From the NCBI GenBank assembly GCA_027482185.1, contig JAIXWF010000013.1, positions 1,612,001-1,676,000 on the forward strand: DNA of 64,000 bases, written 5' to 3'. Positions 1-64,000 of this stretch are shown piece after piece (within the stretch, counting starts at the first letter, position 1; the number at the start of each line of letters is the position of its first letter). The stretch comes from Opitutaceae bacterium (GTDB lineage: Bacteria > Verrucomicrobiota > Verrucomicrobiia > Opitutales > Opitutaceae). The position numbers and the translations under genes were made by a program. The notes under the pieces are model-generated. The model ran no database searches. It saw nothing but the letters and a program-made list of their open reading frames with translations, and was not told the origin of the DNA.

Positions 1-1
1 G

Positions 2-619
2 CGCATCGCCGACCTCGCGGCCTTGCTCGCGCACCTCGGGCTGAAGCGCCTGCACTTCGTCGTGCACGATTGGGGCGGGGCAATCGGGCTCGGCGTCGCC
101 GGCAAGATGCCCGCCGCCGTCGGCCGCATCGTGATTCTCAATACCGCCGCGTTTCCGTCGCCCGACATTCCCGGCCGGATCGCCCTCTGCAAACTGCCGT
201 TCCTTGGGCCGCTGCTCGTGCGCGGGGCCAACGGATTCGCGTGGCCGGCCACCTTCATGGCCATGCACCGCCGCGCACTTTCCGCCGACGAAAAACGGGG
301 CTACCTGCTGCCGTACGGATCGTGGGCCGACCGCGTCGCCGTCAGCGCCTTCGTGCAGGACATCCCGATGCAGCCCGCGCACCCGACCTGGGCCGCGCTG
401 GGCGAGGTGGCCGCCGGCCTGGCGCAGTTCCGCGACCGGCCCGTCCTCGCGGTGTGGGGCGGCCGCGATTTCTGTTTCAACGACGGGTTTCTGGCCCGGT
501 GGCGCGAAATCTGGCCGCACGCGGACATCCGCCGCCTGGCCGATGCCGGCCACTACGTGCTCGACGATGCCCGCGAGGAAGCCGTGCCGCTGATCGCGTC
601 GTTCCTCCGTCCCGCCTGA
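2..619 (+). CDS. oleB: OleB-like alpha/beta hydrolase (haloalkane-dehalogenase fold), 5' truncated by the window edge
   Basis: The reading frame is open from base 2, so the N-terminus lies outside the window. The visible part carries the nucleophile elbow HDWGG with Asp in the nucleophile position, as in haloalkane dehalogenases and OleB, and ends with the catalytic-His motif DAGHYV followed by a typical C-terminal helix. Segments NTAAF, PYGSW, FVQDIP and VWGGRDFCF match my recollection of OleB, the beta-lactone decarboxylase that forms the final double bond in long-chain olefin synthesis (OleABCD). That assignment is from family memory. The Asp nucleophile and hydrolase fold are seen directly. 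The other ole genes, if present, would be upstream outside the window. A simple dehalogenase or epoxide-hydrolase relative is the main alternative. Confidence 0.65.
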   Translation, partial: RIADLAALLAHLGLKRLHFVVHDWGGAIGLGVAGKMPAAVGRIVILNTAAFPSPDIPGRIALCKLPFLGPLLVRGANGFAWPATFMAMHRRALSADEKRGYLLPYGSWADRVAVSAFVQDIPMQPAHPTWAALGEVAAGLAQFRDRPVLAVWGGRDFCFNDGFLARWREIWPHADIRRLADAGHYVLDDAREEAVPLIASFLRPA

Positions 620-705
620 TAGGGCCATCCGCGTGGCTGCGAGCGCCAGCGAGCGGCTCCGAAGGTGAGGCGGCCGGCGAGTTTCGCGCCGAGCCTCAGG
701 ATCGG

Positions 706-735
706 TCTCTCAACCTTCAACTTTCAGCTTTCAAC
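706..735. repeat. GTTGAAAGC-type array overlapping the malQ stop codon
   Basis: Read on the minus strand this is a run of imperfect GTTGAAAGC / GCTGAAAGT / GTTGAAGG units. The TGA stop of malQ is contributed by the first unit, so the array begins exactly where the coding sequence ends. It belongs to the same family as arrays near 19.2, 22.0, 30.2, 41.5, 49.3, 54.8 and 57.3 kb. Confidence 0.75.
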
Positions 736-2353
736 TGCCTGCGGCTGCCGCCGCGGGCTTCGCCGCCGCGGGCCCCCGGCCGTAGAGCTCGCCGAGGGTG
801 CGCAGGTATGCGGCGGTGTTGGCGTGCAGAGCCTGCAGTTGTTCGGGCCGGTAGCGCCACGTCCAGTTGCCCTGGCTCTGGCCCGGGGTGTTGAAGCGGG
901 CCTCGGACCCGAGGTTCAGCAGGTCCTGCAGCGGGAAGACGGCGAGGTTGGGGACGGACGCGTAGGCCGAGCGCAGGAAGTCCCAGCCGATTTCCTGGCC
1001 GCCGATGCGGAAGTAGCGCCGCACGTGGTCCCGCGTTTTCTCGTCGGCCGTCGCGTACCAGCCGAGGGTGGTGTCGTTGTCATGCGTACCCGGATACACC
1101 ACGGAATTCGGCTTCTGGTTGTGCGGCAGGTAAAGATTGTCGGAGCCGCCGCCGAAGGCGAACTGCAGCACTGCCATGCCGGGCAGGCCCGTGGCCTCGC
1201 GCAGCGCGATGGTCGCGGGCGTGAGCAGGCCGAGATCCTCGGCGATCAGCTTCGCGTCGGGCAGGGCGCGCCGGATCGCGTGGAAGAGATCGAGGCCGGG
1301 ACCCGTTTTCCATTGTCCGGTGCGCGCGTTGGGCGCGCCGGCCGGCACGGACCAGTAGGCCTCGAAGCCGCGGAAATGGTCGATGCGGACGATGTCGCAG
1401 AGTTCGAAGTTCGCGCGCAGGCGCTCGATCCACCACGCGTAGCCCTGGGCGGCATGGGCGGCCCAGTCGTAGAGGGGATTGCCCCAGAGCTGGCCGTCGG
1501 CGGAGAAGTAGTCCGGCGGCACGCCCGCGACCGCCGTGGGGCGAAGCGTCTTGCGGTCCAGTTGGAACAGCTGCGGGGCGCTCCAGACATCCGCGCTGTC
1601 GAGGGCGGTGAAGATCGGCGTGTCGCCGATGAGTTGGATTCCGAGCTGGGCGGCGCGGCCGCGCACGCGGGCCCACTGGCCGAAAAACAGATACTGGATG
1701 AAAGCGTAGGCCTCGGCCCGGATCTCGACCGTTCGCGCGAGCTCCGACGTTTGGGCGGAGGCGAGGGAACGCACCGCTTCGGGCCACAGCCACCACGGCT
1801 GGCCTTTGAAGTGATCCTTGAGGGCGGAGAACAGCGTGTAGCCGGGCAGCCAGGATTCGTTGCGCCGGCAGAAGGCGGCGAAGTCGCCGTAGGGCAGCGC
1901 GGGCTTGCTCTGGCGCCGCCAGGATTCGTGCGCGGCGAACAGGAGCGGCAGCTTGCGTTCGTAGAGCGCGCCGAAGTCGACGTGGTACTGGGGCAGGCGC
2001 CGCAGCGGCTCGAGTTGCAGGTCGGTCAGCAGACCGGCGCGGACCAAGGCGGCCGGATCGATGAGGTAGGGATTGCCGGCAAACGAGGAGAAGCACTGGT
2101 ACGGCGAATCGCCGAAACCCGTCGGACCGAGCGGGCAGAGTTGCCAATGGTCGAAACCGGCTGCGGCCAAAAACTGCAGGAAGGGTTCTACCGCTTCATC
2201 GAAGGCTCCGACACCGAAGGCGCTCGGGATCGAGGTCGGGTGCAGGAGAACGCCGGTGCCGCGCCCTTGGAGCCAATTGAAGAGCGGCGCCGGTTGGGCC
2301 GGCGGCAGGGCGGCAGGTTTGGTGGCGGAAGCGCGTTTGGCAGCAGAGGTCAT
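731..2353 (-). CDS. malQ: 4-alpha-glucanotransferase (amylomaltase, GH77)
   Basis: The 540-residue product is a disproportionating enzyme that transfers maltooligosaccharide units between alpha-1,4-glucans in cytoplasmic glycogen/maltodextrin metabolism. The entry motif GVLLHPTSIPS, the nucleophile motif VRIDHFRG, the acid/base motif IAEDLG and the substrate-binding motif GTHDNDT appear in the GH77 order. Length is typical of the family (about 500-530), with an Ala/Pro-rich N-terminal extension of roughly 20 residues and an Ala-rich C-terminal tail that runs into a repeat array. The gene is preceded by an unusual lower-GC spacer and stands alone, with no other glycogen gene nearby. Confidence 0.95.
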   Translation of the reverse strand: MTSAAKRASATKPAALPPAQPAPLFNWLQGRGTGVLLHPTSIPSAFGVGAFDEAVEPFLQFLAAAGFDHWQLCPLGPTGFGDSPYQCFSSFAGNPYLIDPAALVRAGLLTDLQLEPLRRLPQYHVDFGALYERKLPLLFAAHESWRRQSKPALPYGDFAAFCRRNESWLPGYTLFSALKDHFKGQPWWLWPEAVRSLASAQTSELARTVEIRAEAYAFIQYLFFGQWARVRGRAAQLGIQLIGDTPIFTALDSADVWSAPQLFQLDRKTLRPTAVAGVPPDYFSADGQLWGNPLYDWAAHAAQGYAWWIERLRANFELCDIVRIDHFRGFEAYWSVPAGAPNARTGQWKTGPGLDLFHAIRRALPDAKLIAEDLGLLTPATIALREATGLPGMAVLQFAFGGGSDNLYLPHNQKPNSVVYPGTHDNDTTLGWYATADEKTRDHVRRYFRIGGQEIGWDFLRSAYASVPNLAVFPLQDLLNLGSEARFNTPGQSQGNWTWRYRPEQLQALHANTAAYLRTLGELYGRGPAAAKPAAAAAGS

Positions 2354-2671
2354 CGGGAAGCGGAGGAAAAGCGAAGCGTCGTCGGCAAAGGATCAAGGCC
2401 GCAGAGGGCGAAAAGCATCATAATCCTACTTAACATAACCCGGATTGTACGGACTTGAGGGATGTGGCTGAACTGACCGCCTTGTTGGCCCAATCGCATG
2501 GTTTTAAGGACTTTGGGACCCATGGCTGAGAACCTGTGAACATGAATCCATAACTGACCCCTCAGCCGAATCCATGCCGGAAACCGACTCCCAACCGTTG
2601 CTGATGCGTTGATCGATAGGCCGCCAACAACGTCGCGAAAACGGCCCCGAACCTGTCCACGGTTCTCAGCT
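2354..2671. other. 318-bp lower-GC intergenic spacer between lepB and malQ
   Basis: No credible gene is visible here. Base composition is clearly less GC-rich than the flanking genes, especially from 2415 to 2600. The spacer should hold the malQ promoter (minus strand), and it contains the inverted-repeat element described separately at 2525-2670. Confidence 0.6.
2525..2670. mobile_element. Possible MITE-like element with 10-bp perfect terminal inverted repeats
   Basis: GCTGAGAACC at 2525-2534 is matched exactly by its reverse complement GGTTCTCAGC at 2661-2670. The similarity continues inward with mismatches and a one-base shift (TGTGAACA against GTGGACA). The 146-bp segment has no ORF and abuts the lepB stop codon. 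No clear target-site duplication is visible, so mobility is only an inference. Confidence 0.35.
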
Positions 2672-3943
2672 TCAACGCGCCGGACCCCAGTGCTTCGTGA
2701 ACGGATAGTACACGAACAACGGTTTCCCGACGACGTCCTTGCCCGGGACGAAGCCCCAGTAACGGCTGTCCTGGCTGTTGCCGGAATTGTCACCCATCGC
2801 AAAAAACTGACCTTCCGGGATCTTCAGTTTGTCGCCGGGTTCGCGCAGGTACTTCAGCGGAATGTTGAAATAGCCGCGGTAGCGGTCGGTACGTTTGGCG
2901 TTCGACTCGAAGGCCTGCGAACCCGTGATCGGTGCGCCGTTACGGTACAGCACCGGCTCGCGGATTTCCAACGTGTCGCCGGGGCCGCCGACGAGGCGCT
3001 TGATGTAATACTGCTCGAGCGGCTCGCCATTGCGGCCGCGCATGTACTCGCTGCGGATGTTGTCGGTGCGGAACACGAACCCCTGCCCGACCTTAGGCGC
3101 CACGAAATGGTAGCTCATCCGGTCGACGAACAATTGGTCGCCGGTCACGATGTCGAAAGAGATCACGGCCTTGCCCTTTTCGGCCGGCTTCGGGAGCGCG
3201 ATTTCCACGGCGCCGTACAACGGGCTGCGCGCGGCGGCCTGTTCGGCGAGCCGGATGCGATCCTCGAACTTCAGTCCGGTGGCGTCCTCGAACGCCCAGT
3301 CGAAATCGAAATCCTCGGGCACCTGGATTTTCACCGGTTTGCCGTCGACGTGGAAGGTATACTCGCGGTTGACGCTCGGAAAAATGAGCCAACTGCGCGC
3401 CGCGACCAATTGGAACTGCAACCGGCCCGACCCGCGGGTCACGGGCACGGTCACCGTGCCCGAAGTCGGCGCGATCATTTCCTTGTGCTGCGCGCCGAAC
3501 ATCACGAACCGCGCGGCCCGCATGACCGGACCCGGCGTCTCCGCTTCCGATTTCCAAACCTCCGGCGTCATGCCGCTGTAGGTCGGCCACATCGAATTCG
3601 TCGGGATTTTGAACGGTTGCACGAAGTATGTGCGGATGCCGAGAATCACGAGCGCGGCCACGAGGAAGAACTCGACGTTCTCGACCAGGGCGGTCTTCGG
3701 GTAGATCGCGCCGCCGGTGCGGCGCAGCACTTCCTCGAGCCGTTCGATGCCGAGCTTCAGTTTCTCCGCGCCCGCCTTCTCCTTGAGCAACGCGCGCAGT
3801 TCGGCGGTGCGGGCCTGGAGCTCGCCGACCTGCGCCTCGGCCAGCACGTCGCGGCGGTATTGGTAGACTTTGTCCGCGAGTTCCAGCCAGTTGCCGGCGT
3901 TCTCACGCATCTTTTTCTCCTGCGAGGCGAAGATTCCGAACAT
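2672..3943 (-). CDS. lepB: Signal peptidase I, long form
   Basis: This membrane protease removes signal peptides from exported proteins. The catalytic serine lies in TNSMWP (Ser117) just after a transmembrane segment at about residues 90-108, and the general-base lysine lies in YYIKRLVGGPGD (Lys315). The box E motif GDNSGNSQDSR is near residue 385. At 423 residues it is much longer than the E. coli or Bacillus enzymes because of an N-terminal coiled coil (about residues 35-75) and a large insertion between the Ser and Lys boxes, a layout I associate with Verrucomicrobiota and Bacteroidota. It follows lepA by 32 bp and is the last gene of the fabD-lepA-lepB run. Confidence 0.93.
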   Translation of the reverse strand: MFGIFASQEKKMRENAGNWLELADKVYQYRRDVLAEAQVGELQARTAELRALLKEKAGAEKLKLGIERLEEVLRRTGGAIYPKTALVENVEFFLVAALVILGIRTYFVQPFKIPTNSMWPTYSGMTPEVWKSEAETPGPVMRAARFVMFGAQHKEMIAPTSGTVTVPVTRGSGRLQFQLVAARSWLIFPSVNREYTFHVDGKPVKIQVPEDFDFDWAFEDATGLKFEDRIRLAEQAAARSPLYGAVEIALPKPAEKGKAVISFDIVTGDQLFVDRMSYHFVAPKVGQGFVFRTDNIRSEYMRGRNGEPLEQYYIKRLVGGPGDTLEIREPVLYRNGAPITGSQAFESNAKRTDRYRGYFNIPLKYLREPGDKLKIPEGQFFAMGDNSGNSQDSRYWGFVPGKDVVGKPLFVYYPFTKHWGPAR

Positions 3944-3975
3944 GGGCGGTGGGAAATCGGGGACCCGAGGAAACG

Positions 3976-5775
3976 TCAGTTGTTCTGCAGCACCTTGATG
4001 AAGGCGTCGGGCGGGATCGAGACTTTGCCGATCTGCTTCATCTTCTTTTTGCCCTCTTTCTGTTTGTCGAGGAGCTTCCGCTTGCGGCTGATGTCGCCGC
4101 CGTAGCACTTCGCGGTGACGTCCTTGCGCATCTCGCGCACGTTGTCGCGGGCGATGATCTTGCCGCCGATGGCGGCCTGGATCGCGACCTTGAACATCTG
4201 GGGCGGGATGATTTCCGCGAGTTTCTCGCAGAGCTCGCGGCCTTTGCTCTCGGCCTTCTCGCGGTGCACGATGCTGGCGAAGGCATCGACCGGATCGCCG
4301 TTGATCATGATGTCCATCTTCACGAGATCGGACACGCGGTACGCGCCGAGCTCGTAGTCCATGGAACCGTAGCCGTGCGTGATGCTCTTCAGGCGGTCGT
4401 TGAAATCGACGAGGATCTCGTTGAGCGGCAGCACGCACTTCAGCATGACGCGGTTCATGTCGAGCGTGTCGGTGTGGTCGCACACCCCGCGCTTTTCCAT
4501 GATCAGCGACAGGATGTCGCCCATGCTGTCGTTCGGGATGATGATCGAGGCGGTGATCGTGGGCTCGCGGATCTCGAGGATCGTGCCGGGATCCGGCAGG
4601 TTCACGGGATTGTCGACCTCCAGGAGTTCGCCGCCGTGCGGGACAACCTGATACACGACGCTCGGGTACGTGGAGATGATCTCGACGTCGTGCTCGCGGC
4701 GGATGCGCTCCTGGATGATTTCCATGTGGAGCAGACCGAGGAAACCGCAGCGGAAGCCGAAGCCGAGGGCGACGGAGCTCTCGGACGAATAGATGAAGGC
4801 CGAGTCGTTGAGCCGCAGGCGGCCGAGGGCGGCCTTGAGTTTCTCGTAGTCGTCGCTCTCGAGCGGATACAGGCCGCAGAAGACCATCGGGCGGACTTCC
4901 TTGTAGCCGGGCAGCATCTCGGTCGCAGCCCGGTTCGCGATCGTCATCGTGTCGCCGATTTTGATGTCGGCCGTGCTCTTGATGTTCGAGACGACGTAGC
5001 CCACGTCGCCGGCGCGGAGCTGGTCGACCTTCTCCATCTTGGGCCGGAAAACGCCGACTTCCTTCACCTCGGACTTCACGCCGTTGCTCATCAGGAGCAT
5101 CTGTTCGCCGGCCTTGATCGTGCCGGAGAACACGCGCGCGTACGAAATGACGCCGCGGTACGAATCGTAGAGCGAATCGAAAACCAGAATGCGGGTCTGC
5201 GGATACTCGGTCCAACGCGGCGGCGGCACGCGCGCGACGACGGCCTCGAGGATGTCCTCGATGCCGATGCCGGCTTTGCCGCTGGCGAGGATCGCTTCCT
5301 CGGCGGGAATCGTGAGGATGTCCTCGAGCTGCTTGGTGCAGAGTTCGAGATTCGCGCTCGGGAGGTCGATCTTGTTGATGACCGGGATGACCTTGAGCTT
5401 CTGGGAAAACGCGAGGTGCGCGTTGGCGACGGTCTGCGCCTCGACCCCTTGGGCGGCGTCGATCAGGAGCACGGCGCCTTCGCAGGCCGCGAGGCTGCGC
5501 GAGACTTCGTAGGAGAAGTCCACGTGGCCGGGCGTGTCCATTAGGTTGAGCTTGTAGACCACGCCGTCCTTGGCGCGGTAGTTCATCGTCACCGGATGCG
5601 ATTTGATCGTGATGCCGCGCTCCTTCTCGAGATCCATCGCGTCGAGATGCTGGTCGGTCATCACGCGCTGCTCGACCGTGTTGGTGAACTCGAGCAGGCG
5701 GTCGGACAACGTCGTCTTGCCGTGGTCGACGTGGGCGATGATGCAGAAATTGCGGGTCAGGAGATGGGCGGACAT
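3976..5775 (-). CDS. lepA: Elongation factor 4 (LepA), ribosome back-translocation GTPase
   Basis: LepA is a translational GTPase that binds stalled ribosomes. The 599-residue protein starts with the G1 loop AHVDHGKTT, followed by the switch motif RGITIK, the G3 motif DTPGHVDF and the G4 motif NKID, and ends with the LepA-specific C-terminal domain (RKRKLLDKQKEGKKKMK near the end). I chose the ATG at 5775 because the GTPase domain begins 10 residues later, as in known LepA proteins. The frame is open further upstream but that sequence overlaps fabD. It lies 5 bp after fabD and 32 bp before lepB, so the three are probably co-transcribed. Confidence 0.96.
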   Translation of the reverse strand: MSAHLLTRNFCIIAHVDHGKTTLSDRLLEFTNTVEQRVMTDQHLDAMDLEKERGITIKSHPVTMNYRAKDGVVYKLNLMDTPGHVDFSYEVSRSLAACEGAVLLIDAAQGVEAQTVANAHLAFSQKLKVIPVINKIDLPSANLELCTKQLEDILTIPAEEAILASGKAGIGIEDILEAVVARVPPPRWTEYPQTRILVFDSLYDSYRGVISYARVFSGTIKAGEQMLLMSNGVKSEVKEVGVFRPKMEKVDQLRAGDVGYVVSNIKSTADIKIGDTMTIANRAATEMLPGYKEVRPMVFCGLYPLESDDYEKLKAALGRLRLNDSAFIYSSESSVALGFGFRCGFLGLLHMEIIQERIRREHDVEIISTYPSVVYQVVPHGGELLEVDNPVNLPDPGTILEIREPTITASIIIPNDSMGDILSLIMEKRGVCDHTDTLDMNRVMLKCVLPLNEILVDFNDRLKSITHGYGSMDYELGAYRVSDLVKMDIMINGDPVDAFASIVHREKAESKGRELCEKLAEIIPPQMFKVAIQAAIGGKIIARDNVREMRKDVTAKCYGGDISRKRKLLDKQKEGKKKMKQIGKVSIPPDAFIKVLQNN

Positions 5776-5780
5776 GGGTT

Positions 5781-6695
5781 TCAGGCGGACGCCACGTCGG
5801 CGAATTCGGACACGCTCTTCACCGGCCAGGTTTTGTCGGTGCGGCGGACAAGTCCCGCCAGCACCCCACCCGGTCCGATTTCGAGAAATTCCTTGGCCCC
5901 GGCGGCGACGGCGCTGCGGAGGCAATCTTCCCAAAGCACCGACGAGACGACCTGCTTCACGAGTGCCGCTTTGATGGCGGCCGGTTCGGAAATGGCTTGG
6001 CCCGTGGTGTTGGTGAACACCGTGAACCGCGGCGCGGCAAACGGCACCGTTTCAAGGTAGGCCGCGAACGCGGCGCGGGCCGGTTCCATCAGGCGCGAGT
6101 GGTAGGCACCGGCGACGTTGAGCGGCATGACCTTCTTGATCCCGCGGTCCTTGGCGGCGGCGACGGCGGCGGCGACCTTGGTCTTTTCGCCGGAGACAAT
6201 GATCTGGCCCGGGGCGTTGAAGTTGGCGGCCTCGATGTCGAAATCGCGGCAAAGTTCCTGCACCTTGGCGCGTTCCTCGCCGATGATGGCGGCCATGCCG
6301 CCGGTGGTCTGCTCGCAGGCCAGCTGCATGAGCCGGCCGCGCTCCGCGACGACCTTGAGACCGGTGGCAAAATCGAAAACGCCGGCGGCGGTGTACGCCG
6401 TCACTTCTCCGAGGCTGAGCCCGAGGGCGAAAGCCGGTTCGCCGGCCGGCAACTTGCCCGCTTCCTGCAGGGCCGCGAGGCCGGCCAAGCCGTGGACGAA
6501 CAACGCCGGTTGGCAGACCTTGGTCTGCGTGAGTTCGGGCTCCGGCCCGGCAAAGCTCACGTTGGTCAAATCCCAGCCCAGCACACGGTTGGCCTGCTCG
6601 TAGAGCGCGCGGGCCGCGGCCGAGCTTTCCGCCAAGGTCTTGCCCATGCCGACCTTTTGGGCCCCCTGTCCTGCAAATAAAAGTGCCAGTGCCAT
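5781..6695 (-). CDS. fabD: Malonyl-CoA:ACP transacylase
   Basis: FabD loads malonyl groups from CoA onto acyl carrier protein for type II fatty acid synthesis. The N-terminal FAGQGAQ, the catalytic His in AGAYHSRLM and the C-terminal IGPGGVLAGL motif are all present in a 304-residue protein, the usual length. The nucleophile motif reads GLSLGE (Ser94) where most homologues have GHSLGE. The residue before the catalytic serine is therefore Leu. No other fab gene is adjacent. It sits between an unknown secreted protein and lepA. Confidence 0.94.
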   Translation of the reverse strand: MALALLFAGQGAQKVGMGKTLAESSAAARALYEQANRVLGWDLTNVSFAGPEPELTQTKVCQPALFVHGLAGLAALQEAGKLPAGEPAFALGLSLGEVTAYTAAGVFDFATGLKVVAERGRLMQLACEQTTGGMAAIIGEERAKVQELCRDFDIEAANFNAPGQIIVSGEKTKVAAAVAAAKDRGIKKVMPLNVAGAYHSRLMEPARAAFAAYLETVPFAAPRFTVFTNTTGQAISEPAAIKAALVKQVVSSVLWEDCLRSAVAAGAKEFLEIGPGGVLAGLVRRTDKTWPVKSVSEFADVASA

Positions 6696-6741
6696 TGTGG
6701 AAACGGGTCACACAAGCGCCCGGCCACCGCGAATCCAAGCC

Positions 6742-7752
6742 CTAAAAACGCTTCAGCTGCTTGAAATGTTTTTCGTCCCGCTCGGGCTTCGCGAAATCGG
6801 GCACGACCGGCCGGTTTGCGGGCGGCGGCAACGGCGGCGGATTGAACGCGGCGGGCGCGGGTCCCGGGGCGGGCGGCGCCGCCAACATCGCCGGCTCGCG
6901 GACATTGCGGAGCTCCAGTTGCTCGAACTGTTGCAGAAACGGATTCTCCCGGGGCAAGCCTGCCGCGGCCGCCGGTCCGATCATCGTGCCGCCGGTCCGG
7001 CCGGACTCGCCGCCGCCGAGGCCGCTCAGGGCCGCGAGATCGGCGGAAAGGCCGCCGGGATTGGCGTTGCCGGCCGCCGGCGCCGCGGCGGCACCACTCT
7101 GACCCGAGGTATCCGCGTTGGCCCTACCGCGCAGCAGCGCGTAGTCGCCCGGCGTCATCCAGCCGGCCAGAAAGCGATCGAAGGGGTTCTCGGCCGGCGT
7201 GCGCCGCGCCTCGGTGTCGTCCGCAGCTTTCGCGTCGGAGGTCGCCGCGGCTTCGGCCGTGGCCCGCGTTTCCCTGGCGCCAAGTTCCTCGCCGTCGGAC
7301 CCGGCGGCGTCGGCGGCGAGGCCGCTCTCTCCCTTGCGTTCGCGGCGCAGGTTCGCGCGCGGATCGGCGTTTCCTTTCGCCTGCTTCGCTTCCTTTTCCA
7401 TGGCATCAAGCAGCCAGGTGGGCGAACGCGTCCCGACAGCCGTCTTCTGCTTTTCGCTGCCGTTCTTGCCCGGAAGCAAGGTTGCGGCGCCGGGCCCGGG
7501 CTGGAAGTCGGGCAACGTCAGCAAGCCCGGTCCGGCCGGTCTCGCCCCGGCCTGAACGGGATCGCGGGCAGCCTTGACGGCCTCGAAATCGCGGCGCGCG
7601 GATTGGAGCGGCGCTTCGGTTTCGGCCGCCGCCGGTCGGGCCGGCGGCGCGGACGGCGTGGGAGCATCGGCCCCGCGGGCGGCGGCCAGTGCCAGGAACG
7701 GCAAGCCGAGAGCCGCCCAGATCCGGCGCTGCCGTTGCTTCCGAGACGTCAT
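6742..7752 (-). CDS. Unknown exported Ala/Pro/Gly-rich protein downstream of pilT
   Basis: I do not recognise this 336-residue protein. It starts with a basic n-region and a hydrophobic stretch ending near Ala-Arg-Gly-Ala, consistent with a signal peptide. The rest is low-complexity, rich in Ala, Pro and Gly, with two short similar patches, NPFDRF and NPFLQQF, and no cysteines. It begins 10 bp after pilT and ends 46 bp before fabD, so it is likely co-transcribed with them. The reading frame and operon position support a real gene, but no function can be given. Confidence 0.7.
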   Translation of the reverse strand: MTSRKQRQRRIWAALGLPFLALAAARGADAPTPSAPPARPAAAETEAPLQSARRDFEAVKAARDPVQAGARPAGPGLLTLPDFQPGPGAATLLPGKNGSEKQKTAVGTRSPTWLLDAMEKEAKQAKGNADPRANLRRERKGESGLAADAAGSDGEELGARETRATAEAAATSDAKAADDTEARRTPAENPFDRFLAGWMTPGDYALLRGRANADTSGQSGAAAAPAAGNANPGGLSADLAALSGLGGGESGRTGGTMIGPAAAAGLPRENPFLQQFEQLELRNVREPAMLAAPPAPGPAPAAFNPPPLPPPANRPVVPDFAKPERDEKHFKQLKRF

Positions 7753-7762
7753 CGCGCGGCGC

Positions 7763-8866
7763 TCACGATTTGATGAAGATCCCCTTCAGGTTCATCTCGA
7801 GCTGCTGGGGATTCGGCGAATACTTGAGGCCGTCCACCTTGCTGATGCGGCCGGCCTTGATGAGGCGGTAGAGATCCTTGTTGAAGGAGAAGCTGGTCGA
7901 GTCGCCGCTGCCTTCGAGGATGCCCTGGATCTTCTCGTTCTGGCCTTCGAGGATGAGATTCCGGACCGTGGCGTCGGCCGTGAGGATCTCGTTCGCCGGC
8001 ACGCGGCCGGTGCCCTCCATCGTCGGAATCAGCTTCTGGCAAATGAAGCCGCGCAGCGAACCGGAGATCGCGCGCCGGGCCTGCAGTTGCTCCTCGGCGG
8101 GGAAAAATTCGAACAGGCGAGTCAGCGACTGCGCGACGGTCGCCGCGTGCATCGTCGAAATCACCAGATGGCCGGTTTCGGCCGCGGAGATCGCGGTCTC
8201 GAACGTCTCGCGGTCGCGCATTTCGCCGATGAGAATAATGTCGGGATTCTGGCGCAGCACCGCCTTGATCGCCAATTCGAAGCTCGGCACGTCGAGGCCG
8301 ATCTCGCGCTGTTGGAACAGCGACTTGTCGTCGTGGAACGTGTACTCGATCGGGTCCTCGATCGTGACGATGTGCTTGTCGAGGTTCTGGTTGATCCAGT
8401 TCAGCATCGCCGCCATCGTCGAGCTCTTGCCGGAGCCGGTGGCGCCGCAGACCAGGAGGATGCCGTCCTTGGCCTGGCAGAGTTTGATGAGCGACGCCTC
8501 CGTCGTGCCCAGCCCGAGCTGCTCGAACGTGGGCACGGTGCTCTTGATGTGGCGGAGCACGATGCTGACGAGGCCGCGCTGGTGGAACGCGTTGACGCGG
8601 AAACGGCCGACACCTTCCGCGGCGTAGGCGAAGTCGACCTGGCCCTCGTCGTCCCACCGCGGCTTGAAAACCTTCGGCACATGCTCGACGACGAACGCCT
8701 CCGCCTCCGGGCAGGTGATCGGATCCATGTCCACGGGTTTGAGTTTTCCGGCGAGCCGTACGTAGCCCGGTTTGTTCGATTTGATGATCACATCGCTCAC
8801 GCCGCTCTCGACGGCGAGCCGGAGCAGATCGTTGATCATTTCGGTGTGCGGTGTGACGGTCGGCAT
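7763..8866 (-). CDS. pilT: PilT/PilU-family type IV pilus retraction ATPase
   Basis: This cytoplasmic hexameric ATPase drives pilus disassembly. The protein has a PAS-like N-terminal domain, the Walker A motif GATGSGKSS (about residues 141-149), the Asp box TIEDPIEY, the Walker B motif PDIILIGEMRD and the His box ETGHLVISTMHA. The 367-residue start at 8866 is preferred over an upstream in-frame start because MINDLLRLAVESGVSD is the conserved family N-terminus. No other pilus gene is in the window. It is divergent from dapA (68 bp) and followed at 10 bp by the unknown exported protein. PilU is an alternative paralogue name. Confidence 0.92.
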   Translation of the reverse strand: MPTVTPHTEMINDLLRLAVESGVSDVIIKSNKPGYVRLAGKLKPVDMDPITCPEAEAFVVEHVPKVFKPRWDDEGQVDFAYAAEGVGRFRVNAFHQRGLVSIVLRHIKSTVPTFEQLGLGTTEASLIKLCQAKDGILLVCGATGSGKSSTMAAMLNWINQNLDKHIVTIEDPIEYTFHDDKSLFQQREIGLDVPSFELAIKAVLRQNPDIILIGEMRDRETFETAISAAETGHLVISTMHAATVAQSLTRLFEFFPAEEQLQARRAISGSLRGFICQKLIPTMEGTGRVPANEILTADATVRNLILEGQNEKIQGILEGSGDSTSFSFNKDLYRLIKAGRISKVDGLKYSPNPQQLEMNLKGIFIKS

Positions 8867-8934
8867 GGGCAAAAAAGCGTTGCGATTCCGTATTTCGCCG
8901 TCGTTGGTTCCGCAAGGCTTCATTGCCCGTTTTC

Positions 8935-9819
8935 ATGAAACTCCGTCCGCTCACCGGCACCATCACCGCCCTCGCCACACCGTTTCGCGACGGTCAGGTT
9001 TCCTACGGGGATCTGAAGAAACTCGTCGCGCACCAGATCAAGGGCGGGATCGACGGTTTGGTCCCGGTCGGCACCACGGGCGAGTCTCCGACGCTCGACT
9101 GGGACGAGCACATGGAGGTGATCAAGTTCGTGATCGCCGAGGCCAAGGGCCGCGTCCCGGTCATCGCCGGCACGGGTTCGAATTCCACGCGCGAGGCCGT
9201 CGAACTCACGCGCCTGTCCCACGAAGCCAAGGCCGACGCCATGCTCGTCGTCGCGCCCTACTACAACAAGCCCAGCCAAGAGGGTCTGTTTCATCATTTT
9301 TCAGCGGTCGCTGAGGCCACCGACAAGCCCGTCATCCTCTACTCGATTCCCGGCCGCTGCGGCATCGAGATCGGCGTCGGCGTCGTGGAACGGCTGCGCG
9401 CGAAATACCCGCACGTGGCGTGGATCAAGGAAGCCGGCGGCAGCGTCGACCGCGTCGACCAGCTCAAACACGCTCTCGGCAACAGCCTCACCGTGCTGAG
9501 CGGCGACGACTCCCTCACCCTGCCCTTCATGTCCGTCGGCGCCGAAGGCGTCATCAGCGTGGCGTCCAACCTCTACGTGAGCGACATCGCGAAGATGGTG
9601 AAACTCGCGCTGGCGGACGAGTTCGCCAAAGCCGCCCGCATCCACCGCCGCCTCTACCCCGCCTTCAAGGCGCTGTTCATCGAGCCGAATCCCGTGCCGA
9701 TCAAGTACGCGCTCAAGCGCGCCGGCATCATCGCTTCCGACGAGGTGCGTTCGCCGCTCTGCGGTATGTCCGTCGCCAATACGCAGGCCCTCGAGGCCGT
9801 CCTCGCCAAGCTCGGCTGA
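8935..9819 (+). CDS. dapA: 4-hydroxy-tetrahydrodipicolinate synthase
   Basis: DapA condenses pyruvate with aspartate semialdehyde in the diaminopimelate/lysine pathway. The 294-residue TIM barrel shows GTTGESPTL, the proton-relay tyrosine in LYSIPGR (Tyr136) and the Schiff-base lysine in WIKEAGGS (Lys165). The start at 8935 is chosen because MKLRPLTG aligns with the family N-terminus. It is followed after 8 bp by dapB, the next enzyme in the pathway. A second, diverged DapA-superfamily protein at 23.3 kb is the sialic acid lyase and not a duplicate of this gene. Confidence 0.95.
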   Translation: MKLRPLTGTITALATPFRDGQVSYGDLKKLVAHQIKGGIDGLVPVGTTGESPTLDWDEHMEVIKFVIAEAKGRVPVIAGTGSNSTREAVELTRLSHEAKADAMLVVAPYYNKPSQEGLFHHFSAVAEATDKPVILYSIPGRCGIEIGVGVVERLRAKYPHVAWIKEAGGSVDRVDQLKHALGNSLTVLSGDDSLTLPFMSVGAEGVISVASNLYVSDIAKMVKLALADEFAKAARIHRRLYPAFKALFIEPNPVPIKYALKRAGIIASDEVRSPLCGMSVANTQALEAVLAKLG

Positions 9820-9827
9820 CGCGCCCC

Positions 9828-10559
9828 ATGGCTCCCCGCATTCTGATCAACGGCGCCAAGGGCCGCATGGGCCAGGCCGTCGCCGCCGCCGCCAAAGAAA
9901 TGGATCTGACCGTCGGCGGCGCCGTCGACGCCGGGGACGATCTCGCGGCCGCCCTCGCAGCTTGCGATGTGGTCGTCGACTTCAGTTCCCACGCCGCGAC
10001 CGGTGCGCTGCTCGCGGCCGCCGTGGCGCAGCGCAAACCCGTCGTGCTCGGCACCACGGGCCACGGCGCCGAGGAAAAGAAGCGTCTGCTCGCCCTTGCC
10101 GCGCAGGTTCCCTGCGTCTGGGCCGGCAATTTTTCCGTCGGCGTCAATCTGCTCTTCGCGCTGACGCGCCGCGCCGCCTCCGTCCTCGGTTCCGACTACG
10201 ACGCCGAGGTCGTGGAGATGCACCACCGCTTCAAGAAGGATGCCCCGAGCGGCACCGCCGCGCGCCTGCTCGAGATCATCCTTGAGGAACGCAAACTCGG
10301 CGCCGAGGCGCTGCGCCACGGCCGCGAGGGCATCACCGGCGAGCGCACCCCGACGGAGGTCGGCATCCATGCGCTGCGCGGCGGCGATGTCGTCGGCGAC
10401 CACACCGTGATGTTCGCGGCTCTGGGCGAACGCCTGGAACTGACCCACAAGGCCAGCGACCGCGGCATCTTTGCGCGGGGCGCGCTGCGGGCGGCCCGCT
10501 GGGTCGTCGGGCAGCAGCCGGGCGTGTACGACATGCAGGACGTGCTGGGGTTGAAGTGA
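9828..10559 (+). CDS. dapB: 4-hydroxy-tetrahydrodipicolinate reductase
   Basis: DapB reduces the DapA product with NAD(P)H. The Rossmann motif GAKGRMG is at the N-terminus, DFSSHAA and GTTGH follow, and the signature EMHHRFKKDAPSGTA contains the catalytic His and Lys. The 243-residue length is near the short end for the family. The start lies 8 bp after dapA, and the TGA stop shares one base with the ATG of ruvA, so dapA-dapB-ruvA is a tight operon. Confidence 0.95.
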   Translation: MAPRILINGAKGRMGQAVAAAAKEMDLTVGGAVDAGDDLAAALAACDVVVDFSSHAATGALLAAAVAQRKPVVLGTTGHGAEEKKRLLALAAQVPCVWAGNFSVGVNLLFALTRRAASVLGSDYDAEVVEMHHRFKKDAPSGTAARLLEIILEERKLGAEALRHGREGITGERTPTEVGIHALRGGDVVGDHTVMFAALGERLELTHKASDRGIFARGALRAARWVVGQQPGVYDMQDVLGLK

Positions 10560-11161
10560 TGATCACTTCGATCCAGGGCACGCTGACGGCCACCACGCCG
10601 CTGCACGCGATCGTGGAGCTAAATGGCTTCGGCTACGAGGTCCATGTGCCTGTAACCACCGCGGAACGTCTGCCGCAGGTCGGCAGCACGGTGAAGCTGC
10701 ACACCCTTGTGATCTATCGCGAGGACGCGCAGACGATGTACGGGTTCGCGACGCCGGCGGACCGCGATTTTTTCCGGCTGATGATCGAGAACGTCACGGG
10801 CGTCGGCCCGAAGATGGCGCTGTCGATCATGAGCAAGCTGTCGCTCGCCTCGCTTGAAGGGGCGATCCGGGCCGGCGACATCGGCACGCTCGCGAAATGC
10901 CCGGGGATCGGGAAAAAGACGGCCGAGCGCCTGATTGTTGAACTCAAGTCCAAGGTCGGCGGCGCCGCAACGGGCTCGTCGACCGAAACTGCGCCCGGGG
11001 GCGAACCCGCGCCGGCGAGCGCGCACCACGATGCGGTTTCGGCGTTGGTGGCGCTGGGTTACAAGGCGCCGGAGGCGGACGAGGCCGTGCGGAGGGCCGC
11101 GTTGGCGCTCGGGACGAAGGCGACCACCGAGACCCTGATCAAAAAAGCCCTGAACGGCTGA
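10559..11161 (+). CDS. ruvA: Holliday junction branch migration protein RuvA
   Basis: RuvA binds four-way junctions and recruits the RuvB motor. The 200-residue protein has the N-terminal OB domain (ITSIQGTL, GFGYEV), the central helix-hairpin-helix motifs (GVGPKMAL and CPGIGKKTAERL) and the C-terminal RuvB-contacting domain (HHDAVSALVALGY). The ATG at 10559 overlaps the dapB stop. A GTG three bases earlier is possible. The last codons overlap an intrinsic terminator that works on the opposite strand. ruvB and ruvC are not in the window. Confidence 0.95.
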   Translation: MITSIQGTLTATTPLHAIVELNGFGYEVHVPVTTAERLPQVGSTVKLHTLVIYREDAQTMYGFATPADRDFFRLMIENVTGVGPKMALSIMSKLSLASLEGAIRAGDIGTLAKCPGIGKKTAERLIVELKSKVGGAATGSSTETAPGGEPAPASAHHDAVSALVALGYKAPEADEAVRRAALALGTKATTETLIKKALNG

Positions 11162-11171
11162 CGTTCAGGGC
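11141..11171 (-). terminator. Intrinsic terminator of the sigma/anti-sigma operon, embedded in the 3' end of ruvA
   Basis: GCCCTGAACG (11147-11156) and CGTTCAGGGC (11162-11171) form a perfect 10-bp stem with a 5-base loop. On the minus strand the stem is followed by six T residues (A-run at 11141-11146 on the plus strand). The T-run direction shows it ends minus-strand transcription coming from the anti-sigma gene. On the plus strand the hairpin has no T-run. Confidence 0.8.
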
Positions 11172-11212
11172 CTGTAGCGGCGGGCGATGGGCGGCGGCAC
11201 GCGCCGCGACCT

Positions 11213-11944
11213 TCACTTCACGAATTGGAACGCAGTCGACTCGACCTCGGCCTGACCGGCGCGATTGCCGAGCGGCCGACCATCGGGCCGCAGGGAGGCG
11301 GGCTTGGCTTCGAACCGGAGGTCTGCGACCGGAACCGGACGCTGCACCGGCGCGAGTTGGATCTGGTTCATCCACGCGAACTGGGCATTGCCGGAATCCG
11401 CCGCGGAGACGACTGCGACTTCGGACGCGCGTTGGCCGGCCAGCAGCAAAGGATCGGCCATGAAGCTGGCGTTGCGCTTGGCGGCGCCGCCCAGCGCGGT
11501 CGGGCCCGAACGGGCGGCCGTCGCGGCGGGTTCGACGGCGGCGACCAGAGTCGCGGCCGGCTTCGCCTCGATGGCGGCAACCACCGGGGCGGCGGTCGCG
11601 GCCGGGGCCGACTTCCGCGATTGGCCGACGAAAACGATCGCGACGCACGCGGCGGCGGCGACCGCGGCGCCGGCGGCGTACCAATTGCCGGCGCGATGGC
11701 GGCGGGCCCGGGCGCGGATGGCGGCGGCCTGTTCGAACGGGATCACCTTGCCGTCGCCGGCGGGTTCCGTGCGGAAATCGGCGGCGAGGATCTGGCAGGC
11801 CTTCTGCATTTCGCAGTATTCGCGGTAAAGCCGGCGCCGGTCCGGGCTCGACTGCACCTCCGCTTCGAGCCGGGCGGCATCCGCCGCGGAAATCTCGCGG
11901 TCGAGATAGAGGTTGAGCAGTTCGATGAACTCCGAGTCTTTCAT
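11213..11944 (-). CDS. Putative anti-sigma factor (membrane protein) paired with the ECF sigma gene
   Basis: The 243-residue protein has a helical N-terminal domain (SEFIELLNLYLDREIS, then RLEAEVQSSPDRRRLYREY) resembling anti-sigma folds, one transmembrane segment at about residues 86-105, and an Ala-rich C-terminal region that would lie in the periplasm. The HxxxCxxC zinc motif of ZAS anti-sigma factors is absent. Its start overlaps the sigma stop by four bases (ATGA), so the two are translationally coupled. The role is inferred from this pairing and from the N-terminal pattern, not from strong domain identity. Confidence 0.7.
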   Translation of the reverse strand: MKDSEFIELLNLYLDREISAADAARLEAEVQSSPDRRRLYREYCEMQKACQILAADFRTEPAGDGKVIPFEQAAAIRARARRHRAGNWYAAGAAVAAAACVAIVFVGQSRKSAPAATAAPVVAAIEAKPAATLVAAVEPAATAARSGPTALGGAAKRNASFMADPLLLAGQRASEVAVVSAADSGNAQFAWMNQIQLAPVQRPVPVADLRFEAKPASLRPDGRPLGNRAGQAEVESTAFQFVK

Positions 11945-12543
11945 TTGGAATTGTCTCCGATCTTGGCGCGCAGGCTTTCGCGGGCGCGGGCGATGCGGCT
12001 CTTTACGGTTCCGACCGAAATCCCGAGGATCGCGGCGATTTCTTCGTAGGAAAGGTTCTTGATGTTCCGCAACACCAGGATTTCCCGGTGTTTGGACGAA
12101 AGGCGTTCCATGCCCTTGCCGATGCGTTCAACCAACTCCTGCGTGACGGTGATGTCGTCCGGCGACTCGACTTCGGCGGGAATGACGTCGGCGAGGGTCA
12201 GATCGTTTTCGGCGCTCACCGGGGCATCGAGGGAGATGGATTTGTCGCGTTTGCGGCGCCACCAGTACCAATACCGGTTGCGCGCGAGGTTGGTCGCGAT
12301 CTGGTAGAGCCAGGTCGAGAAGGCCGAATCCCCGCGGAAATTGGCGAGGCCGCGATGGGCGCGGATAAACGCATCCTGGGTGACCTCCTCGGCATCCTGC
12401 TGGTTGCGCAGGAGCTGGTGGACCATGGAGTAGATGCGATCCCAGTACCGGGAGACCATCTCGTCGAAGGCGGCTTGGTCTCCGTTCTTGAAGCGATCGA
12501 CGAGGACGCGATCGAGGGCAACTTCTTGGGCTTTGGCGGACAT
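11941..12543 (-). CDS. ECF-type RNA polymerase sigma factor (sigma-70 family)
   Basis: The 200-residue protein contains region 2 (DQAAFDEMVSRYWDRIYSM, then NQQDAEEVTQDAF and FSTWLYQIATNLARN) and region 4 with a helix-turn-helix (LSYEEIAAILGISVGTVKSRIARARE), joined by a short linker, the layout of an extracytoplasmic-function sigma factor. I chose the ATG at 12543. An in-frame start 15 codons upstream exists but adds no conserved sequence. A GAGGCGG stretch upstream is one of the few Shine-Dalgarno-like sites in the window. The adjacent anti-sigma gene suggests an envelope or stress signal, which the sequence does not identify. Confidence 0.92.
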   Translation of the reverse strand: MSAKAQEVALDRVLVDRFKNGDQAAFDEMVSRYWDRIYSMVHQLLRNQQDAEEVTQDAFIRAHRGLANFRGDSAFSTWLYQIATNLARNRYWYWWRRKRDKSISLDAPVSAENDLTLADVIPAEVESPDDITVTQELVERIGKGMERLSSKHREILVLRNIKNLSYEEIAAILGISVGTVKSRIARARESLRAKIGDNSK

Positions 12544-12705
12544 GCGTTCCGCCTCGCTCTGATTTGCGTGATGTTGGAAAGTTCCCACGATTTCGTTGCG
12601 ACCCGTCGATACGTGCGCGGGTTGCCGTGGTCAACCGCCGCGGGGGAGAAATTTCTTGCAAACCCGCAGAGCGAAAACCCATTTTGTCCGCTTCGTCGGG
12701 CAAGG

Positions 12706-12780
12706 GGGTCGATAGCTCAATGGTAGAGCAGCGTCCTTTTAAGTCGTTGGTTCTGGGTTCGAATCCCAGTCGACCCACCA
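12706..12780 (+). tRNA. tRNA-Lys (anticodon TTT)
   Basis: A complete cloverleaf can be folded: acceptor GGGTCGA paired with TCGACCC, D-arm GCTC..GAGC, anticodon loop CTTTTAA, T-arm CTGGG TTCGAAT CCCAG, and encoded CCA at the 3' end. The anticodon TTT reads lysine codons. The anticodon stem has one T-T mismatch (second pair from the loop), which is unusual but leaves the other pairs intact. The tRNA ends 20 bases before the start of the response regulator on the same strand. Confidence 0.93.
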
Positions 12781-12800
12781 CCCCGCGCTACCATCACGAA

Positions 12801-13448
12801 ATGAAACGCCTCGTCATCATCGAAGACCAGACCGCCATCCGCGAAATGCTGGTCGAGATTCTCCGCCTCGACGCCAACTACCAGCTCGTCGGCGAAGCGG
12901 GAGACGGCCAGGCGGCGGTCCAGCTCTGCCTCGACGTGAATCCGGACGTCCTGGTGCTCGACGCCAAGCTCCCCGGTTTGAACGGCGTCGATATCCTCCG
13001 CCGCATCGGCAAGAAGCTGCCGCAGATGCGCGTGCTGGTGTTTTCGGGCCACGAAAACCCCGTGCTTGTCCGCGAGATGCTCGAGGCCGGCGCCCACGGC
13101 TTCGTCGAGAAGACGGCCGGTCTCTTCGAATTCAAGAAGGGGCTGGAAACCGTGGCCAACGGCGGCACCTACTTCGGCCCCGCGGTCGCCGCCCTGCTCC
13201 GCAACGTCGTCGCCAACCCCGCGACCAGCAACGCCCCCGATTTCCTGACCGACCGCGAGCGCGAGATCCTCCAACTGGTGGCCGAAAGCCACAGTACCAA
13301 GGAAATCGCCGCCAAGCTCGGCATCAGCGTCAAAACGGTCGACAACCACCGCACCAACCTGATGCGGAAGCTCAACCTCCACGACGTCGCCAGCCTCACC
13401 CGTTACGCGCTGGAAGTGGGCCTGATCGAGCCGAAGAAGACCCTCTGA
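12801..13448 (+). CDS. Orphan NarL/FixJ-type response regulator
   Basis: The 215-residue protein has a receiver domain (IIEDQ acidic pocket, phospho-acceptor Asp in VLVLDAKLPG near residue 53, Lys in FVEKTAG) and a LuxR-type helix-turn-helix (LTDREREILQLVAESHSTKEIAAKLGI..KTVDNH). It is a DNA-binding regulator controlled by phosphorylation. No histidine kinase is adjacent. The gene begins 20 bases after tRNA-Lys with no intervening room for a normal promoter and no Shine-Dalgarno motif, so co-transcription with the tRNA is likely. Confidence 0.92.
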   Translation: MKRLVIIEDQTAIREMLVEILRLDANYQLVGEAGDGQAAVQLCLDVNPDVLVLDAKLPGLNGVDILRRIGKKLPQMRVLVFSGHENPVLVREMLEAGAHGFVEKTAGLFEFKKGLETVANGGTYFGPAVAALLRNVVANPATSNAPDFLTDREREILQLVAESHSTKEIAAKLGISVKTVDNHRTNLMRKLNLHDVASLTRYALEVGLIEPKKTL

Positions 13449-13531
13449 CCAGCCCGCCGCTAAAAGCCTTGCGGCACCGCAAGCGTTTGCCCAATAGGTT
13501 TCACCTTCCGACCGGACCACTTTCCTTCTCC

Positions 13532-14116
13532 ATGAAACTCGTTTCGCCGAAACTTTCCCTCCTCGTCGCCAGCGCCGCGCTTGTTCTCGCGGGCTGCACC
13601 AAGAAGCCCGCCCGGCCCGATCCGTCGGCGACGGTCCTCGGCCAGCAAGGCCTCGGTACCACTACGCCCACCGACGCCAATTTCGGCGGCAACGCCGTGG
13701 GCGGCCTCTCCGAGCGCCCGGCCGGCGACTTCGATCCCAACGGCCACAACCGCACCGCTCTCGAGGCCCAGACGGTTTATTTCGATTACGACCGCTCCGA
13801 CATCAAGGCCTCCGAGCGCCCGAAGCTGCAGGCCGCGAAGGAGTACCTCGACAAGAACCCGACCTACCGCATCCTCCTCGAAGGCCACTGCGACTGGCGC
13901 GGCACCGCGGAGTACAATCTCGGTCTCGGCGATCGCCGCGCGGCTGGCGCGAAGAAGTTCCTCCTCTCCATCGGCGTCCCGGCCGACCGCATCGAGACCC
14001 TCTCGAAGGGCAGCCTCGAGGCCGCGAAGAATGCCGACGATGCCACGATGGCCAAGGACCGCCGCGTGAACCTCGTCGTGATCAACCCGACGGTCGCCGC
14101 AGCCAAGCCGCTCTGA
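13532..14116 (+). CDS. pal: Peptidoglycan-associated lipoprotein (OmpA C-terminal domain)
   Basis: The 194-residue protein has a lipoprotein signal peptide ending LVLAGC, a linker, and an OmpA-like peptidoglycan-binding domain (VYFDYDRSDIKASER, ILLEGHCDWRGTAEYN, and DRRVNLVV with the conserved Arg). It would anchor the outer membrane to peptidoglycan. The start at 13532 is chosen because it gives a complete lipoprotein signal. It follows the response regulator by 83 bp and ends just before a strong terminator. tolQRAB are not nearby, so it may be a Pal paralogue. Confidence 0.9.
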   Translation: MKLVSPKLSLLVASAALVLAGCTKKPARPDPSATVLGQQGLGTTTPTDANFGGNAVGGLSERPAGDFDPNGHNRTALEAQTVYFDYDRSDIKASERPKLQAAKEYLDKNPTYRILLEGHCDWRGTAEYNLGLGDRRAAGAKKFLLSIGVPADRIETLSKGSLEAAKNADDATMAKDRRVNLVVINPTVAAAKPL

Positions 14117-14154
14117 GTTCCCCTCGCCTCTCCGCCCGCGCCGCGCGGGACGAC

Positions 14155-14185
14155 AAAAAGCCCCGGATTGCTCCGGGGCTTTTTT
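14155..14185. terminator. Bidirectional intrinsic terminator between pal and the M20 peptidase gene
   Basis: AAAAAGCCCCGGA and TCCGGGGCTTTTTT form a perfect stem around a TTGC loop, with a six-T run on the plus strand and a five-A run on the other side. It lies between two convergent genes and can serve both. Confidence 0.9.
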
Positions 14186-14211
14186 GTGTCCGTACGTCGC
14201 GGATACGGCGG

Positions 14212-15585
14212 TCAGCCGCGAGCGAGGCGCTTGAACATACGGTAGGAGGTCTCGATGCCCTTGTGCATCACGTCGAGGTTGAAGCTCTCGTTCGGGGCGT
14301 GGAGGTTGTCCTCCGGCAGGAACAGCCCCATCATCACGGAATCGAGGCCGGTGACGCGCTTGATCTCGGCAATGATCGGCACGCTGCCACCCTCGCGCAG
14401 GTAGAGCGGCGGCCGGCCCCAGACTTCGTTGACCGCCTCGTGGGTGGCGCGGAATACGCGGGCCAGGACGGGCGGCTGGTTCGGCGGCGTGTTGGAGCGG
14501 TCCGGCGGGACGACGACGTAGGGCTCGCCCTTGTGCTGGTCGACGAACTCGATCTTCACCCCCTTCGGCGCGCGGGCGCGGATGGTGTCCATCACGAGCC
14601 GCTTGATCTTGTCGGGCTCCTGGTTCGGCACGAGCCGGCAGCTGATTTTGGCGAATGCTTTGCTCGGGATGACCGTCTTGGTTCCCTCGCCCTGGTAGCC
14701 GCCGCCGATGCCGTTGAACTCGAGCGTGGGCTGGAAACGCAGCGACTCAAACGGGGTGAAGCCCGGCGTGGTGTAAAACGTATCGATGCCGAGGAACTCG
14801 GCGTAGGCTTTCTCGTCGGCGCCGAGCTTGCGCAGTTCCTCGCGCTCCCAGGGATGGACGTCGAGGACGGCATCGTAGAAACCGGGCACGTTCACGCGCC
14901 CTTCCGGAGTGTGGAGCGTGGCGAGGATTTCGGCGAGGGCCTGGATGGGATTGCGCAGGACGCCGCCGTGGAGACCGGAGTGGAGGTCGCCCTTGGCGCC
15001 CGTGACATGGACGTCGAAGAGGGCCAGGCCGCGCAGGCCGCAGGTCAGGACGACCTGCTGCTCATTCGGCAGGGCCGTATCCGAAAGGAACACACAGTCT
15101 GCGGCGCGCAGTTTGTCGGCGTACCGTTCGAGGAACTTCGGGAAGCTGGGGCTGCCGATCTCTTCCTCGCCCTCGACCAGGAAGGTCAGGCGCAGGGGCA
15201 GCTGGGGGTCTTCCTCGAGCAGCCGCGCGATCGCGGCGATGATTGTCATCAGCGGCCCCTTGTTGTCGGCGGCGCCGCGGCCGTAGAGCCGGTTGCCGAT
15301 CACGGTCGGCTCGAATGCCGGCGTTTTCCAAAGATTGAGCGGATCGGCGGGCTGGACGTCGTAGTGCCCGTAGATCACGACGTGGGGCCACTCGGGCTTG
15401 CCGCTGCGTTGGGCGAAGATCAGCGGGTGCAGGTCGGTGGGCACGACGTCGACGGCGAAGCCGAGCGAACGCAGCAGGCCGGAGACAAATTCCTGGGCGC
15501 CCTGCATGCCGGCCTTGGCCTTCGGGTCGGTCGAGACGCTGGCGTGCCGGATGAACTCCTTCAGTTTTTCAACGGGGTCGAACAT
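14212..15585 (-). CDS. M20 family metallopeptidase (dipeptidase-like)
   Basis: The 457-residue protein belongs to the ArgE/DapE/CPG2 group of zinc peptidases. The metal-ligand and catalytic motifs [20 protein letters not shown] and EGEEEIGS are in order, and the dimerisation domain begins around LHSGLHGG. A late histidine lies in HAPNESF. Length fits the cytosolic dipeptidase branch, which also has this long lid domain. It lies 117 bp downstream of purH on the same strand. The exact substrate cannot be read from the sequence. Confidence 0.9.
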
Positions 15586-15627
15586 CCGGCCAAGGTTGCG
15601 GAAACGGCCGCGCGCGCAAACCGGAAA

Positions 15628-15698
15628 CGCCGCCGGCGGCGTTCTTGAGCCGGGCGAATGGAGCGTAAGGGCGGCGCGAATACCGGGCGCCGCCCGCG
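15628..15698. other. Two GC-rich perfect hairpins after the purH stop
   Basis: GGGCGGCGC and GCGCCGCCC (within 15672-15698) form a 9-bp stem directly after the purH stop on the minus strand, and an 18-base palindrome AACGCCGCCGGCGGCGTT lies at about 15628-15645. Neither is followed by a T-run. They may be processing or attenuation structures in the purH-M20 peptidase spacer. Confidence 0.4.
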
Positions 15699-15702
15699 CC
15701 GC

Positions 15703-17262
15703 TCAGTGTTTGAAGTGCCGGCTGGCGGTGAAGACCATCGCCATGCCGCGGGCATCGGCGGCGGCGATGACCTCGGCGTCGCGGATGGCGCCGCCGGGCT
15801 GGATCGCGGCGGTGGCACCCGCGTCCGCGGCGGCAAGCAGGCCGTCGGGGAACGGAAACAGCGCTTCGCTGGCAACGACGGAGCCGCGCAGGTCGAGCCC
15901 GGCCTCGCCGGCCTTCCAGACCGCGATGCGCGAGCTGTCGACGCGCGCCATTTGCCCGGCGCCGACGCCGAGCGTCTGCTCGCCGCGGCAATAGACGATG
16001 GAGTTGGACTTCACGTGCTTGCCGACCTTCCAGCCGAAGAGCATCGCGGCCCATTCGTCGGGCGTGGGTTCGCGTTTCGTGACGACCTTGAACTCGCGCA
16101 CATTGCCGAGGGTGCGGTCGCGGTCCTGCACGAGGACGCCGCCAACGACGGAACGGATTTCCTGCAAGGCATCCGCGCCGATGCCGCCCTTGGCGACCAT
16201 GAGGCGGAGATTTTTCTTTTTCGCGAAGATTGCGAGGGCGGCGTCGCTGAACCGCGGGGCGATGATCACCTCCGTGAAGATCTCGGCGATGGCCTGGGCG
16301 AGGGTTTCGTCGAGCGTCTGGTTGACGACGATGATGCCGCCGAACGGCGCCTGCCGATCCGTGGCGTAGGCCTTGTCCCAGGCCTCGATCAGTGTATCCG
16401 CGCTGGCCACACCGCAGGGATTCGTGTGTTTGAGAATCCCGACGGTCGGGCGCTCGAATTCGCCGATCAGGTAGGTGGCGGACGTGATATCGAGGATGTT
16501 GTTGTACGAGAGTTCCTTCCCCTGGAGTTGGGAGAAATGCTCGTGGAAGGTGCCGTAGAGCGCCGCCTTCTGGTGCGGATTCTCGCCGTAGCGGAGGGCC
16601 TGCGCTTTCTTCCAAGAAAGCGTCAGCGTCGCGGGGAAACCGCCGAGGGCCTCGAGGTCGGGCTCGGCGGCCTGGCTTTCGAGATAGCGGGCGATGGCGG
16701 CGTCGTAGGCGGCGGTGCGCTGGAAGACCTTCAGGGCGAGGCGGCGGCGCAAGTCGCGCAGGGCTTCGGGCGCGGACGCTTCGGCGGCGAGGGCCGCGAC
16801 GACGGCGGGATAGTCGGCGGAATCGCACACGACGCTGACGCTTTCGTGATTCTTCGCCGCGCTGCGCAGCATCGAGGGGCCGCCGATGTCGATGTTCTCG
16901 ATCGCTTCCTCGAAATGCACGCCCGGTTTGGCGACGGTCTGCTCGAACGGGTAAAGGTTGACGACCACGAGGTCGATCAGGGCGATGTCGTTCGCCGCGG
17001 CCTGGGCGAGGTGGTCGGGCTTGTCGCGGCGGCAAAGCAGTCCGCCGTGGATCTTCGGGTGCAGCGTCTTGACGCGGCCCTCCATGATTTCGGGGAAGCC
17101 GGTATGGTGGCCGACCTCGGTGACGGGCAGTCCTTTTTCGGCGAGCAGCTTGGCGGTGCCGCCGGTGGAGAGCAGCGTGTAGCCGAGCTGCCGCACGAGG
17201 GCCGTGGCAAAGTCCACGAGGCCGGTTTTGTCCGAGACGGAGAGGAGCGCGAGTTTCGCCAT
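15703..17262 (-). CDS. purH: Bifunctional AICAR transformylase / IMP cyclohydrolase
   Basis: PurH carries out the last two steps of de novo IMP synthesis. The N-terminal MGS-like cyclohydrolase domain ([41 protein letters not shown]) is followed by the transformylase domain with [20 protein letters not shown]-type residues and a C-terminal IQPGGAIRD motif and RHFKH end. At 519 residues it has the normal length. The ATG at 17262 is chosen because [14 protein letters not shown] matches family N-termini. It is divergent from apaG across 105 bp. Confidence 0.96.
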
Positions 17263-17367
17263 GCGGCGCGCATCCAAGAGCGAAACGACGGGTGCGAAAA
17301 GCGGAATTGCGGGCCATGCCGCGATTTTCCCGCTTTCGGAAATCGGATTTCCGGCTTTGGTAGCGCC

Positions 17368-17751
17368 GTGCCCCGCTCCCGCGAACTGCCCGGACTCTCC
17401 GCCCGCCTCGACAAGCTGTGTTACCACCACGGCGGGGCGAGCCTGCCCGCGGACAAGCCGCACGCCTTCGTCTACTTCATCACGATCAGCAACGGTTCCG
17501 ACCGCACCGTCACGCTGCTCGGCCGTAAATGGGTTGTGCAGCACGCCGACGGTTCGCAACTGGTCATCGAGGGCGACCGGATCGTCGGAGAAACGCCGCG
17601 GCTCGAGCCGGGCGAGCAGTTTTCCTACAACAGTTACCATGTCACCGGGACCGACGCCTCGGCCCTGGGCAGTTTCCACGGCGTCGACGAGCTCGGCCAC
17701 CGTATCCACGTGGTGCTGCCGGTGTTCGCCATGTCGATTCCGCGGGCCTGA
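17368..17751 (+). CDS. apaG: ApaG domain protein
   Basis: The 127-residue product matches the small fibronectin-III-like ApaG fold (RKWVVQHADG, IVGETPRLEPGEQFSYNSY, HGVDELGHRI). ApaG was linked to Co/Mg resistance in enterics, but its biochemical function is unclear. I use the GTG at 17368 because it is the first start codon that places LDKLCYHHGG at the usual distance, and the frame is open only through unrelated sequence upstream, antisense to purH. Length is as expected for ApaG (about 125). Confidence 0.88.
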   Translation: MPRSRELPGLSARLDKLCYHHGGASLPADKPHAFVYFITISNGSDRTVTLLGRKWVVQHADGSQLVIEGDRIVGETPRLEPGEQFSYNSYHVTGTDASALGSFHGVDELGHRIHVVLPVFAMSIPRA

Positions 17752-17831
17752 ACCGGCGGCGGCGACGCGATTCGTCACCGGCAAACTTCGTTCTCGTTCT
17801 TCGCCCGCAAATTGTTCTTTCTGGCCGATTC

Positions 17832-19190
17832 ATGAAGCTAACAGACCTGAACCGCGACGGCGGCATTGGTGCCAATTCGCTGTTCATCCAACTCGGCGAT
17901 CTCAATATCCTCGTCGATTGCGGGCTGAATCCGAAGAAGGTGGGCCGTCTGGCGACGCCCGACCTCAAACCGCTGCGCGGCGTCACGCTCGACCTGATCA
18001 TCATCACGCACTGCCATTTGGACCACATCGGCAGCCTGCCGGTCGTGATGCGCGAGCATCCGAACACGCCCGTGCTCATGACGACGTCGAGCCGCATGCT
18101 GATCGAGCGCATGCTGCACAATTCCGCCAACGTGATGGTGCGGCAGAAGGAAGAGGAAAACATCCCCGACTACCCGCTTTTCACGCACGACGAGATCGAC
18201 CGTTGCGCGAAGCGCCTCAACGGCCTGCCGTTCGGGCACGCGAAGCAGTTCCGCGGGGCCAAGGACGGCGTCGAGATCATCCTCCACCCGGCCGGCCACG
18301 TCGCCGGCGCGGCGGCGGTCGAGATCCGGCACAAGCACCGGCACATCTTCTTCACGGGCGACGTGCTCTTCGAATCGCAGCGCACCCTCGGCGGGGCCAA
18401 GTTTCCCGCCGGCCATTTCGACACGATCGTCATGGAGACGACGCGCGGCACGACGGAGCGCCCGCTCGGCAAGGAGCGCGTCAACGAAGTCGCTCGCCTC
18501 GTCGCGGCGATCAACGACACAATCCAGCGCGGCGGTTCGGTGCTGATCCCGGTGTTCGCCCTGGGGCGCATGCAGGAGATCTTCGCGATTATGCACGACG
18601 CGCGGAAGTTCGGCCGGCTGGTCGAATGCCCGATCTACAGCGGCGGCCTCGGCATCGATCTTTCGGACTACTTCGACGAGATCGCGCGCAAGACGAAGCA
18701 CGTGCAGTTCAGCCGCGGAATTCTCAAGGACCTGAAACTGAAGCCCGTGCCCCGCAAGCTGAAGGCCGGCGAAGATCCGCAGCAGAACGGCATCTATCTC
18801 GTGAGCTCCGGCATGATGGTCGAGCGCACGCCGAGCTACACGCTGGCCTCCGGCCTCCTCGGCAACGCCCGCAACCTCATCGCCTTCGTCGGGTATTGCG
18901 ATCCGGATACTCCGGGCGGCCACCTGCTGGCGGCCAAGCCGGGCGACGATTTCGTTTTCGAAGCCGCGCACGTGAAGCAGAAGGTCAAAGCCAAGGTCGA
19001 GCGCTTCGAGTTGAGCGGCCATGCCGACCGCGAGGAACTGCTCGAGTTCGCGGTGCAGACGGGCGCGCGCTCCATCGTTTTGACCCACGGCGATCCGGCG
19101 GCCCGCGCGTGGTTCGTCGAACAGCTCAAGACCCAGGCGCCGAAATCCAAGGTCCTCGACCCGGTGCCGCTGCAGACGTACCAAGTCTGA
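17832..19190 (+). CDS. Metallo-beta-lactamase/beta-CASP family nuclease-like protein
   Basis: The 452-residue protein has the zinc motif THCHLDH (with IIITH start), a second histidine motif PAGHVAGA, TGDV, and a beta-CASP insertion with SSGMM and ELSGHADREEL near the C-terminus. This is the architecture of the CPSF73-like RNA-processing nucleases. Bacterial members are usually single-subunit ribonucleases, but the substrate here is unknown. It starts 80 bp after apaG. The stop is followed immediately by a perfect 9-bp hairpin and a GTTGAAAG array. Confidence 0.9.
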   Translation: MKLTDLNRDGGIGANSLFIQLGDLNILVDCGLNPKKVGRLATPDLKPLRGVTLDLIIITHCHLDHIGSLPVVMREHPNTPVLMTTSSRMLIERMLHNSANVMVRQKEEENIPDYPLFTHDEIDRCAKRLNGLPFGHAKQFRGAKDGVEIILHPAGHVAGAAAVEIRHKHRHIFFTGDVLFESQRTLGGAKFPAGHFDTIVMETTRGTTERPLGKERVNEVARLVAAINDTIQRGGSVLIPVFALGRMQEIFAIMHDARKFGRLVECPIYSGGLGIDLSDYFDEIARKTKHVQFSRGILKDLKLKPVPRKLKAGEDPQQNGIYLVSSGMMVERTPSYTLASGLLGNARNLIAFVGYCDPDTPGGHLLAAKPGDDFVFEAAHVKQKVKAKVERFELSGHADREELLEFAVQTGARSIVLTHGDPAARAWFVEQLKTQAPKSKVLDPVPLQTYQV

Positions 19191-19192
19191 GG

Positions 19193-19240
19193 CTCCGCGC
19201 GCCGGGCGCGCGGAGAGGTTGAAAGTTGAAAGGTGAAGGA
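19193..19240. repeat. Stop-proximal hairpin plus GTTGAAAG array
   Basis: CTCCGCGCG (19193-19201) and CGCGCGGAG (19207-19215) form a perfect 9-bp stem beginning two bases after the stop codon of the nuclease-like gene. It is followed by units GTTGAAA-GTTGAAA-GGTGAAG at 19216-19240. There is no T-run. Confidence 0.7.
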
Positions 19241-19276
19241 CCGGAGCGGCGCGGGGCGCGCCCTCTCAATCCAGTT

Positions 19277-19373
19277 CCTTCCTGTTCATCCGCTGAACTC
19301 ATCCTGTTTGTCCTGTCCCGGTTTGGGCGAAGACAGGACGGACAGGAGGGCGGAGAAAGGATTTACAGGAAGG
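19277..19373. repeat. Opposed-arm array of the TCCTGT family
   Basis: The left arm repeats TTCCTGTTCATCC / ATCCTGTTTGTCCTGTC (19277-19318). The right arm is its approximate reverse complement, GACAGGACGGACAGGA...GGATTTACAGGA (19332-19373). The arms enclose only about 13 bases and lie between two convergent genes. Confidence 0.65.
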
Positions 19374-19391
19374 CGATGGCGCAGGCCCAAT

Positions 19392-20189
19392 TCAGCCGCG
19401 CATCAATTTTTCGAGCCGGTCGCAGCGCGCGGGGCTGCCGGCGACGTAGACGATGCGTTTCATCTTCAGGTCGAAGGTGCGCATGGGCAGTTGGGCGCCG
19501 TTGAGAAAACGCACTTCGCCGCCGCCGCCGCGCACGAGCGGGATCGCCGCGGCGAGGTCCCAGATCTTCACGTTGTAGTCGACGCACCCGTCGAGGAGAC
19601 CGGCGCCGACGTAGGCCAGGTGCAACGTCGCGCTGCCCAGGCCGCGGATCTTGTAGTTCCCCAGAATGCCCGTGGCCATCGGCAGGAGCGTTTTGTCGAA
19701 GGGACTGTGGAAACCGATGAGGCTTTCCTTCGAATCCGGCGCCGTGCTCACGCGGATGGCGCGGTCGCCGTCGAACACGCCGAAGCCCGGCCCGCCCTTG
19801 AGCAAAGAGCGCCGGCTGAGGTCGTAGACCCAGCCGTAGACGGGTTCGCCGTTTTCGCAGAGGGCGAGCGCGATCGCGCAATGCGGGATGCCGAGCGCGA
19901 AGTTGTTCGTGCCGTCGATCGGATCGAGGACCCAGGAAAACCGCGCGGTCACCGGGATCGGAGCGTCGGTCTCGGCCAACTCCTCGCTGAAATATTGGTC
20001 CTGAGGAAATTCGCTCCCGAGGGCGCGGAAGATGTTTTCCGAAATCGCGACGTCCACGGCGGTGACGCGGGTGCCGTCGGATTTCCAGCGGCTCTCGGCC
20101 CGGCCGAATTCGCGGTGGAGCAATTCGGTTTGGCTGAGGACGGCGCGTTCGGCGGCGGCGAGGCGGGCGAGGAGTTCGGGAGCAGGCAT
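19392..20189 (-). CDS. Inositol-monophosphatase-family phosphatase
   Basis: The 265-residue protein has the metal-binding motifs SEEL, VLDPIDGTNNF and IWDLAAAIPLV of the IMPase/FBPase/CysQ superfamily. Members dephosphorylate inositol phosphates, histidinol phosphate or PAP, and the sequence does not settle which. Lengths and motif spacing are normal. It begins 28 bp after the FmdB-like gene on the same strand. Confidence 0.9.
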   Translation of the reverse strand: MPAPELLARLAAAERAVLSQTELLHREFGRAESRWKSDGTRVTAVDVAISENIFRALGSEFPQDQYFSEELAETDAPIPVTARFSWVLDPIDGTNNFALGIPHCAIALALCENGEPVYGWVYDLSRRSLLKGGPGFGVFDGDRAIRVSTAPDSKESLIGFHSPFDKTLLPMATGILGNYKIRGLGSATLHLAYVGAGLLDGCVDYNVKIWDLAAAIPLVRGGGGEVRFLNGAQLPMRTFDLKMKRIVYVAGSPARCDRLEKLMRG

Positions 20190-20217
20190 GGAAAAGGAGC
20201 GGGAAAGAAACGCGGGC

Positions 20218-20772
20218 TTATTCGTAATCGTAGAGCTGCGGATCGCGGCGCGGCGCCGTGCGGCGAATCTTGAACTTATGGCGCGGTTCCTTCGGGTCCG
20301 GCTTCTCGCCGGCTGCGCCCGGCGGACCGAAGCCGTCGTCGTCCATCCCGCCGCCGGCGGGGTCGGCCTCGCCGCCCATTTGGTTTTCGAGTTCCTCGGG
20401 ATCGGCGCCTTCCTCGAGCTTGCGCACGACCTCCTCCATCTCGCCGTCGATTTTCTCGCCGGTGAGTTCGGACATGCGGCGCATCATGCGGGCCATGGCC
20501 TTCGGATCGTTTTCGTCGACGCTGGCGAATTCCGATTCCATCGCACCCAGCGCCGCCTCCAGCTTCGGATCGTCGGCGCCGGCGGCGTCGGGAGCGCTCG
20601 ACGGCGGCGGCTCCTCTGCGGCGCCGGTGATGGCGAAAGCGGAGACCAGTTTCCGCAGTTTGAATTTCGGGTTGTCCGGGCAACGAGGCACCGTTTTTCC
20701 CTGGGCCAGGGTCTTCGCGTAGAACTGATAGATCGTGTGATTGTCCGCGCAGTAGTACTCGTAGATCGGCAT
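20218..20772 (-). CDS. FmdB-like zinc-ribbon protein
   Basis: The 184-residue protein begins MPIYEYYCADN, the start of FmdB/CxxC zinc-ribbon proteins, but the ribbon is degenerate: single cysteines remain in YYCADN and PRCPDN where the family has CxxC pairs. The rest is acidic and Gly/Pro-rich with a helical patch (MARMMRRMSELTGEKI). The start at 20772 is fixed by the conserved N-terminus. It is the first gene of an apparent pair with the IMPase-family gene. No function is established. Confidence 0.75.
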   Translation of the reverse strand: MPIYEYYCADNHTIYQFYAKTLAQGKTVPRCPDNPKFKLRKLVSAFAITGAAEEPPPSSAPDAAGADDPKLEAALGAMESEFASVDENDPKAMARMMRRMSELTGEKIDGEMEEVVRKLEEGADPEELENQMGGEADPAGGGMDDDGFGPPGAAGEKPDPKEPRHKFKIRRTAPRRDPQLYDYE

Positions 20773-20897
20773 AGACGCTCCCGTTGGTAACGGCCCGGGC
20801 CGCGAGCGCAAGCGGCGCGCGATGTGGTCCTGTTTTCGAACCGGCACTCCCGGCTTGGCCGCGGCCGTCTCCGGTCCCAAGGTCGGGGTTTCCCCGC

Positions 20898-21965
20898 GTG
20901 ACTCTCCTGCCCCGTCGCTTCTTGGCCCTCGTGTCGTTCCTGTCGCTCCACTTCGTCGCGAACGGTGCCGTCCCGGCGCCGCTCGCGTGGCGCCAACTCC
21001 CGCCCCTGCCCGACCGCGAAGGCTTCGCCGGCAGCTATGCGGGCGCGAGCAACGGCGACCTGATCGTGGCCGGGGGCGCCAACTTTCCGGACCGCCGGCC
21101 TTGGGAAGGCGGGACGAAAACCTGGTACGACCACGTATTCGTGCTGGCCGCCGAAAACGGCGCGTGGCGGCGTTCCGACCGGCTGCCGCGCGCGGGCGGC
21201 TACGGTGTCTCCGTCAATCTGACCGAAGGCGCGGTCTTCATCGGCGGCGGCGACGCCGCGCGGAATTTCAACGACGTCTGGCTCGTGCGCAGCGAGGCGG
21301 GCCGCGTGACGTTCACCGCGTGGCCGGCCCTGCCGCGGCCGCTCGCGCTGATGGCCGGGGCGGCCGCGGGGCGAAAGATCTACGTGGCGGGCGGGCAAAC
21401 GACACCGACGGCAACGCAGGCCGAACGCATTTTTCTCCTGCTCGACGCCGATCGGTTGAACGAGGGTTGGAAGATCCTGCCGGCCTGGCCGGGCGCGGCG
21501 CGCATTTTTCCGGCGGTCGGCACGGCCGACGGCGCCGTTTACCTCTTCGGCGGTGCCGCGCTCACGGCCGACGCCGCCGGCAAAGCGACGCGCGAGTGGC
21601 TGCGCGACGCCTACCGCTACGACCCGACCAACGGCTGGCGCCGGATCGCCGACTTGCCGCGTGTGGCGGTCGCCGCGCCCTCGCCGGCGCCGAGCCATGG
21701 CGGCGAACTGCTGGTGCTCGGCGGCGACGACGGGGCGCAGGTCGCAGTGGCGCCGACGGCGCACCGCGGTTTCCCGCGCGACATGCTCGCTTTCAATCCC
21801 GCGACGGAACAATGGCGCCGCGCCGGCGACATGCCGTTTTCCCTCGTGACGACAACGCTGACGACGTGGCGCGGCCGGATCGTGATTCCCGGAGGCGAAG
21901 CCCGCCCGGGTGTGCGTTCAACGCAGGTCTGGGCGACGGAAGCGGCCGCGGGAGTTGAAAAATGA
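20898..21965 (+). CDS. NanM-like cyclically permuted mutarotase (Kelch propeller), exported
   Basis: The 355-residue protein has a signal peptide and a Kelch-type beta-propeller. The start of the mature region (GFAGSYAGAS, VAGGANFPD, PWEGGTKTWYD, then RAGGYGVSV) matches the cyclically permuted mutarotase family related to NanM, which interconverts anomers of N-acetylneuraminate in the periplasm. I chose the GTG at 20898 because it opens a well-formed signal peptide (TLLPRRFLALVSFLSLHF). The neighbouring lyase, sialidase and receptor support a sialic acid role. It is divergent from the FmdB-like gene. Its stop codon lies within a GTTGAAAAA repeat unit. Confidence 0.85.
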   Translation: MTLLPRRFLALVSFLSLHFVANGAVPAPLAWRQLPPLPDREGFAGSYAGASNGDLIVAGGANFPDRRPWEGGTKTWYDHVFVLAAENGAWRRSDRLPRAGGYGVSVNLTEGAVFIGGGDAARNFNDVWLVRSEAGRVTFTAWPALPRPLALMAGAAAGRKIYVAGGQTTPTATQAERIFLLLDADRLNEGWKILPAWPGAARIFPAVGTADGAVYLFGGAALTADAAGKATREWLRDAYRYDPTNGWRRIADLPRVAVAAPSPAPSHGGELLVLGGDDGAQVAVAPTAHRGFPRDMLAFNPATEQWRRAGDMPFSLVTTTLTTWRGRIVIPGGEARPGVRSTQVWATEAAAGVEK

Positions 21966-21981
21966 AAACCGAAATTTGAAG
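21952..21981. repeat. GTTGAAAAATGAAAACCGAAATTTGAAG array over the mutarotase stop
   Basis: A run of imperfect TTGAAA/ATGAAAA/CGAAATTTGAAG units contributes the TGA stop of the mutarotase gene, as at malQ. Confidence 0.6.
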
Positions 21982-22017
21982 GAGCGGATTGGCACGGCGG
22001 AGGCCGCGTTTCGGAGG

Positions 22018-22158
22018 TAGCCGCAAGAACGCGCAAAAGGCGCAAGATCGGGTCGACACAGGTGCACCTGACTGGGCGCGCCGGCACGAATCCCAAAAGC
22101 ATGAGGGTTCACGATCTCGCGGAAACTCTTGCGTCTTCTGCGCCTCTTTGCGGCCAAG
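22018..22158. repeat. Opposed-arm array of the GCGCAAAAGGC family
   Basis: The left arm (22018-22049) contains GCCGCAAGAACGCGCAAAAGG. The right arm (22125-22158) is the opposite orientation, CTTCTGCGCCTCTTTGCGGCC. The 75-bp spacer contains the perfect 12-base palindrome CAGGTGCACCTG at 22059-22070. The element occupies most of the 284-bp gap between the mutarotase and regulator genes. Confidence 0.7.
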
Positions 22159-22249
22159 CCCGGTTGCCTGGGGATTCACCGTGCGGCCCCGCAGCGGGTT
22201 TCGACGTGAATCCTGTCGCGCGTTCAGCCAATGCTTGGATCTTTCCCGC

Positions 22250-23329
22250 ATGACGCTCATTCCGCACCGCACCGTCGCCGGCCAAATCGCGGCACAGCTG
22301 CGGGCCGAAATGGAGCGCGGGGCCTGGCAGGAGTGGTTGCCGAGCGAACGCGATCTCAGCCGCACGCTGCAGGCGAGCCGCAACACGATCCGCGCCGCTC
22401 TGGCTCAGCTGAAGGCCGAGGGATTTCTCCGTCCGCATCGCGGTCTCGGCAACCGCATCGAGCCGCGGCGCGGTCCGGTCGCGGCACCGGCGGAGGCCCG
22501 CAGCGTCGGCGTCGTCATTCCCGAGCCGATCGGCCGCCTGCGGCCGCACATCGCGCTGTGGATCGACGAACTCAAGGACCTGCTCATCGAGGAAGGCCTC
22601 CGGCTCCGGCTGCACGAGGGCCGGCAGTATTTCCAGGGCAAGCCGGACCGCGCGTTGGCGCGGCTGGTCGGCCAGCACCGGCACGCGGCGTGGGTGCTGA
22701 CGCTGTCTTCCGAGGCGATGCAGCGCTGGTTTGCCGCCCGCCGCCTGCCCTGCGTCGTCGCGGGGTCGGTTTACCCGGGCGTGCCCCTGCCCTGCTGCGA
22801 TCTCGACTACCGCGCGAGCTGCCGGCACGCGGCGGGCGTATTGTTACGGCTGGGACACCGGCGAATCGCGCTGCTCAACCGCGAGGAACGCCGCGCCGGC
22901 GACGTCGACAGCGAAGTGGGTTTTCTCGAGGGCGCGAAAAGCTCTTCGCGGGCCGAGATTCGGGCCGAGGTCGCGTATCACCGCGACGATGCCGTCTCCG
23001 TTGGCCGGGCGCTGAAGCGCCTGCTTGACCAGCCGGCGCCGCCGACGGCCATCGTGGTCTGCAATTCGTACGCGTACCTGTCCGCGATCAGCTGGCTGGC
23101 CCAACGCGGCCTGCGCGTGCCGCGGGACCTGTCGTTGATTTCCCGGGACGACGATCCGTTTCTCGATGCCCTGACCCCTGTGCCGGCGCGCTATGTGGCG
23201 GGCCCCCGCCAATTCGCCACGCGGATCCTCGGCCCTTTGCTGGGCTGGATAAACGGACGGAGCGGAACAGGAAAACCGGCGCGGCTGTTGCCGCGCTTTG
23301 CGGCGGGCGGATCGATTGCGGCCGTTTGA
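22250..23329 (+). CDS. GntR/LacI hybrid transcriptional regulator of the sialic acid locus
   Basis: The 359-residue protein has an N-terminal GntR winged helix (VAGQIAAQLRAEMERGAW, LPSERDLSRTLQASRNTIRAAL, GNRI) and a C-terminal periplasmic-binding-protein-like effector domain of LacI type (SVGVVIPE, AYLSAISWLAQRGLRVPRDLSLIS). Such proteins are dimeric, sugar-responsive regulators. It converges on nanA with only 12 bp between stops. The 11-bp inverted repeat in front of the TonB receptor is the best candidate for its operator. Confidence 0.88.
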   Translation: MTLIPHRTVAGQIAAQLRAEMERGAWQEWLPSERDLSRTLQASRNTIRAALAQLKAEGFLRPHRGLGNRIEPRRGPVAAPAEARSVGVVIPEPIGRLRPHIALWIDELKDLLIEEGLRLRLHEGRQYFQGKPDRALARLVGQHRHAAWVLTLSSEAMQRWFAARRLPCVVAGSVYPGVPLPCCDLDYRASCRHAAGVLLRLGHRRIALLNREERRAGDVDSEVGFLEGAKSSSRAEIRAEVAYHRDDAVSVGRALKRLLDQPAPPTAIVVCNSYAYLSAISWLAQRGLRVPRDLSLISRDDDPFLDALTPVPARYVAGPRQFATRILGPLLGWINGRSGTGKPARLLPRFAAGGSIAAV

Positions 23330-23341
23330 ACGCGGCAACGG

Positions 23342-24274
23342 TCAGCCCGCGGCGGGCGGCCGGCAGGCGAAGTCGCCGTAGCCGATGGTCGCGAGGCGGG
23401 CCTGCATCGTGCGGATCTGTTCCGGGGACGGCTGCGCCAGCGGCAGCCGCACGGGACCGCAGTCGACGCCGGTGCCGGGCATGAGTGCTTTCGAGGCGGC
23501 GAGGTGCGTGACGCCGACGCCGGCGCAAATCGAAATCATCTGCACGGCCGCATCCTGCAGCGCGCGGGCCTTGGCTGCGTCGCCGGCCGCGAGGGCCGCA
23601 AGCATGCGCAGGTAAACGGGTGCCGCGTAGTTGTAGGTGCTGCCCACGGCACCGCGCGCGCCGGCCTGAGTGCCCTCGAGCAACAGTTCGTCGCGGCCGA
23701 AGAGGACATCGTAACGGCCGCCGTCGGCGGCGACGCAGGCTTGGTAATCCGGGAAATCCTCGAACGTGAATTTAACCCCGGCCAAATTGGGAATCCGGCC
23801 GCGGGCCGCGGCGAGGAAATCGGCCACGGGCAGGTTCACGCCGGTCATCGACGGGATGTGGTAGTAGTAAAATGGCAATTGCGGCGCGGCGGCGGCGACG
23901 GCGGCGACCCAATCGACGAGCTCGGCGGAATTGCGCGGTTTGAAGAAGAACGGCGCGAGCGCGGCGATGGCCGTGGCGCCGATTTCCGCGGCGTGGCGCG
24001 CGAGGATCCGCGCGTCGTCGAGGCATGTGTGGCCCACATGCACGATGACCGGCAGGCGGGCATCCGACGCCTTGGTCCACGCGGCGGCGACGGCCTGCCG
24101 TTCCGCCAACGTCAACGAAGAGCTTTCGCCCGTGGTGCCGCAGACGAAGGCGGCGGCGACGCCGTTCTCCCGCAGCATCCGGACGTAGGCCGGAATGACC
24201 GCCAGATTGAGCGAGCGGTCGGAATTGAAGGGCGTGAACGGGGCGGCAACGAGGCCGCGGAAGCGCGTGGACAT
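23342..24274 (-). CDS. nanA: N-acetylneuraminate lyase
   Basis: This DapA-superfamily aldolase cleaves sialic acid to N-acetylmannosamine and pyruvate. The 310-residue barrel has CGTTGESSSL, the lyase-type motif YYYHIPSMTG (proton-relay Tyr near 137) and the Schiff-base lysine in GVKFT (Lys168). The tyrosine-rich HIPSMTG motif separates sialic acid lyases from DapA, which has YSIPGR. The start at 24274 is chosen over an upstream frame that lacks conserved sequence. It follows the sialidase by 16 bp. Confidence 0.9.
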   Translation of the reverse strand: MSTRFRGLVAAPFTPFNSDRSLNLAVIPAYVRMLRENGVAAAFVCGTTGESSSLTLAERQAVAAAWTKASDARLPVIVHVGHTCLDDARILARHAAEIGATAIAALAPFFFKPRNSAELVDWVAAVAAAAPQLPFYYYHIPSMTGVNLPVADFLAAARGRIPNLAGVKFTFEDFPDYQACVAADGGRYDVLFGRDELLLEGTQAGARGAVGSTYNYAAPVYLRMLAALAAGDAAKARALQDAAVQMISICAGVGVTHLAASKALMPGTGVDCGPVRLPLAQPSPEQIRTMQARLATIGYGDFACRPPAAG

Positions 24275-24290
24275 GGCGGAAAGCGAAGAA

Positions 24291-25448
24291 TCAGGGAGCA
24301 GGAACGGCGAACGGAACGCGGGCAAACGTGATCCGTTCGTAGGGACGTTTCTCGCCGTTCTCGTAGAGGCAACCGATCAGGTCGGGCGCGAGCGAAACGA
24401 GCGACGAGTACGCGGACGGGCCGGCGTGCAACGGCGCGACATCGGTCCACGTCGCGCCCTGGTCCGCGCTGCTGCGCACCGTCATTTGGATCCGCGTTTT
24501 CGCGGCGGGATTGGAAAACAGCAACACGCCGCGACCGCCGCCGAGTTCATGGCGCAGCAGGCTGGCCTGGCACACGGGCTCGACGAGCGCGGGCGCATCG
24601 AACAAGGCGCTCCAGGTGACGCCGCCGTCGTTGCTGAGCGCGTGGGCACGGACGTTGCGGCCGTGGTTGGAACGCATGTTCATGAGCAGCGTACCCTTGC
24701 CGTCGAAGAGCTCGGCGACTTGGCATTCGTTGACCTTCGGGCGGATTGGCGCACCGAGTTTCCAGGTCGCGCCGTGATCGTCGGAGTAGATCGCGTGCGA
24801 GCCGGAGAGATGCTTCTTGTCGACGGGATCGTCGTAGTTGTGGTCGCAGGGAATCACGAGGCGGCCGGCGTGCGGGCCGTGTTTGATCTGGATGCCGACG
24901 CCGGGGCCGGTGGCGTACCAAGTCCATTCCGGCAACTTCGTCGCCGCGGTGATCTCGACGGGTTTTGTCCACGTCGCGCCGTGGTCTTTCGAGTGCGAAA
25001 CCCAGACCGTGCGCGTGCCCTTTGCGGTGCGCGCGGCGATGTCGCGCTCGCGGTCGGTGCCGAGGTTGTGCGTGAGGAGCAGCCACAGCGTGCCGGTCGT
25101 TTCGTCGAGCACGGGGCAAGGGTTGCCGCAGGTGTTGTCGGCGTCGTCCCAGACGACCTGCGCCGGGCCCCAGGTTTTGCCGCCGTCGGTCGAGTGCTTG
25201 AGCAACAGGTCGATGTTGCCGGAATCGCCGCCGCCGGATTTCCGGCCTTCGGCAAACGCGAGCAGGCGGCCGTCCGCGGCCTTGATGACGGCGGGAATGC
25301 GGTAGGTATGGTAGCCGTCGGCGCCGGAGACGAAGACATCGGATTTTTCGACGGCGGGCGCCGCGGCGGCGAACGCGGTGAGGAAAACGGCCGAGGCCGC
25401 AAGCAAGCGCCGCGCAAAGCGGCAAAGGAGCGAGGAAGTGGAGAGCAT
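24291..25448 (-). CDS. nanH: Exo-alpha-sialidase (GH33), exported
   Basis: This enzyme releases terminal sialic acids from glycans. The 385-residue protein has a signal peptide (hydrophobic stretch RRLLAASAVFLTAF), the arginine-triad RIP motif (YRIP), EGRKSGGGDSGNIDL with the acid/base Asp region, and five Asp boxes of the S-x-D-x-G-x-T-W type (for example STDGGKTW, SKDHGATW, SNDGGVTW). This is the six-bladed sialidase propeller. It lies 37 bp after the TonB receptor and 16 bp before nanA. Confidence 0.92.
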   Translation of the reverse strand: MLSTSSLLCRFARRLLAASAVFLTAFAAAAPAVEKSDVFVSGADGYHTYRIPAVIKAADGRLLAFAEGRKSGGGDSGNIDLLLKHSTDGGKTWGPAQVVWDDADNTCGNPCPVLDETTGTLWLLLTHNLGTDRERDIAARTAKGTRTVWVSHSKDHGATWTKPVEITAATKLPEWTWYATGPGVGIQIKHGPHAGRLVIPCDHNYDDPVDKKHLSGSHAIYSDDHGATWKLGAPIRPKVNECQVAELFDGKGTLLMNMRSNHGRNVRAHALSNDGGVTWSALFDAPALVEPVCQASLLRHELGGGRGVLLFSNPAAKTRIQMTVRSSADQGATWTDVAPLHAGPSAYSSLVSLAPDLIGCLYENGEKRPYERITFARVPFAVPAP

Positions 25449-25485
25449 GGGGAAACGGATTGGTCGGGGCGGAGGCGGCACGGGC

Positions 25486-28400
25486 TCAGAAGCTGCCGCG
25501 GATGCCGATGTTGGTATAGAAACCGAGTTCCTGCCAACGCGTGGGTTTGGCGTAGTCGGGCGTCGTCGGCGAGTAGCGCTGCAGGTCCTGCACGAACCCG
25601 CCCCAGTCGACGACCGAGGCGTAGACGGAATAGCGGCGGTTGAGAGTGTAGGTGGCGTTGACGCCGAGGCGCGTGCGCTTGGCCTGGTAGTTGAAGGTGT
25701 TCGGCGCGACGGTGGCGCTCGCGGCAACGGCGCCGGTGCGCGTGTCGCCGAGGTAGCTGAGCGTCGTCTTCAGCGCGAGGCGGCCGCGGATGAAGTTGAT
25801 GCCGCCGCCGAGGGATTTGGGATTGTAGCCGGAGAAGTCGGCCGTGTTGCCGCCGCCGAGGTTGAGTTTCGTGTAGTTGACGAAGACCTGGAAGCCGCGG
25901 GCCCAAGAGGGCAAAAACGTGAGCGATTGCCGGTAGGACAATTCGAGACCGTCGATCTGCGCGTCGCCGGCGTTGGTGCGGGTGGCGATGTTGTACGAGA
26001 GCAGCGCGGGGTCGTTTTCCAAACCGTACTGTTCAAGCAATTCCGGCGTGGCGGCGGTCGTGACGCTGCCGAAGAAGTCCTTCACGTCCTTTCGGAAAAT
26101 GCCGATCGAGCCGAAGCCGTCCTTCACGTGGTAGGACTCGAGCGCGAGGTCGTAGCTGCGCGCGCTCCAGGGTTTGAGGCCGGTGTTGTTGACGGTGATC
26201 GTCGGGTTGGCGGCATCGGGATCGGAAATCGACGTGCCCGGGATGATGAAGTTGATGTTGGGGCGGCCGAGGGTCTGGGCGTAGGCGGCGCGCAGAACGA
26301 GTTTTTCCGAGAGGTTGAAGGACGCGTTCACGCTCGGGTAGAAGCCGTCGTAGGTGCGGTCGGAGACGGCGGCGCGTTCCTGGTAGCGCAATTTGCGGAG
26401 CGCGAGGGCGTCGTTGGTGATGAGCACGCGTTGGCCGGCGGCGTTGCGGACGAAGGTGCCGTTGGCGTTGCGCTGGAACTGGGCGTTGATGTCGTTGAGC
26501 GGGCCTTTGCCTTTGTCGGCCGTGTGCTCGTAGCGGACGCCGGCGACGATCCAGAGCCGGTTGTTGAAGAGGCGTGTGTCGGCGCGCAGGTAACCGGCGG
26601 AAACGGTTTCGCGGAGCTCGCGCGAATTGTTGACGAAGTCCTGGTGGACCTGGGCGTCGTCGAGGACGAACCAGCCCGGGTTCTGTTGGTAGATGGAATA
26701 AAGTTTCTGGCCGCTGATCCAGCGGACCTTGCGGCCGAAGACGGTCGGGGCATCAGCGAGGAAGGCCTCGTCGAAGACATCGAAGCGGCTGGCGAGGCGG
26801 TCGGCGGCATTGGTGGAGCCGTTGGGCCGGAAGTTCCAGGTCTTGCTGTAGCGGCGTTGGTCGCTCGTGTAGCGGTCGACGGCGCCGCCGATTTTCAACG
26901 TGAACGGGATGCGGCCGGCGAACTCCCGGGCGACATCGAGGCGGAGATTGGATTTGTGGGTGTTCCAGTCGGGTTGGGCGGTGGTCGGGTTGCCGAGCGT
27001 GTAGTTGCCGCCGTCGTACGGATCGACGGCGACGCCCGCGCGCGTCGCGCTGTAGCGCGTCGGGATGGTGCCGCCGGAGCTCGGGATATCGTCGCCGCGA
27101 AGGACGACGCCGGTGAGCGTCGCGGGCGCGAGATTGAAGAAGCCCTCGTCGATATCGAGGCGATCGGAGGCCGAGACGGAGAGCGAGCCGGCGGCGTCGA
27201 TGCGCCAGACATCGCCGCGGTGCCGGTATTTCAACGTGTAGTGCTTGGTCTCGGTGATCACGTCGACGTTCTCGCCGGTGCCGTTCATGGTGACGGTGCC
27301 GACGCCGTTCGCCGCGCCCTGGGTGAAGGTCGGGCCGCCGGTGGCGCCGGCGCCGTAGGCGAACGCGAGCACGCTGCGGGTGATGTAGAGATCGTAGTCC
27401 CGGTATTGGACCTGGGCGGACAGCGTATCGGTCGGGCTGATGCGCCAGTCGAGGCCGACGGAGCCCTGCACGGTCTTGAACGTCTGCGCGAGGGAGTTCC
27501 ATTGGCTCGTGGTCTGGACGAGGCGAACCTGGTCCCAGGTCGGGGACTCGTCGGTGTCCTCGGTGCCGGTTTCCATCGGCTTGAAGCGCCACGTGCGCGA
27601 GCCGCCGACCGTGATGGCGAAACGCGAATTGACGGGGTGCAGGTAGTTGAAGTCGAAGGACGGCTGGATGAAGTCGGGCGAGTTGGCGCCGTTGTGGTTG
27701 CGCGGGCCGCCGTCGAAGGTGAGGCCGTTGCGGTTGTGGAACATCGTGTAGGCGTTGAAGGAGAACTTCGGCTTCCGCGCCTCGAAGCCGCTGCGGGTGA
27801 TGAGATTGATGGAGCCGCCGAGGCCGGTGGCGGGCATGTCCGGGGTCGGGACCTTGGTCACCTCGACGCGGGAGACATTGTTCATCGGCATCTCGCGCAG
27901 ATCGAGGGAGCGGCTGTTGCCGTTGAACGAGGAGGCCATTTCGCCGCCGTCGACGGTGAGGCCGGTGTTGTTGCCGGGGAAACCGCGCAGCGCGACGGTC
28001 GTGGGCTCGGAGCCGGAGGTGGCGATCGAAACGCCGGGCAGGAAGAGGAGGAACTCGCCGATGTTCTCGTTGCCGCGGTCGCCGAACTCGTCGATCGCGA
28101 CGACGTTCTTGAGGTTGGGCGCGTTGCGCTGCTCGTTCATGGCGATGGCCTGCGCGCTCATTTCGCGGGCCTCGACGACGGAGAAGGTGGCGAGTTGGAC
28201 GACGGCGCCGGGGGCGGAGGGCTTGGCGGCGCGGTCGAGGGTGAGCTCGAATTCGCGGCGGGCGGCGCCACCGGCGGGAACGCTGACGGCGGCGGACTCG
28301 GGCTGCATGCCGAGGTACGAAACGCTGAGACGGACGGGGCCGGCGGGGACGCCGGCGAGGCGATAGGAGCCCGATTCGTCGGTGACGGCGGTGCGGTCGG

Positions 28401-28575
28401 TGCCCTCGACGGCGACGCGGGCGTTGACGAGGGCGGTGCCGGTGGCGGCGTTGAAGACGCGGCCCTCGACGGCGCCGACGGCGGGAGCCTGGGCACGGAG
28501 AGCGGCGGAGGCGGCGACGAACAGCGCGGCGAGCAGGACCAAGGGACGGAGCGACGACAGCGACGGGGTGGACAT
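25486..28575 (-). CDS. TonB-dependent receptor of the sialic acid locus
   Basis: The 1029-residue protein has a signal peptide ending near ALRAQA, a carboxypeptidase-like regulatory domain (VEGRVFNAATGTALVNARV, with GSYRLAGVPAG), a plug domain (LPGVSIATSG, VALRGFPGNN, LTVDGGEM) and a long beta-barrel ending in aromatic Phe. It should import a sialoside or released sialic acid across the outer membrane with TonB energy. It is the first gene of the receptor-sialidase-lyase operon. The substrate is inferred from this context. A palindromic operator candidate lies 75 bp upstream. Confidence 0.93.
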   Translation of the reverse strand: MSTPSLSSLRPLVLLAALFVAASAALRAQAPAVGAVEGRVFNAATGTALVNARVAVEGTDRTAVTDESGSYRLAGVPAGPVRLSVSYLGMQPESAAVSVPAGGAARREFELTLDRAAKPSAPGAVVQLATFSVVEAREMSAQAIAMNEQRNAPNLKNVVAIDEFGDRGNENIGEFLLFLPGVSIATSGSEPTTVALRGFPGNNTGLTVDGGEMASSFNGNSRSLDLREMPMNNVSRVEVTKVPTPDMPATGLGGSINLITRSGFEARKPKFSFNAYTMFHNRNGLTFDGGPRNHNGANSPDFIQPSFDFNYLHPVNSRFAITVGGSRTWRFKPMETGTEDTDESPTWDQVRLVQTTSQWNSLAQTFKTVQGSVGLDWRISPTDTLSAQVQYRDYDLYITRSVLAFAYGAGATGGPTFTQGAANGVGTVTMNGTGENVDVITETKHYTLKYRHRGDVWRIDAAGSLSVSASDRLDIDEGFFNLAPATLTGVVLRGDDIPSSGGTIPTRYSATRAGVAVDPYDGGNYTLGNPTTAQPDWNTHKSNLRLDVAREFAGRIPFTLKIGGAVDRYTSDQRRYSKTWNFRPNGSTNAADRLASRFDVFDEAFLADAPTVFGRKVRWISGQKLYSIYQQNPGWFVLDDAQVHQDFVNNSRELRETVSAGYLRADTRLFNNRLWIVAGVRYEHTADKGKGPLNDINAQFQRNANGTFVRNAAGQRVLITNDALALRKLRYQERAAVSDRTYDGFYPSVNASFNLSEKLVLRAAYAQTLGRPNINFIIPGTSISDPDAANPTITVNNTGLKPWSARSYDLALESYHVKDGFGSIGIFRKDVKDFFGSVTTAATPELLEQYGLENDPALLSYNIATRTNAGDAQIDGLELSYRQSLTFLPSWARGFQVFVNYTKLNLGGGNTADFSGYNPKSLGGGINFIRGRLALKTTLSYLGDTRTGAVAASATVAPNTFNYQAKRTRLGVNATYTLNRRYSVYASVVDWGGFVQDLQRYSPTTPDYAKPTRWQELGFYTNIGIRGSF

Positions 28576-28649
28576 GGCGGGACGAGGTTGGGGTTTGCCG
28601 AACTGACCGGCCCGAGTGCGGCGCGCCGGGGCGGTCCGAACAACCTTAA

Positions 28650-28678
28650 GCCGGTGGTACTATTGTGGTACCACCGGC
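28650..28678. promoter_or_regulatory. Perfect 11-bp inverted-repeat operator candidate upstream of the TonB receptor operon
   Basis: GCCGGTGGTAC (28650-28660) and GTACCACCGGC (28668-28678) are exact reverse complements around the spacer TATTGTG. The spacing and half-sites suit a dimeric LacI/GntR-type regulator, and the regulator gene lies in the same locus. The position, in the 130-bp gap between dinB and the receptor start, fits control of the receptor-sialidase-lyase operon. Confidence 0.7.
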
Positions 28679-28705
28679 GGAATGCGGGCGCGGCGCTCCC
28701 CTGCC

Positions 28706-29878
28706 CTAGTCGCGGCGGCCGAGTTGGTGGCCGTGGCGGACGAGCGGGTTGCGGCCGTCGGCGTTCATTTTGTCGAGGACCGCGGCGAGGCGGCGGCGGC
28801 GTTCGTCGTTTTGGGCGAACATCTCGAGTTGGGCGCCCTGGTCCTCGACGTTGGAAAAACGCACGCTGACGAGCCGCAGGGGACGTCGCTTCTTCCAAGC
28901 GGCGCGGAGCAACGGCTGGACCAGCGGATAAAACGGGGCCTCGAGGTCGGTGCCCTCGGCGAGGCTGCGGCCGTGGGACTCCTGGGAGAAATCGGCGTAG
29001 CGCACCTTGACGGTCATGGTGCGGACACGTTTTCCGTCGGCGCGGACCTTGGGGAGCAGGTGGTCGATCATGCCCTTGAGCACGCGCTCGATCTCGGCGG
29101 GATCGGCGATGTCGGCGCCGAAGGTTTCCTGCTGGGAATAGCTCTTGGCGTCCTCGGACTCGGTCTCGACGGGGCGGTCGTCCTCGCCGTGCGCGGCGGC
29201 GAGCATCGCGGCCCAGCCGGAGCCGAAGAGACGTTGCAGTTCGGATTCGGAGCGGGCCGGGATTTCGCCGATCAGGCGGAGACCGCGGGCGTTGAGGTCG
29301 GCCTCGGTCTTGGCGCCGATGCCGGGCAGCTTGCCGATCGGCAACGGCGCGAGGAACGCGGCCTCGGTGCCGGCGGGCACGGTCACGAAACCGCGCGGCT
29401 TGCGCAGTTTCGAGGCGATCTGGGAAACGAGTTTGTTGGTCGCGAGGCCGAAGGAGACCGGAATCTGCAACTCGGCGGCGATTCGTTCCTGCAGGCGGCG
29501 GACGGCGGCTTCGATTTCGGGAATCGACGTGAAACCACAGGGGCCGAGGTCGAGGTAGCCCTCGTCGATGGAGTTGCGCTGGACGAGCGGCGTGAGCGTT
29601 TCGCACAGGTCGAACATCTGGTGCGACACCTTGCCGTAGAGCCCGGAGGTGTGAGGCAGGAGAACGAGATCCGGACACACCTTGAGGGCGCGCTGGGTCG
29701 GCATCGGGGTGTAGACCCCGCAGGCGCGCGCCTCGTAGCTGGCGGAGGAGATGATGCCGCGCTCGCGGCCGCCGACGGCGCACTTGGTGCCGCGCAAGTC
29801 GGGCCGGAGCGCCAACTCGCACGAGACGAAGAAGGCGTCGGCGTCGAGATGGACGATGGTCGGCAGCGGGCGGGACAC
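28706..29878 (-). CDS. dinB: DNA polymerase IV (Y family)
   Basis: This error-prone polymerase performs translesion synthesis. The catalytic carboxylates are visible in HLDADAFF and SIDEGYLDL (Asp105, Glu106), with the fingers motif YEARACGVYTPM, the GIG hairpin (LPGIGAKT) and a little-finger domain. The 390-residue length is normal. The start codon is GTG at 29878. The C-terminus (MFAQNDERRRRLAAVLDKMN) does not end in an obvious beta-clamp motif, although QLEMF just before it resembles one (QLxLF-like). The adjacent sialic acid locus appears unrelated. Confidence 0.94.
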   Translation of the reverse strand: MSRPLPTIVHLDADAFFVSCELALRPDLRGTKCAVGGRERGIISSASYEARACGVYTPMPTQRALKVCPDLVLLPHTSGLYGKVSHQMFDLCETLTPLVQRNSIDEGYLDLGPCGFTSIPEIEAAVRRLQERIAAELQIPVSFGLATNKLVSQIASKLRKPRGFVTVPAGTEAAFLAPLPIGKLPGIGAKTEADLNARGLRLIGEIPARSESELQRLFGSGWAAMLAAAHGEDDRPVETESEDAKSYSQQETFGADIADPAEIERVLKGMIDHLLPKVRADGKRVRTMTVKVRYADFSQESHGRSLAEGTDLEAPFYPLVQPLLRAAWKKRRPLRLVSVRFSNVEDQGAQLEMFAQNDERRRRLAAVLDKMNADGRNPLVRHGHQLGRRD

Positions 29879-30079
29879 GGCGGGCAGAACCGAACCCGAA
29901 GCGCCGGGGGCGTCAACGGCTGCGGCGCGGACACGACGCCGGAAAAACGGAGACGTTCAAAAATTTTCCCGCCGACTTTTCGGGAAACGGCCCAGTTTGG
30001 GCTGGTACGGCGACTCCGGTTTCGTCTCTCTTATGACACCCCAAGGTCAGGTTTCCCTTTCTTAATTGCTCTGCGCTTC

Positions 30080-30157
30080 ATGATTCTGGTCGCGATTTTC
30101 TCCGTCATTGTGCTGCTGATGTGCTGGCTGTGCTACAGCGGCGACTGCAAGCATTGA
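30080..30157 (+). CDS. 25-residue Cys-containing membrane peptide
   Basis: The ORF encodes a hydrophobic helix (MILVAIFSVIVLLMCWLCY) followed by SGDCKH, so it would be a single-pass membrane miniprotein with three cysteines. Its TGA is followed two bases later by a perfect 8-bp hairpin and then a GTTGAGAGC array, the same stop-hairpin-array layout seen after known genes, which supports real coding. It lies alone in the 470-bp gap between dinB and the YebC-family gene. No known family is recognised and no Shine-Dalgarno motif is visible. Confidence 0.45.
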   Translation: MILVAIFSVIVLLMCWLCYSGDCKH

Positions 30158-30159
30158 GG

Positions 30160-30210
30160 CGTTGCCGCGGCGGCAACGGGGTTGAGAGCTGAGAGCTGAA
30201 GGTTGAAGGA
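30160..30210. repeat. Stop-proximal hairpin plus GTTGAGAGC array
   Basis: CGTTGCCG and CGGCAACG (30160-30178) form an 8-bp stem with a 3-base loop. Units GTTGAGAGC, TGAGAGC, TGAAG and GTTGAAGG follow at 30181-30210. The order stop, hairpin, array copies that at 19.2 kb. Confidence 0.7.
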
Positions 30211-30351
30211 ACGATCCCCGGCCGAAAGGGGTGCGTTGCGACCGAGGCGGAGGTGTGGGCGACGGCGGAGGCGGTTTTCGATTTCCAACCCGGACCGCGG
30301 CCGCACTCGGCGCTTGCCGAAGGCGGGGTCGGTTTCCCAAGCTGCCGATTT

Positions 30352-31083
30352 ATGGGACGTCAATGGCTCCACGCGAAACGGGCGATCGTGAACCTGAAAA
30401 AGGGTCAGGTCGTCCAGAAGCTCGTCAAAGAAATCACGGTGGCCGCCAAGCTCGGCGGCGGCGACCTCGAGGCCAACGCCCGCCTCTTCGCGGCGGTGGA
30501 AAAAGCCAAGAAGGCCAGCGTGACCCGCGACGTGATCCAGCGCGCCATCGCCAAGGGCGCGGGCACGGGCGGCGAAGGCGAGAATCTCGAGCACGTCGTG
30601 TACGAGGGCTACGCGCCGCACAAGGTGCCGGTGATCGTCGAGGTCATGACGGACAACCACAACCGCAGTTCCTCCGACATCCGCGTGCTCTTCAAGAAGG
30701 GCCAGCTCGGCGGCGCGGGCAGCAACAAATTCCTTTTCGACCACGTCGGTATCGTCGAGGCCCACCACCCGGACGCCGCGACCGATCTCGAGGCCGCGGC
30801 CATCGAGGCGAGCGCGAACGAGTTCGAGCCGGTCTCGCACGCCCAGAACGACGACATCCCCGAAGGCCACGCCGGCGCGCGTTTCCTGACGGAGCGCACG
30901 GGCGTGCACGCGACGGCGACCTGGCTGAAACAGAACGGCTGGAGCGTCACGACCGCGGAACTCGGCTACGTCGCGAAGATGTATCCGACGCTCGATGACA
31001 CGCAGCGCGCGGAGGTCGGCGAATTTTTGCAGGCCTTCGAGGACAACGACGACGTGCAGCGCGTGTGGGCGGCGGTGAAGTGA
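30352..31083 (+). CDS. YebC/PmpR family DNA-binding or translation regulator
   Basis: The 243-residue protein begins MGRQWLHAKR and continues through the conserved KEITVAAKLGG, NARLFAAVEKAK, RAIAKGAG and YEGYAPHKVPVIVE motifs of the YebC/TACO1 family. Members have been described as transcriptional regulators, and some as relieving ribosome stalling at proline runs. The start at 30352 is fixed by the conserved N-terminus. The ORF is open upstream without conserved sequence. The usual neighbours ruvABC are elsewhere (ruvA at 10.6 kb). Confidence 0.93.
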   Translation: MGRQWLHAKRAIVNLKKGQVVQKLVKEITVAAKLGGGDLEANARLFAAVEKAKKASVTRDVIQRAIAKGAGTGGEGENLEHVVYEGYAPHKVPVIVEVMTDNHNRSSSDIRVLFKKGQLGGAGSNKFLFDHVGIVEAHHPDAATDLEAAAIEASANEFEPVSHAQNDDIPEGHAGARFLTERTGVHATATWLKQNGWSVTTAELGYVAKMYPTLDDTQRAEVGEFLQAFEDNDDVQRVWAAVK

Positions 31084-31247
31084 GCTGAGAGCTCTCAGCG
31101 GTCGGCTTTCGGCTGAGCTGAGGGCGGTCGCAGGCTAGGCCGCAAAGACGCGCAAAAGGCGCAAGAAGGCGCGAGGGAATTGTCGGCAGGGACCGGCGGT
31201 TCGGTCGCTCAACTCTCAACACTCAGCTCTCAACTGCTGAGCCACCG
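31081..31247. repeat. Composite repeat block between the YebC-family and phosphoesterase genes
   Basis: The block starts at the YebC-family stop with the 16-base palindrome GCTGAGAGCTCTCAGC and GCTGAG units (to about 31123). A GCGCAAAAGGC-type array follows (31136-31174), and an opposed CTCAACTCTCAACACTCAG array (31207-31240) ends at the phosphoesterase stop. Two families are nested here, with the second inside the arms of the first. Confidence 0.65.
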
Positions 31248-31249
31248 GC

Positions 31250-32176
31250 TCAGCTCCGGAAAACGAGTTCGCGGGATGGCTCGCGGCCGTGGCCGGTGAG
31301 AATGAGGCGGTCGGCGAGGATTTGGGCGACGGCGAAGGCGGTGGTGTCGGCGGTCTCGACCATACCGCGGAGAGTCAGGAACGGGACGCCGTCGCGCACG
31401 GCGAAGGCGCCGGCGTGGTTGTGGCCGTTGAGCCAGGCGACGACGTGGCGGTGGCGGTCGATGAGCTCAAGGACGGCCGGCGCGTTCCATGCGTTGTGCG
31501 GGTTCTCCGGGAAGACCGGATGGTGGGCGAAAACGATCACGCGCTCGCGGGCCGCGGCGGCGGCGCGGCACTCGGCGTCAAGCCAGGCAAGTTGCGCGGA
31601 ACCGACGGCGCCGTTCCAGGTTTTCGCGGAGGGTTGTTTTGCGGCCTGGGCCGCGGCGAGACGGAGTTCGGCCTCGGCCCGCGGCGCGGAGCCGGTGGGG
31701 TGCGCGTAGAGGCTGACGTCGTTGGTATCGAGAAAGACAAAACGGAAACCGGCTCGGGAAAACGCGCGGTAGCGGGCGGCGGCGAAACCGAGCCGGGCGG
31801 GCACCTGCGGTTTCTCGGCGTCGAGGACATCGAAGTCGTGGTTGCCGAGCACATGGTGCCACGCGAGTCGGCCGGCGGAGAGCGCGGCGAGCATCGGATC
31901 GAAGCTCGGCCAGGCTCGGTCGATCAGGTCGCCGAGATGGACGGCGAAAGCGACGCCGCGGGACGCGAAATGGTCGGCCGCGGCAGCGAGGCGCGGCCGG
32001 CCCTCGCGGTTGAACCGCGTGCCGGCGGGCGCGAGGTCGGCGTACTGGGCGTCGGCGGCGAGGCCGATCTCGAAACCGGCCGCGGCAGCCCCGCGGGCGG
32101 CGAACGGAGCGGCCAGCGCGGCGCCGGCGGTCTGGCGCAGGAAACGGCGGCGGGATTGGGGCAGGCCGGCGGACAT
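31250..32176 (-). CDS. Tat-exported calcineurin-like metallophosphoesterase
   Basis: The 308-residue protein has a twin-arginine signal (SRRRFLRQTAGAAL) and the metallophosphoesterase motifs AADAQYAD, GDLID, GNHDF, FAHHP and GHNHAG, which bind two metals. The pattern resembles the Mn-dependent ADP-ribose/CDP-alcohol diphosphatase group, but substrate choice cannot be read reliably. It lies 3 bp after the esterase gene on the same strand, so the two form a secreted-enzyme operon. Confidence 0.88.
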   Translation of the reverse strand: MSAGLPQSRRRFLRQTAGAALAAPFAARGAAAAGFEIGLAADAQYADLAPAGTRFNREGRPRLAAAADHFASRGVAFAVHLGDLIDRAWPSFDPMLAALSAGRLAWHHVLGNHDFDVLDAEKPQVPARLGFAAARYRAFSRAGFRFVFLDTNDVSLYAHPTGSAPRAEAELRLAAAQAAKQPSAKTWNGAVGSAQLAWLDAECRAAAAARERVIVFAHHPVFPENPHNAWNAPAVLELIDRHRHVVAWLNGHNHAGAFAVRDGVPFLTLRGMVETADTTAFAVAQILADRLILTGHGREPSRELVFRS

Positions 32177-32179
32177 GGG

Positions 32180-33106
32180 TCAGGGCTGGGCGGACTTCGG
32201 CGGAAGCCAGCCGTTGAAACGCAGCCACGATTCGCAGTGGCGCGGCCATTCGGCGGTGGGGCCCAGCGCCGGGGCCATGCCGGCGCCGTGCGGGCCTTTC
32301 GGATACAGGTGCATCTCGATCGGGGCGCCGGCGCGACGCATGCCCGCGTAGAAGAGCAGGCTGTTTTCCACGACGACGGTGGTGTCCTCGGACGAATGCA
32401 CGAGGAAGGCCGGGGGCGTCTGCGCGGAAGTCTGGCGGTCGACCGACCAGCGCCGCTGCGTCTCGGGATCGTCTGCCTTGGCGCCGAGGAGATTGCGACG
32501 GGAGGGCCCGTGAGCGTGCGGGTTTTCCATCGTGATGACCGGGAAGACCAAGATCATGAAATCGGGGCGGCCGCTGACGGCGTCGAGGGCCGCGCCTGTC
32601 TGCGCCTCCGGGGCGGCGAAGAGCGTGCCGGCGCTGGCGGTGACGTGGCCACCGGCGGAGCCGCCGAGCATGCCGATGCGGTCGGGCTTGAGGCCGAAGG
32701 CGGCGGCGCGCGAGCGCACGATCCGCACGGCGCGGACGGCATCCTGGAGCGGCGCGGGCTGGCCGTAGTCCGCGTGGCGGTACTTCAGGACGAAGACGGT
32801 GATCCCGAGACCGTTGAGCCAGCGGGTGATCTCGCCGCCGCCGGCGCCGACGGCGACGCGCTGGTAGCCGCCGCCCGCGGCGTAGAGAATGGCGGTGCCG
32901 TTGGGAACCGCGGGGCGGTAGACGACGAGGGACGGATGGTGGATGTTGGAGAAGCGACCGTTGTCGTCTTTTTCGGGGCCGGCGTCGGCCTTGAGGCCGG
33001 GGACACCTTCGGGCCAGAGCGGGATGACCTCCGGAGCGGGCGCGGCGCGGAGCGCGGCGAGCGCGAGCGTAAGGGCAAGGACAAGGAGGTGCCGGGGTCG
33101 AAGCAT
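32180..33106 (-). CDS. Secreted alpha/beta-hydrolase esterase (BD-FAE/acetyl-xylan-esterase-like)
   Basis: The 308-residue protein has a signal peptide, the oxyanion-hole motif AAGGGYQ, the nucleophile elbow GGSAGGH, and an Asp (SSEDTTV) and His (KGPHGAGM) completing the triad. The opening IPLWPEGVPG is typical of a family of bacterial exported carbohydrate or lipid esterases. It is the first gene of a pair with the phosphoesterase and is divergent from the class C hydrolase. Confidence 0.88.
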   Translation of the reverse strand: MLRPRHLLVLALTLALAALRAAPAPEVIPLWPEGVPGLKADAGPEKDDNGRFSNIHHPSLVVYRPAVPNGTAILYAAGGGYQRVAVGAGGGEITRWLNGLGITVFVLKYRHADYGQPAPLQDAVRAVRIVRSRAAAFGLKPDRIGMLGGSAGGHVTASAGTLFAAPEAQTGAALDAVSGRPDFMILVFPVITMENPHAHGPSRRNLLGAKADDPETQRRWSVDRQTSAQTPPAFLVHSSEDTTVVVENSLLFYAGMRRAGAPIEMHLYPKGPHGAGMAPALGPTAEWPRHCESWLRFNGWLPPKSAQP

Positions 33107-33178
33107 GGCGCGCGAAGGCTAGAACGCGGGCAAAGCGGAAAGCGACGGCGAAGACCGGGCGGAGACCGGGAAGATAAA

Positions 33179-33231
33179 TATAGGTCCTATAGGTCTTATG
33201 AGTCCTATGGGACCCATGTGACCTATATCTC
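33179..33231. repeat. TAGGTCCTATAGGTC-type array
   Basis: Imperfect units ATAGGTCCTATAGGTCTTATGAGTCCTATGGGACCCATG lie in the divergent gap before the class C hydrolase. Related GATGGGAC units occur after the same gene at 34826-34867. Confidence 0.65.
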
Positions 33232-33290
33232 TCCGACGCCGCCCTACCCTGTGCTTGCGGGAGTCTGCGCGGAGGGCTCGACTGCGGGGC

Positions 33291-34811
33291 ATGAAACTAC
33301 GGTGCGGCTTGGTGCTGGGGATGCTCGTGGGCTTGGTCGCGGCGGCGGAGCCGGTGCCGCGGTTCGAAGATGCGGGGCGGCGGGCGCGGATCGAGGCGCT
33401 GCGGCTGAAGATCGAGGCGATCTACCGCGAGGCGGCGGCCCAGCACCACCTGCCGGGCGTGGTGCACGGCATCGTGCTCGACGGTGAACTCATCCACGCG
33501 GTGGCTTTCGGCACGGCGGATACCGAAACCAAGCGGCCGGTGACCCTCGCGACGCGGTTTCGCGTGGCGTCGATGTCGAAGAGTTTCACGGCGATGGCGA
33601 TTTTGCGGCTGCGGGATGCCGGCAAACTGAATCTGGCGGATCGCGTCGATCGGCACTTGCCGGAATTCAAGGCGGTGCGGCCGCCGACGGCCGATGCGCC
33701 GGTGCTGCGGATCGACCATCTGATCGCGATGTTGCCGGGCTTCCCGACGGACGATCCCTGGGGCGACCGGCAATTGGCGGTGAGCGATGCGGCACTGCGC
33801 GAATGGACGGCGCACGGGTACGCGTTTGCGACGACGCCGGGGACGAATTTCGAGTACAGCAACCTCGCCTACACCCTGCTCGGCCAGATCGTGACGCGGG
33901 TCGCGGGCGAGCCGTATCAGACTTACATTACGCGCGAGATCCTGCGGCCGCTCGGCATGAAGGACAGCGTTTACGAACCGCGCGACGTGCCGGCCGAGCA
34001 TTGGGCGCACGGCTACCGCTGGGAGGATGATCGCTGGCAGGCGGAGCCGGTACTGGGCGACGGCGCCTTCGGGGCGATGGGAGGACTGGTTTCGACGTTG
34101 CCGGATTTTGCGCGGTACGCGGCCTTCCATCTGGCGGCGTGGCCGCCGCGCGACGACGTCGACGCCGGCCCGGTGAGCCGGGCGACGGTGCGGGAGATGC
34201 ATTTGCCGCAGGGGCCGGTGCGGTTTGCGCCGGAGTTCAAAGCGTACGGCGCGACGCTGCCGGCCAACGCGAGCGCTTACGCGTACGGATTGATCTCGGT
34301 GCGCGACGCGAACGGCACGTGGTTTGTGCGGCATTCGGGCGGCCTACCCGGTTACGGCAGCCAATTCATGTTCTGCCCGGAGCTGGGGTTGGCGCTGATC
34401 TCGTTTGCGAACCGCACCTATGCCGGGATGAGCACGCTCAATATTCGCGTGCTGCAGCTGATCTTGGACGAAGCGAAATTGCCGCCGCGGCAATGGCCGG
34501 TGACGCCGGTGCTGGCGCGGCGGCTGAAGGAAGCGGCGAGTTTTGTGCAGACGGGCGCGGCCTCGGCGGAGGCGTTTGCGGAGAACGTGTTTCTCGATCG
34601 GAGCCGGGAGTCGCGGCTGGCGGAGGCGAAGGACCTGCTAGCGAAGATCGGGAATGTGACGCGGACCGAGGCACCGATTGCGGAATCGCGGCTGCGCGGC
34701 CGGATGGGGCTCGTCGGCGAGCGCGGGCGGATCGAGGTCGCCGTGTTGCTGTCGCCGGAAGCGGAGGCGCGGATTCAGGAGCTGCGGGTGGTGCGACGGG
34801 AGGAGCGCTGA
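33291..34811 (+). CDS. Exported serine hydrolase, beta-lactamase class C/penicillin-binding-protein-like family
   Basis: The 506-residue protein has a signal peptide, the SxxK motif SMSK (Ser94, Lys97), YSN in FEYSNLAY, and HSGG in the KTG position. It then carries a C-terminal domain of about 110 residues of unknown role. Class C relatives include esterases and D-aminopeptidases as well as beta-lactamases. The substrate is not known. The start at 33291 gives the signal peptide. The gene is bracketed by the GGGACC-type repeats on both sides. Confidence 0.9.
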   Translation: MKLRCGLVLGMLVGLVAAAEPVPRFEDAGRRARIEALRLKIEAIYREAAAQHHLPGVVHGIVLDGELIHAVAFGTADTETKRPVTLATRFRVASMSKSFTAMAILRLRDAGKLNLADRVDRHLPEFKAVRPPTADAPVLRIDHLIAMLPGFPTDDPWGDRQLAVSDAALREWTAHGYAFATTPGTNFEYSNLAYTLLGQIVTRVAGEPYQTYITREILRPLGMKDSVYEPRDVPAEHWAHGYRWEDDRWQAEPVLGDGAFGAMGGLVSTLPDFARYAAFHLAAWPPRDDVDAGPVSRATVREMHLPQGPVRFAPEFKAYGATLPANASAYAYGLISVRDANGTWFVRHSGGLPGYGSQFMFCPELGLALISFANRTYAGMSTLNIRVLQLILDEAKLPPRQWPVTPVLARRLKEAASFVQTGAASAEAFAENVFLDRSRESRLAEAKDLLAKIGNVTRTEAPIAESRLRGRMGLVGERGRIEVAVLLSPEAEARIQELRVVRREER

Positions 34812-34825
34812 GCGGGGCGGAAGAG

Positions 34826-34867
34826 GATGGGACCGATGGGACGGATGGGACTGATGGGACCTATGTG
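34826..34867. repeat. GATGGGAC array between convergent genes
   Basis: Units GATGGGACC, GATGGGACG, GATGGGACT and GATGGGACC run from 34826 to about 34860, ending CTATGTGG. The array fills most of the 84-bp gap between the serine hydrolase and uvrA stops. Confidence 0.75.
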
Positions 34868-34895
34868 GTAGCCGGCGGGTGTGGCGGCTGGTTTT

Positions 34896-37877
34896 TTAGG
34901 GCGCGGCGGCGCGCCAGTGGCGGAGGGCTTGGCCGGTGAGGGACTCGGCGCAGGCTTCTAGGTCGGCGCGGGGGCCGGCGAAGATCAGGTTGCCGCCGTG
35001 GCGGCCGCCGCCGGGGCCGAGGTCGACGATCCAGTCGGCGAGGTTGATGACGTCGAGGTTGTGCTCGATCACGATGACGGTGTTGCCGGCGTCGCGCAGT
35101 TTGAAGAGCAGATCCATCAGTTTCTGGATGTCGGTCCAGTGCAGGCCGGTGGTCGGTTCGTCGAGGATGTAGAGCGTCGAGCCCTGCTGGCGTTTGCTCA
35201 GTTCCAACGAGAGCTTGATGCGTTGGGCTTCGCCGCCGGAGAGCGTGGTGGCGGATTGGCCGAGCGTGAGGTAGCCGAGGCCGACGGCGTCGAGGGTCTC
35301 GAGTTTGTCGATCACGCGCGGGATGTTGCGGAAGAGACGGATGGCGTCGCGCACCGTGAGATCGAGGACATCGGCGATCGATTTGCCGTGGAAGAGGACC
35401 TCGAGCGTTTCGCGGTTGAAACGCCGGCCGCCGCAACTCGGGCACGGCGCGTAGGCGTCGGGCATGAACTGCATGTCGAGCTTGATGACGCCGTCGCCCT
35501 GGCAGCGCTCGCAACGGCCGCCGCGGACATTGAAGGAGAAGCGGCTCGCCTTGTAGCCGCGGATCTTGGCGAGCGGGACCTGGGCGTAGAGATCGCGGAG
35601 CAGCGGCAGCAGATCGACGTAGCTGGCGGGATTGGAACGCGGGCTGCGGCCGATGGGCTCCTGGTCGACCTGGACGAGGCGGTCGAAGAAATCGAGGTTC
35701 TCGATGTGGCGGTGCTGGAGCGGGAGCGAACGCGCACCGTTGAGTTTGCGGGCGGCCTGGGCGGCGAGGATGTCGTTGACGAGGGTGCTCTTGCCGGAAC
35801 CGCTGACGCCGGTAACGCAGGTGAGCAGGCCGACGGGAAACTTCGCGTCGATGCCGCGGAGATTGTGGGCGCGGGCTTCGCGGACGGTGAGCCAGGCGCC
35901 GTCGGGGGCTTTGGGCTTCGCCTCGCGGGTGACGGCGAGTTTGCGCGCGAGGTAGGCGCCGGTGCGCGAGACCTTCGCGGGCAACTTCATGCAGTCGGCG
36001 GGCGAACCTTGGAACAACAGCTGCCCGCCTTCGGTGCCGGCCTCGGGGCCGAGCTCGATGAGTTCGTCGGCGAGGCGGAGCGTGTCCTCGTCGTGCTCGA
36101 CGACGACGACCGTGTTGCCGCGGTCGCGGAGGGCGACGATGGTCTCGAGGAGCTTGCGGTTGTCGTGCGGGTGCAGGCCGATGCTCGGTTCGTCGAGGAC
36201 GTAGATCACGCCGATGAGGCCCATGCCGAGTTGGGTGGCGAGACGCACGCGCTGGGCTTCGCCGCCGGACAAGGTGCCGTAGTCGCGCTCGAGGGTCAGG
36301 TAGCCGAGGCCGGTCTCGAGGAGGAAATGCAGCCGCTGTTCGATGCCGGTGACGACATCGCGGATGGCGTCGTTGCCCGCGTGAAGCTCGGCCAGGCCGC
36401 GCGCGAAGGCATGGGCCTCGGCGATGTCCATGGCCATGAAGGCGGGAAATGATATGGGGGAACCCGGAGTGCGGAGACCGGAGACCGGAGTGTCTGAACC
36501 GGAGGGCGAAGACCGGAGACCGGAATCCGGAATGTTCGCGCCGGCTGTTTCCGGTTTCCGGTTTCCGAATTCCGGTTTTCCAATCCCGACCGCTCCGCTC
36601 CGCGCGTTGAGCCGGTGGCCGTGGCATTCCGGGCAGGGGCCGCTGACCATGAAGGTCGAGAGGCGGGCGCGGAAGCCGTCGCTGTCGGTGTGGCGGAAAC
36701 TCTCCTCGAGGTCGGCGATGATGCCGGGGAAGGTCGCCGCCTTGGCCTCGCGCATGCGGCGCAGCTTGAACGCGAACTGCCGCTCGCCGGCGCCGAAGAG
36801 CAGGTGCTGCCGCGTTTTCTCGGGGAGGTCCTGCCACGGGACGTCGGCGTCGAAGGGCAATTGCTCAGCGAGCTGCTTCAGCAGCGCGTTGTGCTTGATG
36901 ATGAGATTTTTCCCGCCGATGCGCCAGGGCTTGATCGCGCCTTCGCGGACGGATTTGGCCGGGTCGGCGACGATCAACTCGGGGACAAACTTCAGTTTCC
37001 GCCCGAGGCCCTCGCAGGTCGGGCAGGCGCCGTCGCGGTGGTTGAACGAAAAATGCTTCGGCGTGAGTTTCTCGAACACGTCGCCGCAAAGTTCGCAGGC
37101 GCGGGCTTGGCTCAGCGGCAATTCGCGCCAGGGGGCGTCGGCGGATTTCTGGGCGAGCACGATCGCGCGGTCCTTGCCTTCGCGAAAAGCCAACTCGAGG
37201 GAATCGGCCAGGCGGCTGCGTTGTTCGGCATTGGCCACGAGGCGGTCGATCACGAGATCGACGGCGAGTTCGCGGGTGCCGGCGCCGGTGGGGATGAGTT
37301 TCGGGTCGTCGAGGGTCCTGATCTCGCCGTCGATGCGCACGCGCTGGAAACCGCGTTGGCGCAGCCGGGGCAATTCGTCGCGGAGTACCGAGGGCTTCGC
37401 CTTCAGGCCGGGAGCGAGCAGCATCAGGCGTTCGCCCGGGCAGACGGCGAGGACGTGGGCGACGTTGTCGTCGAGAGAGCGTTGCAGGACGCGGCCGCCG
37501 TCCTTGGGACACGTTTGTTCGCCGAGGAGGGCCCAGAGTAATTGCGCGTAGTCGGCGATCTCGGTGGCCGTGGCGATGGTGCTGCGGGGGCCGCCGGCGC
37601 CGGTGCGCTGCTCGATGGCGAGCACGGGCGACAGGCCGTGGATGAAATCGACATCGGGCCGCTTGAGCTGGTCGAGGATCTGGCGGGCCTGCGTGCTGAG
37701 CGACTCGATGTACTTGCGGTAGCCCTCGGCGTAGAGGGTGTCGAAGGCGAGCGACGATTTGCCGGAGCCGCTGGGGCCGGTGACGACGATGAGTTTGCCG
37801 CGGGGCAGCCGGAGCTCGAGGTTCTTCAGGTTGTGCTCCCGGGCGCCCTTGATGTGGATGTGCGTCGCGGCCTGCAT
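34896..37877 (-). CDS. uvrA: Excinuclease ABC subunit A with an in-frame repeat insertion
   Basis: UvrA recognises bulky DNA lesions in nucleotide excision repair. The 993-residue protein has two ABC modules: Walker [10 protein letters not shown] near the N-terminus and GVSGSGKST in the second half, LSGGEAQR signatures, and zinc-binding Cys pairs ([29 protein letters not shown]). The start at 37877 matches the family N-terminus. About residues 428-473 (36455-36597) are not normal UvrA sequence but translate a low-complexity array with GGAAACC units on one side and CCGGTCT units on the other. The flanks [13 protein letters not shown] and FPAFMAMDI are normal. The reading frame is intact, so the protein may still fold. 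Confidence 0.95.
36463..36582. repeat. Opposed-arm GGAGACC/GGTTTCC array inside uvrA
   Basis: The left arm (36463-36530) repeats GGAGACCGGAGACCGGAG and the right arm (36548-36582) repeats TTTCCGGTTTCCGG in the opposite sense, around a 17-base spacer. The whole block lies within the uvrA reading frame without a stop. Confidence 0.85.
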
Positions 37878-38080
37878 GGTGGACCGGCACCGTTGCGCAA
37901 ATCGCCGCCGCGTCAAAGCCGGAGCAGTCGCGAAACGCTTGCGCTGTCGTATCTTCGCACTTGCGACAGGGGGCCGCCCGCTCTTTGTGTGCGTTTGGAC
38001 ATATCCCCGCTGCGGTCGGACCGAACCCCCTGCCCTTTGCCCCGGACCGATCCGTGTGCGGAGTTTTTTCCAAAACCCTC

Positions 38081-40051
38081 ATGAACGACACCCAGCTGTT
38101 TCGCGGATTCACGCGGCCCGTGCGCGCGGCTCTCCTCGCCGGACTTTGCGCCGGCGCGGCCGGCCCCCTGGCGGCCTTCCAGTTCGAACTCGGCGAAGTC
38201 AAAGGCAGCTTTGACTCGACTCTCTCGATCGGCGGGCTCTACCGGTTGAAGAATCCGGACCCCTCCTATTACGGCACCACCACGTCGTTCAACGGCGTGC
38301 TCGGCCGCCAGAACTCGGTCAACACCGACGACGGCAACGTCAATTACGGCAAGGGCTGGGTCTCCCAGGTCGTCAAAGGCAACCACGACCTCGAATTGAA
38401 GTTCGGGCAAAACTACGGCGCGTTGGTCCGCGGGTATTGGTTCAAGGACCTCAAGGCCGACGAGACCCGCCGCACGCTCCTTTCCGATCAGGCCGAGGAC
38501 CGCGTCGTCAAGGGCGCCGAGCTCCTCGACATGTACGCCCGCGGCAAATTCACCGTCGCCGGCACGATGCCCCTCGACCTGCGCATCGGCCGCCAGGTGC
38601 TGAGCCTCGGCGAAAGCACGTTCATCCCGAACGGCATCAACGTCGTGAACTCCGCGGACCTCTCCAAGCTCCGCGTGCCCGGTTCCGAACTCAAGGAGGC
38701 GCTCCTGCCCGTCAACATGGTCAAGGCGTCGCTCGGCGTGACGCAGAACCTGACGATCGAGCCGTTCTGGTTGCTCGAATTCCGCCGCAACGAACTCGAG
38801 CCCGCCGGCACCTATTTCTCGACGAACGACTTCGCCACCCGCGGCGGCCGCACGGTCTGGCTCGGCTTCGGCACCGTCGCCGACCAAGGCAGCACGCTCG
38901 GCGGCATCGCCCGCGCGAACGACCGCGACGCCAACAACTACAACCAGTACGGCGTCGCCGCCCGCTGGCTCGCTCCGAATCTCAACAACACGGAATTCGG
39001 TTTCTACTACGCCAAGTACAACAGCCGCTCCCCGGTGATCAGCGCGCGCACGCCGCTCGGCCCGATCAACACCGACCTCACCGGCCCGCTCACCGCCGCC
39101 TTCATCCGCGGCGGCGTGCCCGCCGCGGCCGCCGGTCCGCAGGCCGCCGCGATCTTCCAGATGATCGTGAAGTCGCAACTCGCCCCCGCGACGCTCACGC
39201 CGGTCGAGGTCGCCACGCTCCAGAGCGCCTCCGTCCAGGCCGCCATCGCCGGCGCCCGCCAGATCGCGTTGCTCACCGCCGCCGCCAGCGGCCGCTACTT
39301 CACCGAGTACGTCGAGGACCTCACGATGGGCGGCATCAGTTTCAACACCTCCCTCGGCAACACCGGCATCTCCTGGCAGGGCGAAGTTTCGCTCAAGAAC
39401 GACGTCCCGCTGCAGGTCGACGACGTCGAGATCCTCTTCGCCACCCTCTCCGCCCTCGCCCCGAATTTCGGCCAGGCCAACCAGATCGGCAGCTTCCTCG
39501 GCCAATACAACCGCGAGATCAGCGGCTACCGCCGCCACCGCGTCTGGACCGCGCAGAGCACGCTGACCAAGGTCTTCGGCCCCACGCTCGGTTCGCAGCA
39601 ACTCACGCTCCTCGGCGAGGTCGGCGGCGTCTGGGCCAATCTGCCCGACAAGAACACGCTGCGCTACGACGGCACCGCGACGTTCTCCTCCGCCTCGGCC
39701 GCCGCGATGGCGCTGGCCGGCTCGCCGACGATTCCCGCGACGCCCTCGCAGGCCTTCGCCGACAATTTCTCCTGGGGCTACCAGATCCTCGCGCGCCTCG
39801 ACTACAACAACCTCTTCCCGAACGTGAACGTGCAGCCCACGGTCGCGTTCACGCACGATGTCGGCGGCAACACGCCCCTGCCCCTCGGCAACTACATCCG
39901 CGACCGCAAGAGCATCAACGTCGCCGTCGAATTCACCTACCGCAACGCCTGGTCCCTCGAATTGCGCTACGTGAACTTCTTCGCCGCCGGCCGCTACAAC
40001 CTCCTCTCCGACCGCGACTACGTCGCGACCACGGTGAAGTATTCGTTCTGA
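38081..40051 (+). CDS. DUF1302 outer-membrane beta-barrel protein, envelope module
   Basis: The 656-residue protein has a signal peptide and an N-terminal [17 protein letters not shown] segment, typical of DUF1302 proteins, and ends in aromatic YSF like a barrel. An Ala-rich insert of about 70 residues lies in the middle (around [11 protein letters not shown]). DUF1302 proteins are predicted outer-membrane channels usually encoded next to DUF1329 proteins. Here the DUF1329 gene follows after 50 bp. The start at 38081 opens the signal peptide. It is divergent from uvrA across 203 bp. Confidence 0.85.
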
Positions 40052-40101
40052 GTCATTGCCGGGCGTTCCCCCGCCCGGTCCAACCCCTTTTTCCGAACGT
40101 C

Positions 40102-41466
40102 ATGAATTCCCTTTTCCGCCCCTGCGCCCTCGCCGCCGCGTTCACCGCGGTCCTCGCGTCCGGCCACGCCGCCGTCTCCGATGCCGAAGCCGCGAAGCTC
40201 GGCAAAGAACTCACTCCGCTCGGCGGCCAGATGGCCGGCAACGCCGACGGCTCAATCCCGGCTTGGACCGGCGGCATCACGACGCCGCCCGCCGGCTACA
40301 AGCCCGGCCAGCATCACCCCGATCCCTTCGCCGCCGACCAGCCGCTTTACACCGTCACCGGCGCCAACGCCGCGCAGTATGCGGGCAAACTCACCGCCGG
40401 CCAGGAGGCGACGCTCAAGGCGTATCCGTCCTACAAACTCACGGTCTATCCGACGCGCCGCAGCGCCTCGAACCCGCAGCGCGTGTACGACGCCACCAAG
40501 GCCAACGCCACCGCGGCCAAACTCGTTGCCAACGGCAACGGCATCAGCGGCGCCGTCGTCGGCGTGCCCTTCCCCATCCCGCAGAGCGGCCTCGAGGTCG
40601 TCTGGAATTCGCTCACGCGCTTCCGCGGCGTCGCGGCCTCGCGTTTCATCGACCAGGCCGCCGTCGAGCGCGGCGGCGGTTACCAGATGGTGAAGTTCGA
40701 CGACGAATTTCTCTTCAACTACACGCGGCCCGACATCACCGCGAAGGAATTGGAAGAGAGCAACACGCTCATCTTCTTCAAACAGGCCGTGACCGCCCCG
40801 GCCCGCCTCGCCGGCACCATCTTGCTCGCGCAGGAAACGATGGACCAGGTCAAGGAACCGCGCCGCGCCTGGGTCTACAACGCCGGCCGCCGCCGCGTCA
40901 CCCGCGCCCCCAACGTCGCCTACGACAATCCCGGCACCGCCGCCGACGGCCAGCGCACGAGCGACCAATTCGACATGTTCAACGGCGCGCCCGACCGCTA
41001 CGAGTGGTCCATCGTCGGCAAGAAAGAGATGATCGTGCCGTACAACGCCTACCGCCTCCACAGCGACAAGGTGAAGCATGCCGACATCCTCAAGCCGCTG
41101 CACCCGAACCCCGACCTCGCCCGCTACGAACTGCACCGCGTCTGGGTGATCGAGGCCAAGTTGAAGCCCGGCACCTCGCACCTCTATTCGCGCCGCACCT
41201 TCTACATCGACGAGGACAGCTGGCAGATCCTTGCCGCCGACCAATACGACGGCCGCGGCCAGATCTGGCGCGTGTCCGAGGCCCATTGCATCAACTATTA
41301 CGATGCGCAGACCTTCTGGAGCACGCTCGAGGTCCACCTCGACCTGCAGAACGGCCGCTACCTCGCCATCGGCCTCGATAACGAGAACAAGATGTACGAC
41401 TTCACCCTGAAGCGCACCCCGGCCGACTACACGCCCGACTCCCTGCGGCGCGACGGCCTGCGTTGA
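40102..41466 (+). CDS. DUF1329 periplasmic LolA-like protein, envelope module
   Basis: The 454-residue protein has a signal peptide and matches the DUF1329 family: GKELTPLGGQMAGN near the N-terminus, then PAWTGGI, and the C-terminal DSWQILAADQYDGRGQIWRV. DUF1329 has a LolA/LolB-like half-barrel fold that can bind lipids. This is established for the family by structure prediction, and the cargo is unknown. It sits between the DUF1302 barrel and the propeller/RND genes, as in other bacteria with this module. A GTTGAGAG array follows the stop. Confidence 0.85.
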   Translation: MNSLFRPCALAAAFTAVLASGHAAVSDAEAAKLGKELTPLGGQMAGNADGSIPAWTGGITTPPAGYKPGQHHPDPFAADQPLYTVTGANAAQYAGKLTAGQEATLKAYPSYKLTVYPTRRSASNPQRVYDATKANATAAKLVANGNGISGAVVGVPFPIPQSGLEVVWNSLTRFRGVAASRFIDQAAVERGGGYQMVKFDDEFLFNYTRPDITAKELEESNTLIFFKQAVTAPARLAGTILLAQETMDQVKEPRRAWVYNAGRRRVTRAPNVAYDNPGTAADGQRTSDQFDMFNGAPDRYEWSIVGKKEMIVPYNAYRLHSDKVKHADILKPLHPNPDLARYELHRVWVIEAKLKPGTSHLYSRRTFYIDEDSWQILAADQYDGRGQIWRVSEAHCINYYDAQTFWSTLEVHLDLQNGRYLAIGLDNENKMYDFTLKRTPADYTPDSLRRDGLR

Positions 41467-41476
41467 GGCGGGAGCG

Positions 41477-41518
41477 CCGGAGTTGAGAGAAACGAGTTGA
41501 GCGTTGAGTGATCGAGCC
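41477..41518. repeat. GTTGAGAG array after the DUF1329 gene
   Basis: Units GAGTTGAGAGAAACGAGTTGAGCGTTGAGTG follow a short GGCG..CGCC hairpin 1-12 bases after the stop codon. It lies inside the presumed operon. Confidence 0.65.
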
Positions 41519-41605
41519 AACGAAACCCATGCGTCGCTGCCCCGATAGCCGCCAGGCGCGCGGTTTCCGTTTCGAAGCCAACGCCGCTTCACGGCGCCGG
41601 TCGGC

Positions 41606-42583
41606 ATGACTTGGATGCAACGCATCGGGCGGGCGATCAGCCCGCCCCTTTTTGTCCTCGTCGCGGCCGCCTCCCTGCGCGCCGCGCCGCCGCCGAAGGT
41701 GCTCGTGCTCGACGCCGCCCTCGCGGCCGACAACACCGTCGTCGCCGTCGGCGAACGCGGACTCGTGCTGCGTTCCTCCGACCACGCGCAATCCTGGACC
41801 ACGGCACCCTCCGGCGTCGGCGCCGCACTCACCGCCGTGGCCTTCGCCCCCGGCGCCGACCGGCGCACGGGCTGGGCCGTCGGCCACGAGGGCGTCGTGC
41901 TTGCGACGACCGACGCCGGCGCGACCTGGCGGCGGCAATTTCCCGAGGGCGGCGACGCGGATTCCTTCCTCGATGTCATCGCGCTCGACGCGAAGCGCGT
42001 CCTCGCCGTCGGCGCCTACGGACTCTTCGCCGCGAGCAGCGACGGCGGCGCCACCTGGCAGCGCCGCAAGATCCGCGACGACGACTACCATTTCAACCGC
42101 GTCACCCGCGGCCCGGCCGGCACGCTCTACCTTGCCGGCGAGCGCGGCACCTTGCTCAAGTCGGCCGACGACGGCGCCACGTGGCAGCCGATCCCCGCGC
42201 CGTACGAAGGTTCGTTCTACGGCATTCTGCCGCTCGACCGGCGCACCTTGCTGGCCCACGGCCTGCGCGGACATGTCTTCCGGTCCGCGGACGACGGCGC
42301 CACCTGGCGGCGGGTGGAGGTCGAGGCCCCGGTCCTGCTCGCGACCGCGCTGCGGCTGAAGAGCAATTTCATTCTGGTCGGCGGCCACGCCCGCGCGCTT
42401 TGGCTGAGCCGCGACTACGGCGTCGGTTTCAAGCCGGTCCCCGCCGCGCCGACGACCGCCGTGGCCGAGTATCTGGAACTTGGGGACGGCGCCGTGCTCG
42501 CTGTCGGCGAGGCCGGCGTGCAACGCCTCGAACTTTCGACGTTGGTGCCCGAAGCCGCGGCCGCGCCGGCGGCGCCGCGCTGA
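41606..42583 (+). CDS. YCF48-like beta-propeller protein, envelope module
   Basis: The 325-residue protein has a signal peptide and repeated propeller blades with D-x-G-x-T-W Asp-box-like turns (TTDAGATW, SSDGGATW, SADDGATW twice). It belongs to the YCF48/HCF136-like family first known from photosystem II assembly, but here it accompanies an RND exporter and is likely a periplasmic accessory protein. The start is 10 bp-linked to the next gene: its stop lies 10 bp before the RND start. Confidence 0.85.
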   Translation: MTWMQRIGRAISPPLFVLVAAASLRAAPPPKVLVLDAALAADNTVVAVGERGLVLRSSDHAQSWTTAPSGVGAALTAVAFAPGADRRTGWAVGHEGVVLATTDAGATWRRQFPEGGDADSFLDVIALDAKRVLAVGAYGLFAASSDGGATWQRRKIRDDDYHFNRVTRGPAGTLYLAGERGTLLKSADDGATWQPIPAPYEGSFYGILPLDRRTLLAHGLRGHVFRSADDGATWRRVEVEAPVLLATALRLKSNFILVGGHARALWLSRDYGVGFKPVPAAPTTAVAEYLELGDGAVLAVGEAGVQRLELSTLVPEAAAAPAAPR

Positions 42584-42593
42584 TTCTTTGCCC

Positions 42594-44936
42594 ATGCTCG
42601 AGCGCTTCACCACGTGGATGTTCCGGTACCGCACGCCGCTCGTGCTGGGTTTCGCGTTGCTCACCGCGGTGATGGCCTGGTTCGCCACCCACCTGCGGGT
42701 CGACGCCAGCTTCAACAAATCGCTGCCGCGCGGCCACGAGTACATCCGCACCTTTGAGCAGTACCAACGCGAGTTCGGCGGCGCCAATCGCGTGCTCGTC
42801 GCCTTGATGGTCCGCGAGGGCGACATCTTCAACGAGGCCTACTTCAAGGAACTGAAACGCGTGACCGACGAGGTCACGTTTCTCCCGGCCATTGACCGTC
42901 CGCAGGTCCAGTCGCTCTTCACGCCCAACGTCCGCTACATCGAGGTCGTCGAGGACGGCTTCGCCGGCGGCAACGTGATCCCCGCGGACTTCGCGCCCTC
43001 CGCGGCTAACTTCGCCAAAGTCCGCGAGAACATCGTCAAGTCCGGCCGCCTCGGCCAATTGGTCGCCAACGATTTCTCCGGCGCGATTGTCAGCGCGCAA
43101 TTGCTGGAAATCGATCCGCAGTCGGGCGCCAAAGTCGACTACACGAAGGTCGCCGCCGGGCTCGAAGCCATCCGCAGCCGCGTCGAGCGCGAGAGCGGCG
43201 GAAAGATCGACGTCCGCATCATCGGTTTCGCGAAGATCATCGGCGACGTCAGCGACGGCGCCCGCGGCGTGCTCATGCTCTTCGGCGTCGCGATCTTCGT
43301 CACGACATTGCTCGTGTGGAATTACGCCGGCCGCTGGAAACTCGCCGCCGCGCCCGTCGTTTGCTCGCTCGTCGCCGTCGTTTGGCAGCTCGGCGGCCTC
43401 ACCGCTTTGGGCTACGGCATCGACCCGTTTTCGATTCTCGTGCCGTTCCTCGTCTTCGCGATCGGCGTGAGCCACGGCGTGCAGAAGATCTGCACGTTCC
43501 GCAACGAGGTCTTCAAGGGCCAGGACGGCCCCGCCGCCGCCAAGGCCGCGTTCATGCAGCTGATTTTGCCGGGCATCGTCGCGCTGCTCACCGACACCGT
43601 CGGCTTCATCACGATGCTCGTGATCAAGATCCCGACGATCCAGGAACTCGCGATCACGGCCAGCCTCGGCGTCAGCGTGATCGTGATCACGAACTTCTTC
43701 CTTTTGCCGATTCTCCTCTCCTACCTGCGCTTGCCGCCGTCGTACGGCCAATGGGTCGCGCAGCGCCGCGCCAAGGGCGACGCCCTGTGGGAACGGCTGG
43801 CGAAGGGCATGAAGCCGAAGCCCTCGATGGTGATCATCGTCCTCTGCTTCGCGCTCGGCGGCTGGGCGTTCTGGAAATCGTCCGAGGTCCGCATCGGCGA
43901 CACCCAGGCCGGCGTGCCGGAGCTGCGCGCGGATTCGCGCTACAACCGGGACACGCAGGTCATCACTTCGAAATTCAGCATCGGCGTCGACATCCTCTCC
44001 GTGATCGTCGAATCCGTGCCCAACGGCTGCGTCGACCACGAGGTCGTTTCCCTGATCGACCGTTTCGAGGGCACGATGCGCCAGGTGCCCGGCGTGCAAT
44101 CCGTCGTTTCCCTTCCCGGCATGGCCAAGATGGTCAACGCGGGCTACAGCGAGGGCTCTTTGAAGTGGCGCATTTTGCCGAAGAACCAACAGGCGCTCGC
44201 GCAGGCCGTCTCGCCGATCGAAACCGCCACCGGCCTGCTCAACTCCGACGGCAGCGTGATGCCCGTGCTCGTTTTCCTCGCCGACCACAAGGCCGAGACG
44301 CTGCAGGCCGTGACCGACGCCACCAAGGCCTTCGCCGCCGCGAACCCGCACCCCAAGGTCAAACTCCGCCTCGCCAGCGGCAACGCCGGCGTGATGGCCG
44401 CGACCAACGAAGTCGTGGCTGCGGCCGAAAAACCGATTCTGCTCTGGGTCTTCGGCGCCGTGATTGTGCTGTGCTTGGTGACATTCCGCTCCGTCAAGGC
44501 CGCCCTTTGCATCGTGCTGCCGCTCGCGATCGTGAGCTACCTCGCCTACGTCGTGATGGTGGCCCTCGATATCGGCCTGAAGACCTCGACGCTGCCCGTC
44601 GTCGCCCTCGGCGTCGGCATCGGCGTCGACTACGGCATCTATATTTTCGCGCGCCTGCACAGCGCGCTCGAGGCGGGCGAGTACTTCGAGGACGCGATGT
44701 TCGTCGCCCTGAAGGACGCCGGCGCGGCCGTGGTGTTTACGGGTCTGACGCTGGCGATCGGCGTGAGCACGTGGGTGTTTTCGGATCTCAAGTTCCAGGC
44801 CGACATGGGGCTGCTGCTGACGTTCATGTTCCTCGTGAACATGGTCGGCGCGATTCTGCTGCTGCCGGCGATGGCGCGTTGGTTCTGGCGCCATCACACG
44901 GGCCGCACCGTGGCGCCGTTTCCGATGCGCAAGTGA
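42594..44936 (+). CDS. MMPL/RND superfamily exporter, envelope module
   Basis: The 780-residue inner-membrane protein has the two-fold RND layout: a first transmembrane helix (VLGFALLTAVMAWF), a periplasmic loop, a cluster of five helices (around LVPFLVFAIGVSHG), then a second half with a single helix, loop and cluster (LPVVALGVGIGVDYGIYI). The GVGIGVDY motif corresponds to the proton-relay region of MMPL/HpnN-like exporters of lipids. The three upstream genes supply periplasmic and outer-membrane partners. The cargo is not identifiable from sequence. Confidence 0.92.
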   Translation: MLERFTTWMFRYRTPLVLGFALLTAVMAWFATHLRVDASFNKSLPRGHEYIRTFEQYQREFGGANRVLVALMVREGDIFNEAYFKELKRVTDEVTFLPAIDRPQVQSLFTPNVRYIEVVEDGFAGGNVIPADFAPSAANFAKVRENIVKSGRLGQLVANDFSGAIVSAQLLEIDPQSGAKVDYTKVAAGLEAIRSRVERESGGKIDVRIIGFAKIIGDVSDGARGVLMLFGVAIFVTTLLVWNYAGRWKLAAAPVVCSLVAVVWQLGGLTALGYGIDPFSILVPFLVFAIGVSHGVQKICTFRNEVFKGQDGPAAAKAAFMQLILPGIVALLTDTVGFITMLVIKIPTIQELAITASLGVSVIVITNFFLLPILLSYLRLPPSYGQWVAQRRAKGDALWERLAKGMKPKPSMVIIVLCFALGGWAFWKSSEVRIGDTQAGVPELRADSRYNRDTQVITSKFSIGVDILSVIVESVPNGCVDHEVVSLIDRFEGTMRQVPGVQSVVSLPGMAKMVNAGYSEGSLKWRILPKNQQALAQAVSPIETATGLLNSDGSVMPVLVFLADHKAETLQAVTDATKAFAAANPHPKVKLRLASGNAGVMAATNEVVAAAEKPILLWVFGAVIVLCLVTFRSVKAALCIVLPLAIVSYLAYVVMVALDIGLKTSTLPVVALGVGIGVDYGIYIFARLHSALEAGEYFEDAMFVALKDAGAAVVFTGLTLAIGVSTWVFSDLKFQADMGLLLTFMFLVNMVGAILLLPAMARWFWRHHTGRTVAPFPMRK

Positions 44937-44953
44937 GGCTGGTCCGCGGCGGC

Positions 44954-45016
44954 TATCAGTGTTCAGCTGTAAGCGTTCAGCCATCAGCTGTCGGCTTTCA
45001 GCTTTGAGCTTTCGGC
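44954..45016. repeat. GTTCAGC/TTTCAGC array between convergent genes
   Basis: Units GTGTTCAGCTGTAAGCGTTCAGCCATCAGCTGTCGGCTTTCAGCTTTGAGC fill the gap between the RND exporter and FAD oxidase stops. The unit differs from, but resembles, the GTTGAGAGC family. Confidence 0.6.
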
Positions 45017-45032
45017 CCAGCGGCCGCCGCAC

Positions 45033-46454
45033 TCACGCCTCGAGAAACTGCGGCAGCGCCGGGGCCAGGGCGGAAGGCAGGGCCGCGCCCTTGAGTTTCC
45101 CCGGATTCAACAGGCCCTTGGGATCGGTCGCCGCCTTGAGTTTGATCTGCGCCTGCAACGCCGGCGTCACTCCGCCCTCGCCGAGGTAGCAGGTGTGCGG
45201 GTTGTTGCTCGAGATCCCAAGGCTCTCGGCAAACGCGATCACCTCGCGCAGGTGCGCGTCGCTGACGTACTCGATCACCGGGATCAGCACCGGGATCACG
45301 AGCCCGAATTCGCCGGTCGGACGCCGTCCGCGGACGAACTCGAAATGCAAGTGCACCTTGCCCGGGAACCGCGCCTGCAACCGCGCGGCCTGTTCCTCGA
45401 AGTTCGGCCCCATGCCGAGCTGGAGGTAGGTGTGCCCCGGATGCGCCTTCAGCATCCAAAGCGTGCTGTGGTTCCAACCGTACTCCATCAGCATCGGTTG
45501 CCGCTTCGGTTCGTGGTACGGAATGATCTGCGCGACGTTCAGACCAAGCGTGCGGGCCTCGGCGGCCAAACCCTCCGTCGCCGTCTGGTCGACTTCGAGC
45601 CAGATAAACGCGTGCCCCGCCGGCAGCCACATGCGCAACGGCTTGAAACTCGCGCCGAAGATCGGCTCCAGCAGCGACACCAGCCGCTTGGGAATGCCGT
45701 CGTCGTAGGCCACGCGCCGCGCGAAGGCCGTCACCGCGGCCCAATCCGGCCCGGTGATCGCGATCTGGTCCCAGCGCCGCGCCGGCGCCAGCCGCAGCTG
45801 CAGCTCCGTGATCACACCGTTGGTGCCGTAGGCATGGAAGGCCCGCAACGTGTCTGTTTCCTCCAGGATCAATTCCTTCGGCTCGGCCTCGAGCGTGAGC
45901 AGTTTCAGGCGCTTGATCGTGCCCGGCTCGCGCAAGCCGCCCCACGTGATCGAACCGATGCCGGCGCTGCCGCCCGAGATAAAGCCGCCGATCGTCGACT
46001 TCACCCACGTCGACGGCAGGCAACGGAGTTCCTGGCCCGTCGCCCGCACCGCCTGCTCGACGTTGATCACGCGCGCGCCGGCCTGGACCGTGACGACGTC
46101 GCCCTCGATTCCGAGAATCCGATCGAGGCCCGTGAGATCGACCACGAGGCCGCCGCACAGCGGAATGCATTGGCCGTAGTTGCCGGTCGCGCCGCCGCGC
46201 ACGGTTACCGGCAGGTCGTGCCGATAGGCGCTCGCCAGCACCGACTTCAATTCGGGCACGGTCGCGACCTTCACCGCCGCGGCCGCCCGCCGGTCCTGCA
46301 GCCGGGCCTTCAGCACCGGCGAATACCAGTAGCAGTCCTTGGACAACGACTCGACGTCGGCGTCCGCGGTCAACACGCGGTCGGGGCCAAGGAGAGATTG
46401 GAGTTCGGCAACGACGGCGGCAGGCACCGGGACAAAACCGGGAGTGGACGGCAT
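45033..46454 (-). CDS. FAD-linked oxidase (GlcD/D-lactate dehydrogenase-like)
   Basis: The 473-residue protein has the PCMH-type FAD-binding domain (VTVRGGATGNYGQCIPL, VVDLTGLDRI) and a C-terminal FAD-oxidase domain ending DPKGLLNPGKL, typical of the GlcD/DLD group that oxidises 2-hydroxy acids. The substrate is not known. I chose the ATG at 46454 because the open frame further upstream is Arg-rich with no conserved sequence. It is divergent from pgi. Confidence 0.85.
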   Translation of the reverse strand: MPSTPGFVPVPAAVVAELQSLLGPDRVLTADADVESLSKDCYWYSPVLKARLQDRRAAAAVKVATVPELKSVLASAYRHDLPVTVRGGATGNYGQCIPLCGGLVVDLTGLDRILGIEGDVVTVQAGARVINVEQAVRATGQELRCLPSTWVKSTIGGFISGGSAGIGSITWGGLREPGTIKRLKLLTLEAEPKELILEETDTLRAFHAYGTNGVITELQLRLAPARRWDQIAITGPDWAAVTAFARRVAYDDGIPKRLVSLLEPIFGASFKPLRMWLPAGHAFIWLEVDQTATEGLAAEARTLGLNVAQIIPYHEPKRQPMLMEYGWNHSTLWMLKAHPGHTYLQLGMGPNFEEQAARLQARFPGKVHLHFEFVRGRRPTGEFGLVIPVLIPVIEYVSDAHLREVIAFAESLGISSNNPHTCYLGEGGVTPALQAQIKLKAATDPKGLLNPGKLKGAALPSALAPALPQFLEA

Positions 46455-46661
46455 GGTGGTAGGGAGCGGCAATGGGCCGGGAAATCGGCGCCGCAGTTGG
46501 AGCCGGAGCCGTGCCGGCCGGACCCGGCGGCGATGCATATTAAACCCGCGGATGCTGGCGCAAAATCTGCGTACCCGCCCCGGAGAAGGGGCCGCTGACA
46601 GTTCCTAGGCTTGCTAGCCCGCGGTCCCGCACGGCTTCATAGCCTCCACTTCCCACACGCC

Positions 46662-48245
46662 ATGTCCACCTGGTCCCGCTTCAAACGGTATTACTATCAC
46701 CACGCCGGCCTCGGCGTCGCCCTCGACATCTCCCGGATGCCGTTCCCCGACGATTTCTTCGCGCAGATGGAACCGAAGATCCAATCTGCCTTCGCCGCCA
46801 TGCAGGAACTGGAGCGCGGCGCCATCGCCAATCCCGACGAGAAGCGCATGGTCGGGCACTACTGGCTCCGCGCCCCGCAGCTCGCGCCGAATCCCGAACT
46901 GACTTCGGCTATCGTCAGCACGCTCGCCGAAATCAAGGCCTTCACCGCCAAGGTTCACGCCGGCGAGATCGCCGGCCCCAAGGGCAAGTTCCAGCACCTC
47001 CTCGTCATCGGCATCGGCGGCTCCGCCCTCGGACCGCAACTCGTCAACCACGCCCTCGGCAACCCCCGCAAGGACAAGCTCGCCGTCACATTCTTCGACA
47101 ACACCGACCCCGACGGCATCGACTACGTCCTCGCCACCCTGCGCAAGAAACTCGCGAAGACGCTCGTCCTCGTGATTTCGAAATCCGGCGGCACCGCCGA
47201 GACGCGCAACGGCATGCTCGAGGCCATCGCGGCCTTCAAGGCCGACGGCCTCGACTACCCGAAGCACTTCGTCGCCGTCACCGGCGCCGGTTCCAAGCTC
47301 GATCAAACCGCCGTCACGGAGGGCTGGCTCGCCCGCTTCGCGATGTGGGATTGGGTCGGCGGCCGCACCAGCGAACTCAGCGCCGTCGGCCTCCTGCCCG
47401 CCGCCCTGCAGGGCATCGACATCCAGGAAATGCTCGACGGCGCCGCCGCGATGGACGCGGCCACCCGCGTGCCCGTCACGGCCCAGAATCCCGCCGCGCT
47501 GCTCGCGCTGATGTGGCACTTCGCCACCGACGGCCGCGGGACCAAGGACATGGTCGTCCTTCCGTACAAAGACCGCCTGCTGCTCTTCTCGCGCTATCTC
47601 CAGCAGTTGATCATGGAGTCGATCGGCAAGGAATTCGACCTCGCCGGCAACGTCGTCAACCAAGGCATCGCCGTCTACGGCAACAAGGGTTCGACCGACC
47701 AGCACGCTTACGTCCAGCAGCTGCGCGAGGGCGTGAACAACTTCTTCGTCACCTTCATCGAGGTCCTCAAAGACCGCGACACGAAGTCGGCCCTCGAGGT
47801 CGAGCCTGGCATCACCAGCGGCGATTACCTGCAGGGTTTCCTCCTCGGCACGCGCGATGCGCTCACCGAAAAGGACCGCCACTCCGTCACGTTGACGCTG
47901 CCGGATGTCTCGCCGCGCACCCTCGGCATGGTGATCGCGTTGTACGAACGCGTCACGGGCCTCTACGCCTCCCTCGTCGGCATCAACGCCTACCACCAGC
48001 CCGGCGTCGAAGCCGGCAAGAAAGCCGCCGGCGGCGTGATCGCGCTCAAACTCCAGATCATGGCGGCGCTGCAGGCTTCGCCGCGCGAGCCGTTCTCCGC
48101 CGAGACCCTCGCCGCGCGCATCGGCTCGCCGGAAAAGGCCGAGCTCGTCTTTAAGATTCTCGAGCACCTCGCCGCCAACAAAACGACCGGCGTGAAGAAA
48201 CGCGCCAAGGCCGTGAACACCGAGTCGACCTACCGGCTGAGCTGA
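46662..48245 (+). CDS. pgi: Glucose-6-phosphate isomerase
   Basis: Pgi interconverts glucose-6-phosphate and fructose-6-phosphate. The 527-residue protein has the sugar-phosphate motifs [21 protein letters not shown] and the catalytic region [16 protein letters not shown], plus a C-terminal extension ([17 protein letters not shown]). The start at 46662 is fixed by [10 protein letters not shown]. An upstream in-frame start is less likely. A partner glycolytic gene, fba, lies at the window's right edge but not in an operon. Confidence 0.94.
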
Positions 48246-48253
48246 CCTTCGAC

Positions 48254-48378
48254 GTAGGGGCGCGGCTCGCCCGCGCCCTTTCGGCCAACGCGCCCTTTCC
48301 GCCCGGGCGCGCACAAGGCGCGCCCCTACTCCCCTTCGGATTGCGTCCGTGCATTCCGTGAAATCCGTGGTTAACTCC
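48254..48378. repeat. Inverted GTAGGGGCGCG pair and TCCGTG array
   Basis: GTAGGGGCGCGGCTCGCCCG (48254-48278) is opposed by GGGCGCGCACAAGGCGCGCCCCTAC (48305-48329). Next to it GTCCGTGCATTCCGTGAAATCCGTGG (48346-48378) repeats TCCGTG. Together they fill the gap between pgi and the coiled-coil gene. Confidence 0.65.
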
Positions 48379-48389
48379 GCCGCAACCCC

Positions 48390-49136
48390 ATGAACCGCCT
48401 GCCCCTGATCCTTTGCGCGATCGCGATCTTGGGCTCGGTCGTGTCCGCCGGGTTGTTTTTCCAGATCGGCAATTCGAAACAGATCCTCGAGCTCCGCCTG
48501 GCCGACGCCACTGCCCGCGCGGGCAAGCTCGAGTCCGATCTCGCCCAGGCCAACGAGCAAAACGGCGCGCTCAAGGGCCAGGTCCGCGGTCTCGAATCCG
48601 ATCTCGGCCAGATCAAGCTCCAGTTTGCCGCCGCCGACGCGAAAGCGAAGCAGGCCGAGCAGGACCTCGTTCAAACCAAGAATGTCCTGAGCGTCTACGA
48701 ACTGACCTCGCGCGCCCTGGCCGACGAAATCGCCGCCCTACGCCAGGATCTCGCCGAAACGCGCGCCTCCAACGCCTCGCCCGAGGCCGTCGCGGCCTAC
48801 AAAGACACGATTGCCGAATTGGAAAAACAGCTCGCCGCTGCGAAATCCGGCACTGCCGCCCCCGGCACCCTCGCCTCGTCCACCGCCGTCTTCACCAACC
48901 GCGCCGGCCGCGCCACGGTGCTCAGCGTCGGCCCCGACAACGCCTTCGTTGTCCTCAATTTCGGCTCCGCCCGCGGCGCCCAGATCGGCCACAAACTCAC
49001 GGTGAGCCAGGGAACTTCGGAGGTTGCCGTGGTTCAGATCAGCGACGTCCGCCCCAACTTCTCGATCGCGCAGGTCATGCCGGATACCTTGCGTGGAATC
49101 TTGCAGAAGGGCGATCCGGCCCTATTACTCCGCTGA
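48390..49136 (+). CDS. Membrane-anchored coiled-coil protein of unknown function
   Basis: The 248-residue protein has an N-terminal membrane anchor (LPLILCAIAILGSVVSAGLFF), a coiled coil of about 90 residues rich in Ala, Glu, Gln and Lys, and a compact C-terminal domain (FTNRAGRATVLSVGPDNAFVVLNFGSARGAQIGHKL..) that looks like a small beta domain. I do not recognise a family. It is followed after 4 bp by a small lipoprotein gene, so they are probably one unit. Confidence 0.8.
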   Translation: MNRLPLILCAIAILGSVVSAGLFFQIGNSKQILELRLADATARAGKLESDLAQANEQNGALKGQVRGLESDLGQIKLQFAAADAKAKQAEQDLVQTKNVLSVYELTSRALADEIAALRQDLAETRASNASPEAVAAYKDTIAELEKQLAAAKSGTAAPGTLASSTAVFTNRAGRATVLSVGPDNAFVVLNFGSARGAQIGHKLTVSQGTSEVAVVQISDVRPNFSIAQVMPDTLRGILQKGDPALLLR

Positions 49137-49140
49137 TCCC

Positions 49141-49305
49141 ATGACCTCGCTCAAGAAAACCGTCTTCGTCCTCCTGCTCGCCGGTTTCGGCGCCTTGGCC
49201 GGGGGCTGTTCCACCAACGGACCGAAAAAGTCCGCGATTCCGTGGAGCCAACCCGCCAGCTGGGAAGGCCAGATCCCCGGCATGGGCCAGCCCTCCGGGC
49301 GTTGA
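49141..49305 (+). CDS. 54-residue lipoprotein
   Basis: A lipoprotein signal peptide (KKTVFVLLLAGFGALAGGC) is followed by only about 30 mature residues, Pro/Ser/Gly-rich. The Cys is at the expected lipobox site. The gene starts 4 bp after the coiled-coil gene and is presumably co-expressed with it. The function is unknown. Confidence 0.75.
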   Translation: MTSLKKTVFVLLLAGFGALAGGCSTNGPKKSAIPWSQPASWEGQIPGMGQPSGR

Positions 49306-49310
49306 GCCTC

Positions 49311-49431
49311 AAGAGTTGAGAGCTGAGAGTTGAGAGAGGGATCCCGCTACCCTCGTCCGAATCGCGCAGGTTTTTCCGGTTCCCGTAAGTCCGATCTCTC
49401 AACGCTCAACTCTCAGCTCTCAACTCCCTCT
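49311..49431. repeat. Opposed-arm GTTGAGAG array between stop codon and terminator
   Basis: The left arm (49311-49343) has GTTGAGAGCTGAGAGTTGAGAG. The right arm (49393-49431) has CTCTCAACGCTCAACTCTCAGCTCTCAAC. The spacer is about 49 bp. The lipoprotein stop lies just before it and an intrinsic terminator just after it, so the array should be in the 3' UTR. Confidence 0.85.
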
Positions 49432-49435
49432 TCCA

Positions 49436-49468
49436 ATCCGGTGCCGCCCATGCGGCCCGGATTTTTTT
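49436..49468 (+). terminator. Intrinsic terminator of the coiled-coil/lipoprotein unit
   Basis: ATCCGG-T-GCCGC and GCGGC-CCGGAT form an 11-bp stem with one bulged base and a CCAT loop, followed by a seven-T run. It ends about 40 bp before rsmI begins. Confidence 0.8.
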
Positions 49469-49526
49469 GTTGGGTCCGCCGCGGCCTCTTCCGCATCGTA
49501 GCGCCCGCCGCGTCCGCCGCGCCGCC

Positions 49527-50240
49527 ATGTCCGAAAACACCTCGCTCACTCCCCTCCCCGGCCACCTCTACATCGTGGCGACGCCGATCGGCAATCTGGC
49601 CGATCTCACCGACCGGGCCCGCGCCATTCTCGGCGGCGTCGACGTCGTCGCCTGCGAGGACACGCGCACGACGGGCGCGCTGCTGACGCGGCTCGGTCTG
49701 CGCAAAGACCTCGTCTCCTACCACGAGCACAACGAAGCCGAGGCCGCGGACCGTCTCGCCGATCTGATCGCGGCCGGCAAATCCGTCGCCGTGGTCAGCG
49801 ACGCCGGCACGCCCGCCCTCAGCGATCCCGGCTTCCGCGTCGTCCGCGCCTGCCGCCGCCGCCAGCTGCCCGTCGTGCCCGTGCCCGGCCCCAGCGCCCT
49901 CACCGCCGTGCTCAGCGCCAGCGGGCTGCCGAGCAACGGATTCCTCTACGTCGGCTTTTTGCCCCCCAAGAGCGCGGCGCGGATCGCGTTCTTCGAGAAG
50001 TATCGGGACTTCGACTACACGCTCGCCCTTTTCGAAAGCTGCCACCGGATCGACAAGGCCGTCGCCGAGCTCGTCGCCACCCTCGGCCCCGACCGCACGC
50101 TCTGCGTCGCCAAGGAAGTGACGAAGCTGCACGAGGCCTTCTTCGTCGGCCGCGCCGCCGACGTGGAGGCGCGCCTCGCCAAGGCGAGCCTCAAGGGCGA
50201 GTTCGTCCTGCTCATCGCCCCGGCCGACTTCGTCCTTTGA
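49527..50240 (+). CDS. rsmI: 16S rRNA (cytidine-1402 2'-O)-methyltransferase
   Basis: RsmI methylates C1402 of 16S rRNA using SAM. The 237-residue protein has the N-terminal HLYIVATPIGNLAD, CEDTR, the SAM loop VVSDAGTPALSDPG, PVPGPSA and FESCHR motifs of the family. The length is near the short end (E. coli 286), lacking part of the C-terminal domain. The ATG at 49527 gives the conserved N-terminus. The Ppx/GppA gene follows after 37 bp. Confidence 0.92.
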   Translation: MSENTSLTPLPGHLYIVATPIGNLADLTDRARAILGGVDVVACEDTRTTGALLTRLGLRKDLVSYHEHNEAEAADRLADLIAAGKSVAVVSDAGTPALSDPGFRVVRACRRRQLPVVPVPGPSALTAVLSASGLPSNGFLYVGFLPPKSAARIAFFEKYRDFDYTLALFESCHRIDKAVAELVATLGPDRTLCVAKEVTKLHEAFFVGRAADVEARLAKASLKGEFVLLIAPADFVL

Positions 50241-50277
50241 CCGCCCTCGCCGGCTCACGTTCATCCCCTCCCGCCCG

Positions 50278-51225
50278 ATGACTGCACCTGTCCCGGCCCC
50301 CTGCGTCGCCATCGTCGATATCGGCAGCAACTCGATCAAGGTGCTCGTCGCCGCGCGCAACGCCGCTGGCGCCGTCGTGCCGCTGAAGCTCCGTACCGTC
50401 GACGCCCGCATCAGCGCGGGCATCAGCCAGGCCGAACCCCGCCTCGGCGAGGCCGGCATGGCCCGTGGCGTCGAGGCGATCAAGTCGCTCCTCGCGGAGG
50501 CCGCGACCTTCAATCCCGTGCGCACCGTGCTCGTCGCCACGAGTGCCGTGCGCGACGCCGTCAACGGCGCCGAGTTCCGCGACCGCGTGCGCGCCCGCTG
50601 CGGCCACGAGATCCGGATCCTCAGCGGCGACGAGGAGGCCAATCTCATCGGCCGCGGCCTGACCTGCGATCCGGCGCTGCTGGGCCTGGAAAACTTCTAC
50701 GTCTTCGACCTCGGCGGCGGCAGCCTCGAATGCCTCGCCTTCCGCGGCCGGCGCATCGAGCAGGCCGTCAGCCTCCGCCTCGGCTGCGTACGCCTCACCG
50801 AGAAGTTCCTCGCCGATCCGGCTCAGCCGTTCCCCGACTCGGCCGCCGACGCCGTCGGCGCCCACGTCCGCGCGACCCTGCGCGAGTGCGGCTTCGCGTT
50901 TTCGCTGCCGCCCGGCGCCGCCGCCATCGGCACCGGCGGCACAATCACGACCGTGCGCACGATCTTCGGCGCGCGCGACGGCCGGCCCTTCGAGCAAACC
51001 GACGCCACCGTCCGCACCGCCGAACTCCGCGACCTGCTCGCCTGGCTCGGCGCGATGCCGTTGGACCAACGCCGCACGGTCCCCGGCCTGCCGCCCGCCC
51101 GCGCGGACGTGTTTCCCACCGCGCTCGCGACCTTCCTCGCCTTGGCGGAAGCCGGCGGATTTTCCGAATTCCGCAACTCCGTCTACAACCTGCGCTACGG
51201 CCTCGCCGACGAGACCTTGGGATAA
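50278..51225 (+). CDS. Ppx/GppA-family phosphatase
   Basis: The 315-residue protein has the ASKHA-fold phosphate motifs VDIGSNSIKV and FDLGGGSLE and the adenosine-type motif GTGGTITT, as in exopolyphosphatase and guanosine pentaphosphatase. It lacks the C-terminal HD-like domain of E. coli Ppx, so it is a short member. It may act on polyphosphate or pppGpp. The sequence does not decide. It lies 37 bp after rsmI. Confidence 0.88.
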   Translation: MTAPVPAPCVAIVDIGSNSIKVLVAARNAAGAVVPLKLRTVDARISAGISQAEPRLGEAGMARGVEAIKSLLAEAATFNPVRTVLVATSAVRDAVNGAEFRDRVRARCGHEIRILSGDEEANLIGRGLTCDPALLGLENFYVFDLGGGSLECLAFRGRRIEQAVSLRLGCVRLTEKFLADPAQPFPDSAADAVGAHVRATLRECGFAFSLPPGAAAIGTGGTITTVRTIFGARDGRPFEQTDATVRTAELRDLLAWLGAMPLDQRRTVPGLPPARADVFPTALATFLALAEAGGFSEFRNSVYNLRYGLADETLG

Positions 51226-51239
51226 ATCCAAGAAACGCA

Positions 51240-51465
51240 GTTGAACCACGGAGGCACGGAGACCCGTCGGCCGAAAACCCAGGGGCCTGGGTTCAACTGC
51301 GGCGTGAGTCGTTCGGTCGAGCTCACTTTTTCACCCCGCCTTTTTCCTCTGTGCCCTCGGTGCCTCTGTGGTTGGCCTTGAACCGCGGCATTCAGGCTAT
51401 GTGCCGCATGCGAAGTGGCCAATCCACCGGTCCCTTTCTGCGAACTTTGCGACTTTTTGCGGCGA
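51240..51465. repeat. Opposed-arm ACCACGGAGGC pair with an adjoining GCGAACTTTGCG array
   Basis: The left arm GAACCACGGAGGCACGGAGAC (51240-51264) is opposed by CTCTGTGCCCTCGGTGCCTCTG (51344-51376). The spacer contains the perfect 18-base palindrome AACCCAGGGGCCTGGGTT (51276-51293). A second-family array, CTTTCTGCGAACTTTGCGAC (51434-51465), follows. These fill most of the 271-bp convergent gap between the Ppx/GppA gene and rluD. Confidence 0.7.
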
Positions 51466-51496
51466 GCCCGCCTGATCCGGGGTGCCCGCCGGTCGA

Positions 51497-52522
51497 TCAC
51501 TGGATCTCGCGGACGTACGGAGCGTGGCCGGACGTTTGCGACTTCGGAGTCTTCGACGCCGCCTTGGCCCGGAGGTCTTTCTGATTCGCGCTCTCCGCCG
51601 CGGCTTTCTCCAGCACCTTGATCGTCGCCCGAAAATCCTTCGGCAGCGGGGCGCGCAGATCGAGTTCCTTGCCGCTGATCGGGTGCGTCAGCACGAGGTG
51701 CTCGGCGTGCAGCATGATGCGCTCCGGCTGCTTGGCCATGCGCTCGTCCGGTTTCCAGCCGTAGAGGCTGTCGCCGAGGATCGGAAAACCGAGCGACTTC
51801 AGGTGCACGCGGATCTGGTGCGTGCGGCCCGTGAAAATCCGGCAACGCAGGAGCGCGCCGATCAGGCCGTAGGCCTCGACGCGTTCCCACGTCGTCTTCG
51901 CCGGCTTGCCGCCTTCGCCGATCGTCATACGGTGGCGGTGCGTCGGATGCCGCGAGATCGCGCGGTCGATCGTGCCGCTCAGCAACGGCGGCACGCCGGC
52001 CACGAGGGCGACGTACTCCTTCGTCAGGGTGCGCGAGGCAAATTGGTCCGCCAGCGCGCGGTGCGCCTTGTCGGTCTTCGCCACCACGATCACGCCCGTC
52101 GTTTCCTTGTCCAAGCGGTGCACGATGCCCGGGCGCTCGACGCCGCCGATGCCGCTCAGCGTATCCGCGCAATGCCCGAGCAGCGCGTGGACCAAGGTGT
52201 CCTCGCCCGTGGCCGCGCCCGGATGCACGACCATGCCGGCGGCCTTGTTGACCGCCAGCATGTGCTTGTCCTCGAACAGCACGTCGAGGGGGATGTCGGC
52301 CGCCTTGAGCTCGGCGGGCACGACGTCGGGAAACGAAAACTCGATCACGCTCCCGCCGGCGACGGCGTGGTCGCGTTTGACCGGCACGCCCGCGATGGTC
52401 ACGTGGCCGGCGTCGAACGCGCGCTGCAACGCCGTGCGGCTGTGTTCCGGAAACGCATGCGCGAGCGCCTTGTCGGCGCGGAGCCGGCGGATGCCTTCGG
52501 GGACGGTGTAGGTCTGCTGCAT
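51497..52522 (-). CDS. rluD: RluA/RluD-family 23S rRNA pseudouridine synthase
   Basis: The 341-residue protein has an S4 RNA-binding domain (RADKALAHAFPEHSRTALQRAFDAG), the catalytic Asp motif HRLDKETTG, and TGRTHQIRVH. The C-terminus adds a basic tail of about 30 residues. RluD makes pseudouridines in helix 69 of 23S rRNA. A related RluA/RluC target cannot be ruled out. I chose the ATG at 52522 because the frame further upstream is nonconserved. It is 10 bp downstream of the adenosine deaminase gene. Confidence 0.9.
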   Translation of the reverse strand: MQQTYTVPEGIRRLRADKALAHAFPEHSRTALQRAFDAGHVTIAGVPVKRDHAVAGGSVIEFSFPDVVPAELKAADIPLDVLFEDKHMLAVNKAAGMVVHPGAATGEDTLVHALLGHCADTLSGIGGVERPGIVHRLDKETTGVIVVAKTDKAHRALADQFASRTLTKEYVALVAGVPPLLSGTIDRAISRHPTHRHRMTIGEGGKPAKTTWERVEAYGLIGALLRCRIFTGRTHQIRVHLKSLGFPILGDSLYGWKPDERMAKQPERIMLHAEHLVLTHPISGKELDLRAPLPKDFRATIKVLEKAAAESANQKDLRAKAASKTPKSQTSGHAPYVREIQ

Positions 52523-52532
52523 GTCCGCAGCG

Positions 52533-53513
52533 TCAACGCCCCGCGGCCGCAAGGCGATCAATCAACGCGAGCTGCTGCGCGCGGAATTCCGGCGCAACCG
52601 ACGCCACCGCCCAGCCGTTGCGCGCCAGTTGCGCGAGTTCGGCCGCGGTGAACCCGGCTTCGCGGGCCAGCGACTCGTACTCCTCGTTCAACGCATTCGC
52701 GAAACAGAGCGGGTCGTCCGTGCTCACCGTGCAGCGCACGCCGGCGGCGAGCAGGCGGCGCAGCGGATGCGCGGCCAACGACGGCACGACTTGCAGGCCG
52801 ACGTTGCTCAAAGGGCACACATCGAACGTGACGCCGCGTTCGGCCGCGAGCCGCACAACCGCCGGATCCTCGATGGCGCGGACGCCGTGCTGGATCCGGT
52901 CGACGCCGAGCACCTCGATCGCTTCGCGCACGCGCGCGGCGCCGTCGAATTCGCCGGCGTGGCACTTGGTGATCTTGCCCGCCGCCCGCAGCCGCGCCCA
53001 CACGGTGGCGGTGTCGGGATGCGTTTCCTGTTTTTCAAACCCGTGCAAATCGACGCCGGCGAGGCCATCCCACGTGTGCAATTGGTCGATGGTCCGGCGC
53101 AGTTCGCCGCCGAGATCGGTGCGCAGCATGCCGGTGAAAATCCGCACCTCGAGCCCGGCGGGCACGGCGGCGCGGATCGCGGCGATGATCTCGGGCCCGG
53201 GCACGCCGATGAACATCGTCACCGGCAAATGGAAGCTGGTCTCGACGTAGCGGACGTTCTGCGCGACGTGCTTGGCAAAAATGACCTTCGCCGCCTCGAA
53301 ATAGCTTTCCGCGGTCGTGAACCACGGCAGCGCGTGCTCGAGCAGAATGCGTTCGAAATCCGGAAACGTGACGTAGCGGTAGCTCCGGGCGCGGAACGCC
53401 GGGTCGGGCGGCCAGCGCTGCGGGTCGCGCTGCGCGAGCAACTCGTACGGCAGCGCGCCCTCGATATGGAGGTGCGTCTCGGTCTTCGGCAAAGCCTGGA
53501 TGAAATCGCGCAT
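52533..53513 (-). CDS. add: Adenosine deaminase-family protein
   Basis: The 326-residue protein has the metal motif HLHIEG at the N-terminus, the catalytic Glu/His region CHAGE, RIQHG, and STDDP with the last metal-binding Asp. This is the adenosine/adenine deaminase family. Deamination of adenosine or adenine cannot be told apart here. The start at 53513 is chosen because [16 protein letters not shown] matches the family and the leader TTTTTTCCC lies just upstream. Confidence 0.85.
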
Positions 53514-53519
53514 GGGAAA

Positions 53520-53610
53520 AAACGCCAAGGAGCGAAGGACCGCAAAGAGGCGCGAAGTGCTCCCGTGGACGTTGGCGATCCTTCGCGCCGCTTGGCGTCT
53601 TCGCGTTTGG
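53520..53610. repeat. Opposed-arm GCAAAGAGGCGCGAAG array
   Basis: The left arm GCCAAGGAGCGAAGGACCGC (53520-53559) is opposed by CCTTCGCGCCGCTTGGCGTC (53577-53610), which ends at the stop of the M29 aminopeptidase gene. The arms are about 17 bp apart. Confidence 0.65.
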
Positions 53611-54735
53611 TCAGGCCTTCTTGCCGAGCAGATACTCCGGGTTGAGCTTGTGCAGCGCTTTCGGGACGAAGAGGCCGTTTTTGCGGATCAGTTTCCCGTC
53701 GAACCAGATCTCGCCGCCGCCGTATTCGGGACGCTGGATACAGACCATGTCCCAATGGACCTGCGACTTGTTGCCGTTGCCGACGCCCTCGTAAGCCTGG
53801 CCCGGCGTGAAGTGGAAGGAGCCCGCGATCTTTTCGTCGAAGAGGATGTCGCGCATCGGCTCGAGGATGTGCGGGTTGAAGCCGATCGCGAATTCGCCGA
53901 TGTAGCGCGCGCCGGCGTCGCTATCGAGGATCTCGTTCAGCCGGCGGGTATTCGAGGAGGTGGCCTCGACGATGCGGCCCTGCTTGAAGACGAGGCGGAT
54001 GTTGTCGAACGAAGCGCCGAGGTAGACGGTCGGGGCGTTGTACTGGATGACGCCCTCGACGCTGTCCTTCACCGGGCAGGAAAAGACTTCGCCGTCCGGG
54101 ATGTTGCGCAGGCCGCCGCAGGGCTGGGCGCCGATGCCCTTGATCGAGAAACGCAGATCCGTGCCCGGGCCCTTGATGTGGACGCGGTCGGTTTTCTTCA
54201 TCAGGTCGCCGAGCGCCTTCATGCCCGGCGTCATGCGCGAGTAGTCGAGCGTGCAGACCTTGAAATAAAAGTCCTCGAAGGCCTCCGTGCTCATGCCGGC
54301 CTGCTGGGCCATGGCCGAGCTCGGCCAGCGGAGGACGACCCACTTCGTCTTGCCCACGCGGTGGTCGAGCACGGGTTTCATCAACCGGGAAACGAGCTGC
54401 ACCTTTTCCGACGGCACATCCGAGGCCTCGAAAATGTTGTCCGAGCCGCGCATGGCGATGTACGCGTCCATCTTCTGCATGCGGGCGAGCTCGATCTCGG
54501 CGTGCGGGGCGAACTGCGCTTCCTCGGCGCCGAGGTTGAGCTCGCGCGTGATGCGGGCGCGCTGGATCTGCACGTACGGATACGCGCCGCGGGCACGGGC
54601 CGCGCGCACGAGCGCGACGACCATGGCGTCGGGGATGTCGAAGGCGTCGATCAGGACGCGTTCGCCCTTCTTCAGGGCGGTGGAGAAACCGGTCAGACCC
54701 GCGGCCAGTTGCGAGAAACGGGGATCGATCAACAT
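53611..54735 (-). CDS. M29 family aminopeptidase
   Basis: The 374-residue protein resembles thermophilic aminopeptidase T/PepS-type zinc peptidases, with characteristic HHHEhhD-type ligands represented by segments such as [11 protein letters not shown] and the His in KSQVHWDMV. Length is close to the family's about 410, so one end may be short. I chose the ATG at 54735. Upstream the open frame runs through a GTTGAGAG repeat and is not conserved. It lies 162 bp downstream of lpxK. Confidence 0.82.
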
Positions 54736-54807
54736 AGGGCCGGAGCTAACGACGCCCCCCGCCGCCGTCGCAAGGGGAAAGCGGATACTTGGTCCGGGCG
54801 AAGCGGA

Positions 54808-54896
54808 GGAGTTGAGAGAGCTGGGTTGAGAGTTGAGAGCCATCGCCGGGATCCGGCTCGATCTCTCAACTCTCAGCCCTCAACTCTCAACTCCGC
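54808..54896. repeat. Opposed-arm GTTGAGAG array after lpxK
   Basis: The left arm GAGTTGAGAGAGCTGGGTTG (54808-54840) is opposed by CTCTCAACTCTCAGCCCTCAA (54860-54896), which runs up to the lpxK stop. The spacer is about 19 bp. It lies between lpxK and the M29 aminopeptidase gene on the same strand. Confidence 0.8.
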
Positions 54897-54897
54897 G

Positions 54898-56100
54898 CTA
54901 CCGGCTCCCCGTCTGCGGGAAGCAGATGCGGCCCACGGCTTCGTCGAAGTCGGACGCGCCGCGCAAAATCTCGATCTCGAGGCGCAGGTAATAGAGCGGC
55001 AGCGGGCACGCGAGGCTGTCGGCGATGCGGACGGCGTCCTTTTCAGTCGTAACGAGACACTCCGCCCCTTCGGCGCGCGCCAACTCGAAGAGGCCGGCGA
55101 GGTCCTCGGGTTCGAAGCGGTAGTGGTCGAGGAAACGCTCGCGGCCCACGATCAAGGCGCCGAGGTCGCGGAGGAATTTCTCGAAGCTTTCCGGCGTCGC
55201 GATGCCGCTGAAGGCGAAGACGCGGCGGCCTTTGAGAAACGCCAGCGGCTCGCGGGCGCCGGGGGCGTCGGGCGCCGCGCCGAAACGCTGCAGGTGCTGC
55301 GGGCGGTGCGCGCACTCGATGATGTCGGCCTGCGGATTATGTTCCTTGATCAGCGCCTCGAGCTCGGGGTCGCGCTGGCCGTTGGACTTCGTCAGGAAGA
55401 CGTAGCTTGCGCGCTTCAGGTGCTTGATCGGCTCGCGCAGAATGCCGCGCGGCAGCAGGTGGCCGTTGCCGAAGGGATTGGTCTTGTCGACCAGCAGCAG
55501 GTTCAGCCGGCCCTTGAGCGGGAGGTACTGGAAACCGTCGTCGAGCACGAGCGTGTCGCAGCCGAACTTCTTGATCGCGTACTCGCCGGCCTTCACGCGG
55601 TTCTTGTCCACGAGGACGATCACGCCGGGCAAATTCTTCGCCAGCATGAAGGGCTCGTCGCCGGCCTGCTCGCTGTCGAGCAGCACGCGCTCGCCGTCGC
55701 TGACGATGCGCGGCGGCGGTTCGTCGGCGTGCGTCAGCGACCACCACCATTTCTTCCAGAGCGGGACGGATTTGCTTTTGTAGCCGCGGCTGAGGATCGC
55801 GACCTTGCGGCCGCGGTCGCGCAGGGCGCGGGCGAATTTTTCCACCACGGGCGTCTTGCCGGTGCCGCCGACAGTTAGGTTGCCCACGACGACGACGAGG
55901 CAGCCGAGCGGCTGGTCGTGGAAGATGCGGTGCCGGTAGAGCCAAAGCCGCGCCTGCGCGATGCCGCTGAACAACCAGGACAGTCCCTGCAAAAATCCGC
56001 CGTAGACTGCGGCCCCCGCCCCCGCGCGCCGCCCGTAGATCACATCGATCGTGTAGAGTTCGAGGGCGTTGACTTGTTTCTTCAGCCAGGGCTGCGACAT
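54898..56100 (-). CDS. lpxK: Tetraacyldisaccharide 4'-kinase
   Basis: LpxK phosphorylates the lipid A disaccharide at the inner membrane. The P-loop [13 protein letters not shown], the DDGFQ motif (VLDDGFQYL) and [10 protein letters not shown] are present, and the amphipathic/hydrophobic N-terminal region ([23 protein letters not shown]) fits membrane association. At 400 residues it is somewhat longer than E. coli LpxK (328). The presence of lpxK shows lipid A synthesis. It is divergent from the aminotransferase gene (71 bp). Confidence 0.92.
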
Positions 56101-56171
56101 CGCAAAAGGGGAATGAAGGTTGACGCCTCCGGCTCCGCAATCAGTTTTCGGGGCGCCTACGCGCACACCAA

Positions 56172-57257
56172 ATGAGCTACAAACTCTTCATCCCCGGTCC
56201 CATTGCCGTCTCGGAGAAAACGCTCCGGGCCATGTCGCAGCCCATGATCGGGCACCGCAGCACGGACTTCGTGGCGTTGTACAACTCGATCCAGCCCGAC
56301 CTGCAGGCGATCGCCTACACCAAGGACCCGGTGTACCTCTCCACGAGCAGCGCTTGGGGCGTGATGGAGGGTTCCCTCCGCAACGTGGTGAAGAAAAAGG
56401 TGCTCAACTGCATGAACGGCGCCTTCTCCGACAAGTGGTACGATGTCGCGCTGCGCTGCGGCAAGCAGGCCACCGCGCTGAAGTTCGAATGGGGCCAGCC
56501 CGTCGATCCCGAGGCCGTCCGCAAGGAACTCGCCACCGGCGCCTACGACGCCCTCACCCTCATCCACAACGAGACTTCCTGCGGCTGCATGAGCGACCTC
56601 GCCGCGATCATGAAGGTCGTGCGCGAGTTCCCCGACGTCATCGCGATCGTCGACACCGTGAGCTCGTTCAGCGCGCTGCCGATCCTGAAGGACGAACTCG
56701 GCATCGACGTCCTCGTCTCCGGTTCGCAGAAGGCCCTCGCCCTGCCCCCGGGCCTCTCGTTCCTCTCCGTTTCCAAGAAGGCCCTCGACCGCGCCGCCAC
56801 CATGGGCGACCGCGGCTACTATTTCGACTACGTCGAATTCCAGAAGAACCACGAGGCCGGCATGACGCCGAGCACGCCCGTGATCTCGCTGATCTACGCG
56901 CTGCGTTCGAAGCTCGACGACATCAAGGCCGAGGGATTGGAAAACCGCCACGCCCGCCACGCCCGGCTCAACGCGACGGTCCGCGACCACGTGTTCAAGC
57001 ACGGCTTCAAGCTGTTCCCGAAGGAAGGCTACGGCTCCGTCACGCTCAACTGCTTCGCGAACAACCTGAACTTCGACCTCGCCGCGCTGAACAAGACGCT
57101 CAAGTCGAAGCACAAGCTCGTGATCGACGGCGGCTACGGCAAACTCAAGGGCAAGACCTTCCGCATTTCCAACATGGGCGACGAGACCGACGAGACGATC
57201 GCCGCCATGCTGAAGTCCTTCGACGCCGCCCTCGCCGAAACGCCGAAGGTCGCCTGA
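56172..57257 (+). CDS. Class V aminotransferase (serine-pyruvate/alanine-glyoxylate type)
   Basis: The 361-residue PLP enzyme has the N-terminal FIPGPIAVS, the nucleotide-loop [11 protein letters not shown], and the Schiff-base lysine in [13 protein letters not shown] (residue about 185). These fit the small-subunit hydrogenase/serine-glyoxylate and SerC-like aminotransferase group. The exact amino donor is not known. A GTTGAAAG array and a terminator follow the stop. Confidence 0.88.
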
Positions 57258-57270
57258 TGCCGCGGGCGGC

Positions 57271-57303
57271 GGTTGAAAGTTGAAAGTCCGAAGTTGAAAG
57301 TTT
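57271..57303. repeat. GTTGAAAG array between aminotransferase stop and terminator
   Basis: Units GTTGAAAGTTGAAAGTCCGAAGTTGAAAG lie directly after a GCCG..CGGC mini-hairpin and 2 bases before an intrinsic terminator, so the array is transcribed as 3' UTR. Confidence 0.8.
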
Positions 57304-57305
57304 GA

Positions 57306-57337
57306 GCCGCGGTGCCCTTCGGGACCGCGGCTTTTTT
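57306..57337 (+). terminator. Intrinsic terminator of the aminotransferase gene
   Basis: GCCGCGG and CCGCGGC (57306-57331) form a stem with additional inner pairing around a TTC loop, followed by six T residues. It lies 48 bp after the stop. Confidence 0.85.
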
Positions 57338-57391
57338 GCGGCCGCGCGTGACGTGACGCTTCGTCCGCAAGGCATGCCCCGGAAAGAGGAT

Positions 57392-57536
57392 TGGCCGCAA
57401 GGACGCGCAAAAGGCGCAAAAACATCGTGCGGTCGCCGCCTGGATCGAACTCCCGTCTGTTTTGGCTCGGCGGCAAGACCCGCGGGCAAAACCGCCGGCT
57501 CGGTTCTTTTGCGCCTTCTGCGCCTTTTTGCGGCCA
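57392..57536. repeat. Opposed-arm GCGCAAAAGGC array in the 338-bp gap before the secreted hydrolase
   Basis: The left arm GCCGCAAGGACGCGCAAAAGG (57392-57423) is opposed by TTTTGCGCCTTCTGCGCCTT (57505-57536). Between the terminator (57337) and this element, and after it, I see no gene. The gap from 57258 to 57595 is otherwise a repeat block with the terminator. Confidence 0.75.
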
Positions 57537-57595
57537 CTCCTTCGCGGAAGTAAACCTTTGAGCTTTCCGCCCGGCACTCTCCCATCTCCCGCATC

Positions 57596-58726
57596 ATGAT
57601 CGTACGGCGGTTTCCGGTCTTATCCTTCGCGCTGGTCTGGCTCGCCGCGGTTTTCCCGCCGGCCGGCTCGCTCCGCGCCGCCGAGATTCGGATCTTGCCC
57701 GTGCGCCCGAGCGCCACCGATCCGGCGATCAAGACCTTCGACACCCCGCACCGCATCTACCTGCGGCCCGCGGCCGACGCGGACTCGCCCGACCTCGCCC
57801 CGCTGCGCGGCGAATTGCTCCTGTGGATCCCGGGCACCGTCGCGCCCGCCGCCAATGCCGCGCGCAAAACCGACGCCACGGCCAAGGCGAACGCCAAAAC
57901 CGAAACCGCTCCGCCCGCTCCGACCGCCCCGGACGCGCCCGCGGCAACTCCGCCGCCCGACGCCGATGCGCCGGCCGAACCGCGCGGCGCCGGCCGCGAA
58001 GGCGCCGCTGCGTTTTGCGAACTCGCCGCGCGTCTCGGCTACCACGTGATCTCGCTGCGCTATCCCAACGACCGCTCCGCGTCCGTCGCGCGCTTCGACG
58101 AGGATCCCGCCGAATTCGAACGGTTCCGCCTCGCGCTCATCGCCGGCGGCACGTCGAAACACCTCACGTTGCCCCGGACCGAAAGCATCGAGCACCGCGC
58201 CGAGAAACTGCTGCAGCACCTCGTCCGCACGCGGCCCGACGAGGGCTGGGGGCAGTTTCTCGCCGCCGACGGCACGCTCCGCTGGGAAAAGATCGCCGTC
58301 GCCGGCCAATCCCAGGGCGGCGGCCACGCCGCGCTCATCGGGATCCGCCACCGCGTCGCGCGCGTGATCTGCACCGGCGCGCCGAAGGACTACAATCTCC
58401 GCCTCGACGCGCCCGCCGCGTGGCTCACGCAGGAATCGGCCACGCCGAAGTCCCGTTTCTTCACGTTCAACCACCTGCAGGACCGCCAAGCCGCGACGTT
58501 TCCGCAGCAGTTGGCCAACCTCCGCGCCCTCGGCCTCGGCGCCTTCGGCAACTTCGTGATCGTCGACACCGCCGCGCCGCCCTACCGCGGCTCGCGCATG
58601 CTGTTCACCAATTTCCCCGGCGGCACCTTGTCGTCACAGGAAGCGCACACGGCCGTCATCTCGGGGCGCAACGCGGACGTGTTCGGCCGCGTGTGGCGGC
58701 ACCTGCTGACGGCGCCGACGGAATAG
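57596..58726 (+). CDS. Exported alpha/beta hydrolase of unknown substrate
   Basis: The 376-residue protein has a signal peptide, an Ala/Pro-rich low-complexity insert (about residues 85-130), and an alpha/beta-hydrolase core with the nucleophile elbow GQSQGGGHA. A His-containing end (EAHTAVISGR) supplies the likely triad histidine. It resembles esterase-like secreted proteins, but the family is not recognised. The start at 57596 opens a clear signal peptide. Confidence 0.8.
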   Translation: MIVRRFPVLSFALVWLAAVFPPAGSLRAAEIRILPVRPSATDPAIKTFDTPHRIYLRPAADADSPDLAPLRGELLLWIPGTVAPAANAARKTDATAKANAKTETAPPAPTAPDAPAATPPPDADAPAEPRGAGREGAAAFCELAARLGYHVISLRYPNDRSASVARFDEDPAEFERFRLALIAGGTSKHLTLPRTESIEHRAEKLLQHLVRTRPDEGWGQFLAADGTLRWEKIAVAGQSQGGGHAALIGIRHRVARVICTGAPKDYNLRLDAPAAWLTQESATPKSRFFTFNHLQDRQAATFPQQLANLRALGLGAFGNFVIVDTAAPPYRGSRMLFTNFPGGTLSSQEAHTAVISGRNADVFGRVWRHLLTAPTE

Positions 58727-58841
58727 TTTGCCGCCGCGGTTCTTCCGTCGCGCGCCGACGCGGTTTTCGCGCGCGTTTCGGGGCGCACGTTAAAACTAAA
58801 CCTTGAAATCGCCGCGGGCGCTGCGTAACCGCTCGCGGCTC

Positions 58842-61640
<2,799 letters not shown>

Positions 61641-61737
61641 CGCGGCCGCGTTTCAGGGGAACGTTGGCCCGGGCCGACCGTCGGTGCGACGTTGCTTCCG
61701 TGGCAACGTTTCCCCGCCGCCGGCGTCCCGTCTCCCC

Positions 61738-62877
61738 GTGAAGCACCTGAAAACCGGCCTCCTTCTGCTCCTGACGCTGACTACGATCGGCGGCGCGACC
61801 TTGGCTTGGAAGCAATACGGCGAGCTCGTCCAGTTGCGCGCCATCGCCATGAACCGCGAGGAACGGGCGGATTTCCAGAAACGCGTCTGGGATCTCGAGA
61901 AACTGAACCGCGAATTGCAGGACCGCCTCGCCGCGGCCCGGATTCCCGGCGCGGCCGAGGGCGCCGGCGGCGCTGCCGACGAACGCGCGCCCGGGGCGCG
62001 CACCGCCGGCGGCCGCGGCGATCCCGCCAACCGCCCCGACGTGCGCCAGCAGATGGAGGCCATGCGCGAGCTCATGGCCAAACCGGAATTCCAGGCCCTG
62101 GTTAACGTCCAGCAACGCGCCGCGATCGAGGCCCGCTACGGCGCTCTTTTCCGGAATCTCAATCTTAACGACGAGCAAACGCGCAAGTTGACCAACCTGC
62201 TCGCGGATCGCGGCAACGTCCGCCGCGACGTCGACGAAGCCGCCCGCGCCGCCGGCATCGATCCGCGCTCCAATCCCGAGGCCTTCCGCAAACTTTTCGC
62301 CGACGCCCAGAACGAGCTCAACACCGCGATCAAGTCCGTGATCGGCGAACCGGGCTTCGCGCAATTGCAGACCTTCGAGCAGACGATGCCGCAGCGCACC
62401 CTCGTCGACAACCTGCAGCAGCGCCTCGCGAGCACCGGCATGCCGCTCACGCCGCAACAATCCGAACAGCTCGTCTCGATCTTGGTCGCCAATCCCGCGC
62501 CGCGCGCGCTCCAACCCGCCGCCGCAATCTCCGGCGCCGCGCAACCCGGACGCGGTCCCGCCGATTTGGGCATGCTGGCCACCGTGGCCGGCGCAGCGCC
62601 GGGGCGCGGCGGCCCCGACCTAGGCGGCATCATCGCGGGGCTGGCCGGCGGCATGGGTGACAATCGCCTCGCCGGCGCGGCACCGGTCACGCCGGCCGCC
62701 GTCGCCCAGGCCCAGACCGTCTTGGCGCCGCCGCAACTCGCCGCGTTGCAACAGATCCAGCAGCAGCAACAGGCGCAGCAGCAATTGCAGCAATTGGTCC
62801 GCGACACCGTTACCCGCAGCTCGCCGCCGCCGCCCGCCCCCGCACCGACGCCCCCGCGCAAGACGGACAAAGGCTGA
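61738..62877 (+). CDS. Membrane-anchored Ala/Gln-rich protein of unknown function
   Basis: The GTG at 61738 gives a 379-residue protein with an N-terminal anchor (LKTGLLLLLTLTTIGGATLAW), a helical region (REERADFQKRVWDLEKLNRELQDRL), another helical domain (QRAAIEARYGALFRNLNLNDEQTRKL, and ENxxQRLxxTGMPLTPQQ-like repeat), and a low-complexity tail rich in Gln, Pro and Ala. Its middle resembles Spy/CpxP-like metal-stress proteins only in helix content. No family is certain. Confidence 0.7.
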   Translation: MKHLKTGLLLLLTLTTIGGATLAWKQYGELVQLRAIAMNREERADFQKRVWDLEKLNRELQDRLAAARIPGAAEGAGGAADERAPGARTAGGRGDPANRPDVRQQMEAMRELMAKPEFQALVNVQQRAAIEARYGALFRNLNLNDEQTRKLTNLLADRGNVRRDVDEAARAAGIDPRSNPEAFRKLFADAQNELNTAIKSVIGEPGFAQLQTFEQTMPQRTLVDNLQQRLASTGMPLTPQQSEQLVSILVANPAPRALQPAAAISGAAQPGRGPADLGMLATVAGAAPGRGGPDLGGIIAGLAGGMGDNRLAGAAPVTPAAVAQAQTVLAPPQLAALQQIQQQQQAQQQLQQLVRDTVTRSSPPPPAPAPTPPRKTDKG

Positions 62878-62885
62878 TAGTGGTT

Positions 62886-63001
62886 TGGAGTTCGGAGTTC
62901 GGAGTTTAGGCGAAGGTACAGCCGCAAGCGCCCGCGAGGGCAGCCCTCCCGTCCGGACTCCGTTTCCGGGTCTTTCAACTTTCACCCTTCAACGTTCACC
63001 T
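62886..63001. repeat. Two repeat arms in the gap before fba
   Basis: GGAGTTCGGAGTTCGGAG (62886-62909) follows the previous stop by a few bases. CTTTCAACTTTCACCCTTCAA (62971-63001) lies farther right and is of the GTTGAAAG family in the opposite sense. Confidence 0.6.
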
Positions 63002-63091
63002 TCGCGCGCCTTCCGCGCGCGATGTTGGACAGAGAAAACCCTTGCGGCATGCAACCTGCACCGGGAAGGTGATCCCCGGCTTTTTCCCAAC

Positions 63092-64000
63092 ATGATCGTC
63101 ACCACCGCGCAGCTCTTCAAACACGCCTACGGGAAGTACGCCGTCGGCGCCTACAACATCAACAACGCCGAGCAGGCGATGGGCCTCTTCCGCGGCGCCA
63201 TCGAGTCCCAGGCTCCGTTCATCATCCAGATTTCCAAGGGCGCGCGCGCTTACACCGACAAGCGCATGCTCGAGGCCATCATCCGCGCCGCCGGCGACAT
63301 TTTCCCGGAGGCCATCTTCGCGGTCCACCTTGACCACGGCGACGAAGCCACCTGCTACGAGTGCATCGATTCCGGCTTCTTCAGCTCCGTGATGATCGAC
63401 GCCTCGCACGATCCCTTCGACAAGAACGTCGAGATCAGCAAACGCGTCGTCGACCGCGCCCACGCCAAGGGCATCTCCGTCGAGGCCGAGCTCGGCATGC
63501 TCGGCGGCGTCGAGGAAGACATCAAGGTCGAGGACGGCCACGCCACCCTCACGAACCCGGCCGAGGCCGAGGACTTCGTCAAGAAGACCGGCTGCGACTC
63601 CCTCGCCTGCGCCATCGGCACCTCGCACGGCGCCTTCAAGTTCAAGGGCAAGCAGTCCCTCCACTTCGACGTGCTGGAAAAGATCAAGGCCCGCATGCCC
63701 GGCTTCCCGCTCGTCATGCACGGTTCGTCCTCGGTTCCGCAGGACGAAGTCGCCCGCATCAACGCCGCCGGCGGCACGATCGCCGGCTCCATGGGCGTCG
63801 ACGTCAACGAGTACCTGCCCGCCGCCAAGCTCGGCGTGACCAAGATCAACATCGACACCGACGGCCGCCTCGTCTGGACGCGCGTACACCGCGAGTTCTT
63901 CCGCGACAAGCCCTCCGAGTTCGATTTCCGCCCGCCGGGCAAGATCTTCATCGCCGAGTACGCGAAGTTCATCGCCTCGCGCAACAAGCTCCTCGGCAGC
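63092..64000 (+). CDS. fba: Class II fructose-bisphosphate aldolase, 3' truncated by the window edge
   Basis: The open frame runs from the ATG at 63092 to the last base. The 303 visible residues include the zinc-binding VHLDHGD, further His in HGSSSVP and SHGAFKF-type residues, and the C-terminal KINIDTDGR motif, typical of class II aldolases that split fructose-1,6-bisphosphate. The first residues MIVTTAQLFKHAYG are a normal family start. The 3' end lies outside the window. Confidence 0.93.
   Translation, partial: MIVTTAQLFKHAYGKYAVGAYNINNAEQAMGLFRGAIESQAPFIIQISKGARAYTDKRMLEAIIRAAGDIFPEAIFAVHLDHGDEATCYECIDSGFFSSVMIDASHDPFDKNVEISKRVVDRAHAKGISVEAELGMLGGVEEDIKVEDGHATLTNPAEAEDFVKKTGCDSLACAIGTSHGAFKFKGKQSLHFDVLEKIKARMPGFPLVMHGSSSVPQDEVARINAAGGTIAGSMGVDVNEYLPAAKLGVTKINIDTDGRLVWTRVHREFFRDKPSEFDFRPPGKIFIAEYAKFIASRNKLLGS

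Follow-up and report, generated by a model that had tools for sequence, protein, structure and literature searches.

What a bacterium moves through an envelope route encoded by four adjacent genes, and in which direction, is the question raised by a cassette in an Opitutaceae genome (Verrucomicrobiota; G000). The cassette occupies positions 38081-44936 of the window, by which we mean the whole 64,000-nucleotide stretch of DNA that was analysed, and stands beside a divergent uvrA gene, which probably has no role in the transport system:

34896..37916, minus strand: uvrA, divergent neighbour, marking the usual site of the cassette (TIGR00630 match, G000:C3:1646974-1649859)
38081..40051, plus strand: AmeA-type outer-membrane barrel, DUF1302, 656 aa (PF06980, 501 bits; signal peptide judged by eye)
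40102..41466, plus strand: AmeB-type periplasmic LolA-fold carrier, DUF1329, 454 aa (PF07044, 520 bits; LolA_like, 33 bits)
41606..42583, plus strand: AmeC-type periplasmic YCF48/BNR propeller, 325 aa (PF14870 PSII_BNR/YCF48, 63 bits)
42594..44936, plus strand: AmeD-type HAE3-like RND/MMPL inner-membrane transporter, 780 aa (PF03176 MMPL, 114 bits)

All four frames are intact from ATG to stop and co-directional, with intergenic gaps of 50 bp (A-B), 139 bp (B-C) and 10 bp (C-D), and DUF1302 and DUF1329 each have a single match in this genome. The original prediction, which placed DUF1302, DUF1329, YCF48 and RND/MMPL proteins together here, was correct as to place, families and shared strand, and the trans-envelope anatomy that it drew from them (pump, LolA-like carrier, propeller and barrel) is backed by family scans and, for the carrier and the barrel, by structure models. 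AmeC scores 64.5 bits with the Ycf48 equivalog model (cut-off 326), while the top NCBIfam match of the RND protein is TIGR00921 (HAE3; 174 bits, under the cut-off of 351.9); a profile search matched AmeD to structures of MmpL4/5, HpnN and MmpL3. Across an alignment of 173 AmeD rows, in which some genomes appear twice, S293-H294 is kept in 170/170 readable rows and D679-Y680 in 166/166. Hydropathy yields 14 raw segments, a figure that includes overlapping and merged ones and is not to be read as a span count, and long gaps at ~35-221 and ~431-606 that are compatible with two periplasmic loops.

The four proteins, scanned with Pfam and NCBIfam, include neither a membrane fusion protein nor a TolC-type channel, the partners that an HAE1 tripartite efflux pump would have in its cassette. 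The barrel is not a FadL channel, as its sole Pfam family is PF06980, without PF03349, and PF03349 had no match at E 0.001 in G000. The hopanoid and sterol transporters HpnN and BstA are related RND proteins with partial NCBIfam matches, but the window protein scores far under their equivalog cut-offs (76.7 bits against 751.85 for HpnN, 32.4 bits against 1400 for BstA of the sterol transporter BstABC). Hopene cyclase, moreover, is over its cut-off in 0/150 sampled Opitutaceae genomes, with weak matches in 12, and the hopanoid link raised in the original prediction is therefore unsupported for this family.

The genes have counterparts in other bacteria. AmeABCD of Castellaniella defragrans 65Phen, published as a monoterpene-tolerance exporter (PMC6394551), comprises a DUF1302 protein, a DUF1329/LolA-like protein, a COG4447 protein and an HAE3 RND protein of 605, 451, 316 and 787 aa (656, 454, 325 and 780 aa in the window), and the window cassette, with its HAE3-like RND protein, has a matching composition in the identical order. 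Unlike the Castellaniella genes, which lie in a monoterpene-metabolism island, it stands beside uvrA, and it belongs to another phylum. Pseudomonas putida PP_0765, PP_0766, PP_2018 and PP_2019, which share related Tween 20 growth phenotypes, likewise include DUF1302, DUF1329, a periplasmic protein and an efflux transporter, but fall by gene number into two separate loci, and their interaction is predicted only (PMC10866462). The 'nanopod' cluster of the benzene-degrading ORM2a has DUF1329, YCF48-related, MMPL and porin-like proteins but also two extra genes between them, one annotated as a universal stress protein; benzene is the cargo proposed there, with the direction left open (PMC13101534). 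The earlier statement that the cargo was not settled was fair, although it overlooked both the Castellaniella deletion and assay (PMC6394551) and the P. putida Tween 20 genes (PMC10866462).

By model, AmeB has a LolA fold and AmeA is an Occ-like barrel. The AlphaFold model of AmeB (pLDDT 87.4) resembles LolA3 over residues ~160-450 (9tp6, Z 20.2) and, over the same region, the DUF1329 structure 4z48 (Z 18.6). That of AmeA (pLDDT 85.8) forms an Occ/OprD-like barrel, with OccK2 as a fold match (best VIA Z 23.0; rmsd 3.2 for 309 residues); FadL is absent among the 50 fold matches listed for it, which is no argument against a relation. Searches of PDB sequences with the AmeA sequence and an AmeB profile gave no matches. 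Occ/OprD channels serve uptake.

In Opitutaceae the cassette is an old, vertically inherited and repeatedly lost chromosomal feature, present in 79 of the 150 sampled genomes and absent from 71. The order A-B-C-D is kept in all 60 loci fetched around full-length DUF1329 matches (58 from 57 Opitutaceae genomes and two from outside the family; four reach a contig edge inside D), and is unchanged in 80 named loci as far as their contigs reach; uvrA adjoins A in 54 of the 60. Distances between UvrA proteins correlate with those between DUF1329 proteins (Spearman 0.68 in 53 genomes, against a maximum of 0.21 in 200 permutations), and both presence and absence of the cassette occur on either side of the midpoint root of a tree that includes 20 cassette-less genomes chosen by hand from the 71. 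Recent import on an island or plasmid is therefore rejected. At least seven changes of state are forced on the 73 rows of the tree. On this record the cassette is not confined to an accessory role in degradation islands. A genome of the same genus, G006, has a second cassette (locus L079), which lies among fadD/fadB/fadA-type genes, with FadB, a thiolase, an HTH/M78 regulator and a DUF4442 protein on the divergent side and FadD and FadB downstream; its DUF1329 protein branches inside Opitutaceae in a cross-phylum tree.

Beyond the window's own branch, ABCD is linked to fad and lipase genes. Among 20 newly drawn loci of the class to which Pelovirga (G500) belongs, from 18 genomes and including two whose stretches stop before D is reached, 13 carry homologues of FadD (acyl-CoA ligase), FadB, FadA or FadE, compared to none of 10 control stretches of that class (p 0.001). 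In 15 of 26 Pelovirga-group loci, a count that takes in the four discovery loci, the strand of D continues into a FadD or FadB gene, with 17-310 bp from D to the match. The link is weak in the gammaproteobacterial set (6/20 versus 1/9 controls, p 0.38). A lipase ORF lies directly upstream of A in seven loci of two classes (L200, L220, L225, L228, L242, L246 and L249, the last with a gap of ~590 bp), and L219 has a lipase fragment in addition; a lipobox pattern is found in six of the seven and GHSLG or GHSYG in all, and the L200 protein, the sole one scanned, matches PF12262 with 82 bits. Lipase matches occur in 7/40 loci of the drawn sets and 0/19 controls (p 0.08). Among the papers listed by searches of a library without most subscription journals and bioRxiv, none was seen to tie an AmeABCD-type cassette to lipase and fad genes. 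The AmeABCD kind itself was already known; what is new is the fad linkage in the Pelovirga class, the lipases upstream of A in two classes and the location of L079 amid fad genes. Systems with DUF1302 and DUF1329 turn up again and again in bacteria that degrade terpenes, aromatics or lipids. The lipase/fad neighbours join three literatures (monoterpene efflux, nanopods and benzene, and growth on Tween 20), and suggest a specific cargo that could be tested in bacteria amenable to culture. Vibrio VolA is a parallel.

The window's branch itself gives no such signal. No fad or terpene family was found among the window neighbours scanned with Pfam and NCBIfam, and fad genes lie near 0/57 Opitutaceae loci other than L079. 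Among the matches listed for the 150 family genomes, read by eye, fused FadB is present in 31 and absent from 48 of the 79 genomes with the cassette, and present in 11 and absent from 60 without it. The association (p 0.002 by genome) falls to p 0.12 by genus majority and leaves no signal in phylogenetically independent pairs (0.6 the same way and 0.5 the opposite, of 7), so dependence on beta-oxidation was rejected for Opitutaceae. With relatedness allowed for, the cassette shows no tie to FadB, and given this and the 0/57 count an acyl cargo can only be inferred here.

We read the cassette as the Opitutaceae form of the AmeABCD type of four-part trans-envelope RND system, with an acyl amphiphile as its likeliest cargo, and give this reading as a whole an even chance; for the window's branch the cargo class that we favour is long-chain fatty acids or related acyl compounds. 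AmeD, driven by protons, would move a hydrophobic, probably acyl-chain amphiphile between inner membrane and periplasm; AmeC would dock on AmeD, the LolA-fold AmeB would shuttle the cargo molecule, and the Occ-like AmeA would link the route to the outside. Complex formation, cargo, proton coupling and direction are all inferred. In favour of the acyl reading we count the families and order matching AmeABCD, the fad and lipase neighbours, L079, the Tween 20 genes and the LolA fold; against it, the lack of a fad link in the window's branch, the null FadB pairs, the weak gammaproteobacterial link, the lipase p of 0.08, the 48 of 79 cassette genomes without fused FadB, the measured substrates of relatives (monoterpenes and Nile Red) and the aromatic or other oxidative genes beside other relatives. 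More speculatively, and with well under an even chance, the ABCD branch (Opitutaceae, Pelovirga relatives and some Gammaproteobacteria) may form a proton-driven long-chain fatty-acid route with a lipoprotein lipase and FadD, parallel to FadL, of which most cassette-bearing Opitutaceae would have a solitary version beside uvrA that serves lipid homeostasis. The clues to direction conflict, Castellaniella pointing to export and the lipase-fad context to uptake.

The cassette could instead serve general efflux of toxic hydrophobics such as terpenes, aromatics and solvents, as in Castellaniella, with fatty acids one substrate of many and no specific cargo in Opitutaceae; we regard this as possible but rather unlikely. 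Castellaniella without ameABCD tolerated monoterpenes less well and accumulated more Nile Red, and betaproteobacterial relatives within aromatic regulons have been termed possible solvent-stress proteins; plasmid relatives adjoin genes for a phytanoyl-CoA dioxygenase, an FAD-dependent oxidoreductase and an arylsulfatase, and the repeated loss described above would suit a conditional trait. However, fad and lipase genes flank the Pelovirga-class ABCD branch (aromatic genes lay outside that count), and the Opitutaceae copies mostly hold one site beside uvrA. Uptake, in which fatty acids would enter by way of barrel and carrier and be placed in the inner membrane by AmeD, ready for FadD and independently of FadL, seems doubtful to a similar degree. 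It would explain the order ABCD-fadD-fadB-fadA and the lipases upstream of A, and it agrees with the closeness of the AmeA model to Occ/OprD channels, with the absence of FadL matches in the seven sampled genomes of the window's genus and with the need for P. putida genes of these kinds on Tween 20. Yet RND pumps are generally exporters, and FadL is no complement of the cassette, the two showing no association in the 150 family genomes (31:48 versus 29:42, p 0.87); in the Castellaniella deletion, moreover, Nile Red accumulation goes up, not down. Within the AmeABCD-type acyl reading, we lean slightly to efflux or homeostasis over uptake for the uvrA-linked window copy.

We judge it improbable that the cassette sends to the outer membrane a lipid or hydrocarbon which Opitutaceae make themselves, such as an ole product or some other unusual lipid. 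There is indeed an ole gene at the start of the window, as had been noted: an alpha/beta hydrolase gene, present with its 3' part and ending at 619, follows an OleA-type ketosynthase just outside (L111:11699-12721; NF006720, 441 bits). The proposed check of co-occurrence across genomes went against a link, as OleA-type matches are over the cut-off in 136/150 family genomes and the cassette is present in 79/150; an ole-linked cargo is unsupported because these genes are nearly universal and occur also among the 71 genomes without the cassette. The hopene cyclase count likewise tells against an endogenous lipid, whereas the old, vertical descent of the cassette would favour one. OleA is ~37 kb from the window cassette and within 50 kb of uvrA in 14/24 measurable cassette genomes (14/25 with G049, where the distance is ~570 kb), but also in 3/11 measurable cassette-less genomes. 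One fact does favour ole: the displaced cassette of G122 lies ~10 kb from oleA.

The cassette in the window matches AmeABCD, the published four-gene monoterpene-tolerance exporter of Castellaniella defragrans, in both gene families and gene order, and it is almost certainly a system of this kind, a judgement made by family and order. The original prediction of four genes here was borne out: they are intact, read in one direction with gaps of 50, 139 and 10 bp, and contain the named families.

38081–44936, + strand: cassette A-B-C-D (DUF1302 barrel, DUF1329 LolA-like carrier, YCF48 propeller, HAE3-like RND gene)
43470–43475, + strand: S293-H294, N-terminal half of the RND protein
44628–44633, + strand: D679-Y680, C-terminal half, the counterpart of S293-H294

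DUF1302 and DUF1329 each have a single match in the whole genome of the window. The DUF1329 model has a LolA fold over residues ~160–450 (pLDDT 87.4; Z 20.2 against LolA3, and 18.6 against a solved DUF1329 protein) and the DUF1302 model is an Occ/OprD-like barrel (pLDDT 85.8; Z 23.0 against OccK2), likenesses that are no demonstration of function. The window belongs to Opitutaceae. Among the best 80 of 590 named relatives of DUF1329, 61 have titles that place them in Opitutaceae, Opitutia or another part of Verrucomicrobia, and the other 19 come from different phyla; the nearest is from an Opitutia bacterium (L132, 96% identity). In an RND alignment of 173 rows, which includes some genomes twice, S293-H294 is present in 170/170 readable rows and D679-Y680 in 166/166. 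Residues like these have a role in proton coupling, and the invariant pairs are possibly a signature of this RND lineage.

The cassette has a preferred site in Opitutaceae. The loci we fetched number 58 within the family, drawn from 57 of its 79 genomes that have a full-length DUF1329, and two outside it. Beyond the family, a 387-genome phylum sample has a full-length DUF1329 in G257 and G417 only. The order A-B-C-D is kept in all 60, four of which stop inside D, and a divergent uvrA adjoins A in 54. The other six comprise a contig end (L054), a second copy (L079), the same-genus loci L094 and L110, which have no uvrA close by, and the two extra-family loci. In 20 cassette-less genomes, hand-picked out of 71, uvrA is followed in seven by the usual D-side neighbour c5 (within ~250 bp in four), an arrangement that looks like a vacated cassette site; the remainder have other neighbours after uvrA. 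One of the 20, L129 in genus g15, retains uvrA and an RND gene without its first 38 residues, while A, B and C are gone. In L063, of the same genus, the RND gene lies in two frames, and the cassette is apparently decaying in both; the frame of A is interrupted in L063 and L053, through decay or sequencing error. Mapped onto a 73-row UvrA tree, cassette presence and absence requires nine changes. Well-supported branches force at least seven of these, and genomes with and without the cassette occur on either side of the midpoint root. DUF1329 and UvrA distances are correlated (0.68, compared to a maximum of 0.21 in 200 permutations). This is most simply explained by a cassette that was present in the ancestor and has been lost many times.

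As to cargo, our best guess, at roughly even chances, is that the Opitutaceae cassettes would carry fatty acids or similar acyl amphiphiles, a link drawn from relatives and not from the window. In L196, L202, L209 and L211, which were picked up through sequence similarity, D is followed by acyl-CoA ligase, 3-hydroxyacyl-CoA dehydrogenase/hydratase and thiolase genes; L211 alone was family-scanned, and the genes of the others were matched to it. We then drew 20 new loci from 18 genomes of the Pelovirga class and 20 from 19 genomes of the class of gammaproteobacterial MAG G505, chosen as the best-scoring DUF1329 matches with usable contigs, with 19 stretches from such genomes as controls. Two Pelovirga-class loci were too short to reach D; in the G505 class L247 lacked C and D matches and L248 had only B. 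Homologues of fadD, fadB, fadA or fadE (tblastn, ≥80 bits) occurred in 13/20 Pelovirga-class stretches compared to 0/10 controls of that class (p 0.001), in 6/20 G505-class stretches compared to 1/9 (p 0.38), and in 1/19 controls overall, while lipase matches occurred in 7/40 drawn loci compared to 0/19 controls (p 0.08; L237 of these seven not adjacent), all p values being too kind because the loci are related. Leaving the cassette itself aside, the control stretches cover roughly double the length, a bias that runs against the claim of fad linkage. Including six loci seen earlier, the Pelovirga-class group has fad homologues in 17/26. Across the two classes, a lipase ORF is the first gene upstream of A in seven loci, plus one fragment.

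Within the family, fad matches were found in 0/57 Opitutaceae loci other than L079 and in 0/20 cassette-less loci. L079 (G006:C25:790500-810400) is the second cassette of G006, a genome of the window's genus that also has a uvrA-type copy, L080. On its divergent side lie a DUF4442 protein, an HTH/M78 regulator, a thiolase and FadB; after D come FadD and FadB, with a further FadA-like match at the stretch end and no FadE seen in the stretch. Its DUF1329 branches within Opitutaceae (SH-aLRT 94, in a quick tree of 92 rows that takes in roughly half the Opitutaceae loci fetched), and a member of the window's branch has therefore been paired with fatty-acid genes. Across the family, fused FadB is present in 31 and absent from 48 cassette genomes, compared to 11 and 60 of the rest (p 0.0018 by genome); by genus majority the present/absent counts are 11/16 vs 4/18 (p 0.12), and phylogenetically independent pairs in the family were uninformative. 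FadL showed no association with the cassette in family genomes (31/48 against 29/42, p 0.87).

Neither an ole nor a hopanoid cargo is supported by co-occurrence in the family. For ole hydrocarbons, OleA-type genes exceed the cut-off in 136/150 family genomes; for hopanoids, hopene cyclase does so in 0/150. Where both genes share a contig, oleA lies <50 kb from uvrA in 14/24 cassette genomes and 3/11 cassette-less genomes, counts that are raw as to kinship and contig extent (a further cassette genome, G049, at ~570 kb, is outside the 24). The closest pairing seen is in G122, whose displaced cassette (G122:C48:1791-13451; L110 spans 3000-22900) is ~10 kb from an OleA-type gene. In the genes running into the window from upstream (L111:4594-13620; window 1–619), FabF, two CrtI-like FAD oxidoreductases and a FabI-like reductase precede OleA and the OleB-like hydrolase; together they may form a pathway to an unusual polyene or cyclic lipid.

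The AmeABCD paper reports reduced monoterpene tolerance and increased Nile Red accumulation in a Castellaniella deletion mutant, and describes a separate HAE3 lineage with every member in such a four-gene cassette (PMC6394551). Genes of these kinds are reported as required by P. putida on Tween 20 (PMC10866462), a comparison across Betaproteobacteria assigns the four families to aromatic regulons and suggests that they act in solvent stress (PMC6449761), and a 2026 paper proposes benzene movement by a similar cluster, citing a Delftia mutant that is impaired on phenanthrene after deletion of DUF1329 (PMC13101534). Three plasmid relatives (L273–L275) have the orders B-A-D-C or B-A-C-D and neighbouring phytanoyl-CoA dioxygenase, oxidoreductase, aromatic, acyl-CoA synthetase/thiolase or arylsulfatase genes. 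Gammaproteobacterial genomes G677, G801, G864 and G875 contain six to eight DUF1329 matches, which may be substrate-specific paralogues.
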